This document shows positions 1 to 64,000 of a stretch of 64,000 nucleotides of DNA, piece by piece. The notes under the pieces were generated by a model, which ran no database searches, had not been told where the DNA came from, and saw only the letters and a program-made list of their open reading frames with translations. This DNA is from Rhodobacteraceae bacterium IMCC1909 (lineage in GTDB: Bacteria > Pseudomonadota > Alphaproteobacteria > Rhodobacterales > Rhodobacteraceae). The position numbers and the translations under genes were made by a program. The DNA lies in the NCBI GenBank assembly GCA_030704425.1, contig JAPDHM010000002.1, forward strand, positions 992,001-1,056,000, read 5' to 3'. The stretch's first letter is position 1, and the number at the start of each line of letters is the position of its first letter.

Positions 1-508
1 CTGCGGCCAAAGAGGCGGCCGCGCCACCGGACGAGCCGCCCGGATTGAGCGCGGTATTCCAAGGGTTTCGTGTTTGTCCAAAGACGTCATTGAAGGTATT
101 ACCGCCTGCGCCAAATTCGGGTGTGTTGGTTTTGCCTAAAATTACCGCCCCACGCTGTTCCAACTGGTCCACCAAAGGTTCGCTTTTTTGCGGTATGAAG
201 TCCGCCAGCCCTTTGGTTCCAAACGTTGTGCGGACATCGGCGACGGCGTTGAGATCTTTGATTGTGATCGGCAAGCCCGCCAGCCAACCGGCTGGGGTGC
301 TGTCTCGGCTTGATAAATCCACAGCACGCGCCCGCGCTTCACAAAGCGTAGGTGTGGCATTGATCAATGGGCCGGTTTGGGAAATGCGCGTCAAAGCTGT
401 ATCTATCAGATCCGACGAGGAAATTTCCCTGGCTTTCAACAGGGCAACAACTTCATGGGCTTCAAATTTGCAAAGTTCTGGGCCAGTGAACAATAGCTCT
501 GATGTCAT
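1..508 (-). CDS. Amidase (amidase-signature family), 5' part only
   Basis: The first 169 codons of an amidase-signature hydrolase; the gene runs off the left edge. Reading leftward from ATG at 508 the protein begins MTSELLFTGPELCKFEAHEV. It contains the family pattern of a TIKD segment carrying the catalytic Lys (about residue 84), GKTNTPEFG (about 138-146) and the start of the Gly/Ser-rich signature NPGGSSGGAAA (about 158-168). The catalytic serines beyond this point are cut off. Members hydrolyse amide bonds; the substrate cannot be named. It lies 53 bp downstream of the SulP gene on the same strand, separated from it by an inverted repeat, and is probably not part of the sulfide operon. 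Confidence 0.85.
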   Translation of the reverse strand, partial: MTSELLFTGPELCKFEAHEVVALLKAREISSSDLIDTALTRISQTGPLINATPTLCEARARAVDLSSRDSTPAGWLAGLPITIKDLNAVADVRTTFGTKGLADFIPQKSEPLVDQLEQRGAVILGKTNTPEFGAGGNTFNDVFGQTRNPWNTALNPGGSSGGAAASLAA

Positions 509-523
509 AATGTGCACCCTTCA

Positions 524-549
524 TATGATGCGTTAATGACTGCATCATA
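524..549. repeat. Inverted repeat between sulP and the amidase gene
   Basis: Perfect 8-bp arms TATGATGC (524-531) and GCATCATA (542-549) around a 10-bp centre, just upstream of the amidase start at 508. No T run follows on the minus strand, so it looks more like an operator or weak hairpin than an intrinsic terminator. Confidence 0.4.
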
Positions 550-561
550 GGTTGGGGTGGG

Positions 562-2286
562 TCAAGTCAAAGGGGTAAGCTGGTCCATGGCTCGTTTTTG
601 GCTCAGGAAAATATCTCCGGTGAGCTGCTCGAGAAACTCCGTTCCCGTTAATCGATCCATGACTGGCCCCTTAACCTCTGAAAGATGGAAAGAGACGCCC
701 ATATCTTCAAGCCGTTTATTGACCGCCTCTAAGGAGTCCAATGCGCTCATATCAATATCATTCACGGCAGAGCACATCAAAACCACATGGCGCAATTGTG
801 GCTGCTGGGTGGCGCGGGCAAGCAGATAATCTTCTAAGAAGCGCGCATTGGCGAAATAGAGGCTTTCATCCACGCGAATTGTCAAAATGTGAGGCTGGGT
901 GATCACATCGTAACGCAGAACATTTCGGTAGTGTTCTGAATTTGGCACTTGCCCCACGGTTGCGATATGGGGTCTGGAGGATTTGTAGAGGTGGATCAAA
1001 ATCGAAACCAAAACCCCAGCAATCACTCCAGTTTCAACGCCGACAACCAGCGTTATGGCCATTGTGGTCGCGACGGCTGTGAAATCGGCCTTTGAATAGC
1101 GCCAGGCTTTTCCCAAGATTTTGAAATCTACCAAAGAGAGCACGGCGACAATGATCGTCGCGGCCAAAGTGGCTTTGGGCAAAAAGAAGATGAGAGGTGT
1201 CAAAAACAAAGAGGCGAAGATCAAACCAACAGCCGTATAGGCCCCGGCCGCGGGAGTTTCGGCGCCGGCGTCATAATTGACGACTGATCGTGAAAACCCG
1301 CCCGTCACGGGAAAGCCTGAAGTGAAGGCCGCACCAATATTGGCGGCGCCAAGGCCGATGAGCTCTTGGTCTGGATCAATTCGTTGACGTTTTTTTGCGG
1401 CAAGAGTTTGCGCAACAGAGATGGATTCTACAAATCCAATGACTGAAATCAAAACGGCTGACGTTAGAAGGCTGCTCCACAGATCAAGCGAAAATTTTGG
1501 CATTGTGAGTGGCGGCAGACCCTGCGGCACTGCGCCAACTATTTTTACGCCCAAGTTTTGCAGGTCGAGCAGCCATACTAGGGCGGTGGTGGCAACAATT
1601 GCGGCAACTGGTCCCGTTTTGGCCATAATTTTTGCGACAGGCTCGGCCAGACCCAACGTCAACAAGAGCGGCAGTAAACCTTTGCGTACCCAGAACAGAA
1701 AGGCTGTTGTAAGGCTACCGATGAGCGCGGTGATCCAATTGATGTCCTGTCGATGTGCCCAAAGAGATTCTGCCAATTGAACCAAATTATGGCCCTCTGC
1801 CTGAATGCCTAAAATTGCCTTCAGTTGGCTCGCAGCGATGATCAGTCCAGAGGCTGTGATAAAACCAGCGATGACGGGATGTGACAGGAAATTGGCCATG
1901 AACCCCAAACGAAACACCCCCATTGCCACCAAGAACACACCTGACAAAAAGGCCAGGGCGATGGCTGCAAAGATATAGTCTTCACTGCCCGGTGCAGCGA
2001 TGCGTGAGATAGATGCTGCTGTGAGCAAGGACACGACCGCCACGGGGCCCACGGCTAAAGACCGGCTGGTGCCAAATATTGCATAAAGGGTGATCGGCAA
2101 GATGGATGCGTAGAGACCCATTTGCGGCGGTAGACCCGCGAGCATGGCATAGGCAAAGGATTGCGGAATTAACATGATGGTCACAATCACCGCAGCGGAG
2201 AGGTCATTGGTCAAAGACCCGCGATTGTATGTTCTGCCCCACGTTAGAATTGGCAGATATGGGGCGAGCATTGTTGTGAGTTTCAT
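562..2286 (-). CDS. SulP-family anion permease with C-terminal STAS domain
   Basis: A 574-residue inner-membrane transporter of the SulP/SLC26 family. The family signature is clear at residues 41-60 (PQSFAYAMLAGLPPQMGLYA). It is followed by many hydrophobic segments to about residue 430 and a cytoplasmic STAS domain at about 440-555. Length is normal for the family. Members move sulfate, bicarbonate or other anions; substrate cannot be read from sequence. It is the last gene of a minus-strand operon with persulfide-handling enzymes, so movement of an oxidised sulfur anion (sulfite or sulfate) produced by the upstream dioxygenase is a reasonable inference. The gap to the preceding gene is 42 bp. 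Confidence 0.88.
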   Translation of the reverse strand: MKLTTMLAPYLPILTWGRTYNRGSLTNDLSAAVIVTIMLIPQSFAYAMLAGLPPQMGLYASILPITLYAIFGTSRSLAVGPVAVVSLLTAASISRIAAPGSEDYIFAAIALAFLSGVFLVAMGVFRLGFMANFLSHPVIAGFITASGLIIAASQLKAILGIQAEGHNLVQLAESLWAHRQDINWITALIGSLTTAFLFWVRKGLLPLLLTLGLAEPVAKIMAKTGPVAAIVATTALVWLLDLQNLGVKIVGAVPQGLPPLTMPKFSLDLWSSLLTSAVLISVIGFVESISVAQTLAAKKRQRIDPDQELIGLGAANIGAAFTSGFPVTGGFSRSVVNYDAGAETPAAGAYTAVGLIFASLFLTPLIFFLPKATLAATIIVAVLSLVDFKILGKAWRYSKADFTAVATTMAITLVVGVETGVIAGVLVSILIHLYKSSRPHIATVGQVPNSEHYRNVLRYDVITQPHILTIRVDESLYFANARFLEDYLLARATQQPQLRHVVLMCSAVNDIDMSALDSLEAVNKRLEDMGVSFHLSEVKGPVMDRLTGTEFLEQLTGDIFLSQKRAMDQLTPLT

Positions 2287-2328
2287 GTGCGTGTTCCGGT
2301 CATGCTAGACGGGTGATAGAAATCTGGG

Positions 2329-2754
2329 CTAAAGGGCGGCCGCAGAAAGCCTTGGGGTGAGCGCCGTAAGATCATGTCCGGCCGATTTTGCTGCCGCGAG
2401 AATGTCATCCATGGATTGCCCAATTTGGGCTTGATGCAAGGCCCAAAGGGCGGTCGCGCGCATACCACTGCGGCAATAGGCGAAAATGGGCCCGGTGCTC
2501 TTGCTGACCATATCCGCAAATTCCGCAATTTGTTTTTCAGAGATTTGACCGGGAATGATGGGCAGGTAATGGGCTGCAAGCTCCAAAGTGGCGGCTTGAG
2601 TTTTCAGGGTGTCAAACGTGGGCTGATCGGGCCCCTCGCCATCAGGGCGCAGGCAAATAACAGATTTTATGCCAGAGATTTGAATATCTTCGATATCATC
2701 AATTTCAATCTGGGGTCCAACATAGAACTGATCTGAGAGCTTTTTCATAGACAT
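2329..2754 (-). CDS. DUF442/TIGR01244 family protein (phosphatase-like sulfur-handling domain)
   Basis: 141 residues with the fold signature of dual-specificity-phosphatase-like DUF442 proteins: a C-x4-R loop CRSGMR at residues 94-99, after a GPIFAYC strand. This domain is found alone or fused to persulfide-dioxygenase-type metallo-hydrolases (Blh) in bacteria, and is thought to act as a sulfurtransferase or thiol phosphatase. Here it is a separate gene directly after the metallo-hydrolase gene. The ATG at 2754 is preceded by AAAGGA at good spacing; an in-frame ATG two codons later is an alternative. Position in the operon supports persulfide detoxification; the exact reaction is not established by sequence. 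Confidence 0.8.
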   Translation of the reverse strand: MSMKKLSDQFYVGPQIEIDDIEDIQISGIKSVICLRPDGEGPDQPTFDTLKTQAATLELAAHYLPIIPGQISEKQIAEFADMVSKSTGPIFAYCRSGMRATALWALHQAQIGQSMDDILAAAKSAGHDLTALTPRLSAAAL

Positions 2755-2815
2755 AGCTTATCCTTTTGCCGCGAGTATCAACCGGGCAATTGTGTTTCAA
2801 AAATGGGTGGCGGCT

Positions 2816-3700
2816 TTACAAAGAGTTGATTGGTACTTTCAAGTTCGGGTGCCCGTCTTCATCTGTAGGAACTTCGCCTGCGCGCATGTTGACTTGCAAG
2901 GCTGGAATAATCAGCTTTGGCATCGCCAAAGTGGCGTCGCGCTCGGTACGCATTTTAACAAAGGATTCGCGGGTCGCATTACCACCAACATGGATGTTGA
3001 AGGCGCGTTCTTCTGCCACGGTGGTTTCCCACTGGATGTCGCGCCCATTGGGACCGTAGTCATGGCACATAAACAAGCGCGTTTCATCCGGCAGGCTCAA
3101 CACTTTTTGAATGGAATCATATAGGATCCCTGCATCGCCACCGGGGAAATCAGCGCGCGCCGATCCACCATCGGGCATAAACAAAGTGTCGCCAACAAAA
3201 GCCGCATCGCCCATGACATGCACCATACAGGCCGGAGTATGGCCAGGTGTGGCGATGACGGTGGTTTGCATTTGCCCCACATGATAGCTGTCCCCATCTT
3301 CAAACAGCGCATCAAATTGTGATCCATCGCGTTGGAATGCGGTTCCTTCATTAAAGATCTTGCCAAAGGTGTGCTGCACCTGGATGATTTTCTCACTGAT
3401 GCCGATTTTGCCGCCCAATTGCTCTTGCAAATAAGGGGCTGCAGAAAGGTGATCGGCGTGCACATGGGTTTCAATGATCCATTTTAGCTCAAGGCCATGA
3501 TCTTTGATTGTCTTAACGATCTTATCGGCGCTTTCGAAGGTAATCCGTCCGGCCGCGTAGTCCATATTCATGACGGAATCGATCACGGCGCAGGCGTTGC
3601 CGCTCGGATCCTTCACAATATAGCTGATGGTGTTGGTTTGCGCATCAAAGAAGGCCATGACTTCCGGCTGTTCCAGTGTGTTCAGTTTTGTGTCAGACAT
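2816..3700 (-). CDS. MBL-fold persulfide dioxygenase-like hydrolase (Blh/ETHE1 type)
   Basis: 294 residues, metallo-beta-lactamase fold. Metal ligands are visible: THVHADH at residues 78-84, H154 in TPGHTPACMVH, D171 in FVGDTLF and H213 in MCHDYGPNG. This pattern with a single iron site is that of persulfide dioxygenases (ETHE1/Blh), which oxidise glutathione persulfide to sulfite and glutathione. The C-terminal extension (NMRAGEVPTDEDGHPNLKVP) is typical of the Blh subgroup controlled by BigR/SqrR. It sits between a YeeE-type transporter half and the DUF442 gene in the same operon. Cytoplasmic; no signal peptide. Family assignment is firm, the precise substrate is inferred. Confidence 0.87.
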   Translation of the reverse strand: MSDTKLNTLEQPEVMAFFDAQTNTISYIVKDPSGNACAVIDSVMNMDYAAGRITFESADKIVKTIKDHGLELKWIIETHVHADHLSAAPYLQEQLGGKIGISEKIIQVQHTFGKIFNEGTAFQRDGSQFDALFEDGDSYHVGQMQTTVIATPGHTPACMVHVMGDAAFVGDTLFMPDGGSARADFPGGDAGILYDSIQKVLSLPDETRLFMCHDYGPNGRDIQWETTVAEERAFNIHVGGNATRESFVKMRTERDATLAMPKLIIPALQVNMRAGEVPTDEDGHPNLKVPINSL

Positions 3701-3737
3701 TTGATCACCTTTCTAAATTACTTATCGTCGCCGAAGT

Positions 3738-4163
3738 TTAAACGTGGTTGTCTCGCCGTTGGAGAACGTATTTTGAGGCTGCCATCCCTGTCAACATAGT
3801 GGCGACAAAGATCAGCGTGCCTTCAGCGGCCAGCGGTAGGGCAGTCATTGCTGGACCGGGGCAAAATCCGCCTAAACCCCAACCTACGCCAAATATTGCT
3901 GCACCTGTGATCAAACGTGCGTCGAAGTCCGTGCGGGTCGGCAGATGGAAGACATCGTTGAAAAATGGCTTGGTGCGCCGGGTGACCAGCCAAAACCCTG
4001 GCATGGTGACTGCAATCGCGCCGCCCATAACAAAGGCAAGGCTGGGATCCCAGGTGCCAAAGAGGTCGAGAAAGTTTTGGACCTTGGCGGGATTGGCCAT
4101 GCCCGACAGTAACAGGCCCAAGCCAAACATAAGACCGGACAGAAGTGTAACGAGGTTTTTCAT
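3738..4163 (-). CDS. YeeE/YedE-family membrane protein, C-terminal-half type (DUF6691)
   Basis: A 141-residue membrane protein starting MKNLVTLLSGLMFGLG. It has about four hydrophobic segments and the motif GGFCPGPAMTAL near residue 105, typical of the second half of YeeE/YedE (TsuA-like) sulfur-compound transporters. The ATG at 4163 has a GGAGG eight bases upstream that lies in the last codons of the preceding gene; the open frame extends to 4178 but that start lacks a ribosome site. The partner gene upstream encodes the other half, so the two probably form one transporter for thiosulfate or a related reduced sulfur species. The family role is known; the substrate here is inferred. Confidence 0.85.
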   Translation of the reverse strand: MKNLVTLLSGLMFGLGLLLSGMANPAKVQNFLDLFGTWDPSLAFVMGGAIAVTMPGFWLVTRRTKPFFNDVFHLPTRTDFDARLITGAAIFGVGWGLGGFCPGPAMTALPLAAEGTLIFVATMLTGMAASKYVLQRRDNHV

Positions 4164-4167
4164 GGCT

Positions 4168-4602
4168 TTAGCCTCCAAAAAAGTGACGAAGCAGCAGGAC
4201 GGCGATAAAACCGGTGCTCATGAAGGTTAATGTCGCAACAATCGAGCGACCGGAGAGGCGGGAAATGCCGCATACTCCGTGGCCACTCGTGCAGCCATTG
4301 CCCCAGACGGATCCAAAACCGACCAGAGCGCCAGCGAGGGCCAAAAGCGGCAGGTTTTTTGAAACGCTTTGCAGCGGAGCTTGTCCGTTGATTGCGATCC
4401 AAATGGGTGCGGCGAGCAACAGACCGATCAAAAAGATCAGACCCTGTGGGAGTGATTGATCTTTGCCGGTAGGGGGTAGCATGCGTGATAGGATGCCGCT
4501 GATTCCCGCAATACGACCAAGGGTCGCCATTAGTAAAACAGCCGAAGCGCCAATAAGGCCGCCTCCCAAAAGTGACAGAAGTGGTGTGAACTCGGTTTCC
4601 AT
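4168..4602 (-). CDS. YeeE/YedE-family membrane protein, N-terminal-half type
   Basis: 144 residues starting [15 protein letters not shown], with hydrophobic segments and the hallmark [15 protein letters not shown] near the C-terminus. That is the conserved Cys-containing motif of YeeE/YedE sulfur transporters, and the protein corresponds to the first half of a full-length member. First gene of the minus-strand sulfide operon. I prefer ATG 4602, which has GAGG six bases upstream, over ATG 4614. The stop codon is 4 bp before the ATG of the second half, and this gene's final GGAGG codons serve as ribosome site for it, so the two halves are translationally coupled. Confidence 0.87.
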
Positions 4603-4641
4603 AGTTGGCCTCATTGTTATGCCATATTTGATATTCTCATT

Positions 4642-4670
4642 TTTATATATAAGTGATCACTAATATACAA
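4642..4670 (-). promoter_or_regulatory. Candidate sigma70-type promoter of the sulfide operon with palindromic operator in the spacer
   Basis: On the minus strand TTGTAT (4665-4670) and TATAAA (4642-4647) are separated by exactly 17 bp. The spacer holds the centre of a 22-bp palindrome at 4646-4667: TATATA, then AGTGATCACT, then AATATA, with only one mismatched pair. A dimeric repressor here would block RNA polymerase. An ArsR-family protein of the SqrR/BigR type is encoded at 54069-54398 and is the best candidate in this window. Promoter and operator are predictions from pattern only. Confidence 0.6.
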
Positions 4671-4788
4671 GCGCTATATTACCTAGTTTGAAAAACAGGC
4701 TCAGAATTCGCTGTGTGGAGCTTTAGGGCGCCATCCTCGGCCAATGAATTCGCTGGTCAGCTGGAAGATTGCTCCCTATGTATAATAC

Positions 4789-5268
4789 ATGGATGTTTTC
4801 GTGTTTGTCATTTTGTTGGTCACATGTTTTGCCGCTGGTGCAACTGGGGCTTTGTTTCAACCAGGTCGCTGGTATCAGGCGCTCAACAAACCTGTCTGGA
4901 CGCCGCCGAACTGGGCCTTTCCCTTGGCTTGGACAACGATCTATTTTTCAGTTTCCTTCGCCGGTGCCCGCGTGGCGGATATGGATGGAAATGCCATTGC
5001 CCTGGCCTTTTGGGCTATGCAGGCCGGTTTCTCGACCCTATGGACGCCGGTATTTTTTGGGCTGCGGCGATTGCGTGGAGCGCTATTGGTGATGCTGCCT
5101 TTGTGGGTCTCTGTATTGGGAGCCACCTTAGCGATGTTTGAGCTGGACCGAGCCGCAGGCCTGGTTTTTCTGCCTTATATTATCTGGGTCACCATAGCGG
5201 CTGCATTAAATTACCGGGTTGCACAGCTGAACCCTACGGTTGCGCCCCGAGACCTATCGGCAGATTAG
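4789..5268 (+). CDS. tspO: TspO/MBR tryptophan-rich sensory protein
   Basis: A 159-residue five-helix membrane protein of the TspO/translocator-protein family. The conserved signature WTPPNWAFPLAWTTIYF is at residues 37-53, and further helices are rich in Trp and aromatic residues. TspO binds porphyrins and related tetrapyrroles; in Rhodobacter sphaeroides it acts in the outer membrane as a negative modulator of photosynthesis genes in response to oxygen. Location at the regulatory edge of the PGC, beside the ppsR region, matches the arrangement in Rhodobacter. ATG at 4789 has no strong ribosome site upstream, so the start is moderately secure. Confidence 0.93.
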   Translation: MDVFVFVILLVTCFAAGATGALFQPGRWYQALNKPVWTPPNWAFPLAWTTIYFSVSFAGARVADMDGNAIALAFWAMQAGFSTLWTPVFFGLRRLRGALLVMLPLWVSVLGATLAMFELDRAAGLVFLPYIIWVTIAAALNYRVAQLNPTVAPRDLSAD

Positions 5269-5333
5269 CCTTGTGATGGATCTATGGTCATACCTTGCCA
5301 TCTGCGGCGCTTTCTTCTCGGCGGGGTTGGTAC

Positions 5334-5933
5334 ATGCCGCGTGAGCCTATCTCCATTTATGTTGTTGATGGCGATCCACGGGCGCTGGACGCCCAAACAG
5401 CAGTTTTGAGCGAAGAGGGCTATGCCACGATTTCCTGCGGTTCAGCTGAGCAGTTCTTGAAACTGTTTGATCCAGACCTGAAAGCCTGTGTGGTTATGGA
5501 GCTGCATTTGCCTGGGATGTCAGGAAGCGAGCTGCAAGACTATCTCGCTTCCAACGGGCTGGATATTCCCATTGTGTTCCTAACCGCTCATGGCGATGTG
5601 CCCAGAGCCGTACAAACGTTACAAGCAGGCGCTGTGGACTTCATCGAAAAGCCGGCCCCTCAGTCCCGATTGCTGGAGGCGATAGGTACTGCTTCGGAGC
5701 TGATATTTAACCGAGAGCCGAACCGTCTTTCGCAGAAAATTATTGCACAACGTCTGCACTCTTTAACGGATCGAGAGCGCGAGGTCTTGGAGCATTTGCT
5801 CAAAGGCAAGCTCAACAAAGAGATTGCTGTGGATCTAAATGTGAGCCAGCGCACAATCGAAGCGCATCGCGCCCGCATACGCGAAAAAACACGGACCCGC
5901 GGGATTGTAGATTTGATCCGCATGTTTGGCTAA
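5334..5933 (+). CDS. FixJ/NarL-type response regulator with a Glu at the phosphorylation position
   Basis: 199 residues from ATG 5334; an upstream TTG at 5295 extends the frame by 13 codons. Receiver domain at about 1-120, LuxR-type helix-turn-helix at about 135-199 (LTDREREVLEHLLKGKLNKE and the recognition segment SQRTIEAHRARIRE). The acidic pocket (D12, D14), Thr84 (FLTAHG) and Lys106 (FIEKPA) are present, but the position that is Asp in FixJ (D-x-R-M/L-P) reads Glu56 in VVMELHLPGMSG. It should therefore not be phosphorylated normally and may be permanently active or respond to another input. No sensor kinase lies nearby. It sits between tspO and a B12-binding regulator, so a role in photosynthesis control is likely but unproven. 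Confidence 0.85.
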   Translation: MPREPISIYVVDGDPRALDAQTAVLSEEGYATISCGSAEQFLKLFDPDLKACVVMELHLPGMSGSELQDYLASNGLDIPIVFLTAHGDVPRAVQTLQAGAVDFIEKPAPQSRLLEAIGTASELIFNREPNRLSQKIIAQRLHSLTDREREVLEHLLKGKLNKEIAVDLNVSQRTIEAHRARIREKTRTRGIVDLIRMFG

Positions 5934-6298
5934 GCGAAGTAAGTATTACTACCTAAGTATTTTCCCTAATTATGCTACAGTGTGTTCTGTGCTCTAAAGA
6001 TTTTACCGATGACGATGGTTTTGATCGGACGTCAACAACGTAAACTAACTTCTGCTTAGGAAATGAAAGCTTTATGATCTGGCGTTCAGCCTGAGGTTTT
6101 ACGATAAAGTAAATGTTTTGGAGGATAAGACTGAGTTTTAACATGGAACCTGCTGTACGGGAGTAGTGCTGCAAAGCTGTGTAGCCCCCTTTCGATTTTA
6201 ACTGATCGGCCCTCTCGCCAAGGGACCCGTGACGTCGCAATTCGATGCAGTGTGAATACCGGTGTCCATGTGAGTAGCGAGTGATAGGGGACACATGA
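5934..6298. other. 365-bp intergenic region, no gene recognised
   Basis: Between the response regulator and the B12-binding protein. I see two direct copies of TAAGTATT (5940-5947 and 5954-5961) and a short palindrome AGTAA-GTA-TTACT (5938-5950). I see no TGT-N12-ACA box, no convincing open frame and no clear terminator. It presumably holds the promoter and leader of the gene at 6299; GGGG at 6286-6289 is a possible ribosome site for that gene. Confidence 0.5.
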
Positions 6299-7129
6299 AT
6301 GTCGAAACAACAAGGCTCCGCTTCAGGAGTGCAGTCGACAGATGCCTTCGAATGGGAAGTGTATCACAACAGCGAAACAAATATATTTGAACTCAGCAAA
6401 AAGCTGCCGGAAGATTTGGTCGCCAGCCTGGCACGCGAAGTGATTTTACGCGTGGCGTCGAGGACTGTGGCGGTGGCCCGTCCGGTGTCGCAAGAGGAGT
6501 TGCTGGCATTCAGCACGGCTCTTGCCTCCGATAGTCCCAAAAGCGCCGCACAGATCATTGCCGCGGAACGCGAGGCTGGTCGTCCGGCAGAAGATATCTA
6601 CGTCAATTTATTGGCGCCTGCTGCGCGACAATTGGGTGATATGTGGGACAGTGATCATATTACATTTGCGCAGGTAACAGTCGGTTCAGGCCGCATTTTT
6701 GCCATTATGCGGTCAATGCGACACATGTTTGAGGCCTCTGCGCCCGCCGAAGAGCCGGCGGTTATTTTCGCCTCGGTGCCAGGGGAGACCCACACGCTCG
6801 GGGTTCGTATGGCCGCAGATTTTTTCCGAACTGATGGGTGGAATATTTCTCTATTGATAGGCTTGTCCCACGATGATCTGCTTGCTGAAATCGCACAGAT
6901 CTCAAGCCGTATGGTGGGCCTGTCTTTCAGCGGGGAACATTCGCTTGAGGCGCTGTCACAGGTGATTGTCGCGCTGCACATTTGCGCGCCGCATCTGTCC
7001 ATCGTGATTTGTGGCCAAGAGGTAGAGGAGTTTCGACCCATTTTGGAGCTCATGGGTGTCGACGGGATCGCTGTCACCATGGAGGATGCTAGGGCGCATT
7101 TCACGCGTTTGTCACAGGATAAGACGTGA
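6299..7129 (+). CDS. Cobalamin-binding AerR/PpaA-like regulator (first of two flanking ppsR)
   Basis: 276 residues. A helical cap domain (about 75-145, with LGDMWDSDHITFAQVT around W116) precedes a Rossmann-like B12-binding domain (about 152-270). The lower-axial-ligand motif is ETHTLG with His165, and the SFSGEH segment (209-214) matches the family's S-x-S/L loop. In Rhodobacter, AerR/PpaA proteins bind cobalamin and modulate CrtJ/PpsR in response to light and oxygen. This gene is convergent with ppsR (9 bp between their ends), while a second relative lies on the other side of ppsR. Which of the two is the true AerR/PpaA counterpart cannot be settled without alignment. Confidence 0.85.
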   Translation: MSKQQGSASGVQSTDAFEWEVYHNSETNIFELSKKLPEDLVASLAREVILRVASRTVAVARPVSQEELLAFSTALASDSPKSAAQIIAAEREAGRPAEDIYVNLLAPAARQLGDMWDSDHITFAQVTVGSGRIFAIMRSMRHMFEASAPAEEPAVIFASVPGETHTLGVRMAADFFRTDGWNISLLIGLSHDDLLAEIAQISSRMVGLSFSGEHSLEALSQVIVALHICAPHLSIVICGQEVEEFRPILELMGVDGIAVTMEDARAHFTRLSQDKT

Positions 7130-7138
7130 ATTAATCGC

Positions 7139-8542
7139 TCACACGAGGTCGTATTTGCGTAACTTCACATAGAGCGATTGCCGCGATAGTCCGAGCATCT
7201 CAGCTGCGGCGACGCGGTTGTTCGAGGTCATGCCAATCGCGGTTTCGATACACATTTTTTCAACCACATCGGTGCTGCGCGCGACAATATTTTTGAGGGA
7301 CTGGCTGCCAATCAGTTCAACTACAGAATTAATCTCTGCTTCCGACATTTGACTGGTGGGTGTTGAGATCGCTTCGACCCTGCGGGCGTTGCGCAGGAGC
7401 AAAACACAAATTGGCTCACATTCTGTGCGAATTTGCGTTGTGGAAATCTCAACAGGGCGCTCGTCCCCATGCTCGTTCAAAACCTTTGTCGAATAGAGCC
7501 GCATCTTACCATTGCGGCGGGCGCTTTCCAAAATTACGTTGAGATCGACTGATCCACGGGAAAAGAACTCGGACATGCTGCGTCCACTCAGGGTCTGCGC
7601 ATGGGTTACATTGGCCAAAGAGACAAAGGCCTCGTTCACACTCAAAATCTGACCGGACATATTTACGAACACAATTGGGTCGACTCCTTTGTGGAAAAAG
7701 CTGACCAAATGCGTTGCGAGTTGGTCCACGGGTTCCTGGGTCGACTCCTCTGGCTGAATTTTACACAGCAACATTTGCGAGGTTGCGCCACGGAACAATG
7801 TGGGGTCGAGGCGGTAGGACCGGCCGCCCAGCGCCGATTTTGCCAAAATGGCACCCATGGAAGCATCAGAGGCAGCGGTCACCATTCGGTCGATCAGGCT
7901 CGTCAGACCTTCGTCTTCAAACCCCGAGGCGAAGGAGGCGTCAATCAACTCGTTGCGCGGCCGCCTGAGTAGAACCTCAGCAGCGCTATTGCATGATACA
8001 ATGGCGCCTGTTTCGAGTGTGATGAACACCGTTGCAACGTCGGATGAGTCCATCAAGACTCTGAGCCGGATTTCATGCTCCCGGCGCGCGTCATAGTCGT
8101 TTTCAAGAGCGATCTGTGCTGCCACCAGCTGTTGCTGCATTTCTGCGACGGGCCGCAAATCCGAACCCAAAAGCAATGTAGACCCGTCCGCTGCGCCGGA
8201 ATGATAGGTATAGCGAACGGGCAATTCGGCTTGTTGGTCGGTGGCGCGATGGTTCAACTCAACGGGCCGCACCTCTTTTTGGCCCCTTTGAAACTCGGCA
8301 AGCCGGGCCTCAAACTTTGGCACAGATTCCTTGGTGAGCGTGTCTTTAAACTGCAGACCAGTCCGCGGGGTCAAATCCAATTTTGGCGCTAAAAAAGGGC
8401 TGGTCACGGTTTGCGTGATCTCGCCATCGCTCGAGATGATAAAAGCAAAATCACACAGGCGCGAAATTAAATCCGCTGTGGCAGATTGATCCAAATTGGG
8501 AATAAGGCGATCGGCCCATTCTGTTTTACCATGCGACGTCAT
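7139..8542 (-). CDS. ppsR: PpsR/CrtJ, PAS-domain repressor of photosynthesis genes
   Basis: 467 residues from ATG 8542, which has GAAGGA eight bases upstream; the longer frame to 8563 begins with TTG inside that ribosome site. Layout: N-terminal domain (about 20-110), linker helix, two PAS domains (about 145-265 and 270-390) and a Fis-type helix-turn-helix at the end (AAAEMLGLSRQSLYVKLRKY). A Cys in KMCIETAIG just before the HTH corresponds to the redox-active Cys of CrtJ/PpsR. The protein represses bch, crt and hem genes aerobically by binding TGT-N12-ACA pairs, ten of which occur in this window. Length matches Rhodobacter PpsR (about 465). Confidence 0.95.
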   Translation of the reverse strand: MTSHGKTEWADRLIPNLDQSATADLISRLCDFAFIISSDGEITQTVTSPFLAPKLDLTPRTGLQFKDTLTKESVPKFEARLAEFQRGQKEVRPVELNHRATDQQAELPVRYTYHSGAADGSTLLLGSDLRPVAEMQQQLVAAQIALENDYDARREHEIRLRVLMDSSDVATVFITLETGAIVSCNSAAEVLLRRPRNELIDASFASGFEDEGLTSLIDRMVTAASDASMGAILAKSALGGRSYRLDPTLFRGATSQMLLCKIQPEESTQEPVDQLATHLVSFFHKGVDPIVFVNMSGQILSVNEAFVSLANVTHAQTLSGRSMSEFFSRGSVDLNVILESARRNGKMRLYSTKVLNEHGDERPVEISTTQIRTECEPICVLLLRNARRVEAISTPTSQMSEAEINSVVELIGSQSLKNIVARSTDVVEKMCIETAIGMTSNNRVAAAEMLGLSRQSLYVKLRKYDLV

Positions 8543-8623
8543 TTGCAAAAGTCCTTCGTTCAATTTGCATTTCTAGATGCACCCACGTGGTAATCGTACT
8601 GTCAAATATCTGGACTTTAACTT

Positions 8624-9397
8624 TCAAAAGCATTGAGCAACCGCGGCTTTCCAGTCGTTGGTTTCGTAATCTGTTCCCGTAACCGCATCAAGGTTAATTT
8701 GAGCGCTCAGAATGCCGCCTCCAAGAATAACCTTTGCTGTGCTCCAATTACATCTAACATTTGAAATTATTTCAGATAATTTTTCGGCACTGTCGCGCGC
8801 TGACGCAGAAATAAACACGCCGTCGAATTGTTCACCTGCGCCAATCTGATGAACTCGATTGGCTGTGACATCCATCTCCAACTTAACGCGCGCGCCAACA
8901 CATCGTAGTGTCTTGCCTAGGATAATCGCACCTAATGTATGTTGTGTTCCTTCCGGAACGATAATTAGCAAACTCAAATTTTTACTCAGGTAATTCACGC
9001 CTTCCGGAACCTCTCGTTCTGATAGACTGTGCACAGCAATCTGCAGACGACTCGCGCCGAGCGTCATGGCGAAGAAGGAAAGCGCGTCCTCCTCCCAGGC
9101 CCGGCCCAATTGGCAGACGGCTGCGGGTATAATCTCTGAAAATAGGGTAAAGTCCGAAAAGCTTGCGGCTTGCAGCTCTTGAATAGCAGTCGAAACGGCT
9201 GCATTTTTCGGATTGAGAGAGGCATCAAACAAGCGTTGGGAGGCTTGGCTTGTACTGATTGCAGGGGCCAATGGCGCGCGCGCTTCCAGGTCGCTGGCAT
9301 GATTTAAACTGCTCGCCAAAACCTTAATAGCCACCTGAGCCACCCGGGCGGCTTCATCCCCTATACTCACTAAATTTGTGTGTTGGTGATGAGTCAC
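8624..9397 (-). CDS. ppaA: Cobalamin-binding AerR/PpaA-type antirepressor, upstream of ppsR
   Basis: 257 residues from GTG 9397, with GGAAGG upstream. Helical part with CQLGRAWEEDALSFFAMTLGASRLQ (W101), then a B12-binding domain with TQHTLG (His153) and an SASARDS loop. This is the AerR/PpaA pattern: proteins that take cobalamin as cofactor and adjust PpsR/CrtJ activity. It is on the same strand as ppsR with 81 bp between them, the arrangement of aerR-crtJ in Rhodobacter capsulatus, so the two may be cotranscribed. It is divergent from bchF. The symbol is given by position and family; the paralogue at 6299 could instead be the functional equivalent. Confidence 0.8.
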   Translation of the reverse strand: MTHHQHTNLVSIGDEAARVAQVAIKVLASSLNHASDLEARAPLAPAISTSQASQRLFDASLNPKNAAVSTAIQELQAASFSDFTLFSEIIPAAVCQLGRAWEEDALSFFAMTLGASRLQIAVHSLSEREVPEGVNYLSKNLSLLIIVPEGTQHTLGAIILGKTLRCVGARVKLEMDVTANRVHQIGAGEQFDGVFISASARDSAEKLSEIISNVRCNWSTAKVILGGGILSAQINLDAVTGTDYETNDWKAAVAQCF

Positions 9398-9483
9398 GAT
9401 GACCTTCCGAATACTGGCAGTAGGTCACCATGACCTCAGTCCCTATCAAAGATGACAGATATGCTCGGGCATTGGGGCGCAAT

Positions 9484-9501
9484 TGTCAATAATTTGTTAC
9501 A
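9484..9501. promoter_or_regulatory. PpsR/CrtJ box 1 upstream of bchF
   Basis: TGT at 9484-9486 and ACA at 9499-9501 with exactly 12 bases between, in the ppaA-bchF divergent gap. Matches the PpsR/CrtJ consensus. Confidence 0.75.
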
Positions 9502-9578
9502 TAATTCGGGAAATTGTCAGTGAAATGCCCTATTTTCCAGGAAAGTAAAAACATTTAGACAAGAATTCTGCCGATAAG

Positions 9579-9596
9579 TGTAAATCAAAGTTGACA
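9579..9596. promoter_or_regulatory. PpsR/CrtJ box 2 upstream of bchF
   Basis: TGT (9579-9581)-N12-ACA (9594-9596), 77 bp from box 1. Distant pairs like this are known for some CrtJ targets. A TTGACA at 9591-9596 overlaps the right half, but I see no good -10 at 17 bp. Confidence 0.75.
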
Positions 9597-9651
9597 GACT
9601 GCGCCGCGCCTGCCAAATTTTGACCAGCCTATTGGCGAATTGGAAACCCGA

Positions 9652-12950
<3,299 letters not shown>

Positions 12951-12961
<11 letters not shown>

Positions 12962-15900
12962 GCTGACATATTCTTCGTATAATGTCGTGTTACTGACATT
13001 GGACCGCCACGCGGCCGGTCCTGCGGCGCGGGCTTTGCCCAAGCTGGCAACCGATTTTCCAGGCTTGCAACTCAAAATACATGCCGCCGCCGAATGGGCC
13101 AAAGATCCAGAAGCCTTGGCCTTGGCCAAAGCAGATATTGAGACAGGGCATTTGATTGTGTCCTCCGTGCTGTTTCTCGAAGATCACGTGCAGGCCATTT
13201 TGCCAGATCTAAAAGTGCGGCGTGCGGCCTGTGATGCTTTGGTGGGTATAATTGCCGATCAAGAAATTGTGCAGCTGACCAAAATGGGTGAACTGGACAT
13301 GATGCGGCCCGCCTCTGGCGTCATGGGATTCCTGAAGAAACTGAAGCCTGCGAAGAAGTCTGGTAGCACGGGCGAAGGTCAGGCTAAGATGCTGCGCCGG
13401 ATCCCCAAAATTTTGAATCTTATTCCTGGCAAGAGTCAGGATCTGCGGGCATGGTTCTTAACCATGCAATATTGGCTCGGTGGATCTGACGATAATATTG
13501 AAAGCCTCGTGCGCTTTTTGATTTCGCGCTACGCTTCCCGGCCAGAATGGCGCGGCGTTGCGGCTCCGGCTCCTGTCGAATACCCAGAAGTGGGCCTGTA
13601 TCATCCAGATCTGCCCGGTCACCATATCACCACAGATATTGCTGATCTGCCACAAGTGGGTGCGGGTCCAACAATTGGGCTGGCCATGTTACGCAGTTAT
13701 ATTTTGGCTGGTGATACGGCGCATTTTGACCATGTCATTCGGCGCTTTGAAGCAGCAGGAATGCGGGTCATACCGGCCTTTTCTGGAGGGCTCGACAGTC
13801 GGCCAGCAATCCAAGCCTATCATATGGGGAAGATCGACGCATTGGTCTCTTTGACGGGTTTTTCTCTGGTTGGTGGGCCCGCATATAATGACAGCGAGGC
13901 GGCGGTCGAAACCCTAAGCGCGCTTGATGTGCCCTATATTGCGGCGCAACCATTGGAATTTCAAACCCTGTCGCAATGGGCCAATGGTGGTCAAGGCTTG
14001 AGCCCGATTGAGGCGACAATCCTTGTGGCTTTGCCGGAAATTGATGGGGCCACAAATCCGACCGTGTTTGCAGGTCGGCACGGGCCGGATGGCTGTGATG
14101 GCTGCGCTTACGCTTGCAAAGCGGCGGGCACGGTAAAAGCCATGGCGCCCTGCCCAGAGCGTATTGATGCGCTGGTAGAAAAAACTCGAAACCTTGCGGT
14201 TTTGCGGCGCAAAGAAAACTCTGACAAAAATGTTGGGATCGTGCTTTTTGGCTTTCCGCCGAATGCCGGCGCGATTGGCACGGCGGCCTATCTGTCGGTT
14301 TTTGAAAGTCTGCATAATACTTTGCAGACAATGGCTGAAAATGGCTATGATGTGACGCCACCCGAAACGGTTGACGATCTGCGCGAGGTCATCTTGAAGG
14401 GCAATGCGTCGATCTACGGGCAGGAGGCCAATGTCGCGGCCAAAGTCTCAGCCGATTACATCGTGACCCATACGCCCTGGCTGCAAGAGATCGAAGAGAC
14501 CTGGGGCCCTGCGCCAGGGCGCATTCAGTCCAATGGCAGCGATCTTTACATTCTTGGTGCGCAGTTTGGAAAAGTTTTCGTCGGGGTGCAGCCAACCTTT
14601 GGCTATGAGGGCGATCCGATGCGCCTCCTCTTTGAACGCGGGTTTGCACCCACACATGCGTTCAGCGCGTTCTATCAATTCATGAAGCATCAACATAAGG
14701 CCGATGTGCTTTTGCATTTTGGGATGCATGGGGCATTGGAATTTATGCCGGGCAAGCAAAACGGCTGTGGTGGCAAGGATTGGCCAGATCGGCTGATTGG
14801 CAATATGCCCAATGTCTATCTTTACGCAGCCAATAATCCCTCAGAGGCAACTTTGGCGAAGCGTCGCAGCAATGCCATTACAATCACCCATCTCACGCCG
14901 CCGTTACAGGCCTCTGGTCTTTATCGCGGTCTGGCTGATTTAAAAGACAGCCTGAGCAAGTGGCGGGCCCTGCCGCCGGGCGATGCGGCCTGCGAGCCTT
15001 TGGAGGCGTTGATTGCGGCCCAGGCCGAGATTGTGCATCTGGACGGGACAGATTTGAACCGGCTTTGGATTACCCTTTTGGAAACCGAAGACGCTTTGAT
15101 TCCTGATGGGTTGCATATCATCGGTCAAAAACTGCCCGCGCATAAAATCGAAGCTTTGCTGGATCTGATGAGTTTTGACACGCCACAAGCGCGCCAGGTG
15201 GCCAGAGCCCATTTGCAGTCCAGCCAAGAGCTGGATGGAATGATGCGCGGATTAAATGGCCAATTTATAAAGCCGGTTCCTGGCGGCGATGTCATCCGCG
15301 CGCCAGATATTCTGCCGACAGGTCGGAATATTCACGCCTTTGATCCCTTCCGGATGCCGACGGCTTTTGCCATGCAGGATGGCGCGCAGCAGGCGGAAGA
15401 GTTGTTGCGCACGCATGAGGGGTTGCCCAAGACCGTTGCATTGGTGCTCTGGGGGTCTGACAATATTAAATCTAACGGTGGGCCGATCGCGCAGGCGCTG
15501 TCGCTGATGGGCGCAAAGCCGCGGTTTGATGCCAATGGCCGTCTGTGTGGTGCGGATCTGATCTCGCTTGAACAGCTGGGGCGGGCACGGATTGATGTGG
15601 TGATCACCCTCTCGGGCATCTTCCGGGATCTGTTGCCGCTGCAAACCAAAATGCTGGCCGATGCCGCCTTGCAATGCGCGATGGCCGATGAGCCTTTAGA
15701 GATGAATCCCATTCGCGCCCATGCTCTCGAGTTTTCGCAGGCTCAAAACTGTAGCCTAGAAATAGCCGCGCTTCGGGTCTTTTCCAACTCCGAAGGGGCC
15801 TATGGTTCAAATGTGAACCAATTGGTCGACAGCTCCGCTTTTAAAGACGACAGCGATTTTGCCGATGCCTATCAAGCGCGTAAAAGTTTTGCCTATGGCA

Positions 15901-16496
15901 AGGATGGCGAAGCCAGTCAACAATCGCAATTGCTGCAAGACACATTGAAGAATGTGGAGCTGGCCTATCAGAACCTTGAATCGGTTGAGCTTGGTGTCAC
16001 CACAGTGGATCATTATTTTGACACGCTCGGCGGTATTGCGGCGGCTGTGAAGCGGGCCAAGGGCGGGGTGGAAACGCCTGTTTATATCGGGGATCAAACC
16101 CGGGGTGGCGCGCAGGTGCGGACGCTGCGCGAACAGGTTGCGTTGGAGACCCGCGCGCGCAGTTTAAATCCGAAATTTTATGAACCGCTCCTGCAGCATG
16201 GTCATGAAGGCGTGCGCGCGATTGAGGCGCATATCACTAATACCGTTGGCTGGTCGGCCACGACAGGGAAGGTTGATGAATGGGTGTATCAAGAGCTGTC
16301 TGAAACATTTGTTTTGGATGAAGACATGCGCAAACGCCTGTCTGCTTTGAACCCGCAAGCCTCCATGCGCATGGCAAATCGCCTGCTGGAAGCGTCGGAT
16401 CGTGCCTATTGGAAACCAGACGAAACCACTTTGGCCGCGCTGCAAAGTGCCGCGGATGCCATTGAAGATCAACTTGAGGGCATTGCAGCCGAATGA
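12951..16496 (+). CDS. bchH: BchH, magnesium chelatase large (porphyrin-binding) subunit
   Basis: 1181 residues from ATG 12951 ([18 protein letters not shown]), overlapping bchB by 11 bp; the frame runs open further upstream inside bchB. CobN/BchH family throughout, with conserved segments such as [17 protein letters not shown] (about residue 590). It binds protoporphyrin IX and, with BchI and BchD, inserts Mg2+, the first committed step of bacteriochlorophyll synthesis. Length is that of Rhodobacter BchH (about 1190). BchI and BchD are encoded about 34 kb away at 50.4-53.1 kb. Confidence 0.97.
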
Positions 16497-16514
16497 CCCA
16501 AAACGCAGCTATAG

Positions 16515-17425
<911 letters not shown>

Positions 17426-17426
<1 letters not shown>

Positions 17427-18091
17427 TGACCTATGAATCGACCCGCAACACTGTTGAAACCTACTTTGATCGCACCGCGACAAAGACCTGGGAAAGGTTG
17501 ACCTCAGACGCGCCTGTGTCGGGTGTTCGTGCCACTGTGCGCGCCGGTCGCGACCGGATGAGACAGCTCTTGCGGTCGCAATTGCCTACGGATTTGCGCG
17601 GGGCGCGTGTGTTAGATGCGGGCTGCGGCACAGGGGCTTTGGCCTTTCAATTGGCCCAGGCTGGCGCCGATGTTGTGGCGGTGGATATCTCGCCGAAGCT
17701 CATCACAATCGCCAAGCAGCGCCAACCTGCTCATGTGAGCGGCACGCTCAAGCTGATGGCCGGAGATATGTTTGATCCTGGCCTGGGGCATTTCGATCAT
17801 ATCGTGGCAATGGACAGTTTGATTTATTACTCAACTGAAGACATTGGCGCGACCCTCGACCGGGTGAGTAGCCGTATATTGACAAATATGGTCTTTACGG
17901 TTGCGCCGCGCACGCCACTTTTGATGGCCATGTGGCGGATTGGCAAATTGTTTCCACGCAACGATCGCTCGCCGATGATGGTGCCGCATCAAATGGCACA
18001 GATCGCCAAATCTACCTCGGGTCAGATCAGTGACATCGATCGGGTGGCCTCTGGGTTTTACATCAGCCAGGCGTTGGAATTCCGCCCATGA
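17426..18091 (+). CDS. bchM: BchM, Mg-protoporphyrin IX methyltransferase
   Basis: 221 residues. SAM-dependent class I methyltransferase with motif I VLDAGCGTGALAFQL at about residues 61-75 and DVVAVDISP following. It methylates the C13 propionate of Mg-protoporphyrin IX to give the monomethyl ester, substrate of AcsF. Length matches Rhodobacter BchM (about 224). Its end overlaps the start of the next gene (ATGA). Confidence 0.96.
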
Positions 18092-19515
18092 TCCCAAAGC
18101 GCGCTGTCAAAACCATGACCCTAAGTATGTTGCCTTTCGCCGATGCGGCCAGCGATGAGCTGCCGCTCGGGCAATTGTTGCGTCTATCCTTGTTTCAAAT
18201 TTCCGTGGGCATGGCCGCGGTGATGTTGCTCGGCACTTTAAATCGGGTAATGATCGTTGAGCTGTCAGTGCCGGCCTTCATCGTGGCGACCATGATCGCC
18301 ATTCCCGTGCTGATTGCTCCTTTCCGTGCACTTCTTGGGTTTAAGTCTGACAATTACCGCTCTTCCATTGGTTGGAAACGCGTGCCCTATTTGTGGTTTG
18401 GCAGCCTCTGGCAGTTTGGTGGCCTGGCAATTATGCCGATGGCCCTTTTGGTCTTGGCGGGAGATTCTGCGATTAATGCGGGTATTTTTGGCGAGATTGC
18501 CGCTGCGCTGGCCTTTTTGTTGACCGGGCTTGGGATGCATATGACGCAAACAGCAGGTCTGGCTTTGGCCGCTGATCGGGCAACTGAACAGACCCGCGCA
18601 AAAGTCGTCTCAATGCTCTACGTCATGTATCTTGTGGGCATGGGGATTTCAGCGGTCATCATTGGCACATTGTTGCGTGATTATTCCTCGCTTTTGTTGG
18701 TTCAAGTAGTGCAAGGCGCGGCGGTGTTCACAATGGTTTTAAATGTTATTGCTCTTTGGAAGCAGGAAAAAATGGCGCCGATGAGCCAGGCGGCGCGCCA
18801 AGCTCCAAAGGCCAGTTTTCATGCCGCCTGGGCGGATTTCACCGGTCAAGCGACGGTGCGCCGGTTAATTTTCACGATTTTCGCCGGCACGGTTGCCTTT
18901 AACATGCAAGATGTGCTGCTCGAACCCTACGGGGGCGAAATTCTTGGCCTTTCAGTTTCTGCGACAACGCAGCTTACGGCCATGTGGTCTTTGGGCGCGT
19001 TGATCGGTTTGGGCCTATCGGCGCGCTGGCTGTCGCGATCCATTGATCCCATTCGCCTTGCGGGACGCGGGGTTGTTGTTGGCATCTTTGCTTTCGCGGC
19101 GGTTCTTTTGTCCTCCGTTTTTGGCTCGCCAATTTTATTTTTCTCAGGCGCCTTTTTGATTGGGCTGGGTGGCGGCACCTTTGCTGTGGCGACCTTGACT
19201 GCAGCTATGACCATAAATGTGCCTGGAGCAGCCGGGCGTGGATTGGCGCTGGGCGTTTGGGGCGCGGCGCAGGCCACAGGCGCAGGCCTGTCCATTTTCT
19301 TAGGCGGCGCAATTCGTGATATGATCACACAAGCCGCGCATAGCGGCATTTTAGGCGATGTCCTCAACACCCCGGTTGTAGGGTATTCGGTCGTCTATCA
19401 AATTGAGATCGCTCTACTTTTCATCACCCTCATCGCCCTTGGCCCCATCCTACGGACCAAAGGCATCAGTGCAAACACACCGCAGCGCTTAGAGCTGACG
19501 GATTTTCCGACTTGA
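18088..19515 (+). CDS. lhaA: LhaA, PucC-family MFS protein for LH1 assembly
   Basis: 475 residues, about 12 transmembrane segments, of the PucC/LhaA/Bch2 branch of the MFS. Conserved features: LGTLNRVMIVELSVPA near residue 51, GWKRVPYLWFG, and FNMQDVLLEPYGGEILGLSV around 274. In R. capsulatus LhaA (F1696), encoded between bchM and puhA as here, is needed for assembly of the LH1 antenna, probably by handling bacteriochlorophyll or LH1 polypeptides in the membrane. A second member is encoded at 29484-30776. 18 bp separate it from puhA. Confidence 0.93.
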   Translation: MIPKRAVKTMTLSMLPFADAASDELPLGQLLRLSLFQISVGMAAVMLLGTLNRVMIVELSVPAFIVATMIAIPVLIAPFRALLGFKSDNYRSSIGWKRVPYLWFGSLWQFGGLAIMPMALLVLAGDSAINAGIFGEIAAALAFLLTGLGMHMTQTAGLALAADRATEQTRAKVVSMLYVMYLVGMGISAVIIGTLLRDYSSLLLVQVVQGAAVFTMVLNVIALWKQEKMAPMSQAARQAPKASFHAAWADFTGQATVRRLIFTIFAGTVAFNMQDVLLEPYGGEILGLSVSATTQLTAMWSLGALIGLGLSARWLSRSIDPIRLAGRGVVVGIFAFAAVLLSSVFGSPILFFSGAFLIGLGGGTFAVATLTAAMTINVPGAAGRGLALGVWGAAQATGAGLSIFLGGAIRDMITQAAHSGILGDVLNTPVVGYSVVYQIEIALLFITLIALGPILRTKGISANTPQRLELTDFPT

Positions 19516-19533
19516 TAGTCAAAGGAGACGACC

Positions 19534-20307
19534 ATGGTAGGCAATGAATTTTTCGGTAATTTTGATCTCGCAAGCGCTGCGATCTGGATGTTCTGGATCT
19601 TTTTTGCTTTGCTTGTTTATTATCTTCAAACGGAGAACATGCGCGAAGGATATCCGCTGGAGGCCGATGATCCCTCTGGATCTGCCCATCGCGGCCTCTT
19701 TCCGCTGCCCGGTGACAAGACGTTTCATCTGCCCCATGGGCGTGGTGATGTGACGGTTCCCTCCGGTCAGCGCGGCGATCGCGCAAAATTGGCGCTTGAG
19801 GCTACGTCTGATGCGACCGGCTCGCCTTTTGTGCCGACTGGCGATCCGATGCTTGCGGGTGTCGGGCCAGGTGCATGGGCCCCGCGGCAGGATCATGCAG
19901 AGTTGGATGCCCATGGGCATGCCAAGATCAAGCCTATGTCACAGCTCGATGATTTCCACGTGTCGGCGGGCCGCGATCCACGGGGCAAACCTGTGGTGGC
20001 CGGCGACGGTGAGGTGATCGGCCGTATCAATGATATGTGGATTGATGTGCCAGAACAGATGGTGCGCTACTTGACTGTGGATCTCAATCCAGAGGGCACG
20101 GGCCAGACCCGTCTGATCCCAATCAATTTTTGCAAAATTAACGATGACCGGGTGACGGTTCGTTCGATCTATAGCGCGAATTTTGCAGCGGTGCCGCTGC
20201 ATAAGGCGGCTTCAGAAATCACCTTGCTCGAGGAAGAGAAAATTATGGCCTATTACGGCGGCGGCACACTTTATGCCGATCCCGCACGTTCCGAGCCAAA
20301 ACTGTAA
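19534..20307 (+). CDS. puhA: PuhA, reaction centre H subunit
   Basis: 257 residues. One N-terminal transmembrane helix (about 12-31, AIWMFWIFFALLVYYL) followed by YPLE and a large cytoplasmic PRC-barrel domain with VVAGDGEVIGRINDMWIDVPE near 160. It caps the L/M core on the cytoplasmic side and shapes the proton path to QB. AAAGGAGACG precedes the ATG. A perfect 11-bp hairpin follows its stop. Confidence 0.97.
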   Translation: MVGNEFFGNFDLASAAIWMFWIFFALLVYYLQTENMREGYPLEADDPSGSAHRGLFPLPGDKTFHLPHGRGDVTVPSGQRGDRAKLALEATSDATGSPFVPTGDPMLAGVGPGAWAPRQDHAELDAHGHAKIKPMSQLDDFHVSAGRDPRGKPVVAGDGEVIGRINDMWIDVPEQMVRYLTVDLNPEGTGQTRLIPINFCKINDDRVTVRSIYSANFAAVPLHKAASEITLLEEEKIMAYYGGGTLYADPARSEPKL

Positions 20308-20313
20308 AGGACC

Positions 20314-20343
20314 AACGCTGGGCCGCAGCCACGGCCCAGCGTT
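20314..20343 (+). terminator. Hairpin downstream of puhA (mRNA processing/stability element)
   Basis: Perfect 11-bp arms AACGCTGGGCC (20314-20324) and GGCCCAGCGTT (20333-20343), 8-base loop. No U run follows, so termination would be partial at most. Position between puhA and puhB resembles the intercistronic hairpin of the puf operon and would raise puhA relative to downstream genes. Confidence 0.65.
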
Positions 20344-20365
20344 CAGACGATAGGGGACTTAAGAT

Positions 20366-21004
20366 ATGAGCCACGACGATTTTAATTTCGAACCGATCCG
20401 CGGATTGCCTGAAGCATTGCCCGCAGATGAATATATCCTCTGGCAAGGGCGGCCTAATAGCTTGCGGCTGGCCAAGGATGCTTGGAGCCTCAACTGGGTG
20501 ATTGGATATTTTATCGCCCTGGCGGTGATCCGCGTTATCTCCGTATCGGATATGATGAGCCTGACATCGGCCATGGCACAGGGCATTCCGTTTCTCGTGG
20601 CCGGCGCATTGACGGCCTTAATCTTGTTTGGGGTGGCAACAGTGCAAGCTCGAAGCACTGTTTATACGCTCACCAATAAACGCGCATGTCTGCGCATCGG
20701 TGCGGCGCTGACCATGACATTGAACCTGCCCTATGTGTGTGTTGGAAATGCACAAGTGGCTCTGCGCAAGTCGGGTTTGGGCACAATTACCTTTGAGCTC
20801 ATCGGTGAGACTCGCCTGTCATATCTGATGACCTGGCCGCATGTGCGCCCATGGTACATGAGCCGCACCCAACCGGCCTTTCGCTCCATACCAGATGCTG
20901 AGCGGGTTGCGGCCCTTTTTGCCGAGGCCGCAGAGACGCGGGTGTCGATGCCCAAGGTCACTCAGCGCGACTATTCCAAAACTGACAGCATCGCTGCGGA
21001 GTAA
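20366..21004 (+). CDS. puhB: PuhB, reaction centre assembly protein
   Basis: 212 residues with three likely membrane segments (about 45-65, 75-105, 110-135) in a PH-domain-like DUF/YdbT-type protein (PADEYILWQGRPN near the N-terminus). In R. capsulatus PuhB dimers assist early reaction-centre assembly. Position between puhA and puhC is the conserved one. AGGGGAC upstream of the ATG. Confidence 0.92.
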   Translation: MSHDDFNFEPIRGLPEALPADEYILWQGRPNSLRLAKDAWSLNWVIGYFIALAVIRVISVSDMMSLTSAMAQGIPFLVAGALTALILFGVATVQARSTVYTLTNKRACLRIGAALTMTLNLPYVCVGNAQVALRKSGLGTITFELIGETRLSYLMTWPHVRPWYMSRTQPAFRSIPDAERVAALFAEAAETRVSMPKVTQRDYSKTDSIAAE

Positions 21005-21009
21005 AGCTC

Positions 21010-21477
21010 ATGCCCACCACCAACTCACTTGCCGCTCAAATGAAACACCGAGACCGGGACATGGTGCCCAAGGTCTTGGTTCAAGCGATGTTCACCTTGA
21101 TGATCGCTGCGGTCCTTCTGGTCGCCTACGCCCGCCTTACAGATCGGCCGGTCATTGGCGTGGCACCGCACAGCGATATCGTGGCGGAGCTTGAGATCAC
21201 TTTGGTGGGCAACCGGAGCGATGGGATCGCGGTTTTGGATGCAGATGGCAGACAAATTGCCCATTCCAACGATCATAAAGCCGGCTTCATCGACGTGATT
21301 TGGGTCACCACCACGCGCGAACGCATTGTGCATGATACAGATACGCAAGCGCCGTTGCGCTTGGTGCGGCGGGAAAATGGGCATGTGGCCATTCTCGACG
21401 ACACAACCGGCTGGTCGATCGAGTTGATCGGATATGGCCAAGACAATGTTGCAGCTTTCGCCAAGCTGATCGACTGA
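21010..21477 (+). CDS. puhC: PuhC, photosynthetic complex assembly protein
   Basis: 155 residues with one N-terminal membrane helix (about 20-40, VLVQAMFTLMIAAVLLVAYARL) and a periplasmic domain. Matches the PuhC family by position, size and topology. In R. capsulatus it influences LH1 and reaction-centre organisation. Starts 5 bp after puhB. Confidence 0.92.
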   Translation: MPTTNSLAAQMKHRDRDMVPKVLVQAMFTLMIAAVLLVAYARLTDRPVIGVAPHSDIVAELEITLVGNRSDGIAVLDADGRQIAHSNDHKAGFIDVIWVTTTRERIVHDTDTQAPLRLVRRENGHVAILDDTTGWSIELIGYGQDNVAAFAKLID

Positions 21478-21493
21478 ACCAAGGGGACAGCAG

Positions 21494-21790
21494 ATGGGAT
21501 TATTTACAAGATCAAAAGAGACCGCACCCTGCACGGTGACGATTTCACATCGGTTTGAGGAACTTTCCGCTCATGTGAAATTCAGCAATGGTGCCGTGGT
21601 GCATCCAGGAGACAGCGTTCAAGTGGAGGGGCCAGAAATCATGGCGCCCTATGGCGTCTGTGTTGAAGAGCAACGCATGGCCACCATCACTCGCGCCTCA
21701 AAAATTGAACGGCTTTGGACGCGCTCGACGGGCGATTTCGAATTCATGGAGCTGTGCGAATTTTCTTTTTCGGAAGGAGTTTTGTCATGA
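21494..21790 (+). CDS. Small conserved-type protein between puhC and acsF, function unknown
   Basis: 98 residues, soluble, no signal peptide or membrane helix. Sequence features: basic N-terminus (MGLFTRSKET), a central segment HPGDSVQVEGPEIMAPYG and an acidic aromatic end (GDFEFMELCEFSFSEG). I do not recognise a named domain. Ribosome site AAGGGGAC upstream of ATG 21494. The stop overlaps the acsF ATG (ATGA), so translation is probably coupled to acsF, suggesting a role with the oxidative cyclase or its assembly. That link is inference from position only. Confidence 0.75.
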   Translation: MGLFTRSKETAPCTVTISHRFEELSAHVKFSNGAVVHPGDSVQVEGPEIMAPYGVCVEEQRMATITRASKIERLWTRSTGDFEFMELCEFSFSEGVLS

Positions 21791-22914
21791 ATGCGCCAAC
21801 ACATTCCGCTTTTGCCAATACTGCTGAAGAGGCGATTGCCGCCCAAGATGCGCTTGATGATCCAATGACATCTGAAAAAGCGACAGAGGTGGCGATGCAA
21901 AATACGTTGCTCACCCCGCGCTTTTACACCACTGATTTTGCCGAAATGGACGCGATTGATGTCACCCCGGTGCGTGAAGATTGGGACCGCTTAATTGCGC
22001 AAATGAAATCTGATCCGAATAAGGGGCATTTCAAAAAGAATGAAGATTGGGACAGCGTTGATTGGGAGGGGATGGAGCCTGCGCTGAAAGCGGAGTTCAT
22101 CGATTTTCTGATTTCATCCTGCACCGCAGAATTTTCTGGCTGCGTTTTGTACAAAGAGATGAAGCGTCGCGGGTCGAATGAAGACATCACAACCCTGTTT
22201 CAATTGATGGCACGGGATGAAGCGCGCCATGCTGGATTTATTAATGATGCGCTGCGCGAAGCGGGTGTTCGGGTGAATTTGGGCTTTTTGACTCAGCAAA
22301 AGAAATACACCTATTTCCGCCCGAAATTTATCTACTACGCCACCTATCTATCAGAGAAGATTGGCTATGCCCGCTACATCACCATATACCGGCACCTTGA
22401 AGAGAACCCGGAACTGCGGTTTCATCCCATTTTCAAATGGTTCCGCGAGTGGTGCAACGACGAGTTTAGCCATGGGGAAGCCTTTGCGCTTTTGATGAAA
22501 TCTGATCCGAAACTGACAGAAAGTTTTGGCAATAAACTGTGGATTAAGTTTTTCCTCACAGCGGTTTATTCCACCATGTGGGTGCGTGACCACCAGCGGC
22601 CTCTGTTTCATGAGGCTCTTGGCGTCGATGTCACCTGGTACGGCCAAGAGGTGTTTCGGAAAACTTCTGAGATATCAAAACAAATTTTTCCAATGACATT
22701 GGATATTGATCACCCTCGGTGGCGCAAAAACCTTGATCGGATGGAAGCGGCATCTCGGCAAATTGCCGCCGCAAAAGCCCGCGGGGGTTTGGGTGGCATG
22801 ATGAGCCGGTTGGGCGGTATGGCTAAGGCGGCGACGGCTTTTGTCTTGGTGTTCACCATCCCGGCCAAGACCCATAGCGTTCCAACCAGCACGCGTATGG
22901 AGCCGACCTACTGA
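21787..22914 (+). CDS. acsF: AcsF, aerobic Mg-protoporphyrin IX monomethyl ester oxidative cyclase
   Basis: 375 residues from ATG 21787 (MNAPTHSAF); the open frame starts earlier within the previous gene. Ferritin-like diiron protein with the carboxylate motifs MARDEARHAGF and NDEFSHGEAFALLMKS. It uses O2 to form the isocyclic E ring. Its presence, with no bchE in the window, fits an aerobic phototroph. It ends by a one-base overlap with puhE. Confidence 0.96.
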   Translation: MNAPTHSAFANTAEEAIAAQDALDDPMTSEKATEVAMQNTLLTPRFYTTDFAEMDAIDVTPVREDWDRLIAQMKSDPNKGHFKKNEDWDSVDWEGMEPALKAEFIDFLISSCTAEFSGCVLYKEMKRRGSNEDITTLFQLMARDEARHAGFINDALREAGVRVNLGFLTQQKKYTYFRPKFIYYATYLSEKIGYARYITIYRHLEENPELRFHPIFKWFREWCNDEFSHGEAFALLMKSDPKLTESFGNKLWIKFFLTAVYSTMWVRDHQRPLFHEALGVDVTWYGQEVFRKTSEISKQIFPMTLDIDHPRWRKNLDRMEAASRQIAAAKARGGLGGMMSRLGGMAKAATAFVLVFTIPAKTHSVPTSTRMEPTY

Positions 22915-23720
22915 TGCTCGGCTCGCCCTGGATAGCAGCGCTCATCGCAATTTTTTCCTGGTGGTTTTTCACTGGGATTATTTTGCTGATTGTGCGGCGC
23001 AAAGACGTGGCCGGGGCAACGGCTCATGGGGCCTCTGTCGTTTGGGGCGTGCCGCTGTTGGCTCTGGGGATCTCTGGCGCGGTGATCTCGTCAGCTTCGT
23101 TGAGCGTGGCAAATATCTATCTCGCATTTTTCTCAGTCTTGCTCATATGGGGTTGGATTGAGCTGGCCTTTTTGTCCGGGGTCATCACCGGACCGTTGCG
23201 GGACTCTTGCCCCAAGTCGCTTCGGGGCTGGGCCAGATTTCGCAGAGCCTGGCAGACCGTCAGCCACCACGAAGCCCTTTTGCTCTGCGGCCTGGTTCTC
23301 ATGGCCGTCATCGCGCTTGATGCTGCAAACCCGCTCGGCTTTTGGGCCTATTTCATCCTTTTTGCAGCGCGTATTTCAGCCAAACTCAATTTGTTTTTTG
23401 GCGTGCCGCGCATCAATCTTGAATTCATTCCCCAACCGCTGCTGCACCTCTCTTCTTACTTCAAGCAAGGTCCGGTGACCGTGGCTTTTGGCCTTGGAGT
23501 AACTGGGCTTAGTCTGGTCACTGCGGTCCTGGGTTTAGCGCTTTTTTCAGCGAGTACTGTGGAGGCACAAATTGGACATGCGTTGCTCTTCGCACTTTGT
23601 GCATTGGCCACGCTGGAACATTGGTTGATGGTCATTCCATTGCCTGATGCAAAGCTTTGGCGCTGGATGCTTCCTACACTTTCTGCGAACACTAAGACAG
23701 GACAATCCCATGAACTTTAA
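22914..23720 (+). CDS. puhE: PuhE, PGC integral membrane protein (DUF3623)
   Basis: 268 residues with about seven hydrophobic segments. Matches the PuhE/Orf274 family by position between acsF and hemA and by conserved features such as [21 protein letters not shown] near residue 160. In R. capsulatus it modulates bacteriochlorophyll levels and complex assembly; its mechanism is unknown. The last codons overlap the hemA start at 23710. Confidence 0.92.
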
Positions 23721-24924
23721 TGCGCTCTTTCAAGCCCAAATCGACACGCTGAAATCTGAAGGTAACTATCGCTATTTTGCTGAATTAGAGCGTAAATGTG
23801 GTAAATTTCCCCATGCGGCGAGTCACCACGATGGCAAGGTGCAAGATGTAACGGTTTGGTGCTCCAATGATTATCTTGGCATGGGGCAAAATCCAGTGGT
23901 GATTGAGGCTATGTGTGAGGCTGTCACCCGCAGCGGCACCGGGGCGGGCGGCACGCGCAATATTTCAGGGACAAATCATGATCACCTCTTGCTTGAGCGG
24001 GAATTGGCAGATTTGCACAATAAAGAAGCTGCCTTACTGTTCACCTCTGGCTATGTCTCCAATTGGGCCGCTTTGAGCACGCTGGGCAGTCGGCTGGAAG
24101 GCTGTATCATTCTAAGCGATTCTGGCAATCACGCCTCCATGATTGAAGGCATTCGTCATTCGCGCGCTCAAAAGGTTATTTGGAACCATAATGATGTGAA
24201 AGATTTGGAGGCGAAATTGGCGGTGCTTCCGGTGGATGCGCCAAAAATTGTGGCCTTTGAGTCGGTCTATTCGATGGATGGGGACATCGCCCCGATACGC
24301 CAGATTGTTGAAGTGGCCGAGAAATACGGCGCAATGACCTATCTCGATGAGGTTCATGCGGTTGGGCTTTATGGACCACGGGGCGGCGGTATTGCTGAGC
24401 AAGAAGGGTTGATGGATCGGATTACATTGATCGAGGGTACCTTGGGAAAAGCCTATGGCGTTGTTGGGGGATATATCACCGGATCGTCGGTTTTGTGCGA
24501 TTTCATTCGCAGCTTTGCTTCTGGTTTTATCTTTACGACAGCTTTACCACCGGCCGTCGCGGCAGCGGCGCGGGTGTCCATCATGCATTTGAAAACATCC
24601 GACAGTGAGCGACAACGTCAACGGCAACAGGTAGCGAAACTGCGTGCGGGATTGAATCGCGCGGGCATTCCGCATTTGGAAAACCAAAGTCACATCGTGC
24701 CGGTGATGATCAAAGACCCAGTGAAGACCAAAATGCTTGCAGATTATTTGATGGATGAATGGGGCATCTACGTGCAGCCGATTAACTATCCAACGGTTCC
24801 AAAAGGCACGGAACGTTTACGCTTCACCCCATCACCACTGCATTCAGACGCTGATATTGCCTATTTGGTTGAGGCACTTGAATCTTTATGGAAGCAATGT
24901 GCCATTGCCCATGCGGTCGCCTAA
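23710..24924 (+). CDS. hemA: HemA, 5-aminolevulinate synthase
   Basis: 404 residues from ATG 23710 ([15 protein letters not shown]), with AGGA upstream and an 11-bp overlap with puhE. PLP-dependent enzyme condensing glycine and succinyl-CoA to 5-aminolevulinate (C4/Shemin pathway). Conserved blocks: [10 protein letters not shown] near 50, [12 protein letters not shown] near 80, [15 protein letters not shown] near 212, and [13 protein letters not shown] holding the PLP lysine. Last gene of the bchF run. Its stop overlaps the bciA stop on the other strand by 3 bp. Confidence 0.97.
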
Positions 24925-25880
24925 AAGACCGAGTGGTCTCCCCGGGGGATGACGGCGCCGGAGCGCATGATGTCTGCATAGTGATCAAACAGATGTTCCG
25001 TTCCGGTTGAGGTCGTGTGCTCCGCCGAATAGCCCCTCTCTGCACCCTGCCAGGTTAGCATTGATTCTGTTGCGTAATACAGCCCTATTTCGGCGAGATC
25101 TGCCTTGCGTTGCGCGGCCGGGATCAAGACACCGGCCAGGCGCAATCCACCGCAGATGATGCGCAATAGGGCAACTGGCACCCGGCGCAGTTTCACAGGT
25201 CGCCCAAGCAAACCAAACAGGGCTTCGGCCTGATCGAGCGGTGTGATGGCAGGGCCGGGGCCGCCGATGGGCAAAATCTTATTGTGCTTGGCCGAGTTGG
25301 CTATGCAATCGACCATGAAATTGCCCAGATCATCATCACTGATTGGTTTGCAGGCGGTGAGTTCACCATTCCCAAAGACCAAAAATGCCTTGCCAGCGCG
25401 CAGACGCGGAATTTGACCGGAAAGAGATTTGAAAAAAGCTGTGGGTCGCACGATGGAATAGGTGAGCCCCGAGGCGATCAATGCTTTTTCGAAGGCCAGT
25501 TTGGCGAATTGAAATGGCAACTTTGGTTTTTGGACGCATATCGCGGAGAGCAAAATAAATTGCGGTACAGCCAATCTTTGCGCCACGTCTAGAATGTTCA
25601 TCTGCGCCGCGTGGTCAATTGCCCAAGCATCTTCTCGGCCGCCATTGCGGGAGGCAACGCAGGAGATGACCGCGTCGAATTGGCCAAGTATATGAGGCAT
25701 CGGCTGGGTGATATCGGCATATAGAGGCTGTGCCGGCTGCGGTGGGGTCTGTCCGGCGCGCAGAACGCAGGTGACCACATATCCCGCCCGATGCAGCGCG
25801 CGGCAGGTCCCTTGTCCTGCTGTTCCTGTCGCGCCGAAAAGTAAGACGCTTGGTGTGGGTTTAATTCTCTCGCCAGTCAA
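24921..25880 (-). CDS. bciA: BciA, divinyl (proto)chlorophyllide 8-vinyl reductase
   Basis: About 319 residues; SDR/NmrA-type NAD(P)H-binding protein with [18 protein letters not shown] near the N-terminus and the DVR-type block [16 protein letters not shown]. BciA reduces the C8 vinyl group of divinyl chlorophyllides. The start is uncertain: the frame runs far into hemC. TTG 25880 has GAGGGA five bases upstream, GTG 25892 has no ribosome site; both overlap the end of hemC (25861) by 20-32 bp. It replaces bchJ as the 8-vinyl reductase here. Same strand as hemC, probably cotranscribed. Confidence 0.88.
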
Positions 25881-26811
25881 AGAATCCCTCACCTGCTTGC
25901 TCAAGGAGCTTTGCGGCCATTTCTTTCCCGGCTTGCGCGCCATCTTCGATTGGCACGACCATATCATCATGAATGGCATCGGAGCCATCGGGCCGAAGCA
26001 CTTCGCCGCGCAGTCTCATTGTGCTGCTTTGAAGTTCAGAAAGCCCAGCAATTGGCGTTTCACAAGAGCCATCCAACGCTGCGAGAAAGGCGCGTTCTGC
26101 GGCCAAACGCTGTCCGGTCTCACGGTCATGAATGGCTGCGAGCATATCGGCCATGCGCCCGTCATTGATGCGTCGTTCAATACCAATGGCCCCCTGCGCC
26201 ACGGCGGGCAACATGTCGTCCACTTCAATCGCTTGGCGGGGCACCTCATCCATGTTCAATCGCTTTAGTCCGGCCATGGCCAGAAAGGTTGCCTCAGCCA
26301 CTTGGTTTTCAAGCTTCTTGAGCCGCGTTTGCAAGTTGCCCCGAAATTCCACGATCTGTAGATCTGGGCGCCGTAATTTGAGTTGCGCCTGTCGTCTCAG
26401 GCTTGAGGTCCCCACCACCGCACCGGGTGACAAATCGCTCAATGCGCCGCCTGACAGGGAGATAAACGCATCGCGCACATCCTCGCGTGGCAAATAGGTG
26501 TCCAAAACCAGGCCATCGGGTTGCAGAACGGGCATATCTTTCATGGAATGCACAGCGATGTCGATGGATCCATCTAGCATGGCTTGCTCTATTTCGCGGG
26601 TAAATAGCCCTTTGCCGCCAATTTCTTTCAATGGACGATCGGTGACGCGATCCCCCGTGGTCATGATGACGACAATCTCAAAGGCTTCGAAGGGCAAATC
26701 GAAAGCCTTGGCCAGTCGTGCGCGTGTTTCATAGGCCTGTGCCAGCGCCAAAGGAGAACCTCGGGTGCCGATATTGAGCGGGGTCTTCGGAGTGGGTAAT
26801 GTATAAGTCAT
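25861..26811 (-). CDS. hemC: HemC, hydroxymethylbilane synthase (porphobilinogen deaminase)
   Basis: 316 residues. Catalytic Asp92 in HSMKDMP and the dipyrromethane-attachment Cys250 in LDGSCETPIAG are both present; TSSLRRQAQL and EFRGNLQTRL are the substrate-binding arginine regions. Converts four porphobilinogen to hydroxymethylbilane. Divergent from hemE across a 97-bp gap that holds one PpsR box, so its supply is probably tied to pigment synthesis. Confidence 0.97.
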   Translation of the reverse strand: MTYTLPTPKTPLNIGTRGSPLALAQAYETRARLAKAFDLPFEAFEIVVIMTTGDRVTDRPLKEIGGKGLFTREIEQAMLDGSIDIAVHSMKDMPVLQPDGLVLDTYLPREDVRDAFISLSGGALSDLSPGAVVGTSSLRRQAQLKLRRPDLQIVEFRGNLQTRLKKLENQVAEATFLAMAGLKRLNMDEVPRQAIEVDDMLPAVAQGAIGIERRINDGRMADMLAAIHDRETGQRLAAERAFLAALDGSCETPIAGLSELQSSTMRLRGEVLRPDGSDAIHDDMVVPIEDGAQAGKEMAAKLLEQAGEGFFDWREN

Positions 26812-26827
26812 GTCCTATCCCTAAACA

Positions 26828-26845
26828 TGTAAACTTGGCCTGACA
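26828..26845. promoter_or_regulatory. PpsR/CrtJ box between hemC and hemE
   Basis: TGT (26828-26830)-N12-ACA (26843-26845) in the divergent hemC/hemE gap. A TTGCTT (26850-26855)-N18-CATAAT (26874-26879) just right of it is a possible hemE promoter. PpsR control of hemC and hemE is known from R. sphaeroides. Confidence 0.7.
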
Positions 26846-26908
26846 ACTCTTGCTTCTATGAACTGATGCTGCGCATAATGTTGCAAAGCAATATCTGGGA
26901 ATAATACA

Positions 26909-27943
26909 ATGACATCAAGGAAAGTAATCTTGCGCGCTCTGGCAGGAGAAACACTTCCAACTGCTCCGATTTGGATGATGCGTCAAGCGGGCCGCTATCT
27001 TCCCGAGTATCGCGCCACCCGCGCGCAGGCCGGCGATTTTCTGTCGCTATGCTATAACTCAGAATTGGCAGCAGAGGTCACACTTCAGCCGATTCGACGC
27101 TATGGATTCGATGCTGCAATATTGTTTGCAGATATTTTGTTGCTGCCGCAGGCGCTGGGTGCGGATCTGTGGTTTGTCACTGGGGAAGGCCCGCGTTTGT
27201 CGACAGTGACCACGCAGGAAGATTTCGCAAAACTAAAACCGGCAGATGACATTCACGCGCATCTGGCACCGATTTATAGGACTGTGAAAATTTTGTCTGA
27301 AGAATTGCCAGAGGCCACAACATTGATTGGATTTGCCGGGTCACCATGGACTGTGGCGACCTATATGATTGCCGGTCAAGGCACAGCTGACCAAGGACCA
27401 GCGCATCGTCTGAAGGCTGAAAACCCTGCTGTTTTTGATTCGCTGATTGATTTGATAACTGAAGGCACGATCCAATACCTCAGCGTGCAGATTGAAGCGG
27501 GGGCGGAGGTCGTGAAACTCTTTGACAGCTGGGCGGGATCGCTTAAGGGCGAAGATTTCATGAAATATTCCATTGAACCCATGCGCCGTATCACGGCCGC
27601 ATTAAAGGCCAAATTTCCCGATGTTCCAATTATCGCCTTCCCGCGAGGTGCGGGCGAGAAATATGCAGGCCTGCATCGCATGATTGGTGCAGATTGCATT
27701 GCTTTTGATGATGGTATCGATGCGCAATGGGTTGCGGATAATTTGCAACCTGAGGGCTGCGTGCAGGGCAATCTTGCCTCATCCCACATGGTGACTGGCG
27801 GCGCTGCCCTGGTTGCTGAAACCAAACGCATCGCGGGCGCTCTGTCCAAGGGTCCACATATCTTCAATTTGGGTCATGGCATCACCCCGGATGCGGATCC
27901 TCAAAACGTCCAATTGATGATTGATACAGTGCGATCCATGTAA
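26909..27943 (+). CDS. hemE: HemE, uroporphyrinogen decarboxylase
   Basis: 344 residues. The N-terminal signature [17 protein letters not shown] (about 20-36) with the two active-site arginines is intact, and the catalytic Asp lies in [30 protein letters not shown] is the second family block. Decarboxylates uroporphyrinogen III to coproporphyrinogen III. Single gene, ending in a region shared with a terminator for the convergent cytochrome gene. Confidence 0.97.
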
Positions 27944-27948
27944 CAAAA

Positions 27949-27973
27949 AGGCCCTTCAAATTTTGAAGGGCCT
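27949..27973 (-). terminator. Intrinsic terminator of the cytochrome c2 gene
   Basis: Arms AGGCCCTTCAAA (27949-27960) and TTTGAAGGGCCT (27962-27973) form a strong hairpin. Read on the minus strand the stem is followed by TTTTTG, so it terminates the cytochrome transcript. On the plus strand, after hemE, there is no T run. Confidence 0.85.
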
Positions 27974-28000
27974 CAAGTCATTCTCAAAGTGTTGGCTAGG

Positions 28001-28435
28001 CTATTCTGCCACAGACACAAGATAGGCCCAAACATTGGCCTGATCTTCCGCGTCTTTCAGCTTAAAGGCCATTTTGGATTTTGCTTTTTTGTCGCCCAAA
28101 TATGACTTTAGAAAATCTTTTGGATCTGCAACATAGGCGACAAAGTCGGCTTCATTCCAAACCAGGCCTTGCGCACCAGCGGCGACCAAGGATTTGCCAT
28201 ATTTCTTGAAATCAGGATGTACGGCTGCCTGGCGGTCATAGATGCCATAAAGGTTCGGCGCGTTTCTGCCGCCTTTGACAATCACTGTTCCATCATCAGC
28301 GACGATGGCATGACAGGCTTTGCATTTTTTAAAAACCGCTTCGCCCGCTGCAGCGTCCCCAGATGCGTGGCCGCCCGCAAGCGCAGGACCGGCTGTCATC
28401 AACAGACCCATTAAGGCCATTTTAATTGTTTTCAT
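28001..28435 (-). CDS. cycA: Cytochrome c2-type soluble electron carrier
   Basis: 144 residues. Sec signal peptide 1-20 ending ALA, then one haem-binding motif CKACH (C38, C41, H42) and a likely axial Met122 (SKMAFKL). Class I cytochrome c2/c550 type. In phototrophic Rhodobacterales such proteins carry electrons from the cytochrome bc1 complex to the reaction centre. Because no pufC is found in the puf operon, this periplasmic protein is the likely direct donor to P+. It sits inside the PGC, divergent from bchG. Confidence 0.93.
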   Translation of the reverse strand: MKTIKMALMGLLMTAGPALAGGHASGDAAAGEAVFKKCKACHAIVADDGTVIVKGGRNAPNLYGIYDRQAAVHPDFKKYGKSLVAAGAQGLVWNEADFVAYVADPKDFLKSYLGDKKAKSKMAFKLKDAEDQANVWAYLVSVAE

Positions 28436-28545
28436 TCGTTCTCGCTCCTTCTCTTGAGATCAATGTAGCGTGATTTTCATCTGGGTAAAGTCAGTTTGTC
28501 GCAAGTAATTTGACAAAACAAAAACCCTTATTCGTAAATGTAACT

Positions 28546-28572
28546 TTACACTTGATGTGGGACTAAGTGTAA
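28546..28572. repeat. TTACACTT/AAGTGTAA inverted repeat before bchG
   Basis: Perfect 8-bp arms at 28546-28553 and 28565-28572 around 11 bp. Overlaps both a short palindrome TGTAACTTTACA (28539-28550) and the left half of the PpsR box at 28568-28585. Confidence 0.5.
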
Positions 28573-28585
28573 GTCTAAAATTACA
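28568..28585. promoter_or_regulatory. PpsR/CrtJ box abutting the bchG start
   Basis: TGT (28568-28570)-N12-ACA (28583-28585), within the larger palindrome AGTGTAA-N8-TTACACT, ending two bases before the bchG ATG at 28588. A second element at 28497-28515 has 13 rather than 12 bases between TGT and ACA. Confidence 0.65.
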
Positions 28586-28587
28586 CT

Positions 28588-29487
28588 ATGACAGAATATA
28601 TTCCCATAGAGCCGCGGCGCTTGCCTGAGCCGATGGCCATGTTGCTTTTGCTCAAGCCCATCACTTGGTTCCCGCCAATGTGGGCGTTCTTATGTGGAAT
28701 TGTCTCTTCTGGGGCTTCTGTCACGGGCCATTGGGTTTTGATAATTATGGGCCTTGTTCTTGCCGGTCCAATTGTCTGCGGCATGAGTCAGGCGGCAAAT
28801 GATTGGTGTGATCGGCATGTCGACGCCATCAATGAGCCGGACCGCCCCATCCCGTCTGGGCGCATCCCGGGAAAATGGGGATTGTGGATCGCCTGGGCTA
28901 TGTCGGCGCTGTCACTTTTGGTGGGGTATCAATTGGGACCCTGGGGCTTCGCTGCTACCATCTTTGGCGTTCTTGCAGCTTGGGCTTATTCTGCGGAGCC
29001 ACTACGGCTAAAAACCTCTGGCTGGTGGGGCCCAGGTTTGGTGGGGCTCTGCTATGAGGGATTGCCTTGGTTTACGGGCGCTGCTGTTTTATCTGCCGGA
29101 GCGCCCGATTGGCGGATTATTCTTCTGGCGGGACTTTATGCCTTGGGCGCGCATGGAATCATGACATTGAACGACTTTAAGGCGACCGAAGGGGACCGCC
29201 AATTGGGCATAAACTCATTGCCGGTGACACTCGGTTCAGACCGGGCCGCGCGGCTGGCCTGCTGGATCATGGGCGTGCCACAAGGGATCATTATCGCTCT
29301 GCTGATTTTCTGGGACCGGCCTGTTTTCGCCGGGATCATTGCGGCGCTTCTGGCAGCACAGTTTTGGGCGATGTTGGTCATGCTGACAGATCCGAAGGCG
29401 CGTGCGCCTTGGTATAACGCCACTGGCGTGTCGATGTATGTCTCGGGCATGATGATCAGCGCCATCGCCTTGCGAGGTCTGCTATGA
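28588..29487 (+). CDS. bchG: BchG, bacteriochlorophyll a synthase
   Basis: 299 residues, UbiA-type prenyltransferase with about nine membrane segments. The prenyl-diphosphate/Mg motif NDWCDRHVDAINEPDRPIPS spans residues 71-90. Attaches the geranylgeranyl or phytyl tail to bacteriochlorophyllide a. No obvious Shine-Dalgarno precedes ATG 28588, because the PpsR box fills the space, suggesting a leaderless or unusual start. The stop overlaps the next gene (ATGA). Confidence 0.97.
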   Translation: MTEYIPIEPRRLPEPMAMLLLLKPITWFPPMWAFLCGIVSSGASVTGHWVLIIMGLVLAGPIVCGMSQAANDWCDRHVDAINEPDRPIPSGRIPGKWGLWIAWAMSALSLLVGYQLGPWGFAATIFGVLAAWAYSAEPLRLKTSGWWGPGLVGLCYEGLPWFTGAAVLSAGAPDWRIILLAGLYALGAHGIMTLNDFKATEGDRQLGINSLPVTLGSDRAARLACWIMGVPQGIIIALLIFWDRPVFAGIIAALLAAQFWAMLVMLTDPKARAPWYNATGVSMYVSGMMISAIALRGLL

Positions 29488-30776
29488 GCCTATCTTGGAG
29501 TCAAATTTTTCGCTTGGGATTGGTGCAAATGGCCCTGGGGTCCATTGTTGTGCTGACTACCTCCACGCTCAACCGCCTCATGGTGGTTGAATTTTCTTTA
29601 CCGGCGCTTTTGCCGGGTGCTTTGGTCGGGTTGCATTATGGAATCCAACTGTCTCGTCCGCGCTGGGGGTTTTGGTCGGATGTAGGCGGCAATCGGACCC
29701 GTTGGATTATTGGCGGCATGATCGCCTTGGCATTGGGCGGCGTCGGCGCCACCTATGCTGTCACGTTATTTGCTGTGCACTATTGGCTCGCATTGACCGC
29801 CTCCATTATGTCCTATGGGTTGATTGGCATAGGCGTTGGGGCTTCAGGCACATCGTTACTGGCTTTACTGGCCACGGCCACGGCTGCACATCGGCGTGCG
29901 GCGGCTGCCACGATCACTTGGTTGATGATGATCTTTGGCATTGCACTTACAGCGGGTGTGGCGGGGCAGTTCTTGGATCCTTACTCCCCAGAGCGGCTTA
30001 TGACGGTCGTGACTACTATCGCCTTATTGGCCATTTTGTTGACGGTTCTAGCCATTTGGAACATCGAGCGTTCGGTCAGCCCACGCGCTTCGGAGCCGGA
30101 CATCCCGTTTCAAGAGGCTCTGCGCGAGGTTTGGGCGGAATCCAAAACGCGGAATTTTACAATTTTCGTCTTTCTATCAATGAATGCCTATTTCATGCAG
30201 GAGTTGATCCTCGAGCCTTATGCGGGTTTGGTTTTTGCCTTTACGCCGGGGCAATCGACCTCTCTCAGCGGCGCACAAAACGGCGGGGTTTTTGTTGGGA
30301 TGCTGACCGTTGGCATTATGGCCACGGGTTTCAAAATTGGATCCCTGCGCAGATGGGTCATGAGCGGATGCTATGGGTCAGGCGCGGTTTTGTTGCTTAT
30401 TTGTTTGTCAGGGCTGATGTCGACCGCGCTGAATTTTACCTATCTCGTCGTCGCCCTTGGGTTCTTTAATGGCATGTTTGCAGTATCGGCGATCAGCGCC
30501 ATGATGGCGCTTGCGTCAAGCTCAGAGGGCCGTGGTCAACGTGAGGGCACCCGCATGGGGCTCTGGGGCGCGGCGCAGGCCATTGCCGCCGGTTTCGGCG
30601 GCCTTACGGGCGCAGTTTTGGTTGATATGACCCGCAGCTTTTTGGCGGATGGTCCCGCCTTTGGCGCAGTTTTCATATTCGAAGCCGCGCTGTTTTTTGC
30701 CGCCGCCCTCATGGCGATGCGGGTCATTGAGCACAGGGCGCAGCCGGTGCCCGCCAATTTAGTCGCAGGAGAATAA
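29484..30776 (+). CDS. PucC-family MFS protein (Bch2/Orf428 type)
   Basis: 430 residues, about 12 membrane segments, same family as LhaA, with TSTLNRLMVVEFSLPALLPG near residue 25 and MNAYFMQELILEPYAGLVF around 232. In R. capsulatus orf428 has the same place between bchG and bchP. Probably takes part in delivering bacteriochlorophyll to pigment-protein assembly; the precise substrate is unknown. Two bases separate its stop from the bchP ATG. Confidence 0.9.
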   Translation: MSLSWSQIFRLGLVQMALGSIVVLTTSTLNRLMVVEFSLPALLPGALVGLHYGIQLSRPRWGFWSDVGGNRTRWIIGGMIALALGGVGATYAVTLFAVHYWLALTASIMSYGLIGIGVGASGTSLLALLATATAAHRRAAAATITWLMMIFGIALTAGVAGQFLDPYSPERLMTVVTTIALLAILLTVLAIWNIERSVSPRASEPDIPFQEALREVWAESKTRNFTIFVFLSMNAYFMQELILEPYAGLVFAFTPGQSTSLSGAQNGGVFVGMLTVGIMATGFKIGSLRRWVMSGCYGSGAVLLLICLSGLMSTALNFTYLVVALGFFNGMFAVSAISAMMALASSSEGRGQREGTRMGLWGAAQAIAAGFGGLTGAVLVDMTRSFLADGPAFGAVFIFEAALFFAAALMAMRVIEHRAQPVPANLVAGE

Positions 30777-30778
30777 CT

Positions 30779-31957
30779 ATGTTTGATGTTGTTGTAATCG
30801 GTGGAGGCCCTTCAGGGGCGACGGCGGCCGAAGATTTGGCACGTTCAGGCCATCATGTTGCCCTGCTGGACCGTGAAGGTCGCATTAAACCCTGTGGCGG
30901 TGCAATACCACCGCGCCTTATTGAGGACTTCGCAATTCCCAGCTCGCAAATTGTCGCACGGATCAATACCGCGCGGATGATCTCTCCAACGCAGCGCAAG
31001 GTTGATATTCCTATTGAGAATGGCTTTGTGGGTATGGTTGATCGCGAACACTTTGACCCGTTTCTGCGCCGCCGGGCGCAAGGGGCCGGGGCCACTTGGT
31101 TGACGGGAACCTTTTTGCGTATTGAGCGGGGTGCCGACCATCCGACTGTGATCTACCGCGACAAGGACAGTGGTGAGGAGCGGCGCTTGGCGTGCAAAGT
31201 CATCATTGGTGCCGATGGCGCACGCTCAAAGGTGGCCAAATCAGAAGTCCCAAATGGCGATAAAATCCCCTATGTGATCGCCTATCATGAGATTGTTGAA
31301 GCCCCGCTGGAGGGCATGAGTTACGATCCGAAGCGATGCGACGTTATTTATGACGGGGCAATATCGCCAGATTTCTACGGATGGGTGTTTCCGCATGGGA
31401 AATCTGCCAGTGTTGGAATGGGCACCGGTATTGAGGGTGTGGATTTGAAAAAGGCTACAGCCGAGCTGCGTGCCGCTCACGGTTTGAGCGATTGCAAGAC
31501 CATTCGGCGCGAGGGTGCGCCGATCCCCTTGCGTCCCTTGGATTGTTGGGACAATGGCATCGATGTGGTTTTGGCTGGGGATGCAGCGGGGGTGGTTGCT
31601 CCGTCTTCCGGTGAGGGTATTTACTACGCGATGGTCGGCGGTCGGGTGGCCGCCACGGCGGCCAGCGCCTTTTTGACCACCGGGCGCGCGAAAGACCTAC
31701 AATTGGCGCGCAAGCTGTTTATGCGGGAACATAAAAGCGTCTTCAAAGTCCTAGGTGCGATGCAAAACGCCTATTATCGCAGTGATGAGCGCCGCGAGCG
31801 CTTTGTGTCCCTTTGCCATGATATCGATGTGCAAAAACTGACATTTGAAGCCTATATGAACAAACGCTTGGTTGCGGCCCGACCTATGGCGCATCTGAAG
31901 ATTGGTTTGAAAAACCTGGCGCATTTGACCCGGCTTATTTCAGAAGATCGTGTCTGA
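30779..31957 (+). CDS. bchP: BchP, geranylgeranyl reductase
   Basis: 392 residues, FAD-dependent, with the N-terminal dinucleotide fold VVVIGGGPSGATAAEDLARSG (about 4-24) and the family block VVLAGDAAGVVAPSSGEGI around 265. Reduces three double bonds of the geranylgeranyl tail to phytyl. AGGAG ribosome site. The stop overlaps the idi start (TGATG). Confidence 0.96.
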   Translation: MFDVVVIGGGPSGATAAEDLARSGHHVALLDREGRIKPCGGAIPPRLIEDFAIPSSQIVARINTARMISPTQRKVDIPIENGFVGMVDREHFDPFLRRRAQGAGATWLTGTFLRIERGADHPTVIYRDKDSGEERRLACKVIIGADGARSKVAKSEVPNGDKIPYVIAYHEIVEAPLEGMSYDPKRCDVIYDGAISPDFYGWVFPHGKSASVGMGTGIEGVDLKKATAELRAAHGLSDCKTIRREGAPIPLRPLDCWDNGIDVVLAGDAAGVVAPSSGEGIYYAMVGGRVAATAASAFLTTGRAKDLQLARKLFMREHKSVFKVLGAMQNAYYRSDERRERFVSLCHDIDVQKLTFEAYMNKRLVAARPMAHLKIGLKNLAHLTRLISEDRV

Positions 31958-32475
31958 TGACGATCATGATTCCGGCATGGCAAGATGGTGCGCTGCAACC
32001 CGTTGAAAAACTGATGGCGCATCAACTGGGCCTCAAACATCGGGCGGTGTCTATTTTTGTGATGGCGGAGGATCACATTTTGATCCAGCAGCGTGCCTTG
32101 AGCAAATATCACACGCCTGGCATGTGGGCGAATAGCTGTTGCACCCATCCGCATTGGGCAGAAGACCCTCTGATCTGTGCGCGGCGGCGTTTGGATGAGG
32201 AATTGGGCATTACTGGCCTTGATCTCGCGCCCCGTGGTGAGGTGGAATACCGCGCGGAGGTTGGGAACGGCCTGATTGAACATGAAGTGGTGCAAGTCTA
32301 TGTGGCCCAAACCAGCTTTTCTGTGTCAATGGCACTCAACCCAAGTGAGGTCCAGGCGGTGAAATGGGTGACCCGGCAAGACTTGCGACAAGAGCTGGAC
32401 CGCACGCCGACTGCATTTACGCCATGGCTGCATATTTACATGACGCAACACAGTGATCTGATTTTTGACACATAG
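31957..32475 (+). CDS. idi: Idi, isopentenyl-diphosphate delta-isomerase
   Basis: 172 residues, type I IDI with Nudix fold. Active-site Cys in WANSCCTHPHW (about 65) and the Nudix-like region ARRRLDEELGI are present. Interconverts IPP and DMAPP, feeding CrtE and the bacteriochlorophyll tail. Coupled to bchP, as in Rhodobacter (orf176). Convergent with dxs 18 bp away; no clear terminator in that gap. Confidence 0.95.
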   Translation: MTIMIPAWQDGALQPVEKLMAHQLGLKHRAVSIFVMAEDHILIQQRALSKYHTPGMWANSCCTHPHWAEDPLICARRRLDEELGITGLDLAPRGEVEYRAEVGNGLIEHEVVQVYVAQTSFSVSMALNPSEVQAVKWVTRQDLRQELDRTPTAFTPWLHIYMTQHSDLIFDT

Positions 32476-32493
32476 GCGCGAAGCCCTGCTTGA

Positions 32494-34386
32494 TTAGACT
32501 GAGACAGGCCTGCGTTTGAGGGCTTGCAAGGCTGTGGCTGCAATATCTGTGGCGGTTAATCCTGCATCCGCATACATCGCATCTGGGGCGGCCTGATCAA
32601 TAAATCGATCTGGCAATGTCATGCTGCGCACGGCCAATGGGCCGTCAAGCAGACCTGTATCTGCCAGATAGTGCAACACCATTGCCCCAAAACCACCCTG
32701 CGCGCCCTGTTCAATGGTGATGAGGACCTTATGGGTTTTGGCCAATTTGGAAATAAGCGCGTGATCCAAGGGCTTGGCAAATCTCGCATCTGCCACTGTG
32801 GCGTCAACGCCCTGTGCTGATATGAGGTCTGCGGCCTTCAGTGCCTCAGCCAGATGCCCCCCGAAGGACAGTAGAGCGATCTCTGCACCTGGGCGGACAA
32901 TGCGCCCTTTACCAATTTGCAGCAGCTCGCCTTCTTGCGGAATGCTAACGCCTGTGCCTGTGCCACGGGGGTAGCGAAAGGCGATGGGGCCGGTGTCATG
33001 GGCGGCGGCGGTTGTAATCATATGCACCAGCTCGGCCTCATCGGCGGCGGCCATAACCACCATATTGGGCAAGGCCGTTAAAAAGCCAATATCAAAGGCG
33101 CCGGCATGGGTCGCCCCATCCGCACCGACCAATCCAGCCCGATCTATGGCAAAGCGCACCGGCAGGTTTTGCAGCGCGACATCATGGACAATTTGATCAT
33201 AACCGCGCTGCAAAAAAGTTGAATAGATCGCGCAAAAGGGCTTGAGGCCGCTAGCGGCCAAACCTGCGGCGAAGGTGACACCATGTTGCTCGGCAATCCC
33301 CACATCAAACATGCGGTCTGCAAAGCGCTGGGCAAAGATATCTAGGCCAGTACCGGAGGGCATTGCTGCGGTAATACCAATAATCTTGGAGTCTTTTTGG
33401 GCCAATTGTGTGAGGGTTTGACCGAAGACTGTGGTGTAGCTGGGCGCATTGGCGCCTGATTTCATCTGGGCGCCGCTGGCCACGTCAAACTTTGCCACCC
33501 CGTGATATTTATCGGCCGAGGTTTCTGCTGGCGCATAGCCCTTGCCCTTCACTGTGCAGCAATGGATCAAAACCGGACCCTTGGCGCGGGTTCTTGCAGA
33601 GCGCAAAACGGAGAGGAGCTGGCTCATATCATGGCCATCAATGGGGCCGATATACTCAAAGCCAAGCTCTTCAAAGATTGTGCCCTGTGAGGCGACGGCG
33701 CCTGTCACCAATTCTCGCGCGCGACGGGCGTGGTCGCGCATAGGGCCAGGCAGAACGGTTTCGATATCCTGACCAAAGGCATTGAGCTGTGCGAGTGCAG
33801 TGCCGGCCAGCCCCGACATATATTTTGACATTGCGCCCACTGGAGGCGCGATGCTCATTTCATTGTCGTTGAGGATGACGAACATCCGGCGGCCCTCAGC
33901 TCCTGCGTTGTTGAGCGCTTCATAGGCCATGCCGGCGCTGATCGATCCATCGCCAATGACGGCGATGGCGTCGCCTGTATCTTGTCCAAGATCGCGTGCC
34001 ACGGTGAAGCCATGAGCGGCAGAGATTGAAGTCGAGGAATGGGCGGCGCCGAAAGGATCATAGGGCGACTCGCTGCGTTTGGTGAAGCCAGATAGCCCGC
34101 CTTCTTGGCGCAGGGTGCCCATGTCAGCGCGGCGCCCCGTTAGAACTTTATGGGGATAGCATTGATGCCCCACGTCCCAGATCAGCTTGTCCTTTGGGGC
34201 GTCGAATACTGCATGCAGTGCAACGGTCAACTCTACCACTCCGAGCGACGAGCCCAAATGTCCCCCAGTGCGCGAGACGGCTTCGATCACGTCGACTCTT
34301 AATTCATCTGCCAGCTGCGCCAGTTGTTGGTCGCTCAGGGTTTTGAGGTCTGAGGGTGTTGTAATCTCGTCAAGCAAAGAGGGCAT
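32494..34386 (-). CDS. dxs: Dxs, 1-deoxy-D-xylulose-5-phosphate synthase
   Basis: 630 residues, thiamine-diphosphate enzyme. [20 protein letters not shown] near 145 is the ThDP motif, and the transketolase-type central domain begins near 315. Makes DXP from pyruvate and glyceraldehyde 3-phosphate, entry to the MEP isoprenoid pathway. It lies 185 bp downstream of pufX on the same strand and may be read from the puf transcript through a structured spacer. AAGGA ribosome site before ATG 34386. Confidence 0.97.
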
Positions 34387-34413
34387 GGTTGATCCTTATC
34401 TTGGCGTGTTGGC

Positions 34414-34475
34414 CCTGTTGGCCAGGTGCAGGTGCCTCTGATGTTAGAAGTCACCTGCCCCCTGTAGCCAACAGG
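34414..34475. repeat. Long-range inverted repeat in the pufX-dxs spacer
   Basis: CCTGTTGGC (34414-34422) pairs with GCCAACAGG (34467-34475); inside it CAGGTG (34429-34434) can pair with CACCTG (34452-34457). Could fold just upstream of the dxs start. Confidence 0.5.
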
Positions 34476-34504
34476 AAATATCAGGATGCTGCATCCCGAT
34501 GCTT

Positions 34505-34532
34505 CCAGATATTCAGGGACTGAGATATCTGG
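34505..34532. repeat. Hairpin in the pufX-dxs spacer
   Basis: Arms CCAGATAT (34505-34512) and ATATCTGG (34525-34532) with extra TCAG/CTGA pairing inside. Middle element of the structured spacer. Confidence 0.5.
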
Positions 34533-34541
34533 AATTTGGAT

Positions 34542-34565
34542 CCTCAAGCGCTGGGGCGCTTGAGG
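34542..34565 (-). terminator. Strong hairpin directly after pufX
   Basis: Perfect 10-bp arms CCTCAAGCGC (34542-34551) and GCGCTTGAGG (34556-34565), 4-base loop, starting 6 bp after the pufX stop. No U run follows on the minus strand, so it probably protects the 3' end of puf mRNA or terminates only partly, allowing read-through to dxs. Confidence 0.65.
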
Positions 34566-34571
34566 AAATTC

Positions 34572-34811
34572 TTAAACGCGTGTGGTTTCAATATATGGCT
34601 GTTGCAAAAATGCCTGGCCGGGATCGGGCGTGTCGCGCGATTCCTCGGGCAAGGCTTTGCCGATCCAATACAGCACCATAAGTCCAAACCAGAGCACCAG
34701 ACAGAATACAGCTGCGTATCCTGCACCTTTCAACATCAGCATCAGCACATCTGCGCGCAGCCGAAATTTTGTGTCACTCCCAGTTCCGAGATAGTCTTGA
34801 TGATCACTCAT
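34572..34811 (-). CDS. pufX: PufX-like small membrane protein of the LH1-RC core
   Basis: 79 residues, one transmembrane helix (about 24-52), starting MSDHQDYLGTGSD. It shares with R. sphaeroides PufX the pattern L-R before the helix, M-x-KGAG-type start of the helix (here LMLKGAGYAA), a hydrophobic stretch ending G-x-x-LP, then a Pro-rich tail. PufX opens the LH1 ring so quinone can exchange and promotes dimer cores in Rhodobacter. It takes the place after pufM where many Roseobacter-group species have pufC. Ribosome site AAGGGA. Assignment rests on position plus pattern; overall identity would be low. Confidence 0.82.
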   Translation of the reverse strand: MSDHQDYLGTGSDTKFRLRADVLMLMLKGAGYAAVFCLVLWFGLMVLYWIGKALPEESRDTPDPGQAFLQQPYIETTRV

Positions 34812-34835
34812 AATCCATTTCCCTTATGCTTAAGA

Positions 34836-35759
34836 TCAATCCAGCGGCGCATAGCCATGGTCTTGTGCCCAGACATACCAATTGTCGACCACGGTCCCTG
34901 TGAGCAAAATGCCAATACCGCCTGTCAAAGTTGTCAGGACTGCAAACCACCACGCCCAGCGGTGAATACCTTCCATGGTCGCGTTGAAGCCCATGGTCCA
35001 GCGCCAAAAGAGTGCTGCGCGTTCTGAGGCCGTCCCGCGATCCACGATTTGCTCAATTTCCCGCTCGCCGCCATAGCGCGATACGGCCAGGATTGTGGCG
35101 CCATGCATAGCGAAGAGCAAAGCAGAGCCGTAAAGAAAGGCGATCGAGAGCGCGTGGAACGGGTTATAGAACAGGTTGCCATAGGTCAGTGAAAACAGAT
35201 TTGTCCAATCAAGATGCGAGAACACCCCATAAGGCACCGCTTCAGACCAAGAGCCCATCATAACTGGGCGGATCAGACCAAGAACCAAAAACAGCCAGAT
35301 GGCCGAGGCAAAGGCCCAACTGACATGTTTCCCAAGGCCCAGCTCTTCGGCGCGCAGATAGGTGCGGATCCACCATGCGATGACGGAGACCAGCAAGAAG
35401 AAGGAGGAAATCAACCACCAGCCACCTTCGTTTAAAGGTGCCATGCCAAGACCATATTCCTCTGAAGGTGGCTCAAGTGAGAACCAGAACAGATCGCGCA
35501 TGAAAACGGCTGGCGAGTAATCCGCTTGGGCCCAAAAATTCAGGCCGACGATAAAGAACCACAGCAGGCCCGTCGCCAGAGAAACGACGCCAAACATACC
35601 CAGATGCAGCGGGCCCAATTGCGCATTGCCCAAAATGCCAGCCAGTTTCGAGAAACCAGCCTTACTTGTGCGCTCACGGGCGATGTCTCCAGTAGGGTCC
35701 ATGCCCATTTCGGGTGGACCTTGCACTTGAACCTGTGTGAAAATATTTTGATATTCCAT
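34836..35759 (-). CDS. pufM: PufM, reaction centre M subunit
   Basis: 307 residues, five transmembrane helices. Pigment and iron ligand region near the C-terminus ([20 protein letters not shown]) is intact, and [18 protein letters not shown] carries the Fe/QA-side His. With PufL it binds the special pair, accessory pigments and quinones. Thirteen bp after pufL with AAGGGGGA ribosome site. Confidence 0.98.
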
Positions 35760-35772
35760 GTTTCAGTCCCCC

Positions 35773-36603
35773 TTAAAGATCCGCCCACCAGGGCAATTCA
35801 GCATACCAATCCCACCACGAGCTCCAGCTATCAAACCAAATCGTGCCGGAAATCACGATGCAGATCGCGCTCCAAATAACGGCGCTGAGCGCCAGCAAAA
35901 GACCGAGGCGGTGAATGCCCAAGGGCCCGATGGAATAGCCGATGAGATCGCGGAAGTAGGTGTCTTCGTGATCTGGCGTGCCAATGGTTTTGCCCTTACC
36001 GGGGTTCACAGCTGACAGGACCAGCGAGCCATGCAATGCCAAAGCAAAGCAGGTGGTGAAAAAGAAGGTGATCGCAATCATATGCGCAGGGTTATAATGG
36101 AAGTTGCCATAGGCATATCCGACGTTATTGACCCAATCGAGGTGGCTAAAGATGCCATAGGGAAATCCGTGGCCCCAGGCGCCCAAAAGCACAGGCCGAA
36201 TGATCACCAAAGTGACATAGGCAAGAATGGCAACACCAAAGGCGAAAGGCACATGCAGGCCCATGCCGAGTTTGCGGCAGATTTCGACCTCTCGCATCAT
36301 CCAGCTTAGAAAAGCGAATGTCGCGCAGATGGTGATGGCTTGCCACAGGCCGCCTTCGGCCAAAGGTGCGACGCCCAAGCCGACTTCAATAGCGGGTGGA
36401 TTGACGGAAATCAACCAAGGATTCCATGTGTCTCCCAAAGCGGCACTGTAAAATATCAACAATGTGCCAAGCGCGGCGAAAAAGATCGTCGTGACACCGA
36501 AAAAGCCGACATAGAAGGGACCAATCCAGAAATCGAACAGATCACCCCCAACCAGCGTTCCACCTCGAACGCGGTATTTTCTTTCGAAGCTGAGCAATGC
36601 CAT
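35773..36603 (-). CDS. pufL: PufL, reaction centre L subunit
   Basis: 276 residues, five transmembrane helices; starts [17 protein letters not shown], the usual PufL beginning. Ligand regions [19 protein letters not shown] and the conserved [11 protein letters not shown] are present. A strong GGAGGAAG ribosome site precedes ATG 36603. Lies 119 bp downstream of pufA across an 11-bp hairpin. Confidence 0.98.
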
Positions 36604-36670
36604 CTTCTTCCTCCCTCTTAAACATTCAGGCTGCCGCAGATGCGCAGCTATGTTTCAATCTCAACTGTTT

Positions 36671-36705
36671 GCTTTGGCCGGAGAGATAAACACGCCGGCC
36701 AAAGC
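36671..36705. terminator. puf intercistronic hairpin (pufA-pufL)
   Basis: Perfect 11-bp arms GCTTTGGCCGG (36671-36681) and CCGGCCAAAGC (36695-36705), 13-base loop. In the puf mRNA (minus) no U run follows, fitting a 3'-exonuclease barrier that gives excess pufBA message, as in Rhodobacter. On the plus strand the same stem is followed by CTTTTTTAA, a good intrinsic terminator for antisense RNA. Confidence 0.75.
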
Positions 36706-36722
36706 CTTTTTTAAACAGCCAG

Positions 36723-36875
36723 TTAGCCGCCGAAAGCGAGGCTAAACCAGTTGGTTGCATCGTTGCTCAACAGAACGAGGTGAATCATCGCTGCGAGCAA
36801 GAAAAGGAAAACACCCTGAGCCACGAAGACGCGACGTGGGTCGAATACTAGCCAGATTTTGTAAAACTGTGCCAT
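36723..36875 (-). CDS. pufA: PufA, LH1 alpha polypeptide
   Basis: 50 residues, too short for usual ORF cut-offs: [20 protein letters not shown] then one helix and [14 protein letters not shown]. His32 in [10 protein letters not shown] is the bacteriochlorophyll ligand; the [12 protein letters not shown] entry is typical of LH1 alpha. Follows pufB by 16 bp with GGGAG upstream. LH1 not LH2, judged by place in the puf operon. Confidence 0.97.
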
Positions 36876-36891
36876 GTTCTATATTCTCCCT

Positions 36892-37047
36892 TTACCAAGC
36901 AAACCAAGGCAGTTTGATGTACGTCAGCACATGAGCTACGATAGCAACGGTCGCGAAGATCGTTAATCCGCTCATATAAACTGAGTGCAATTCCTGCGCT
37001 TGTTCATCTGAAAGACCTGTAAAACTCAGGTCATTTTTATCAGCCAT
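36892..37047 (-). CDS. pufB: PufB, LH1 beta polypeptide
   Basis: 51 residues: [20 protein letters not shown] then HSVYMSGL, one helix and the end IKLPWFAW. The two conserved histidines are H21 and H39 (IVAHVLTY), the latter the bacteriochlorophyll ligand. AGGAG ribosome site five bases before ATG 37047. Preceded by a 146-bp gap after pufQ. Confidence 0.97.
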
Positions 37048-37193
37048 TTTCTTCTCCTGAAAATATGTACTGACGCTGCAAGGCCCCTGCAGCCGGGTTA
37101 CAACAAGGGCACACCCCCTGCCTTAATTCCACTGCCCCATGCGGAAGAGCGGATCTTTGACCCCGGGCCGGTTGGGCGCGGGGAGTCTCTAAC

Positions 37194-37427
37194 CTACGTT
37201 TGAAAAATACGCGGTGTGATGGTGCGCGCCTCGCTGATCGCGCCTTGAATCGGACCCAACGTGGGCAGCGTCATGTGCCGGATCAGGCGATAGGCCCAAA
37301 TCACGGTGCAAAACGGCAAAGCGGCCAAGAAGATCAACGCGAGATAGACGCGGTATTCATTTTTTGAGTGCCGAAGACTTCTGGGTTGCTTTGACAGTCC
37401 AGACATTTCATTTGCAAAGTCAGTCAT
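37194..37427 (-). CDS. pufQ: PufQ, bacteriochlorophyll-synthesis-associated protein
   Basis: 77 residues from ATG 37427, starting [15 protein letters not shown], with one membrane helix (about 30-50, [19 protein letters not shown]) and the typical end [20 protein letters not shown]. The open frame runs further upstream into bchZ but the ATG overlapping the bchZ stop (ATGA) is the likely start. In Rhodobacter PufQ promotes bacteriochlorophyll synthesis or carries intermediates. A 146-bp gap (37048-37193) follows before pufB; it holds a small GCTGCA/TGCAGC hairpin at 37075-37093 and a GC-rich stretch near 37160-37183. Confidence 0.92.
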
Positions 37428-38884
37428 GATACTCCTCCTGAAATTGACTGAAGGCTTTTGACAGTCTTCAGTAAAACCCGCTCTTCGCCATTCTCGAGGG
37501 CGCTTTTTTCGGCAGCATCTCGCAGAGTTTTGGCGGCGGAAATTCTTGTAAGTATGGGGTGTGAGGCAACAATCGCGTCCAAGGCGGATTGCGCATCCGG
37601 ATCCCATGGAAAATCGCGGCGCAGCGTGGTGGGTGTGGCCGGCGTGGCGTCCATTTCTGTGCCCAGAGGTAGGATGTGAAACAAGGCATCAAACAGGCTG
37701 TTGCACACTTCCTGCAACAGATAGGTCGCGCCCGCATAACCCATAAAGGGCGTGCCGGTTGCCCGGCGAATGGCGGCACCTGGGAAAGAGGCGGGAATGA
37801 ATGAAGGCGCAGGACCAAAGCCGGCCTTCATTTCGGCCAGATACATTTTCTCGTTGATCGAGCCCAAAACCAGCAGGGGTTTTTTCTCATGCATAAGGGC
37901 ACGCACCGCATCATTATTTGTCTTCTGGCCGCGTTGCCGCGATACGGCAAAGGCGCAGGGCAATCCAAGATCGGTCTCAAGATAGTTTTGAATGCCGCGT
38001 GTATAGGTATCATTGGCCACAATGGCGAAAGAGGCGGTGGCGAAAAAATCCTGGGTCACCGAGCGCCACAGATCCCAAACGGGCTTAATGGTGGAGTGTT
38101 TTTCCTGTTCGATAAAGGGTTCCGGATCCAGATCCAGAAGCTCCCCCAAGCTGCGCAGAAACTTCGTGGTGGACTCAATTCCGATAGGGGCTTGGAGATA
38201 GGGCTTGTTGAGCAGTTCACAAAGCCCGCGGCCAAATTCCCGGTACATGCAGATATTTACATCGGCATTCACCAGACCACGCATTTCAGCGATATGTGCC
38301 CCAAGCGGCATCACCATATTGATTTCTGCGCCGATGCCTTCAACGAGGCGTCTTATCTCAGCAAGATCTGATGGCATGTTAAATGTGCCATACATGGGCC
38401 CTAGGATATTCACCCGTGGCGGCGCGCCTTCTTCGCGCTTTTTCTCAGGGGGCATCCGACCTTTCGTCATGCCAAATTCACTGAAAATCCATGTCATCGC
38501 ACGATCGGCTGTTTGCCATTGATCTTCATCAATAGTGCGGGGGAGGAATCTTTGAATATTGGTGCCTTGCGGTGTGACACCGCCGCCAATCATCTCCGAA
38601 ATTGAACCGGTGACCACCACCGCAGGTAAGGCTGGATCCAACACATCCCACGCGCGCTTCATCGAGTCTTCGGTTCCGGATCCCATTTCTTCCTCGCCCA
38701 AGCCTGTGACGACGATGGGCAATTCATGTGGGGGCAATCCGTCGGTGTAGTGCAGAACTGAGGTGACGGGCAGGTTTTCGCAGCCGACCGGGCCATCGAT
38801 GATGACTTGCAAGCCTTTGGTGGCGCAGAATGCATAAACAGCGCCCCAATAGCCTCCTGCACGGTCATGATCTTGCACCAGCAT
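37424..38884 (-). CDS. bchZ: BchZ, chlorophyllide a reductase subunit Z
   Basis: 486 residues, nitrogenase-like beta-type subunit. Starts [20 protein letters not shown]; cluster-ligand region [21 protein letters not shown] near 32-52. Forms the YZ heterotetramer that reduces ring B of chlorophyllide a. ATG overlaps the bchY stop by one base (TAATG) and the stop overlaps pufQ, so the string bchC-X-Y-Z-pufQ is tightly coupled. Confidence 0.96.
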
Positions 38885-40461
38885 TAAATCATCTCCGCCG
38901 CTTTGGCCGCACGGGCTTTTTTCTCAAGCTTTTTGAGATTCACCGCTCGGAAATTGGGTTGCAGGTTGGGTTTACCTGCCCAAATTCCACTGGTATCGCC
39001 CCGGCCGACACCCTCAAAGAAGGAACGCATGTGGTCCATACGAGCTTTGTTTCCCAAGGCCGCATTGATCACCTGTGCCAATGAGCCCGCGCCTGCAGCT
39101 CCCATCAAAGGCCGCGCAGAAATCAAATTTGTGAAATAAAGCGAGGGTATTCCCAGCTCTTTACCCTTCTGGACAACGGGCGTTGTGCCGATGGCCAGAT
39201 CAGGATGAATGGCTTCCATGGCGGCGCAATCATCTTCCAATGAGGCGCGGAATTTGACTTTTACCCCGTGGGATTCGAGCCATTCGGCATCCTGTGCCGA
39301 CCAAGGTGTTTTCGGACAAGCCGTGCCCACATAGGGAACATCTGCACCGCTTTCGATCAGCAGGCGGGCCACCAAGAGCTCACTGCCCTCATAGCCCGAT
39401 AGGGTTATTGTGCCTTTGATCGGCGCTTGTTTTAGGGCTTGACGAATTTGAGGCACAAATTGGTTTTGTGCCGCCGCGATGACATCCGCTGGAAGCGCAA
39501 AAGCCTCCCCAATCGCTGCCAGCCAAGCGGCTGTGCCCTCGGAGCCGACGGGTGCGGAGCCTATAATCGGGCGCCCTGCGGCTTCAAATTCACGGATGCT
39601 GGCGGTGTAAAACGGGTGAATGGCCGCCACCGCCCCGCAGTCCAAAGCGGAATAGAGTTCGCGCCATTCGCGGCAGGGAACAACGGTGCCGGCCGCCAGG
39701 CCAAGCGGTGCCAGCATTTGCCCAATGACCATAGGATCAGCTGGGAACATTTCACCCAGCAGGCTGACCGTGGGTCGATCCGATTTGCCCATGGCCGGCA
39801 TCGGCACGGGGCCGGCGGCAATTTCTTTGCGGGCATAGTTCAGCATTGCACCGGACAGCACATCCTTGGCCTCTGCGTGGGTTGGAATGCCGAAGCCTGG
39901 CACATCAATACCAACAACGCGCACACCATTGATTTGTTCGGGCAAGAGCCGCAAAGGCACACCGGAGGCCGTTGGCACACATAGATTTGTGACAATAATC
40001 GCATCAAGCTTTTCGGGATCTGCGATGTCATGCACCGCCTCGCGAATATCTTCAAACAGCTTGCCCGTGACCAGAGTTTCCGAATTGAACGGCACATAGC
40101 CCACTGAGCGCCGCGCCCCATAGAAATGCGACACGAAGGTCAATCCGTAAACGCAGCAGGCAGATCCGCTCAAGATTGTTGACGTGCGCTTCATCCGCAG
40201 GCCGACCCGCAGCGAGCCAAAGGCAGGGCACATGCTTTGCGGTTTTTCGTGCGGTCCTTGCGGGTAATCTTTGGCGTATTGGTCCAAGATTTCTGACTTG
40301 CCAGCCGCGCGCGCTGCGGCCTGAAGGGTATCTACCCCGGCGGAGCAACCACCCTCGGCCGCTATAGCCTTGGAGGCTTCGCTGGCCTCAATGACTTGCA
40401 ATGTGCCGGAGGCATCGTAGCTGACGTCAAAACCTTGGCGATTGGCCTCAGACATCATCAT
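38884..40461 (-). CDS. bchY: BchY, chlorophyllide a reductase subunit Y
   Basis: 525 residues, nitrogenase-like alpha-type subunit. Cys-containing blocks [17 protein letters not shown] and [20 protein letters not shown] provide the [4Fe-4S] ligands. Three tandem ATG codons at the start (40461, 40458, 40455) overlap the end of bchX; the third gives MSEANRQGF and cannot be told apart from the first by eye. Confidence 0.96.
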
Positions 40462-41452
40462 ATACCACTTCTAAACTGGCGCGTGGCGCCGCTTTTTTGC
40501 CGCGCATGTCCATGTCTGTGGCGGGCACTAACTGGTAATCGCCGCCCGTGTCTTTGGCGTCAAACAGGGCCAAGAGGCCATCTTGATCCAGTGGCGTCGG
40601 GCGCACGGGTGGCGCGAGGCCGACAGCTTCTCCCAATTGGCCAAACAAAGCGCCCCATTGCGATTCGGAAGTGCCAACAATTTGATAGTTTGCAGATTTC
40701 TTGCGCAGGTCATCATCTTGTGGTATCGCCGCCAAAATGGGGATATCGACAGCCTTGGCAAAAGCCGCGGCCTCACCACTGCCATCATCTTTGTTGATAA
40801 CCAGTCCAGCGACACCCACGTTTCCGCCAAGCTTTCGGAAATATTCGACCGCCGAGCACACGTTATTGGCCACATAAAGAGACTGAAGGTCATTGGAGGC
40901 CACCAGGATGACTTTTTGTGCCATATCGCGTGCAATCGGCAGGCCGAACCCGCCACAGACGACATCCCCTAGGAAATCAAGCAGAACATAATCGAAGTCC
41001 CAGTCGTGGAATCCCAATTTTTCGAGTAATTCGAATCCGTGAATAATCCCACGGCCACCGCATCCGCGTCCAACTTCCGGGCCGCCGAGCTCCATGGCAA
41101 AAACACCACCCCGTTTGAAGCATACGTCGCCAATTTTCACTTCTTCGCCGGCAATCTTCTTTTGCCCGGAGGTTTCGATGATCGTGGGGCAGGCCTTGCC
41201 TCCGAAGAGCAAGGAGGTTGTGTCTGATTTTGGATCGCATCCGATCAGCAAGACGCGCTTGCCTTGCTCGGCCATCATATGGCTCAAATTGGCCAGGGTG
41301 AAAGACTTACCGATGCCGCCTTTTCCATAGATAGCAATAATTTGAGTTTTGCTGGTGGGTTCACCCTGTGGCACCTCAAGGGAGATGTCTTCATGAGCTT
41401 CATCTCGCAACCGCTGATCGAAATTCTTCAGATTTGGCACTTCATCTTTCAC
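40448..41452 (-). CDS. bchX: BchX, chlorophyllide a reductase iron protein
   Basis: 334 residues from GTG 41452, which overlaps the bchC stop (GTGA) and has GGGAGA eight bases upstream; the frame also has a TTG at 41467. NifH-like, with P-loop GKGGIGKSF and cluster Cys regions RGCGGRG and VVCGGFG. Supplies electrons to BchYZ. Length equals R. capsulatus BchX (333). Confidence 0.96.
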
Positions 41453-42390
41453 GACGTTTTCTCCCAATTGAGCATCATTTTCAGACAGGACGACTCCCGA
41501 AAGGCCGTTTCATAGGCCTCAGGCGCATCGGTTGCTGATGATGAATGTGTGATCAACCCGCCAAGGCTCAGAGCACCGCTCTCAACCAAAGCACGTGTTG
41601 CGGTTAGGTCGTCGCGGTCCCATTCTGCGGCCACGCGAAACTTGGCTTCTTTCATAAAGGCTGGTGGAAAGGCGAAGCTTATAGGGTCGGTGTAAAAGCC
41701 AGCCAGGACAATCTCGCCACCTTTGGACAGGCGGCCAATCAATTGAGCCAGGACATCCGTGGACCCAGAGGCATCATAGATAGAATTGTAATCTTTTCTT
41801 TGATCATCTTCTGGCGCCACGACCTGATAGCCCTTAGCGCCCATACGGCGGGCAGGATCAATTTCCCAAACTGTTGGCGGCGGTGCGCCAGCGGCCACGG
41901 TGAGGCGGGCCAGCAGGCGTCCTAAGACCCCATGACCTACGATCAAATCTGGTATGGATTTTCCGGGTCCAGCCATGGCGTGACGGGCAGTGGCCGCCAG
42001 GGCCAACAAAGCCCCTTCCGCGCCCATCGCACCGTCCAATTTTGTAACTCGATCTTCATTGCTGACCAGATAACGTGCGGCACCGCCAAAAAGCCCAAAA
42101 GCGCCATCATAGCAATTGGCACCGGGTACAAAGACCGTATCTCCGGGTTTAAAGGCGCTGGACTGCGGCGCTTCAACCACTTCACCGGTTGCTTCATATC
42201 CCGGCACAAGCGGGTAGCCCATCCCTGGGAAAGGGGGCATTTGTCCGGACCAAAACAGTTTTTCGGTTCCTGTCGAAATGCCGGAATGCTTAATTTGCAC
42301 AACCAATTCTTTCGCCTGTGGCGCAGCTACAGTGAGCGTGTCGAGACGGATATCTCTGGGCCCATTTAAGACGACAGCAGTTGTCTGCAC
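41449..42390 (-). CDS. bchC: BchC, bacteriochlorophyllide a dehydrogenase
   Basis: 313 residues from GTG 42390 with AAAGGGAG upstream. Zinc-type alcohol-dehydrogenase fold: [13 protein letters not shown] near 36, [14 protein letters not shown], then a nucleotide-binding half ([15 protein letters not shown] near 155). Oxidises the 3-hydroxyethyl group to acetyl. First gene of the bchCXYZ-puf superoperon, behind a classic pair of PpsR boxes. Confidence 0.95.
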
Positions 42391-42450
42391 AGCAAAGCTC
42401 CCTTTGGGATTTCATAACTGGGACATGCCAGTTTGAAATTTCTCATGTAT

Positions 42451-42468
42451 TGTACTTTAAAAGTGACA
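42451..42468. promoter_or_regulatory. PpsR/CrtJ box (proximal) of the bchC promoter
   Basis: TGT-N12-ACA at 42451-42453 / 42466-42468, overlapping the predicted -10. Eight bp from the distal box, the spacing known for cooperative CrtJ/PpsR binding at bchC. Confidence 0.85.
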
Positions 42469-42482
42469 TACTTAACTGTCAA
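42454..42482 (-). promoter_or_regulatory. Candidate sigma70 promoter of bchC
   Basis: On the minus strand TTGACA (42477-42482) and TAAAGT (42454-42459) with a 17-bp spacer, each hexamer overlapped by one PpsR box. Confidence 0.65.
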
Positions 42483-42494
42483 CTAATATTGACA
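42477..42494. promoter_or_regulatory. PpsR/CrtJ box (distal) of the bchC promoter
   Basis: TGT (42477-42479)-N12-ACA (42492-42494), ending 1 bp before the crtF stop codon and overlapping the -35 element. Confidence 0.85.
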
Positions 42495-42495
42495 G

Positions 42496-43623
42496 TTAGC
42501 CAGAAGCAACTTTGCGGGCCTCTAGACAGCGTGTGACAAAGGCGCGGGCGGGTTTCGGTGTCTTGATGATGTCAAAGCCGGCTTGGCGACAAAGCGCCGA
42601 AATTTCCTGAATTGAGCGCGTTTTTCCCGTGCGCATCGCCAATGTGTAAAGGGCGAAATAGACATCGCCCGCCGGTTCTGGGCAGGCGCCCCCGGACATA
42701 GGTTCAGAGATAATCAGCCGCCCCCCCACGGGCAGGCTCGCCCAGCACTTGGCCAAAAGCATCGCCACGGTCTCATTGGTATGGTCGTATAGCACCCGGA
42801 TCAAGCTGATAGAATCGGCGCCTTCGGGAATGGCGTCTGTTTTAAATGACCCGCAGGCAATCTGCGTGCGGTCATCCATGCCTGCGGCTGCGAATCTCGG
42901 AGCGGCGGTGGGTGCGACCTGTTCCAGGTCGAACAACATCAATTTCACATGTGGATGCGCCCGACCGACATGCTCGAGAAAAGCGCCAGAGCCACCGCCA
43001 ACGTCAAGCAATGTGCCCACTGTGGACAGATCGAGGCTGCGCAGCGTATCTTCTGCGACTAATTCTTGACTTCGGGCCATCAAATCGGAATAGGTTTTGG
43101 CCGCCTGCGGCTCCATCTCTCCGCCAAACACATAGGGCCAAAAATCGGCCAGCTCTGTTTGTGTATCGCCTCGGAAAAAAGCAGCTGGATCAGACAGATC
43201 GCGATAGAGGACATCGTGGTGTCGGATCATATCACTTAGACCCGGCACTCCGAGCAAAGCTGCGCTGGTTTTGCTCAATGCAAAGCGCCCACCGCCCTTG
43301 GAGCGCAATAGTTTTAAGGCCACAGCTGCCCGCAACAAAATCGTCATCCGGTCCTGTGGCACTTTGCAAGTCTCGGCAAGTTCCTCAAGTGTTTTTGGAC
43401 CCTTTAACAAAAGGTTGAAGATATCGAATTGCACCAGCGCCATAAGAACTTGTGAGTGGCAAAACCCGGCCAAAAGACCAAATAATGCGGCGCCTTCACG
43501 TCGAACCATCCGCCGAGTTAGGAAACTTTTTGCCGCCCATTTTTGGAATTTGCGCGAGGCAATCAGACGGCTTGACCATCCAGAAATCTCATACCTCCCG
43601 CCGGCCTCACGTTCACCCGGCAT
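42496..43623 (-). CDS. crtF: CrtF, demethylspheroidene O-methyltransferase
   Basis: 375 residues. N-terminal dimerisation/winged-helix part (FGLLAGFCHSQVLMALVQF near 48) and a SAM-binding domain with GTLLDVGGGSGAFLEHVGRAHP near 207. Methylates the 1-hydroxyl of demethylspheroidene/hydroxyneurosporene. ATG overlaps the crtE stop by one base. Confidence 0.94.
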   Translation of the reverse strand: MPGEREAGGRYEISGWSSRLIASRKFQKWAAKSFLTRRMVRREGAALFGLLAGFCHSQVLMALVQFDIFNLLLKGPKTLEELAETCKVPQDRMTILLRAAVALKLLRSKGGGRFALSKTSAALLGVPGLSDMIRHHDVLYRDLSDPAAFFRGDTQTELADFWPYVFGGEMEPQAAKTYSDLMARSQELVAEDTLRSLDLSTVGTLLDVGGGSGAFLEHVGRAHPHVKLMLFDLEQVAPTAAPRFAAAGMDDRTQIACGSFKTDAIPEGADSISLIRVLYDHTNETVAMLLAKCWASLPVGGRLIISEPMSGGACPEPAGDVYFALYTLAMRTGKTRSIQEISALCRQAGFDIIKTPKPARAFVTRCLEARKVASG

Positions 43624-44510
43624 TACTCACCAGGGTGAAAATTTGAGTGTTTGTTGCGCCATTTCACGGGAGTTAACATTTCTGCTTGGGCATTGACCAT
43701 TTTGGCCAACATGGCTTCGCCGGGGCAGCGTGGAATAGAAGAGATGGCGCCGCCTAAGATATTTTTCATATGGGAAATCGCGCCCTCGATGCCGTATTCC
43801 GCAACCGCGTTTGGCCGCCCATGCAGGTCATCTTGCCCGGCGGGTTTGCCCAACTCGGCTTCATTGTAAAGAGCATCGCGTAGGTCATCGGCTACTTGAA
43901 AAGCTTCACCAATACGAGATCCCAGCTCATCCCATTGTGCACCATCTTGGCCAGCAGCAATCGCGCCCATTTGCGTTGCGGCGACGAAAAGGGCACCAGT
44001 TTTTGCTCTGTGATAGGCACGCAAATCTATTTTCTGTTCACTTTCCCAGCCCTGTCCGGCGCATATGCCATTGGGCATTCCGGTCTGCTCGGCCAGAATG
44101 TTCATCAACCCAATTGCGCGCTGTGGATCAATGGAGGCATGGCGCGTGAGAATTTGAAAGGCCATTACGATGAGACTGTCGCCAGCCAAAACCGCAAGCG
44201 GCTCACTATAAGCACGGTGAAGGGAGGGTTTGCCCCGCCGCGTTTCAGCATCGTCAAAGCACGGCAGATCATCATGCACCAAAGAGGCGCAGTGAATACA
44301 TTCCAAAGCGGCCGCGGCCGCATTGGTCAATTCCGGGCGATCATCACCGCAGGCCGCGGCGACACTCATCAAGATGGTTGGGCGAATACGCGCGCCACCG
44401 GGGCTGACCGCATAGTGCAATGCCGAGGCAAGTTTGGCAGGGGACGGGGCGGTTTGCCCCAAGTTTATGGCATCTGATATCGCCGCTTCAATTCGGGTAC
44501 TAAACCCCAT
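43623..44510 (-). CDS. crtE: CrtE, geranylgeranyl diphosphate synthase
   Basis: 295 residues from ATG 44510 (MGFSTRIEAAISDAI); the frame is open nine codons further. Prenyltransferase with the first Asp-rich motif in VHDDLPCFDD (about 86-95) and the second in QVADDLRD. Provides GGPP for carotenoids and the bacteriochlorophyll tail. Transcribed with crtF, divergent from crtD across a gap with two PpsR boxes. Confidence 0.95.
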   Translation of the reverse strand: MGFSTRIEAAISDAINLGQTAPSPAKLASALHYAVSPGGARIRPTILMSVAAACGDDRPELTNAAAAALECIHCASLVHDDLPCFDDAETRRGKPSLHRAYSEPLAVLAGDSLIVMAFQILTRHASIDPQRAIGLMNILAEQTGMPNGICAGQGWESEQKIDLRAYHRAKTGALFVAATQMGAIAAGQDGAQWDELGSRIGEAFQVADDLRDALYNEAELGKPAGQDDLHGRPNAVAEYGIEGAISHMKNILGGAISSIPRCPGEAMLAKMVNAQAEMLTPVKWRNKHSNFHPGE

Positions 44511-44544
44511 GATCTCGTCCTCACATTCAAAAGCCATTCAAAAA

Positions 44545-44562
44545 TGTAATCTCTTGATGACA
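44545..44562. promoter_or_regulatory. PpsR/CrtJ box 1 between crtE and crtD
   Basis: TGT (44545-44547)-N12-ACA (44560-44562). Overlaps the -35 of the predicted crtD promoter; 7 bp from box 2. Confidence 0.8.
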
Positions 44563-44582
44563 TATGTAATGTAAACTAGAAT
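44554..44582 (+). promoter_or_regulatory. Candidate sigma70 promoter of crtD
   Basis: TTGATG (44554-44559), 17-bp spacer, TAGAAT (44577-44582). Each hexamer lies in one of the two PpsR boxes. Confidence 0.65.
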
Positions 44583-44587
44583 GGACA
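44570..44587. promoter_or_regulatory. PpsR/CrtJ box 2 between crtE and crtD
   Basis: TGT (44570-44572)-N12-ACA (44585-44587), overlapping the predicted crtD -10. Confidence 0.8.
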
Positions 44588-44633
44588 CATCAGGTGGATC
44601 TGTCAATCGAAAGCTGTGAAGGAGGCCTGTGAG

Positions 44634-46109
44634 ATGCAGCACGTCGCCATTATCGGAGCCGGCATAGGAGGTCTCGCGGCCGCAATGCGGCTGGCCCATG
44701 GCGGCGTGAAGGTGACAGTTCTCGAGCGTCAAGCCACCCCCGGAGGCAAAATGCGCAGCTTGCCCTCTGCCGCCGGTATGATCGATGCGGGCCCAACAGT
44801 TTTAACCATGAAACCTGTTTTTGAGGCGCTTTTTCGCGAGGTCGGCTGTCAATTGGCTGATTACGCTACGCTGATACAAGAAGACATCTTGGCCCGTCAT
44901 TTTTGGCGCGACGGCACGCGCTTGGACCTCATGCGCGATCGGCAGGCCAGTTTAGAAAATGTGCGTCACAGTTTTGGCACGGCGGCGGCGGCTGAGTTTC
45001 ACCGCTTTTCGCGTGATGCGCAGTATCTGTTTGAGCAGCTCAATGATCCGATGATGCAATCGGCAGTACCGGCGTTGCGTAGGATGATTCCGGTGATGCT
45101 GAGATCTCCCGCCACAGTTATGCGGATGGATCCGCTGCGGTCTTTGGCCCAATCCCTCACGCGCAGGTTTTCCGAGCCGCGGCTGGCACAGCTTTTCGCC
45201 CGCTATGCCACCTATATCGGTGGCCTGCCGCTGGCCTCGCCAGCGCTGCTTGCTTTGATCTGGCATGTGGAAAGTCTGGGTGTTTGGCATATCAAAGGTG
45301 GCATGAAACAATTGGCCTATGGCATGGAGGCCTGTGCCAAGACTCTGGGTGCTGAATTTCATTATGATAGCTGTGTCACAAAGTTTGAGCGTGGCGGCTC
45401 GGGCGAATATCACCTTGAATGCGATGGCCGTTTCCTGTCCTGCGATGCGGTCTTGTTCAATGGGGATCCAAATGCCCTGGCCCGCGGGCTCTTGGGGCCG
45501 GAGGCCAGCGCCGCCACCGCCCCTCAAGCGACAATGCCGCGCAGTCTTTCGGCCCATGTCATGAGCTTCGCTGCGCAAGTCCAAGGCCTGCCGCTCGCGG
45601 CGCATAATGTGCTTTTCGCGGCAGATCCAGATCAGGAGTATAGGCCATTGGCGCAGGGTGCACCACAACATGATCCAACGCTCTACATTTGTGCTCAAGA
45701 TCGGTTTGGATCCACAACGCCCAGTGGGCAAGAGCGATTTGAAATAATCCTAAACCATCCGCCCAGCGCAGAAACGGCAGTCCCCTCACAGAAGGTTCGC
45801 GAACAATGTCAGACAATACTTCTAGATCACCTCACGCGTCACGGGCTGAGCTTCACACCGCGCCCACCGCGCAGTACGCTGACGATGACCGAGGATTTCG
45901 CGCAGATGTTTCCGGGCTCGGACGGATCCCTCTACGGGCGGTCCCCGCATGGAATGATGGCGGCCTTCGCGCGTCCAACCGCCAGAACGAAAACCAAGGG
46001 ACTGTATTTGGTGGGCGGGGGAGCGCATCCGGGGGCCGGGGTGCCGATGGCGACACTCTCCGCCAAGCATGCGGCCGCGGCGATCTTGAGCGACCTCACT
46101 TTGACATAG
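44634..46109 (+). CDS. crtD: CrtD, methoxyneurosporene/hydroxyneurosporene desaturase
   Basis: 491 residues from ATG 44634, with GGAGG eight bases upstream (a GTG at 44616 extends the frame but lies before that site). N-terminal FAD fold VAIIGAGIGGLAAAMRLAHGG and C-terminal LVGGGAHPGAGVPMA, as in CrtI-type oxidoreductases. Introduces the 3,4 double bond in the spheroidene branch. Followed at once by crtC. Confidence 0.94.
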   Translation: MQHVAIIGAGIGGLAAAMRLAHGGVKVTVLERQATPGGKMRSLPSAAGMIDAGPTVLTMKPVFEALFREVGCQLADYATLIQEDILARHFWRDGTRLDLMRDRQASLENVRHSFGTAAAAEFHRFSRDAQYLFEQLNDPMMQSAVPALRRMIPVMLRSPATVMRMDPLRSLAQSLTRRFSEPRLAQLFARYATYIGGLPLASPALLALIWHVESLGVWHIKGGMKQLAYGMEACAKTLGAEFHYDSCVTKFERGGSGEYHLECDGRFLSCDAVLFNGDPNALARGLLGPEASAATAPQATMPRSLSAHVMSFAAQVQGLPLAAHNVLFAADPDQEYRPLAQGAPQHDPTLYICAQDRFGSTTPSGQERFEIILNHPPSAETAVPSQKVREQCQTILLDHLTRHGLSFTPRPPRSTLTMTEDFAQMFPGSDGSLYGRSPHGMMAAFARPTARTKTKGLYLVGGGAHPGAGVPMATLSAKHAAAAILSDLTLT

Positions 46110-46111
46110 AG

Positions 46112-47020
46112 GTGCCGCCAAGTGGGTATGCCTGGTGGTATATTGATGGCGTCAGCGATGATGGCAAGCGTGCCGTTTCTGTCATCGCATTTATCGGTTC
46201 GGTCTTCTCGCCATGGTATGCTTGGTCGGGCCGTGGGAATCCTAGCAATCATTGCTGCATCAATGTTGCAACCTATGGTCGAGGTGGCCGCTTTGCCATG
46301 ACAGACCGTGGCCAGACAGCGTTGCGGCAAACTTCAGATATGCTCACCATAGGCCCATCGTCCCTGCATTGGACCGGAAAGAAATTGGTGATTGATGTGG
46401 ATGAAATATCTTCATTGCCCATCATTTCTAGAATGCGGGGACGGATCACTTTGACCCCGCCGGCCCTAACACAAATTGAATTGCCGCTCACAGCTGATGG
46501 GGCCCATGTCTGGCGTCCGTTTGCTCCAATTGCGCGTATTTCTGTCAATCTGGAGGCGGAGGGCTGGCAGTTTGATGGGCATGGCTATTTTGACAGCAAC
46601 TTTGGCACGCGCGCCCTAGAGGAGGATTTTAGCTCTTGGACCTGGGCTCGGTATCCGACTCAGTCAGGGGCAACCTGTTTTTATGATGCTGAGCGCCGCG
46701 ATGGCACGCGCTTGGATGCGGCCATTGGATTTACCCCAGACGGCCAGGCCGCTCATGTTTCGGCGCCGGGATCTGCGCGCTTCAATCGAACGCTCTGGGC
46801 TCTTCCCCGCGCCACCCGTGCTGATCCAGGTTATCGACCAAAGCAGATCAAATCCATGCTCGACGCGCCATTTTACTCACGGTCCGTTGTCGAAACCGTG
46901 CTGAATGGTGAGCGGGTGCAGGGGGTGCATGAAGCGCTCGATCTCGACCGCTTTGACTCACCGATCATCAAATCCATGCTGGCTTGCCGTGTGCCGCGCC
47001 GGGCACAGTGGAAATTTTAA
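46112..47020 (+). CDS. crtC: CrtC, acyclic carotenoid 1,2-hydratase
   Basis: About 302 residues from GTG 46112, 3 bp after the crtD stop. Start uncertain: the frame is open for 300 bp upstream inside crtD, but the conserved CrtC sequence begins near PPSGYAWWYIDGVSDDGKRA. Other family blocks: VFSPWYAWSGR, GPSSLHW, GYFDSNFGTRALEEDFSSWTW. Adds water to the psi end of neurosporene/lycopene. Ends abutting the convergent crtB stop (47021). Confidence 0.88.
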   Translation: MPPSGYAWWYIDGVSDDGKRAVSVIAFIGSVFSPWYAWSGRGNPSNHCCINVATYGRGGRFAMTDRGQTALRQTSDMLTIGPSSLHWTGKKLVIDVDEISSLPIISRMRGRITLTPPALTQIELPLTADGAHVWRPFAPIARISVNLEAEGWQFDGHGYFDSNFGTRALEEDFSSWTWARYPTQSGATCFYDAERRDGTRLDAAIGFTPDGQAAHVSAPGSARFNRTLWALPRATRADPGYRPKQIKSMLDAPFYSRSVVETVLNGERVQGVHEALDLDRFDSPIIKSMLACRVPRRAQWKF

Positions 47021-48061
47021 CTACTCTGCGAGCATAGCGCCGCTGGATTGGGCGCGTTCTTTGCGTTTCAGCTCGGCCATGGCGGCTATAAAAGCGCCGG
47101 TATGCCCTTGGCCCCATGACATGGCATGGCGTTCGTTGATGGCCACGGCATCAACTAAAAACTGAACCTCCTGCAGCGGTCGCGCGTAGAGCACCGGGGA
47201 CCTTGGCATGACCAAACCTGCGGCTGTTCGGAGCGACGATTTTGCAAGAAGCGCCATTTTCTGTGCTTTATTTGTTCGGCCACGGTGGGTGATGGAATCA
47301 TAGTGATTGCGGGCCACGGCTTGACCGATTGCGTCATAAATATAGCGGGCCGCATAGATTCCCATACGGGCATTCAGCGGTAATGCGGCAACGCCGGCCT
47401 CGGATCTCACATAGAGCGCATGGGCCTCGGATAATAGTTTTTTAACCATACGGCGCAGTTCTGGCGTCGCCTTGGTCACGTTCAAAACTTGCTGTGGATC
47501 AAGCGCTTCAGCATGGATCCACTCAAGTGGCAGGTAAATTCGTCCTGCCCGTGCATCCTCTCCCACATCCCGCGCAATATTTGTCAGCTGCATCGCCACA
47601 CCCAAATCGCAAGCGCGCGCCAATGCGTCTGCATCGCGCACGCGCATCAAGACACACATCATCGCACCCACGGCAGAGGCCACGCGGGCGCAATAGCTGC
47701 GCAGGTCCGAGAGGCTGGAATAGCGGTGCTCCATTGCGTCCCATGCCAAACCTTCCAACAAAGCTTCGGGCAGGGCCGCTGGCATTTCGAAATCCTCCAC
47801 TACTGAAGCAAAGGCCCGATCCTCGGGGGCATTGCGCGGTCGTCCCGCATAGACAAGTGCCAACCGTTCTTGTAATTTAATCACGGCGCGGGTCTTGTTC
47901 TGCCCTTCATCCACTTCGTCATCGGCCAATCGGCAAAAGGCATAGAGTGCCAAGGCCGGATCACGAACGGAGGCGGGTAATAATTTTGATGCGGCATGAA
48001 AAGACAATGATCCGGTGCGGATCACGTTGCGGCAATGGTCCAGATCATCAGGGCGTATCAT
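47021..48061 (-). CDS. crtB: CrtB, phytoene synthase
   Basis: 346 residues; head-to-head prenyl synthase. First Asp-rich motif ADDEVDEG (about 47-54) and second NIARDVGEDARAGRIYLP (about 177-194). Condenses two GGPP to phytoene. ATG overlaps the crtI stop by 4 bp. Together with crtI forms a minus-strand pair. Confidence 0.96.
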   Translation of the reverse strand: MIRPDDLDHCRNVIRTGSLSFHAASKLLPASVRDPALALYAFCRLADDEVDEGQNKTRAVIKLQERLALVYAGRPRNAPEDRAFASVVEDFEMPAALPEALLEGLAWDAMEHRYSSLSDLRSYCARVASAVGAMMCVLMRVRDADALARACDLGVAMQLTNIARDVGEDARAGRIYLPLEWIHAEALDPQQVLNVTKATPELRRMVKKLLSEAHALYVRSEAGVAALPLNARMGIYAARYIYDAIGQAVARNHYDSITHRGRTNKAQKMALLAKSSLRTAAGLVMPRSPVLYARPLQEVQFLVDAVAINERHAMSWGQGHTGAFIAAMAELKRKERAQSSGAMLAE

Positions 48062-49602
48062 TCAGCGGCCATCCGTGTTTTGCTCTGTGCAACCGGCGCA
48101 TCAGGCACAAGTTTTGACAAGACCTCTGCGCTGGAGATGACACCAGGCAGCCCGGCGCCCGGATGCGTTCCTGCGCCAACAAGATAGAGGCCGCGTGCCT
48201 CTTCGCTCACGTTATGGGGTCGGAACCAAGCGCTCTGCAGAATGCGTGGCTCAATGGAAAATCCTGCGCCATGCGGGCTGAGATAGCGATCCTCAAAGGT
48301 TTCGGGGGTGAAAATTGTTTCTGTTGAAATGCAGGCTTCGAAGCCGGGCATCAATTTCTCCACTTCGGCGGCCACCTTGGAGCGGTATATCGGCATCTCC
48401 TTTTGCCAATCGACTTTGTTCTTCCAGCCCAAATGTGGGACGGGTGATAGTACATAGAATGTATCATCTCCCGCGGGCGCGACACTTGGGTCGGTCACAG
48501 ATGGCCGGTGGATATAGAGGCTCATGTCGTCCGACAAAAGGCCTTTGAAAAAGATGTCTCGCAACAGGCCCTTATAGCGTGGTCCATTGGCGATCGTATG
48601 ATGCCCCACATCCGCCCATCGGCCCGCGGTTCCCCGCGTTCCAAAATACCAAACGAATAAGCCCATTGACCAGCGCTTGCGCGCAAGTTTTCTGGTCGTC
48701 CAGCGTCGACGGCTGTGTTTGCGCAGGAGGTGATCATAGGTATGACCGGCATCGGCATTGCTTACAATCAATGGCGCATCGAACCTTTGGCCGTCGTTGA
48801 GAACAACCGCTTGCGCAGCCCCGTTCTCAATAAGAATTTCATCCGCGACTGCGTTTTGGTGAATTTGCCCGCCTTGGGCGCACACCACTGCGGCCATGGC
48901 ATCCGCAATCTGTTGCACCCCGCCCATCGCGTAATGCACACCATAAGTTTTTTCCAAATGCGCCACCAACGCATAGATTGAGGTGACATGCATCGGGTCG
49001 CCACCGATGAACAAGGGGTGAAAGGAGAGGGCCATCCTGAGCCGCTCATCTTTGACGCGCCGCGCGGCCAGACCGTAAATTGAACGATCCGCGCGCAACA
49101 TGGCAAATGTCGGCAGGACTTTTAGGGTTTCCCAAAGCTGGTGCATGGGCTCGGCCACCATGCCCTCATAGCCAACGATATAGCGTTTCTGCGAGTCTTT
49201 CAAAAAGCGTTTGTAGCCGGACAGATCTGCAGGGTTCAGCCTCTGGACTTCGGATTGCATTTTTTCATCATCGCCGCTGGCCCGAAAATATGACCCATCT
49301 GGCCAACGAATCTCATAGAAGGGCTCGAGCGGCCGCAGATCTACATCTGCGTGAAAATCTCGACCACAGGCGGCCCAGAGTGTTTCAAACACTTTCGGCA
49401 TAGTGACAATCGTTGGCCCCAAATCAAATCGGTGACCATCTTGTGTGACTGAGGAGCCACGGCCACCAACACGATCAAGCTTGTCCAACACAGTGACCGC
49501 ATAGCCCTTTGCGCCCAACCGCATCGCTGCCGCCAACCCGCCCAGGCCGGCGCCAATCACAACCGCGCGGTTGTCTTGGGTGCTTTGATCAGGGTTGGTC
49601 AT
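48058..49602 (-). CDS. crtI: CrtI, phytoene desaturase
   Basis: 514 residues from ATG 49602 (MTNPDQSTQDNRAVVIGAG) with GGGCGAG upstream; the open frame continues to 49698 across PpsR boxes. FAD fold VVIGAGLGGLAAAMRLGAKG at the N-terminus and LVGAGTHPGAGLPGV at the C-terminus. Three-step desaturation of phytoene to neurosporene in this pathway type. Divergent from crtA. Confidence 0.95.
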   Translation of the reverse strand: MTNPDQSTQDNRAVVIGAGLGGLAAAMRLGAKGYAVTVLDKLDRVGGRGSSVTQDGHRFDLGPTIVTMPKVFETLWAACGRDFHADVDLRPLEPFYEIRWPDGSYFRASGDDEKMQSEVQRLNPADLSGYKRFLKDSQKRYIVGYEGMVAEPMHQLWETLKVLPTFAMLRADRSIYGLAARRVKDERLRMALSFHPLFIGGDPMHVTSIYALVAHLEKTYGVHYAMGGVQQIADAMAAVVCAQGGQIHQNAVADEILIENGAAQAVVLNDGQRFDAPLIVSNADAGHTYDHLLRKHSRRRWTTRKLARKRWSMGLFVWYFGTRGTAGRWADVGHHTIANGPRYKGLLRDIFFKGLLSDDMSLYIHRPSVTDPSVAPAGDDTFYVLSPVPHLGWKNKVDWQKEMPIYRSKVAAEVEKLMPGFEACISTETIFTPETFEDRYLSPHGAGFSIEPRILQSAWFRPHNVSEEARGLYLVGAGTHPGAGLPGVISSAEVLSKLVPDAPVAQSKTRMAAE

Positions 49603-49621
49603 AAATTTCTCGCCCGCCATC

Positions 49622-49639
49622 TGTCTAGAATTATTTACA
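49622..49639. promoter_or_regulatory. PpsR/CrtJ box 1 between crtI and crtA
   Basis: TGT (49622-49624)-N12-ACA (49637-49639), 20 bp upstream of the crtI start. Confidence 0.75.
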
Positions 49640-49677
49640 ACCATAGGTCTTATGAGCTTCCCAATGCAAGGATAATG

Positions 49678-49695
49678 TGTCAACATATTCTGACA
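49678..49695. promoter_or_regulatory. PpsR/CrtJ box 2 between crtI and crtA
   Basis: TGT (49678-49680)-N12-ACA (49693-49695), within a longer TGTGTC...GACACA palindrome 22 bp upstream of the crtA start. 38 bp separate the two boxes. Confidence 0.8.
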
Positions 49696-49716
49696 CATTT
49701 ACCAGGTGCACAGGGC

Positions 49717-50421
49717 ATGACGCAGATCGTCACAATTAGTTTCTTTCGTTTTGGGTCCGTTCGCTCGCGACTTTGGGCCTTCGCTATGATGGGTCTGGCC
49801 AGAGGGCAGATGTCGCGCGTACCGGGTATTGGATTTTGGAAATTATTTGGATCTGGCTCCAATGAAGGCTTTACGCCCAAACCCAATGTGTCTGTCTACG
49901 CGGTGCTGGCGACTTGGCCGGATCGGCAAACCGCGGAGCGCAGCTTGCAACAGAGCGCTATTTTCGCACGTTACCGCCTTCACGCCACCGAAAATTGGAC
50001 TGTTTTTATGAAAGCGGAGACAGCGCGGGGCCAGTGGTCGGGCCAAACTCCATTTTCCACGACGACTCAAAATCAGAATGGCCCGCTTGCGGTGATCACC
50101 CGCGCCACGCTGCGGCCGCGAAAACTGGCGCGATTTTGGCGCCGTGTCCCTAATATTTCGCAGGTGATTGGCCAAGATCCCAATGTTGTTTTCAAGATCG
50201 GAATTGGTGAAGTGCCCTGGTTCCAACAGGTGACCTTCTCCATATGGCCCAGCTTGGAGCATATGAACAATTTTGCACGCAAAGGGCATCATGCGCGGGC
50301 CATTCAGGCCGTGCGGATCGAGGGATGGTTCAAAGAAGAACTCTACGCCCGGTTTACCCTCATCGCAGACACAGGCACTTGGGAGGGTGACTCCCCTCTA
50401 AAAAAACTGGATATCTCATGA
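49717..50421 (+). CDS. crtA: CrtA, spheroidene monooxygenase
   Basis: 234 residues from ATG 49717 (MTQIVTISFFRFGSVRSRLW); upstream ATGs at 49675 and earlier lie in or beyond a PpsR box. Family blocks SRVPGIGFWKLFGSGSNEGF and GIGEVPWFQQVTFSIW are clear. Oxygenates spheroidene to spheroidenone, so pink-red pigment under air is predicted. Stop overlaps the bchI ATG (ATGA), the usual crtA-bchI coupling. Confidence 0.95.
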   Translation: MTQIVTISFFRFGSVRSRLWAFAMMGLARGQMSRVPGIGFWKLFGSGSNEGFTPKPNVSVYAVLATWPDRQTAERSLQQSAIFARYRLHATENWTVFMKAETARGQWSGQTPFSTTTQNQNGPLAVITRATLRPRKLARFWRRVPNISQVIGQDPNVVFKIGIGEVPWFQQVTFSIWPSLEHMNNFARKGHHARAIQAVRIEGWFKEELYARFTLIADTGTWEGDSPLKKLDIS

Positions 50422-51425
50422 AGCAGCCTTTTCCTTTCTCAGCCATTGTTGGACAGGATGATATGAAACTGGCCATGGTGTTAACCGCTATTGATCCATC
50501 GATCGCAGGGGTTCTTGTCTTTGGAGAGCGTGGCACCGGCAAATCCACGGCGGTGCGGGCTTTGGCGGGACTTTTGCCGCCAATCCTCGCTGTAAAGGCC
50601 TGCCCGGTGAATAGCGCTGACATAAAAGATTGCCCCGCGTGGTGCGAAATATCGGACGCGAGTGTGCAAAGCATCGCAACGCCCGTTGTGGATCTGCCTT
50701 TGGGTGCGTCGGAGGATCGTGTCACCGGGGCGCTCGATATCGAAAAAGCATTAACCAAGGGTGAGAAAGCATTTCAACCTGGCCTATTTGCCCAGGCGAA
50801 CCGCGGGTATCTTTATATAGATGAGGTGAATCTTCTTGAAGATCACATTGTGGATCTATTGCTGGATGTGGCGCAATCGGGTGAAAATGTCGTGGAACGC
50901 GAGGGTCTGTCCATTCGCCATGCCGCGCGTTTCGTATTGGTTGGCTCTGGCAACCCGGAAGAAGGCGAATTGCGGCCGCAATTGATGGATCGCTTTGGAC
51001 TGTCTGTCGATGTGCTGTCCTCTACAAATATTGATGAAAGAATTGAAGTCATAAAGCGCCGCGACGCTTATGAGAATGACCATGAGGCCTTTATTGCGCA
51101 TTGGCAGTCGGAAGACGCCATTCTGCGGGCGCGCATTGTCGCCGCGCGCGCAGCTTTGGCAGATTTACAAACCGCCGATAGCGCCCTGCGCCGCGTCGCA
51201 GAGCTTTGCATCGCCTTGGGTTCGGATGGGTTGCGCGGGGAATTGACACTTTTGAAAGCGGCGCGGGCCTTTGCTGCATTTGCAGGTGATGAGGCCGTCA
51301 CAGATGAGCATATCCGCAAGACCGCCGTGCTGGCCCTGCGCCATAGATTGCGCCGCGATCCTTTGGACGAGTCTGGCTCAAGCAGTCGGGTGGCGCGGAC
51401 CGTCTCAGAAATTTTAGGCGATTGA
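50418..51425 (+). CDS. bchI: BchI, magnesium chelatase AAA+ subunit
   Basis: 335 residues. Walker A GERGTGKST at about 35-43, Walker B LYIDEVNLLEDHIVDLLLD near 135, sensor region GSGNPEEGELRPQLMDRFG. Hexameric ATPase that drives Mg2+ insertion with BchD and BchH. One base separates its stop from the bchD ATG. Confidence 0.97.
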   Translation: MKQPFPFSAIVGQDDMKLAMVLTAIDPSIAGVLVFGERGTGKSTAVRALAGLLPPILAVKACPVNSADIKDCPAWCEISDASVQSIATPVVDLPLGASEDRVTGALDIEKALTKGEKAFQPGLFAQANRGYLYIDEVNLLEDHIVDLLLDVAQSGENVVEREGLSIRHAARFVLVGSGNPEEGELRPQLMDRFGLSVDVLSSTNIDERIEVIKRRDAYENDHEAFIAHWQSEDAILRARIVAARAALADLQTADSALRRVAELCIALGSDGLRGELTLLKAARAFAAFAGDEAVTDEHIRKTAVLALRHRLRRDPLDESGSSSRVARTVSEILGD

Positions 51426-51426
51426 T

Positions 51427-53079
51427 ATGACCCTTTGGGAGAGGGCGCAGCTGGCGATTACGCTCCTTGCGATAGATCCCCAACGGCTTGGGGGCTTGGT
51501 TATTCGTGCCCGCGCCGGCCCCGCTCAGGCCGCAATGCTTGCCGCCGTTCAATCGCTCGATCTGGCCAAGGTCAAGTTGCAGCATCACATGACGGTTGAG
51601 GTTCTCAACGGCGATATTGATTTAACTGCCTCCTTAGCGGGGCGCCAATTGGTGACGCGCAAAAGTATTTTTGACTGCGCACCGTCATTGTTCATACTTC
51701 CTATGGCGGAGCGCAGCGCACCACAGTTTTCTGCGCGAATATGCCAAGCCTTAGAGGCGGGCCGTGGTCATGCTCTTATCGCCTTGGATGAAGGCGCGGA
51801 GGTAGGGGATGGCCTGCCGGATGCGCTGACAGATCGCCTGGCGTTTCATGTCACCCTCGACGATTTGGCCTTGCAAGATTTATCACCCATGACATTGCCC
51901 AGATCATTCGACGACATCCGCGCTGCGGTCCGTGGTGTAACTCTTCCGGCTGATGTGATAGAGGAGGCTGTTATCCTGGCCGCATCGCTCGGCATTTCAA
52001 GCCTTCGTGCTCCGCTCTTGCTGGGCTATGTGGCGCAAGCTCATGCGGCCCTTCACGCCCGATATGAGGTGACGGAAGAAGATTTAAAACTGGCCGTGAT
52101 GCTCGTTTACGCACATCGGGCCACGCGCTTGCCTCAGGACCCAGAGCCGGAGGCGCCATCTGAAGAGACAAACCCAGCTGAGGCGCCGCAAGACCCAAAT
52201 CAAGCCATACCGCCGAATGACTTAATGATCGAAGCCGTCAAGGCCGTCCTGCCGCCGGGTGTTTTGGCCCAGTTACAAAGTGTGGTAAAACAGCCTGCGT
52301 CTGGCTCGGGATCTGGCGCGCGCCGCAAAGGAAATCACCGCGGGCGTCCCTTACCGGCCAGATTGGGCCCCAAGAACAGTGGTGCCCGGGTTGATCTCGT
52401 GGCCAGCTTGCGGGCCGCAATTCCTTGGCAAACTCTGCGCAAGGCCGCAAATCCTGAGGCCGTGGGACCGATTTTCAAAGCCTCTGATTTGCGTCATAAA
52501 CGCTACGAAATTGGGTCAGATCGCCTGCTTATTTTCACGGTGGATGCGTCAGGCTCCGCTGCCGTTGCTCGATTGGCTGAGGCCAAGGGCGCGGTCGAAC
52601 TGCTGCTTGGCGAGGCCTATGCTCGACGGGATCATGTGGCGCTTTACGCGTTCCGTGGAACGCAATCTGAGGCGTTACTGCCTCCAACAAGATCACTTGT
52701 GCAAACCAAAAAGCGGCTGGCCGCGCTCCCCGGTGGCGGAGCCACGCCCTTAGCTGCCGGGCTTGCGGCCGCGTTTCAACTTGCTTTGCAAGAACGGCGC
52801 AATGGTCTAACGCCGACGTTGATTTTGCTAACTGATGGGCGTGCCAATGTGGCGCTTGATGGATCGAATGATCGCTCGCAAGCTACGGCGGACGCATTGA
52901 TGTTGGCACAAAAGATTGCTGAGGCGCAGATCCCGGCTTTGGTTATCGATACAACCATCCGGCCGGAGAAAACGCTACAAACCCTGGCTGGGAAAATGCG
53001 GGCAAACTACATTGCTTTGCCCCGCTCGGATGCAAAATCAGTGTCCGGTGCCATCTCTTTAGCTTTGGCACATTCGTGA
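51427..53079 (+). CDS. bchD: BchD, magnesium chelatase subunit D
   Basis: 550 residues: degenerate AAA+ domain without an intact Walker A (about 1-230), Pro/acidic linker (about 238-268, EPEAPSEETNPAEAPQDP) and a C-terminal von Willebrand A integrin-type domain with MIDAS DASGSAA near 367 and LLTDGRANVAL near 470. Platform for BchI assembly. Overlaps bchO by 4 bp. Confidence 0.96.
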   Translation: MTLWERAQLAITLLAIDPQRLGGLVIRARAGPAQAAMLAAVQSLDLAKVKLQHHMTVEVLNGDIDLTASLAGRQLVTRKSIFDCAPSLFILPMAERSAPQFSARICQALEAGRGHALIALDEGAEVGDGLPDALTDRLAFHVTLDDLALQDLSPMTLPRSFDDIRAAVRGVTLPADVIEEAVILAASLGISSLRAPLLLGYVAQAHAALHARYEVTEEDLKLAVMLVYAHRATRLPQDPEPEAPSEETNPAEAPQDPNQAIPPNDLMIEAVKAVLPPGVLAQLQSVVKQPASGSGSGARRKGNHRGRPLPARLGPKNSGARVDLVASLRAAIPWQTLRKAANPEAVGPIFKASDLRHKRYEIGSDRLLIFTVDASGSAAVARLAEAKGAVELLLGEAYARRDHVALYAFRGTQSEALLPPTRSLVQTKKRLAALPGGGATPLAAGLAAAFQLALQERRNGLTPTLILLTDGRANVALDGSNDRSQATADALMLAQKIAEAQIPALVIDTTIRPEKTLQTLAGKMRANYIALPRSDAKSVSGAISLALAHS

Positions 53080-53951
53080 TGAACTGGCAGCACGCAAAGC
53101 ACTATTGGCCCTTTGCGCAGTATTCGCAGTTTACGCTGCAAAAACCGCATTTATGGCATATTCAGGATATCGGAACTGGGCCGGTGATTTTGCTGATTCA
53201 TGGTGCTGGCAGTACAACCCACAGCTGGCAATACCTCGTGCCTTTCCTAACGGATAGATACCGCGTGATTATGGTGGATCTGCCGGGTCAAGGTTTTACA
53301 CGCCTGGGTGCGCAGCAACGTTGCGGGTTGGATCACATGGCTGAAGACCTAACGAGCTGTTTGACGGCGCTTGATCTCGCGCCCAAGGTCATTATCGGCC
53401 ATTCCGCGGGCGCTGCAATTGCGCTTCGCCTTGCGGAGCTTGCGAAGTTTGACTGTAAAGTTATAGGAATCAACGCTGCGCTTGATCACTTTCGCGGTGT
53501 AGCGGGGGTTTTATTTCCGCTTTTGGCAAAGGCCATAGCCAACATGCCGTTCTCAAGCAGTCTCCTGAGTAAAATTGCCGGTCATGATCAAACAGTCGAT
53601 CGCATTCTCAAAGGCACCGGTTCAACTCTCACGGCGGCGGATTTAGAATTTTACAAAGAGTTGATGCGTAGCCGCTCTCATATTGGGGCCACCTTGCAAA
53701 TGATGGCGCAGTGGGATCTTGAACCGCTATTGGCGCGGTTGCCGAGATTACAAACTGAGACCCATCTGATTGCGTCTTCCAATGATCTTGCTGTGCCCTG
53801 CGCAACGTCCCAACGGGCGGCCGCTTTGTTGCCGAATGCAGATTACCAAGCCCTGCCCAATCTTGGGCATCTGGCGCATGAAGAGGACGCCGCCACCATC
53901 GCTGCCTGCATTGCGCCAATGTTGGATTTGGGCTGCGCTTCTGGGACATAA
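53076..53951 (+). CDS. bchO: BchO, alpha/beta hydrolase of the Mg-chelatase operon
   Basis: 291 residues. Oxyanion region LLIHGAGSTTHSW near 45, nucleophile elbow GHSAGAA (about 109-115) and the catalytic His in NLGHLAHEE near 275. Always linked to bchID in purple bacteria; the hydrolysed substrate is unknown. Third gene of bchIDO. Confidence 0.92.
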   Translation: MMNWQHAKHYWPFAQYSQFTLQKPHLWHIQDIGTGPVILLIHGAGSTTHSWQYLVPFLTDRYRVIMVDLPGQGFTRLGAQQRCGLDHMAEDLTSCLTALDLAPKVIIGHSAGAAIALRLAELAKFDCKVIGINAALDHFRGVAGVLFPLLAKAIANMPFSSSLLSKIAGHDQTVDRILKGTGSTLTAADLEFYKELMRSRSHIGATLQMMAQWDLEPLLARLPRLQTETHLIASSNDLAVPCATSQRAAALLPNADYQALPNLGHLAHEEDAATIAACIAPMLDLGCASGT

Positions 53952-54068
53952 GGCCGGCTGAGACGGGCAATCCCCACGCGATCACCGTCGTCAACCTGAA
54001 GTTGCGCCTATCATCCAAACCTTAAAATATCTTGTATAAAAGCCGTTTTTTGCATAGGACTTCCGCCT

Positions 54069-54398
54069 ATGGGAAAGATTGATTTGTCGAATTTAGATTT
54101 TGAGAGGTTGGAGCCTCAGATCTCCGAAGCTGCGCGGTTGATGGAGATGCTGTCGCATCCTGCGCGGCTGCGGATTCTTTGCACCATGCTGGGCGGCGAG
54201 AAAAATGTACAGGAGTTGGCGATCAATGCGAGCCTGTCACAGCCGGCCATGTCGCATCATTTGCGCAAGTTGCGCGACTCAGAGTTGGTGAACACCCGGC
54301 GCAACAAGCAAACCATATATTATTCCCTGAAAGGCGAGCATGTGGCGGCCGTGTTGGAAGTCTTGCACGGCTTATACTGCAGCGAGCTTATTCTTTAA
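54069..54398 (+). CDS. ArsR-family regulator with SqrR/BigR-type cysteine pair
   Basis: 109 residues, winged helix-turn-helix with recognition region SLSQPAMSHHLRKLRDSELV (about 55-74). It has exactly two cysteines, C38 (RILCTM) and C104 (GLYCSEL), 66 residues apart, the same spacing as C41 and C107 of R. capsulatus SqrR, which form a tetrasulfide link on reaction with persulfides and release DNA. SqrR represses sulfide-oxidation genes and affects photosynthesis genes. It lies 117 bp after bchO. The likely target here is the palindromic promoter at 4642-4670. Its end overlaps the next minus-strand gene by 11 bp. Confidence 0.87.
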   Translation: MGKIDLSNLDFERLEPQISEAARLMEMLSHPARLRILCTMLGGEKNVQELAINASLSQPAMSHHLRKLRDSELVNTRRNKQTIYYSLKGEHVAAVLEVLHGLYCSELIL

Positions 54399-55863
54399 GG
54401 GGCGCATCATTGGCAGCTATTTTCGCCGCGCTTGCGTCTGCTTGGCTCAAGTCCTCTGGCTCTAAAAGAGGCGGGAAATCCTCATCTGACCGCGCCATAT
54501 GACCGACGATCAACGGCAGCATATCTGGGCTCACTGCCTCGGACATTGGTGGGCGCTTCCAAGTGATGCTGTCTATGGCTTCACAATTGAGACAGACTGG
54601 CTCCCAATCGTGATGCACATGCCCGCAGTTATCGCAAATCCACTGTGGGTCGCGCTGGGCGGAAATGGCTTGGGTCAAGAGCTGGCGCACAGATTGATCA
54701 TCGGCTCCGTCGCCGCGCTCAATGGCTGCGAGAATGGTCAATGCGCGCATTGTGTGATCTGTCTTTGCAAGGTCCCCAAGCGCCCGCCGGGCCGCATCAA
54801 AATCGGCCAGGGCGACGTAAAGTTCAGCCATCAGCATTTTGGTTTCGGGATGAGATTCTGTGCCTTTGGTAAACTGTCCAAACCGTTTGAGGCGGGCCGC
54901 GGGGGCTTCATCCGGGACGAGGGCGGCAAAACCGGCCGCGAGGTCTGGATGGGGCGCCAATTGCCAGGCTGCGCGCAGAATGCGGCTCGCCTGTTTGACA
55001 TTCTTTTGTTCCCGATGGCCTTCGGCGGACAGTAGGGCGGCGGGTACCAAACCGGGTGCAAGCCGGTTGGCTTCAACCGCGTAGGTTTGCGCCTCTTCCA
55101 ACTTGCCCTCTGCGCGCAAATCACGGGACTGGGAGAGGGCAAAAACCGCATCGCGGCGTTTGTGCACATCTTTTGGTAAAGTCCCATGTTTCAGCTTGGC
55201 GGTCAGGGTTGTCCGGACCCCGCGCCAATCTTCTTGGCCCGCTTGCAGTTTGAGCAACACATCCTGTGTTTCGCCATGCCGCGGCTTGAGTGCAAAAGCA
55301 TGTTCGGCCAGTTTCAGCGCCACCTCTGTGTCGCCATCCTGCAAATGTTGTTGCAGTAGGCCATAGGTGCCAACAAAACGGGTTTTGGGATCTTTTAGCA
55401 ATTTCTTATAAGTCGCCTTGGCGGTCTGCCGATCTCCATTGGCCACAGCGGCCTGTGCCATGATCAAATTGGTCAGATCAGGGCGGTTCAGCAGGCGATC
55501 GGCCTTTTTTGCCTTGGCCATTGCATCGCGACCATCGCCGCTGGCCAGAGCCATCAACCCATCGGAAAGAGCTTCAAACCCGCGGCGCTCACGGTTGCGA
55601 TCAAAATAGCGCGACAGGGCGGTTTCATCGCCATTGATAAACCGTAGAAGCGCAACGACCAAACCCAAGAGTTTGAGCACAAGCCAGAAGGTTACCAGCA
55701 AACCCAGAACCAATAGGGCAGCTTGCAGCGCGCCGAAGGACAACTCCAATCCGGCATATTGAATCATGACGCCGCCTCGCGCCTCCATCAGGCGGCCCGC
55801 GCCATAGCTGATGAGCATCACCATGGCCACGAAACTTAGGATTTTAACGAGGGACCAAAGCAT
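54388..55863 (-). CDS. HemY-like TPR membrane protein
   Basis: 491 residues. Two N-terminal membrane helices (about 3-24 and 40-75) then TPR-like repeats to about 410 and a C-terminal region with a four-Cys zinc-ribbon-like motif (CDNCGHVHHDWEPVCLNC). Matches the HemY N-terminal-domain family that lies downstream of hemD in Proteobacteria; unrelated to protoporphyrinogen oxidase HemY of Bacillus. Function uncertain, perhaps haem-related or envelope scaffold. Confidence 0.85.
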   Translation of the reverse strand: MLWSLVKILSFVAMVMLISYGAGRLMEARGGVMIQYAGLELSFGALQAALLVLGLLVTFWLVLKLLGLVVALLRFINGDETALSRYFDRNRERRGFEALSDGLMALASGDGRDAMAKAKKADRLLNRPDLTNLIMAQAAVANGDRQTAKATYKKLLKDPKTRFVGTYGLLQQHLQDGDTEVALKLAEHAFALKPRHGETQDVLLKLQAGQEDWRGVRTTLTAKLKHGTLPKDVHKRRDAVFALSQSRDLRAEGKLEEAQTYAVEANRLAPGLVPAALLSAEGHREQKNVKQASRILRAAWQLAPHPDLAAGFAALVPDEAPAARLKRFGQFTKGTESHPETKMLMAELYVALADFDAARRALGDLAKTDHTMRALTILAAIERGDGADDQSVRQLLTQAISAQRDPQWICDNCGHVHHDWEPVCLNCEAIDSITWKRPPMSEAVSPDMLPLIVGHMARSDEDFPPLLEPEDLSQADASAAKIAANDAPLKE

Positions 55864-55873
55864 TCTATTTTCC

Positions 55874-56989
55874 TCAATTGCGGCTTAGGGCGCTGGACAA
55901 TTCTGCAAGTGCGGCTTGCACAGCCACGCGGCTTTGTGCAGCGGCGATCCAATCTTGCAGGTGATCTTGGCCCAGTTGCGGCAGGGCAGAGAGTTCTGAA
56001 AGAGCCGCAGTTAGATCGCCCTTGGTCACGGCCGCTTGCGCGCGCGACAGCACAGCCTCTGCTGAATTGCCCGGCTGCGGCTCTAAAGACCGGACGCCAA
56101 ATTGGGCTTTCAAAAAGGCGAGCAGGCGGTTCTCCCCCGTCTGAGGCCCCTCGGCCAGACGTATCGCCTTCAAAGTGGCCCGCGCGGCTGGGGAAAACCG
56201 ATCTTGCAAACCTCCCAGTTGAGCCACGCCATCCTTGGCATGGGCCTGTAAGGCTTCGGGCAGGTCAATTTCTGTCGCGGTGATCAAATCAGAGAGGGCC
56301 GCTTCATAGCCTGCGCCATTTTCGGCAGCGGCTCTGATGGCATTGAGCGCCGCGGTGATGGTGCCGGTCCGCGTGCGGGCGTCGGTGGTCATTTGCAGCT
56401 CTTCTGCTTTGGCTTTTGTTTGCTCTATCTGTGTGCTTGCCGATTGCACGACCTGCGCCAGATCGCTGCGCAATTGGGCCAGCTCGCTTTCGTAGGCTTT
56501 GATCGCTTGGGGAGAGACGCTTTGCGCCAATGGTTGCTTTTCCACCTTCTCAAGTCGGAGGGTAAGCGCTTGCAGCTGTGTTTCAATCTTTGTCTGGCGC
56601 TGGTCGATGTCACGGCGCAGCGCGTCAATCGCTTCGGTCATGGCAATGAGTGTGGCGCTGTGATCTTTCGGCGCGGGCTTGGCTTCGATTTGTTTAATCT
56701 GCGTCTCTTGTTCCGCCAGCTGCTTCGCCAGAGTGTCTTGCGCAGAAACGATGGGCTCCAGAGGATCTGAGGGGTTGAGATAAGCAGGCAGCACTGCGGC
56801 GCCAAAGCCGAGCCCACTGGCCAAAACCCCACCAGCTAAAAAGGGCAATATGACCTGAAATTTCGAATTATTGGAGGTGTCGCGCGCCGCAGGGTCCTCT
56901 GGTGGAGCGGTGCCAGGGTCCGATTGCTCCACCAGTTCAGCATCCTCAATGGGCCGCCCGGTTGCGTCTTTAGGATCTTTATTGGACAC
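55874..56989 (-). CDS. Mitofilin-like/COG4223 membrane protein
   Basis: 371 residues from GTG 56989 with AAAAGG upstream; the frame is open to 57040. One membrane helix (about 47-70, LPFLAGGVLASGLGFGAAVLPA) followed by a long Gln/Lys/Glu-rich coiled coil (about 85-215) and a helical C-terminal domain. This is the alphaproteobacterial Mic60/mitofilin-like family, encoded beside hemD, linked to intracytoplasmic or envelope membrane shaping in phototrophic relatives. Role here inferred. Confidence 0.82.
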   Translation of the reverse strand: MSNKDPKDATGRPIEDAELVEQSDPGTAPPEDPAARDTSNNSKFQVILPFLAGGVLASGLGFGAAVLPAYLNPSDPLEPIVSAQDTLAKQLAEQETQIKQIEAKPAPKDHSATLIAMTEAIDALRRDIDQRQTKIETQLQALTLRLEKVEKQPLAQSVSPQAIKAYESELAQLRSDLAQVVQSASTQIEQTKAKAEELQMTTDARTRTGTITAALNAIRAAAENGAGYEAALSDLITATEIDLPEALQAHAKDGVAQLGGLQDRFSPAARATLKAIRLAEGPQTGENRLLAFLKAQFGVRSLEPQPGNSAEAVLSRAQAAVTKGDLTAALSELSALPQLGQDHLQDWIAAAQSRVAVQAALAELSSALSRN

Positions 56990-57046
56990 GATTTTTACCT
57001 TTTGTCTTTCGCCCTGTTTCAAACCTATCCGCCTGGGCAAAATCTC

Positions 57047-57751
57047 TCAACCACTCTTCACATCCATGAGCGGTGTTATGACTGCCACCATGGCTTGTCT
57101 GTTGGGTCGGGCGGCTGTACTGATCTGACCAAAGCCAGCCTCTTGGCACAGCGCGGCTATAGCGGGGCTCAAAGCCACGGCCCAATGCGGCCGCCAATCC
57201 AACGCAAGCTTCTCGAGAAGTTTGGCGCTGCGGGCAGAAAAAATCGGCAGAATGACGGGTGAGGATCGACGCAGTGTCTCATGGGTTGCCGCCTTTAGAG
57301 GAAGCGCGATTTGTTTGTAGACAACTACGTTTTCAACCGGCAAGGGGGTGCTGCGAAAATGCTCCGCTATGTTGAGGGTTGTATGGGTGCCCCGCAGATG
57401 CAGCAGCGGTCCCTCTTGGCAGACTGTTGGCAGGGCTTCGCAGAGGCCTCTGGCAGTATCGGCCAAATGATATGCGTTCAGCCCTAATTCGCGCGCGGCT
57501 TGGCTGGTGGAGCCTCCAACGCAATAGCACGGCAACCGAGACCCTCTGAGTGCCACTGGCAAATATGACAGCGCGTTGGCCGAGGTGATGATCAACCCTG
57601 TGCAGGCTGAGATGTCACAGGGTGTCTCGACCGGGGCAATCTTCATGATTGGGTCAATTGTGATTTGATCTGGCTGCACACCCTGCGCGATGAGCGTGTC
57701 CGCAAAGTGACGTGCTTGGGTATGAGGGCGCGTGAGCAATATATTGGGCAA
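57047..57751 (-). CDS. hemD: HemD, uroporphyrinogen-III synthase
   Basis: About 234 residues from TTG 57751, preceded by GGTGG; the open frame extends to 57919 but would overlap gpsA. Two Rossmann-like lobes with ILLTRPHTQARHFADTL at the start, LIITSANAL near 85 and PIFSARSAKLLEKL near 170. Cyclises hydroxymethylbilane with ring D inversion. Weakly conserved family, but context with the mitofilin-like and HemY-like genes supports it. Confidence 0.87.
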   Translation of the reverse strand: MPNILLTRPHTQARHFADTLIAQGVQPDQITIDPIMKIAPVETPCDISACTGLIITSANALSYLPVALRGSRLPCYCVGGSTSQAARELGLNAYHLADTARGLCEALPTVCQEGPLLHLRGTHTTLNIAEHFRSTPLPVENVVVYKQIALPLKAATHETLRRSSPVILPIFSARSAKLLEKLALDWRPHWAVALSPAIAALCQEAGFGQISTAARPNRQAMVAVITPLMDVKSG

Positions 57752-57850
57752 TCGTCCACCGTAGGATTGAGCAGGAACTGCAACGATGTTAGGCCTTGAG
57801 ACAAATTTTCGCAACAGGGGCCAAGCAATGAGAAAATCAAAGGACGTGTC

Positions 57851-58816
57851 ATGACTGTGTGCATTCTGGGCGCCGGCGCCTTCGGTGCGGCTCTGGCGGT
57901 TGCCCTGTCGGATCGCCATGACGTGCGCCTCTGGGGACGCGATGGGGCAGCGCTCCGTGAGATGGCGCAGAGCCGCAAATCACCGCGGTTGCCAGATGTC
58001 ACCTTGGTTGAAAATATCACGGTGACCTTTGATGCCAAAATGGCCCTACAGGGCGCGGACTTCATATTGAGTGCCATTCCATTGCAAGCCACCCATGCGG
58101 CCTTGAGCGAATTGGTGCATTTGTTTGTCGGTCAGCCGTTGATTGGGTGCAGCAAGGGGGTGGATTTGACGACTGGTCTGGGTGGTTATTCGGTGTTGCG
58201 ATCCGTTTATGTGGCAGGCCCTTCAGGCTTGCTGACGGGTCCAAGCTTTGCCGCGGATATCGCGGGCGGCTTGCCAACAGCTTTGACCCTTGCTGCCGCG
58301 GCGCAAGAGGATGTCAGCGCCTGGCAGGCGGCTTTATCCACAGAAACATTGCGGCTTTACACCTCGAGTGATCCCATCGGGGCTGAGCTTGGCGGGGCGT
58401 TGAAAAATGTCATTGCTATCGCCTGTGGTGCCACTATTGGCGCGGGGCTTGGGCAAAGTGCGCGGGCGGCGCTCATCACGCGCGGACAGGCCGAAATCAT
58501 GCGCTATGCGGTGAAACTTGGCGCGCAACCAGAAACTTTGGCGGGTCTGTCAGGCTTTGGTGATCTTTGTCTCACATGCACATCCCAAAAATCACGAAAC
58601 TACCAATTCGGTCTCGCACTTGGGAGGGGCCAGGTTTTTGATAACTCTATCACCGTAGAAGGCAGGGCCACAGCTTTGGCGGTTCTGCCGATCATGGAGC
58701 GGCTTGATATCGATATGCCGATTACAAAAGCGGTTGCGGGCCTGTGTTCTGGCGCGATAACTGTGTCGCAAGCTTTGGCAGCCCTCATGGCGCGGCCCCT
58801 CAGAAAGGAATTATAA
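57851..58816 (+). CDS. gpsA: GpsA, glycerol-3-phosphate dehydrogenase (NAD(P)+)
   Basis: 321 residues. N-terminal ILGAGAFGAALAVALSDRHDVRLWGRD nucleotide fold, GPSFAADIAGGLPTALTLA and the catalytic-lysine region GGALKNVIAIACGATIGAGLG. Makes sn-glycerol 3-phosphate for phospholipids. AAAGGA precedes the ATG. Divergent from hemD across 99 bp; one-base overlap with the next gene (TAATG). Confidence 0.96.
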   Translation: MTVCILGAGAFGAALAVALSDRHDVRLWGRDGAALREMAQSRKSPRLPDVTLVENITVTFDAKMALQGADFILSAIPLQATHAALSELVHLFVGQPLIGCSKGVDLTTGLGGYSVLRSVYVAGPSGLLTGPSFAADIAGGLPTALTLAAAAQEDVSAWQAALSTETLRLYTSSDPIGAELGGALKNVIAIACGATIGAGLGQSARAALITRGQAEIMRYAVKLGAQPETLAGLSGFGDLCLTCTSQKSRNYQFGLALGRGQVFDNSITVEGRATALAVLPIMERLDIDMPITKAVAGLCSGAITVSQALAALMARPLRKEL

Positions 58817-59088
58817 TGCGTATTGCTGTTATTACCCGCGATAAACCTGGACATCTGCACCTGCGAGTGGAGACGCGTGACGCGCATTTGGCCTATATTA
58901 AGGAGACTGGCATTGTTGAAATGGCAGGTCCGTTTTTGGACGACGCCGAGCAAATGTGCGGCTCACTGATTGTTCTGGATGTTGAAAATATGGCCGCAGC
59001 GCAGGCCTGGGCCGAAAATGATCCCTATAACAAGGCTGGATTGTTCGAAAGCGTGATGCTGAGCCAGTGGAAGAAAGTCATCGGCTGA
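58816..59088 (+). CDS. YciI-like protein
   Basis: 90 residues from ATG 58816. YCII-related ferredoxin-like fold: MRIAVITRDKPGHLHLRVE, then AYIKETGIVEMAGPF and ENDPYNKAGLFESV. The conserved His and Asp of the family are present. Small possible enzyme; reaction unknown. Coupled to gpsA and to the next gene. Confidence 0.9.
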   Translation: MRIAVITRDKPGHLHLRVETRDAHLAYIKETGIVEMAGPFLDDAEQMCGSLIVLDVENMAAAQAWAENDPYNKAGLFESVMLSQWKKVIG

Positions 59089-59501
59089 TGGCCTATTGGT
59101 TGTTCAAATCGGAGCCAGCCACCTGGTCCTGGACAGATCAAGAGGCAAAAGGGAAGGCCGGAGAAGAATGGGACGGCGTGCGCAACTATCAGGCACGCAA
59201 TAATATGCGCGCTATGCAGCTGGGCGATCAGGCGTTTTTCTACCATTCGCAGAGTGAGAAGGCGATTGTCGGCATCGTGGAGGTCTGCGCCTTGTCGCAT
59301 CCAGACAGTCAAACTGAAGATCCGCGGTGGGAGTGTGTTGATATCCGCGCCGTCAGGTCATTGGCCAAACCTGTCACCTTGCACATGTGTAAAGAAGACC
59401 CGCGACTGGCGGATATGGCTTTGGTCAAATATACACGGCTTTCGGTGCAATCGGTTCGCAATGAAGAATGGAACATTATTCTTGAGCTGTCGGCGCGGTG
59501 A
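59088..59501 (+). CDS. EVE-domain protein
   Basis: 137 residues from ATG 59088. Starts MAYWLFKSEPATWSW, with WDGVRNYQARNNMRAM and GDQAFFYHS, the EVE (thymocyte-nuclear-protein-type) signature. The domain binds modified nucleobases; bacterial role unclear. A small hairpin GCGCGGT/ACCGCGC (59493-59508) spans its stop codon. Confidence 0.92.
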   Translation: MAYWLFKSEPATWSWTDQEAKGKAGEEWDGVRNYQARNNMRAMQLGDQAFFYHSQSEKAIVGIVEVCALSHPDSQTEDPRWECVDIRAVRSLAKPVTLHMCKEDPRLADMALVKYTRLSVQSVRNEEWNIILELSAR

Positions 59502-59578
59502 ACCGCGCGCTTGTCGCGACCCCTTACATAGAATTTTTATGTTTTTAACATAGACCTATTCTTATTCGGAAGCATATT

Positions 59579-59974
59579 ATGAAAATTTTCAATGTATTGG
59601 CGGCGGCGGCCGCATCATTTTTCTTCGGTGCCCTTTGGTACATGGTTTTATCTGACCCTTGGATGGCCGCGTCTGGCGTGGCGCAAGGCGCAGATGGCAA
59701 GCCGTTGAATGCTTCAAACCCACGCCCCCATATTCTGAGTGCGGTCTCGGCAGTTTTGGTCGCCGGGATGATGCGCCATGTGCTCGCGGCCGATGGGGTG
59801 ACCTCCATCTCTGGTGGTGCGATTGCAGGGTTTGGCATTGGCGCGTTTTTGATTGTGCCCTGGATGATGATGAACAATGAATTTGCCGGCAAGCCGTTTC
59901 AATTGACTGTGATTGACGGCGGCTATGCGGTGATCGGATGCACCCTCATGGGCACGGTTTTAATGGCGTTTTAA
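59579..59974 (+). CDS. DUF1761-type small membrane protein
   Basis: 131 residues, four hydrophobic segments. N-terminal FGALWYMVLSDPWMAASG (about 17-33) and the later GFGIGAFLIVPWMMMNN resemble DUF1761. Function unknown. Stands alone between the EVE gene and nhaA. Confidence 0.8.
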   Translation: MKIFNVLAAAAASFFFGALWYMVLSDPWMAASGVAQGADGKPLNASNPRPHILSAVSAVLVAGMMRHVLAADGVTSISGGAIAGFGIGAFLIVPWMMMNNEFAGKPFQLTVIDGGYAVIGCTLMGTVLMAF

Positions 59975-60080
59975 TCTCAAGCTTGGCGCGGCGAAAGCGG
60001 TGCAAATTATGCAAGCCTAGCCCTTGATCTTTGGGGTCCATACCCAATATGGAAATGACATGCTATGAGGAGCGCCACAG

Positions 60081-61280
60081 ATGACAAAAGCCCTAACCCG
60101 TATTCAAGAGTTCCTTAAGCTGGAAGCCAGCGCCGGATTGGTGCTGATGGCCATGGCGCTCTTGGCCATGCTCTTTGCCAATACAACCCTTGCTCCGATC
60201 TATTCTGGAATATTGGACACAAATGTTCGTATTGGGATTGCCAGTTTTGAGATTTCAAAACCAGCACTCTTGTGGATCAATGACGGGCTCATGGCGATTT
60301 TCTTTTTTCTGGTCGGGCTTGAGATCAAACGTGAAGTTCTCGCCGGTGAGCTGTCGAGCTTTGATAAGGCGGCCCTGCCGATCATAGCTGCACTCGGCGG
60401 AATGGCTGTACCTGGTTTGGTCTATTATTTCATCAACTCGGGCTCCCCCGAGACTCTGGTGGGTTGGGCTATTCCAACGGCAACAGATATCGCTTTTGCG
60501 CTTGGAATTTTGGCTTTGGTCGGCAGCCGTGCACCTTTGGCGCTGAAAGTATTCCTCTTGGCAGTCGCCATTATTGACGATCTCGGCGCAATTGTAATCA
60601 TTGCGGTATTTTATACCTCAGATCTTTCCATCAATGCGCTGATCCTTGCGTTGCTTGGGTTTGCATTGGCTGTCGGATTGAACCGCGCGGGGGTGAAACG
60701 CCCAGCACCATATGTTTTGATTGGCGTCTTGATGTGGGTTTTCGTTTTGAAATCTGGCGTGCATGCGACCCTGGCTGGAGTTATGATTGCCTTGACTATT
60801 CCAATGAAGCGCGAGGATGGCGATCACTCCTTGCTCCATCATCTTGAGCATGCTTTGCATCCCTGGGTTGCCTATATGATTTTGCCGATTTTTGCATTTG
60901 CCAATGCAGGGGTTACGCTCACGGGCTTGACCTGGGCTGTTTTTGCACAGCCTTTGACCTTAGGTATTGCCGCTGGATTGTTCATTGGAAAACAGATTGG
61001 GGTCATGGGCGCGACAGTTCTTGCGGTCAAAACAGGGTTTGCGCGTTTGCCACAGGATGTCACCTGGCGGCATATCTATGGCATCGCTGCGCTGACGGGG
61101 GTCGGTTTTACCATGAGCCTTTTCGTTGGATCTCTGGCCTTCGGTGCGGATGACAAGATGAATGCTGTGCGTTTGGGGGTATTGCTCGGATCTGTGGTTT
61201 CTGGCCTGTTTGGCTATTCGATCTTAAGAACTGCCCCGCCAAAAACTTCGCTTGCAGAAGACAGCCCTGCTGAGGGCTAA
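60081..61280 (+). CDS. nhaA: NhaA, Na+/H+ antiporter
   Basis: 399 residues, about 12 transmembrane segments. Family signatures: WINDGLMAIFFFLVGLEIKRE near 70, PTATDIAFALGILALVGSRAP near 133, and the ion-binding Asp pair in AIIDDLGAIVIIAVFYT near 164. Exports Na+ in exchange for protons, expected in a marine bacterium. AGGAGCGCC upstream. Confidence 0.96.
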   Translation: MTKALTRIQEFLKLEASAGLVLMAMALLAMLFANTTLAPIYSGILDTNVRIGIASFEISKPALLWINDGLMAIFFFLVGLEIKREVLAGELSSFDKAALPIIAALGGMAVPGLVYYFINSGSPETLVGWAIPTATDIAFALGILALVGSRAPLALKVFLLAVAIIDDLGAIVIIAVFYTSDLSINALILALLGFALAVGLNRAGVKRPAPYVLIGVLMWVFVLKSGVHATLAGVMIALTIPMKREDGDHSLLHHLEHALHPWVAYMILPIFAFANAGVTLTGLTWAVFAQPLTLGIAAGLFIGKQIGVMGATVLAVKTGFARLPQDVTWRHIYGIAALTGVGFTMSLFVGSLAFGADDKMNAVRLGVLLGSVVSGLFGYSILRTAPPKTSLAEDSPAEG

Positions 61281-61599
61281 GACGCTTAACATTGCGTTTG
61301 ATTTTGATGTTACAGCTCGCCCCGATGTCGTGCTATTTTGCGATTTCTTTCTTAACCAGAGGCCTTGTATATAAAATAGCGCCGAGGGGTTTGTCCTTCG
61401 TCGATCTATGAGCCTGACAGGATATGATTGACGCAGACAACCCTCTTCATATACAAAATCAACGAAAATTACCGCGATACTTTTTTATTACGTAAAAAAA
61501 GTATTACTCTTTGTGGCAAAAATATTTGTGACTGGATGGTCAATAGCTCATGCATTGAAGACTGGTTGAACGACCAACCGCGATTTCAGGGAGGAAAAC
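61281..61599 (+). promoter_or_regulatory. 319-bp intergenic region with candidate promoter for the ABC operon
   Basis: No gene recognised. TTGACG (61428-61433)-N16-TATACA (61450-61455) is a plausible promoter. Downstream is a 28-bp inverted repeat (61477-61504), then GGGAGGAAAAC directly before ATG 61600. A 62-codon frame at 61428-61616 has no ribosome site and overlaps the real start. Confidence 0.55.
61477..61504. repeat. Inverted repeat in the leader of the ABC operon
   Basis: Perfect 10-bp arms ATACTTTTTT (61477-61486) and AAAAAAGTAT (61495-61504) around ATTACGTA, 22 bp downstream of the predicted -10. Candidate operator for a sugar/polyol-responsive repressor, or a transcript hairpin. 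Confidence 0.5.
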
Positions 61600-62880
61600 A
61601 TGAAATCTCTATTTAACACAGTTGCTGCTGTTGCAGTTGCAACAACAGGGGCCACAGCCGTCTCTGCCCAAGATCTTACAATTGCGATCGTGAACAACGG
61701 TCACATGATCAACATGCAAAAAGTTGCTGAGGCATACACAGCCGAAACCGGCGTAAACCTGAACTGGGTATCTTTGGAAGAAGGCGTTCTGCGCGAGCAG
61801 GTGACTTCCGATACGGCCACAGGTGGCGGTCAATACGACATCATCAACATCGGCATGCAAGAAGCTCCGATCTGGGGTGCTGCTGGTTGGATCGAGCCGC
61901 TTAACTTCGGTGCCGACTATGACCTCGACGACATGTTGCCAGCAATGCGCAATGGCTTGTCACACAACGGCACATTGTATGCCGCGCCATTTTATGGTGA
62001 ATCTTCAATGGTTATGTACCGCAAAGATTTGACAGATGCCGCTGGCGTTGTCGTGCGTGACAACGACTCATGGGCAAATATTAAAGGCGCTGCAATGGCG
62101 ATGCACGACCCAGACAATGGCGTTTACGGTGCTTGTTTGCGCGGTAAGCCCGGTTGGGGCGACAACATGGCGTTCATCACCACTGTTGTGAACTCTTTCG
62201 GTGGTGCTTGGTTTGATGCGGACATGCGTCCTGCTTTGGACTCTGCTGCATGGAACGAAGCTATCAACTTCTACGTTGATCTGCTTGGCAACTACGGACC
62301 TCCAGGCTCCGAAGGTAACTCTTTCAACGAGATCCTGGCTCTGTACAACGAAGGCAAGTGTGGCATGTGGATTGACGCCACAATCGCGGCATCGTTCTTG
62401 AAAGTTGACGGCGTTGCATATGCGCAATCTCCAAATGCTGGTAACCCAGTGGGTGCAAACTGGTTGTGGGCATGGGCAATGGCTGTTCCTACAGGTTCAC
62501 CAAACTCAGAAGCAGCACATGCGTTTATCGAGTGGGCGACGTCCAAAGCATACATCCAAGCTGTAGCAAACCACCCAGATTTTGGCTGGGCCTCTGTTCC
62601 AACAGGTACACGTGCTTCCACATATGCTTACCCTGAGTTCCAGGCCGTTGCAGGATTTGCAGCAGCTGAAATGGCAGCGATTGAATCGGCAGCTCCAGCT
62701 GCGACAGATCTGAAGCCATATGTTGGTGTTCAGTTTGCGGCGATCCCTGAATTCCCAGAAGTGGGCTCAGCGGTTGCGCAAGAAATGGCTGCTGCATTGT
62801 CTGGTGCGAAATCAGTGGAAGACGCTCTGGCTGCGGCTCAAGCGGCAGCTGTCGCCATCATGGATGAAGCGGGCTACTAA
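61600..62880 (+). CDS. ABC transporter periplasmic solute-binding protein (polyol/sugar type)
   Basis: 426 residues with a Sec signal peptide (1-23, ending VSAQ). Family 1 extracellular solute-binding protein: KVAEAYTAETGVNLNWV, QYDIINIGMQEAPIWGAAGWIEPLN, and a C-terminal ...EDALAAAQAAAVAIM. Most like the sorbitol/mannitol binder SmoE of Rhodobacter in general appearance. Strong ribosome site. Codon choice is noticeably uniform (GCT/GTT, AAC, TTC rich) compared with neighbours, suggesting high expression. Followed by a stem-loop, then permease genes. Confidence 0.88.
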   Translation: MKSLFNTVAAVAVATTGATAVSAQDLTIAIVNNGHMINMQKVAEAYTAETGVNLNWVSLEEGVLREQVTSDTATGGGQYDIINIGMQEAPIWGAAGWIEPLNFGADYDLDDMLPAMRNGLSHNGTLYAAPFYGESSMVMYRKDLTDAAGVVVRDNDSWANIKGAAMAMHDPDNGVYGACLRGKPGWGDNMAFITTVVNSFGGAWFDADMRPALDSAAWNEAINFYVDLLGNYGPPGSEGNSFNEILALYNEGKCGMWIDATIAASFLKVDGVAYAQSPNAGNPVGANWLWAWAMAVPTGSPNSEAAHAFIEWATSKAYIQAVANHPDFGWASVPTGTRASTYAYPEFQAVAGFAAAEMAAIESAAPAATDLKPYVGVQFAAIPEFPEVGSAVAQEMAAALSGAKSVEDALAAAQAAAVAIMDEAGY

Positions 62881-62898
62881 TCGGTTCCTTCCGATGAA

Positions 62899-62933
62899 AG
62901 GGGAGGCGGTGTGCCTAGCATGCCGCCTCCCCT
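62899..62933 (+). terminator. Intercistronic hairpin after the solute-binding protein gene
   Basis: Perfect 11-bp arms AGGGGAGGCGG (62899-62909) and CCGCCTCCCCT (62923-62933), 13-base loop, no U run. Such structures between binding protein and permease genes stabilise the upstream mRNA and reduce downstream expression. Confidence 0.7.
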
Positions 62934-62992
62934 GACGCTTCTACTCTACCAAAATATTACAATAAATCCCAACATCCAAGGATTCCCCTCCC

Positions 62993-63931
62993 ATGGCCAA
63001 CCGCACGCTTCCAAGATTGTTGCAAGCACCCGCAGTTATAATGCTGCTGTTGTGGATGCTGGTACCATTGGGAATGACATTGTTTTTTTCGTTCATTCGT
63101 TACGTTCTGAATAGCCTGCGCCGGCCAGAATGGACCACCCCTTCCATCGAGAATTGGCGCGGCTTGGGAAACTATAAGTATGTTCTTGATGCCAAAGATT
63201 TTTGGTTCGCAATACAAAATAGTGTTTTCATCGTTGTCAGTATTTTGATCTTCACCGTTGTCTTCGGGTTGTTGATCGCCGTTTTGGTAAACCGCAGCTT
63301 CCCTGGTCGGGGTATCGTGCGGGTCTTGTTGATCTCGCCGTTTTTCGTGATGCCCGCTGTGAACGCGGTGCTCTGGATCAATATGATCTTGGATCCGGTC
63401 TTGGGTCTCAATGGCCTCGCGGTTGCCGGCATCAACGATTTGGTTGTTGGTCTGCGAGAGTTTCCGGTCATTGGGCAATTTTTCTCGATGTGGCCTGAGC
63501 TTAAGCCAATCTCTTTCCGCGCCAGCCAGACCTCTGCCTATGCTGTGATCATGATGGTCACATGGCAGTGGACGCCCTTTGCCGTTCTTATTTTCATGAC
63601 CTCCTTGCAGTCTGAAGATGAATCGCAAAAAGAGGCGGCCATGCTCGATGGTGCCAGTGCCTGGTCACAGTTCATCAATCTCACCATTCCGCATTTGGCC
63701 CGTCCAATTGCCATTGTGGTGATGATCCAATCAATTTTTCATCTGTCGCTCTATGCGGAGATTGAGATTGTTAGCCGCGGGAACGGGAACAAAAACTTGC
63801 CATATTTGATTGGTGAATTCACATCGAACAATATTGGTGCTGCGAGTGCCACGGGCATTTTCGCCGTAATTCTTGCCAATATCATCGCAATATTCTTGTT
63901 GCGCATGGTTGGCAAAAGCTTGATGGATTAG
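62993..63931 (+). CDS. ABC transporter permease (sugar/polyol type, MalF-like)
   Basis: 312 residues, six membrane segments. The EAA loop that contacts the ATPase is KEAAMLDGASAWSQFINLTI (about 216-235). First permease of the operon, SmoF-like in position. Starts 112 bp after the binding-protein gene; ribosome site weak (CTCCC region before ATG 62993). Confidence 0.92.
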   Translation: MANRTLPRLLQAPAVIMLLLWMLVPLGMTLFFSFIRYVLNSLRRPEWTTPSIENWRGLGNYKYVLDAKDFWFAIQNSVFIVVSILIFTVVFGLLIAVLVNRSFPGRGIVRVLLISPFFVMPAVNAVLWINMILDPVLGLNGLAVAGINDLVVGLREFPVIGQFFSMWPELKPISFRASQTSAYAVIMMVTWQWTPFAVLIFMTSLQSEDESQKEAAMLDGASAWSQFINLTIPHLARPIAIVVMIQSIFHLSLYAEIEIVSRGNGNKNLPYLIGEFTSNNIGAASATGIFAVILANIIAIFLLRMVGKSLMD

Positions 63932-63941
63932 GATATTGACT

Positions 63942-64000
63942 ATGGCTGCAGTTGCACAAACCACTCCCTTGAGCAGAATTCTTTGGCCGGCCTTGGCTTG
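63942..64000 (+). CDS. Second ABC permease, 5' fragment
   Basis: ATG 63942, 10 bp after the first permease, beginning MAAVAQTTPLSRILWPALA and running off the right edge. Expected to be the MalG-like second permease from position; only 19 complete codons are visible. Confidence 0.6.
   Translation, partial: MAAVAQTTPLSRILWPALA

Follow-up and report, generated by a model that had tools for sequence, protein, structure and literature searches.

A dithiol ArsR-type repressor and its probable sulfide-detoxification operon lie on either side of the photosynthesis gene cluster of Planktomarina

Results

Genes and features of the locus

The stretch of DNA analysed here, the window, comprises 64,000 nucleotides of Rhodobacteraceae bacterium IMCC1909, a member of the genus Planktomarina. 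A minus-strand operon lies on one side of a photosynthesis gene cluster (PGC) and the gene of an ArsR-family repressor, ARSR, on the other (Table 1).

Table 1 Features of the window, with the evidence on which each assignment rests.
Feature	Position	Strand	Evidence or remark
sulP, SulP-family anion transporter, last gene of the operon	562..2286	-	profile matches
Sulfur transferase (ST), TIGR01244 / BLH_phosphatase	2329..2754	-	profile matches
ETHE1-like persulfide dioxygenase (PDO), matches the dioxygenase part of Blh	2816..3700	-	NF040641, 372.6 bits
DUF6691, second YeeE-like half	3738..4178	-	profile match
yeeE, YeeE/YedE-family membrane protein (Sulf_transp), first gene of the operon	4168..4614	-	profile matches
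Probable operator, consensus TATATAA-N10-ATATACAA	4645..4671	.	motif scan; about 30 bp upstream of the yeeE start
PGC	4673..54021	.	ends approximate: left junction 4672-4788, right junction 53951 to about 54021
tspO, leftmost PGC gene	4789..5268	+	NF047825, 213.5 bits
bchO, rightmost PGC gene	53076..53951	+	TIGR03056, 323.4 bits
Repressor leader, common to the PGC-bearing genomes and two PGC-less sisters	54022..54068	+	alignment and blastn; motif score 5.1 bits
ARSR, ArsR-family dithiol repressor, C38/C104	54069..54398	+	ORF, profile matches, alignment, AlphaFold model, Foldseek

The sequence-only reading of this DNA had placed a persulfide-oxidising operon at the far edge of the PGC. This operon is real, and the run of YeeE, a second YeeE-like half and PDO is that of a yeeE-yedE-PDO detoxification operon. 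The match of PDO to NF040641 covers profile positions 138-423 and stays below the whole-protein cut-off of 625 bits; the two domains of Blh are separate genes here. The regulator does not adjoin the operon across a shared operator, as it lies 49.4 kb away and has an upstream motif score of its own of 5.1.

The PGC block measures about 49 kb. Its leftmost gene, tspO, counts as a PGC gene in D. shibae (PMC6052148); its rightmost, bchO, is read in the same direction as arsR and lies 117 bp upstream of it. On the left, the similarity to PGC-less sites stops at about 4670 (blastn, E 3e-05 and 0.001); on the right it restarts at about 54022, as judged from an eight-row alignment (blastn alone gave only E 9.2). 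The two junctions share no word of nine or more bases, and one inverted 8-mer was found. Next to ppsR, the left end of the PGC carries a FixJ-like response regulator along with the gene at 6299-7129 (the two within 5295-7129); the same three-gene order occurs in another genome (G123) at 53-54% identity. The products of 6299-7129 and 8624-9397 have no Pfam match at 1e-10. On the other side of the PGC the arsR gene and a HemY-like gene are convergent, and their 3' ends overlap by 11 bases (54388-54398).

ARSR is a dithiol regulator of the SqrR/BigR/HlyU kind

The open reading frame of ARSR occupies 54069-54398 (+) exactly, starts with ATG and encodes 109 amino acids. It was proposed before that C38 and C104 are spaced 66 residues apart, and a residue count along the translation confirms this. 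ARSR has an ArsR-family helix-turn-helix (PF01022, 50.5 bits, cut-off 22; NF033788, 84.3 bits, cut-off 55). An alignment of 18 sequences (ARSR, 16 relatives and a paralogue from the sox cluster of the same genome) shows no variation at either cysteine, and among the named relatives C38 is kept in 80 of 80 and the pair in 74 of 80, so the pair is constrained and not a product of chance. In an AlphaFold model built on 41 aligned sequences (mean pLDDT 86.9), C38 lies in the second helix (31-40) and C104 in the last (89-107), and both align with the pairs of SqrR, BigR and HlyU. The winged-helix fold is that of SqrR, BigR, HlyU and YgaV: Foldseek returned HlyU, NolR, BigR, YgaV and SqrR as top solved folds. 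By sequence the nearest solved relatives are HlyU (72 bits), BigR (66) and SqrR (62). Thus, the kind of protein and both of its cysteines can be read from the sequence. A response to persulfides, as expected of a repressor of the SqrR/BigR/HlyU kind, is probable as part of the overall explanation given below.

ARSR scores 79.1-79.5 bits with the NCBIfam BigR equivalog NF040642, below the curated cut-off of 155. Over its own genome this profile ranks the sox paralogue first (96.1 bits), ARSR next and a third protein at 23.6 bits, none reaching the cut-off; it matches proteins in 14 of 14 control genomes, never above the cut-off.

A search of the own genome with ARSR found one other close member, the paralogue at C1:1254995-1255282, which lies near SoxY, SoxA, SoxB and SoxC, each above its own NCBIfam cut-off; the genes directly beside it are presumably soxV and soxS, as judged by eye. 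The paralogue matches R. capsulatus SqrR with 134 bits and ARSR does so with 62 bits. Therefore, ARSR was rejected as the SqrR orthologue, and of the earlier designation as an SqrR/BigR-type sensor the dithiol type stands, whereas SqrR in the strict sense does not. The paralogue is, from its sequence and surroundings, best called SoxR. Between the soxV-like and soxS-like genes (L002, 955-1026) lies a dyad, ATTCATA-N8-TATGAAT, possibly the operator of the SoxR paralogue.

Gene neighbourhoods of ARSR relatives outside the genus

We searched 248 genomes of the family, the own genome and one congener included; 220 had a match at 1e-6. From outside the genus we inspected the 18 best loci, which belong to 17 genomes. 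Fifteen of these have the relative and PDO in divergent orientation (the exceptions are L053, L058 and L061), and in 11 of the 15 yeeE lies between them, oriented as in the window. The gap from the repressor to the nearest operon gene is 87 to 927 bp in the divergent loci, one of which, L062, encodes a protein closer to the sox paralogue than to ARSR.

Among the 80 named loci, a divergent yeeE within 2.5 kb accompanies 7 of the 16 repressors with at least 55% identity, and bchO lies upstream instead in two, both from Planktomarina. Of the other seven, five are from Hoeflea, with no yeeE match within 10 kb on either side. The proportion with yeeE is 11 of 36 at 45-55% identity and 4 of 28 below 45%. 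In one Hoeflea locus (L109, 9900-13353) a repressor with 70-73% identity stands beside a large gene that looks like a molybdenum oxidoreductase (by eye); upstream of this repressor is the element TTATATAAG-N9-ATGTTCA, again with no yeeE match within 10 kb.

Planktomarina sites with and without the PGC

Twenty genomes of the genus were surveyed for the ARSR orthologue (at least 66% identity; 9 of 20), PDO (18 of 20) and BchO (9 of 20). BchO is 90-100% identical in six genomes (G000, G045, G260, G265, G252 and G258) and 41-44% identical in three; the latter three have no ARSR orthologue at E 1e-6. In all six genomes with BchO of at least 90% identity the repressor lies between bchO and HemY, and in the five of them with a PDO match yeeE adjoins tspO (the sixth, G258, is a metagenome-assembled genome, MAG, with completeness 77, contamination 5, two BchO matches and no PDO match). 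Four genomes carry both sides of the PGC on one contig, with about 50.4 kb between PDO and repressor.

Three genomes of a sister clade, G248 to G250, lack the PGC. Neither G249 nor G250 has a BchO match; their gene order is HemY, repressor, yeeE, DUF6691, PDO and ST, with repressor and yeeE side by side, and on the HemY side they carry the same four genes as the window. SulP was found only in G250; the genome of G249 is 74% complete and gives two HemY matches. In G248 (L252, 13307-13617) the repressor and DUF6691 are missing, and 24 residues of yeeE are left before PDO; beyond the operon follow amidase, DnaJ and DnaK-like genes, by eye as on the left of the window. A further congener, G251, has arsR and yeeE on a 3.3-kb MAG contig and PDO on another, and was treated as weak evidence; an in-frame stop, probably the natural end, follows LYCA in its ARSR.

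In a ten-gene tree the six genomes with the PGC form one clade and the three sisters without it another, both with 100/100 support. Single-gene trees leave the branching between them unsettled, and the ARSR tree even places G249 and G250, weakly supported (81/75), amid the PGC-bearing sequences.

The arrangement is best explained by a PGC that lies inside an older pair of regulator and operon, and this accounts for the linkage of the two across the PGC. One insertion on the stem of the PGC-bearing clade is the simplest reading of the tree. The opposite direction has to be considered: the PGC may have stood between operator and repressor earlier and been lost from the clade of G248-G250, not gained in the other. 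The repressor leader of G249 and G250 is also that of the PGC-bearing clade, and the gap between repressor and yeeE is open in both, about 300 and 1160 bp, versus about 120 bp in the nearest outgroups, G240 and SB2. However, a loss takes two events on the tree instead of one; the gaps of the sisters, except for the yeeE/operator side, have no blastn match to the window below E 0.6; and gain of the PGC by transfer has been argued for three Planktomarina species, in a text section that gives no insertion site (PMC10675870). We regard a loss as somewhat unlikely and infer an insertion. A gap of about 0.3 and 1.2 kb, together with the same leader, is already present in the PGC-less sisters, so the separation of operator and repressor may predate the PGC. 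The gap of G250 (L075, 9546-10705) holds a transaldolase-like open reading frame of about 220 amino acids, as judged by eye.

A predicted operator stayed with the operon

In the nearer relatives a dyad, TATATAA-N10-ATATACAA, adjoins the start of the repressor gene. For the motif, 12 distinct sites were chosen by eye among 42 upstream stretches, after the element in the window had already been seen; none of the sites comes from the PGC clade or its sisters and one is congeneric, from the MAG G251. The best score in the 64-kb window, 33.9 bits, falls on 4645-4671 (33.4 after the congeneric row was dropped), and the second best, 20.7, on the opposite strand of the same dyad. The best unrelated site, at 60082, scores 10.1 bits, and the maxima of eight random (Markov) windows are 8.1-14.0. 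Leave-one-out recovered 12 of 12 sites, and 0 of 100 shuffles matched their scores. The other 30 upstream stretches were left out of the motif: three, from near relatives, score 30.0-36.6 and the remainder -5.4 to 17.5, the low values coming from more distant relatives. In seven genomes of the genus with a yeeE side the operator scores 22.1-33.9.

The site is also the sole perfect match of the arms in the genome. With up to three mismatches the arms match 48 times genome-wide, versus 83 times for a reversed control. The palindrome at 4646-4667 is present as well, and a search with TATATNAGTGATCACTNATATA and up to three mismatches hits the 3.27-Mb genome here only. As a conserved operator the full palindrome AGTGATCACT was rejected, since the relatives keep the outer arms and not the AGTGATCACT core.

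Upstream of arsR in the window, one match to the arms with three mismatches (54032-54056, -) scores 5.1. Across eight genomes the highest-scoring positions ahead of arsR vary in location and reach -3.9 to 7.0; compared with 400 control stretches of 150 bp taken inside the PGC, six of the eight lie above the 95th percentile (2.3) and all stay below the maximum (7.2). A second operator upstream of arsR would be at most a remnant. The operator has remained beside the operon, leaving the repressor without a strong one of its own.

That the operon is the probable target of ARSR, as suggested before, is supported by both the loci of the relatives and the operator motif, and on these comparisons we take yeeE-DUF6691-PDO-ST-sulP to be a well-supported candidate target. 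The motif at 4645-4671 overlaps a possible yeeE promoter. One alternative is that the 27-bp element is no repressor site but only serves yeeE, or served the ancestral arsR, as core promoter. By eye, its minus-strand arms contain TTGTAT and TATAAA, 17 bases apart. However, a dyad with a constant 10-bp spacer that scores on both strands, and that occurs upstream of arsR alone in Hoeflea, looks like a repressor site; in addition, promoter and repressor site are compatible, as the known BigR binds a -10 region. A promoter function alone is therefore improbable.

A second regulator is at hand in the SoxR paralogue, which might control the operon while ARSR is an idle leftover. The paralogue is the closer of the two to SqrR, ARSR has lost its adjacent operator, and the PGC-less G248 has lost arsR along with DUF6691 and most of yeeE. 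Moreover, the ARSR motif gives 12.1 in the soxV-soxS region, above any unrelated site in the window, and some binding of either regulator to the site of the other is possible, to go by the scores. But it is upstream of ARSR relatives that the same dyad is found, also in Hoeflea, at loci where no yeeE match lies within 10 kb; the soxV-soxS dyad is a different one by eye; and ARSR is 88-96% identical within the PGC-bearing clade. We consider an idle ARSR very improbable, and ARSR remains the preferred regulator.

The PGC itself gives no sign of control by ARSR

In R. capsulatus, SqrR couples sulfide to photosynthesis gene expression, and the sequence-only reading had extended this to ARSR on the grounds of physical linkage. 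The linkage does exist in all six genomes with BchO of at least 90% identity, the operator lies between yeeE and the PGC gene tspO, and the PGC contains one match to the arms with three mismatches (36859-36883); but this match scores 0.4, the best score inside the PGC (8.1) does not rise above the random windows, near-matches genome-wide do not exceed those of the reversed control, the three congeners with another PGC have no orthologue at E 1e-6, and the linkage is explained by the insertion, so that control of PGC transcription by ARSR is very improbable. The scan of the PGC promoters that had been proposed as a check was carried out with the ARSR motif, not with the SqrR operator of R. capsulatus, and found no sites; PGC promoters were thus rejected as candidate targets. 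A coupling of sulfide to PGC expression is unsupported.

A link in the other direction is conceivable. In the 117 bp between bchO and arsR, on the same strand, there is no terminator-like site and no match to a sigma-70-type promoter. Boxes of the PpsR type have the motif TGTN12ACA. The window contains 17 of them, none in the bchO-arsR or the yeeE-tspO gap; two, at 49622 and 49678, lie upstream of the bchI-bchD-bchO run, where the open reading frames 48058-49698 (-) and 49576-50421 (+) overlap, and a further one, at 52260, falls within the bchD-like gene. The insertion of the PGC could have rewired the circuit: ARSR, freed from self-repression, would be transcribed as the tail of bchI-bchD-bchO, and the dose of the sensor would follow the control of photosynthesis genes by light and oxygen. 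We put this forward as a speculation that is itself rather unlikely. A promoter of arsR's own may remain, because the leader is common to the PGC-less sisters. If the speculation is true, photosynthesis would set the response to sulfide (the threshold for persulfide detoxification), the reverse of the logic in R. capsulatus.

Discussion

From the evidence above the following picture emerges, which we consider likely as a whole. In the ancestor, operon and regulator would have been divergent, with a single operator between them. On the line leading to the PGC-bearing Planktomarina, operator and regulator would then have become separated by a PGC of about 49 kb. The repressor now probably acts on the operon from about 49.4 kb away, behind bchO and without the adjacent operator of its nearest relatives. 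We infer that reduced ARSR would bind the dyad at 4645-4671, overlapping the probable yeeE promoter, and thereby repress yeeE-DUF6691-PDO-ST-sulP. Persulfides would bridge C38 and C104, as in the homologues, and release ARSR; the operon would then move sulfur anions across the membrane and oxidise persulfide to sulfite.

PigS and the yeeE/yedE/pdo operon of Serratia belong together. PigS has been named a candidate sensor of ARSR's kind that regulates sulfide metabolism genes (PMC10509353), and the Serratia operon is cited in PMC7315123. The likeness to ARSR and its operon is drawn from these descriptions, and in Planktomarina the regulator is about 49 kb away with the PGC between, and ST and SulP are added. 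The same differences hold for Acinetobacter baumannii, where BigR (C34/C100) controls a yeeE/yedE/pdo2 operon (PMC7315123): dithiol spacing (66) and the core of two YeeE-type proteins and PDO are the same.

In the BigR-Blh system of Xylella and Agrobacterium, the repressor (Cys42/Cys108) binds the -10 region and Blh combines sulfur transferase and ETHE1 activities (PMC5823870). Spacing and activities are as in Planktomarina. However, transferase and dioxygenase are separate genes here, the regulator lies outside the operon, and YeeE-DUF6691 and SulP replace the TauE-related exporter.

HlyU, BigR and SqrR have been described as persulfide or sulfide sensors that use this cysteine pair (PMC10509353, PMC5823870, PMC10451225). 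HlyU of Vibrio, a persulfide-sensing ArsR protein, is the best solved match of ARSR by both sequence and fold (TM 0.79), but its targets differ and it has been named an activator. With SqrR of R. capsulatus, ARSR has fold and cysteine pair in common; the similarity is limited to 62 bits, the sox-cluster protein is closer, and there is no sign of PGC targets. SoxR of Hyphomicrobium (Cys50/Cys116) belongs to the same sulfane-sulfur kind of ArsR protein (PMC10451225), and the role of SoxR in Hyphomicrobium and Paracoccus fits the sox paralogue of this genome.

Sensor and operon are thus of a known kind; what is new is the arrangement, created by the PGC lying between them. No description of such an arrangement of regulator, PGC and operon was found in a search of literature titles and abstract openings, with subscription papers mostly outside it.

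For an abundant marine lineage, Planktomarina, this gives a picture of the position of the PGC at the level of the site, with sister genomes that show the site without it. The claim that sulfide controls photosynthesis in an aerobic phototroph, attractive but unsupported, is replaced by one that can be tested. The locus is also an experiment of nature on how a regulon persists with its regulator 49 kb away, without an adjacent operator and behind a photosynthesis operon.
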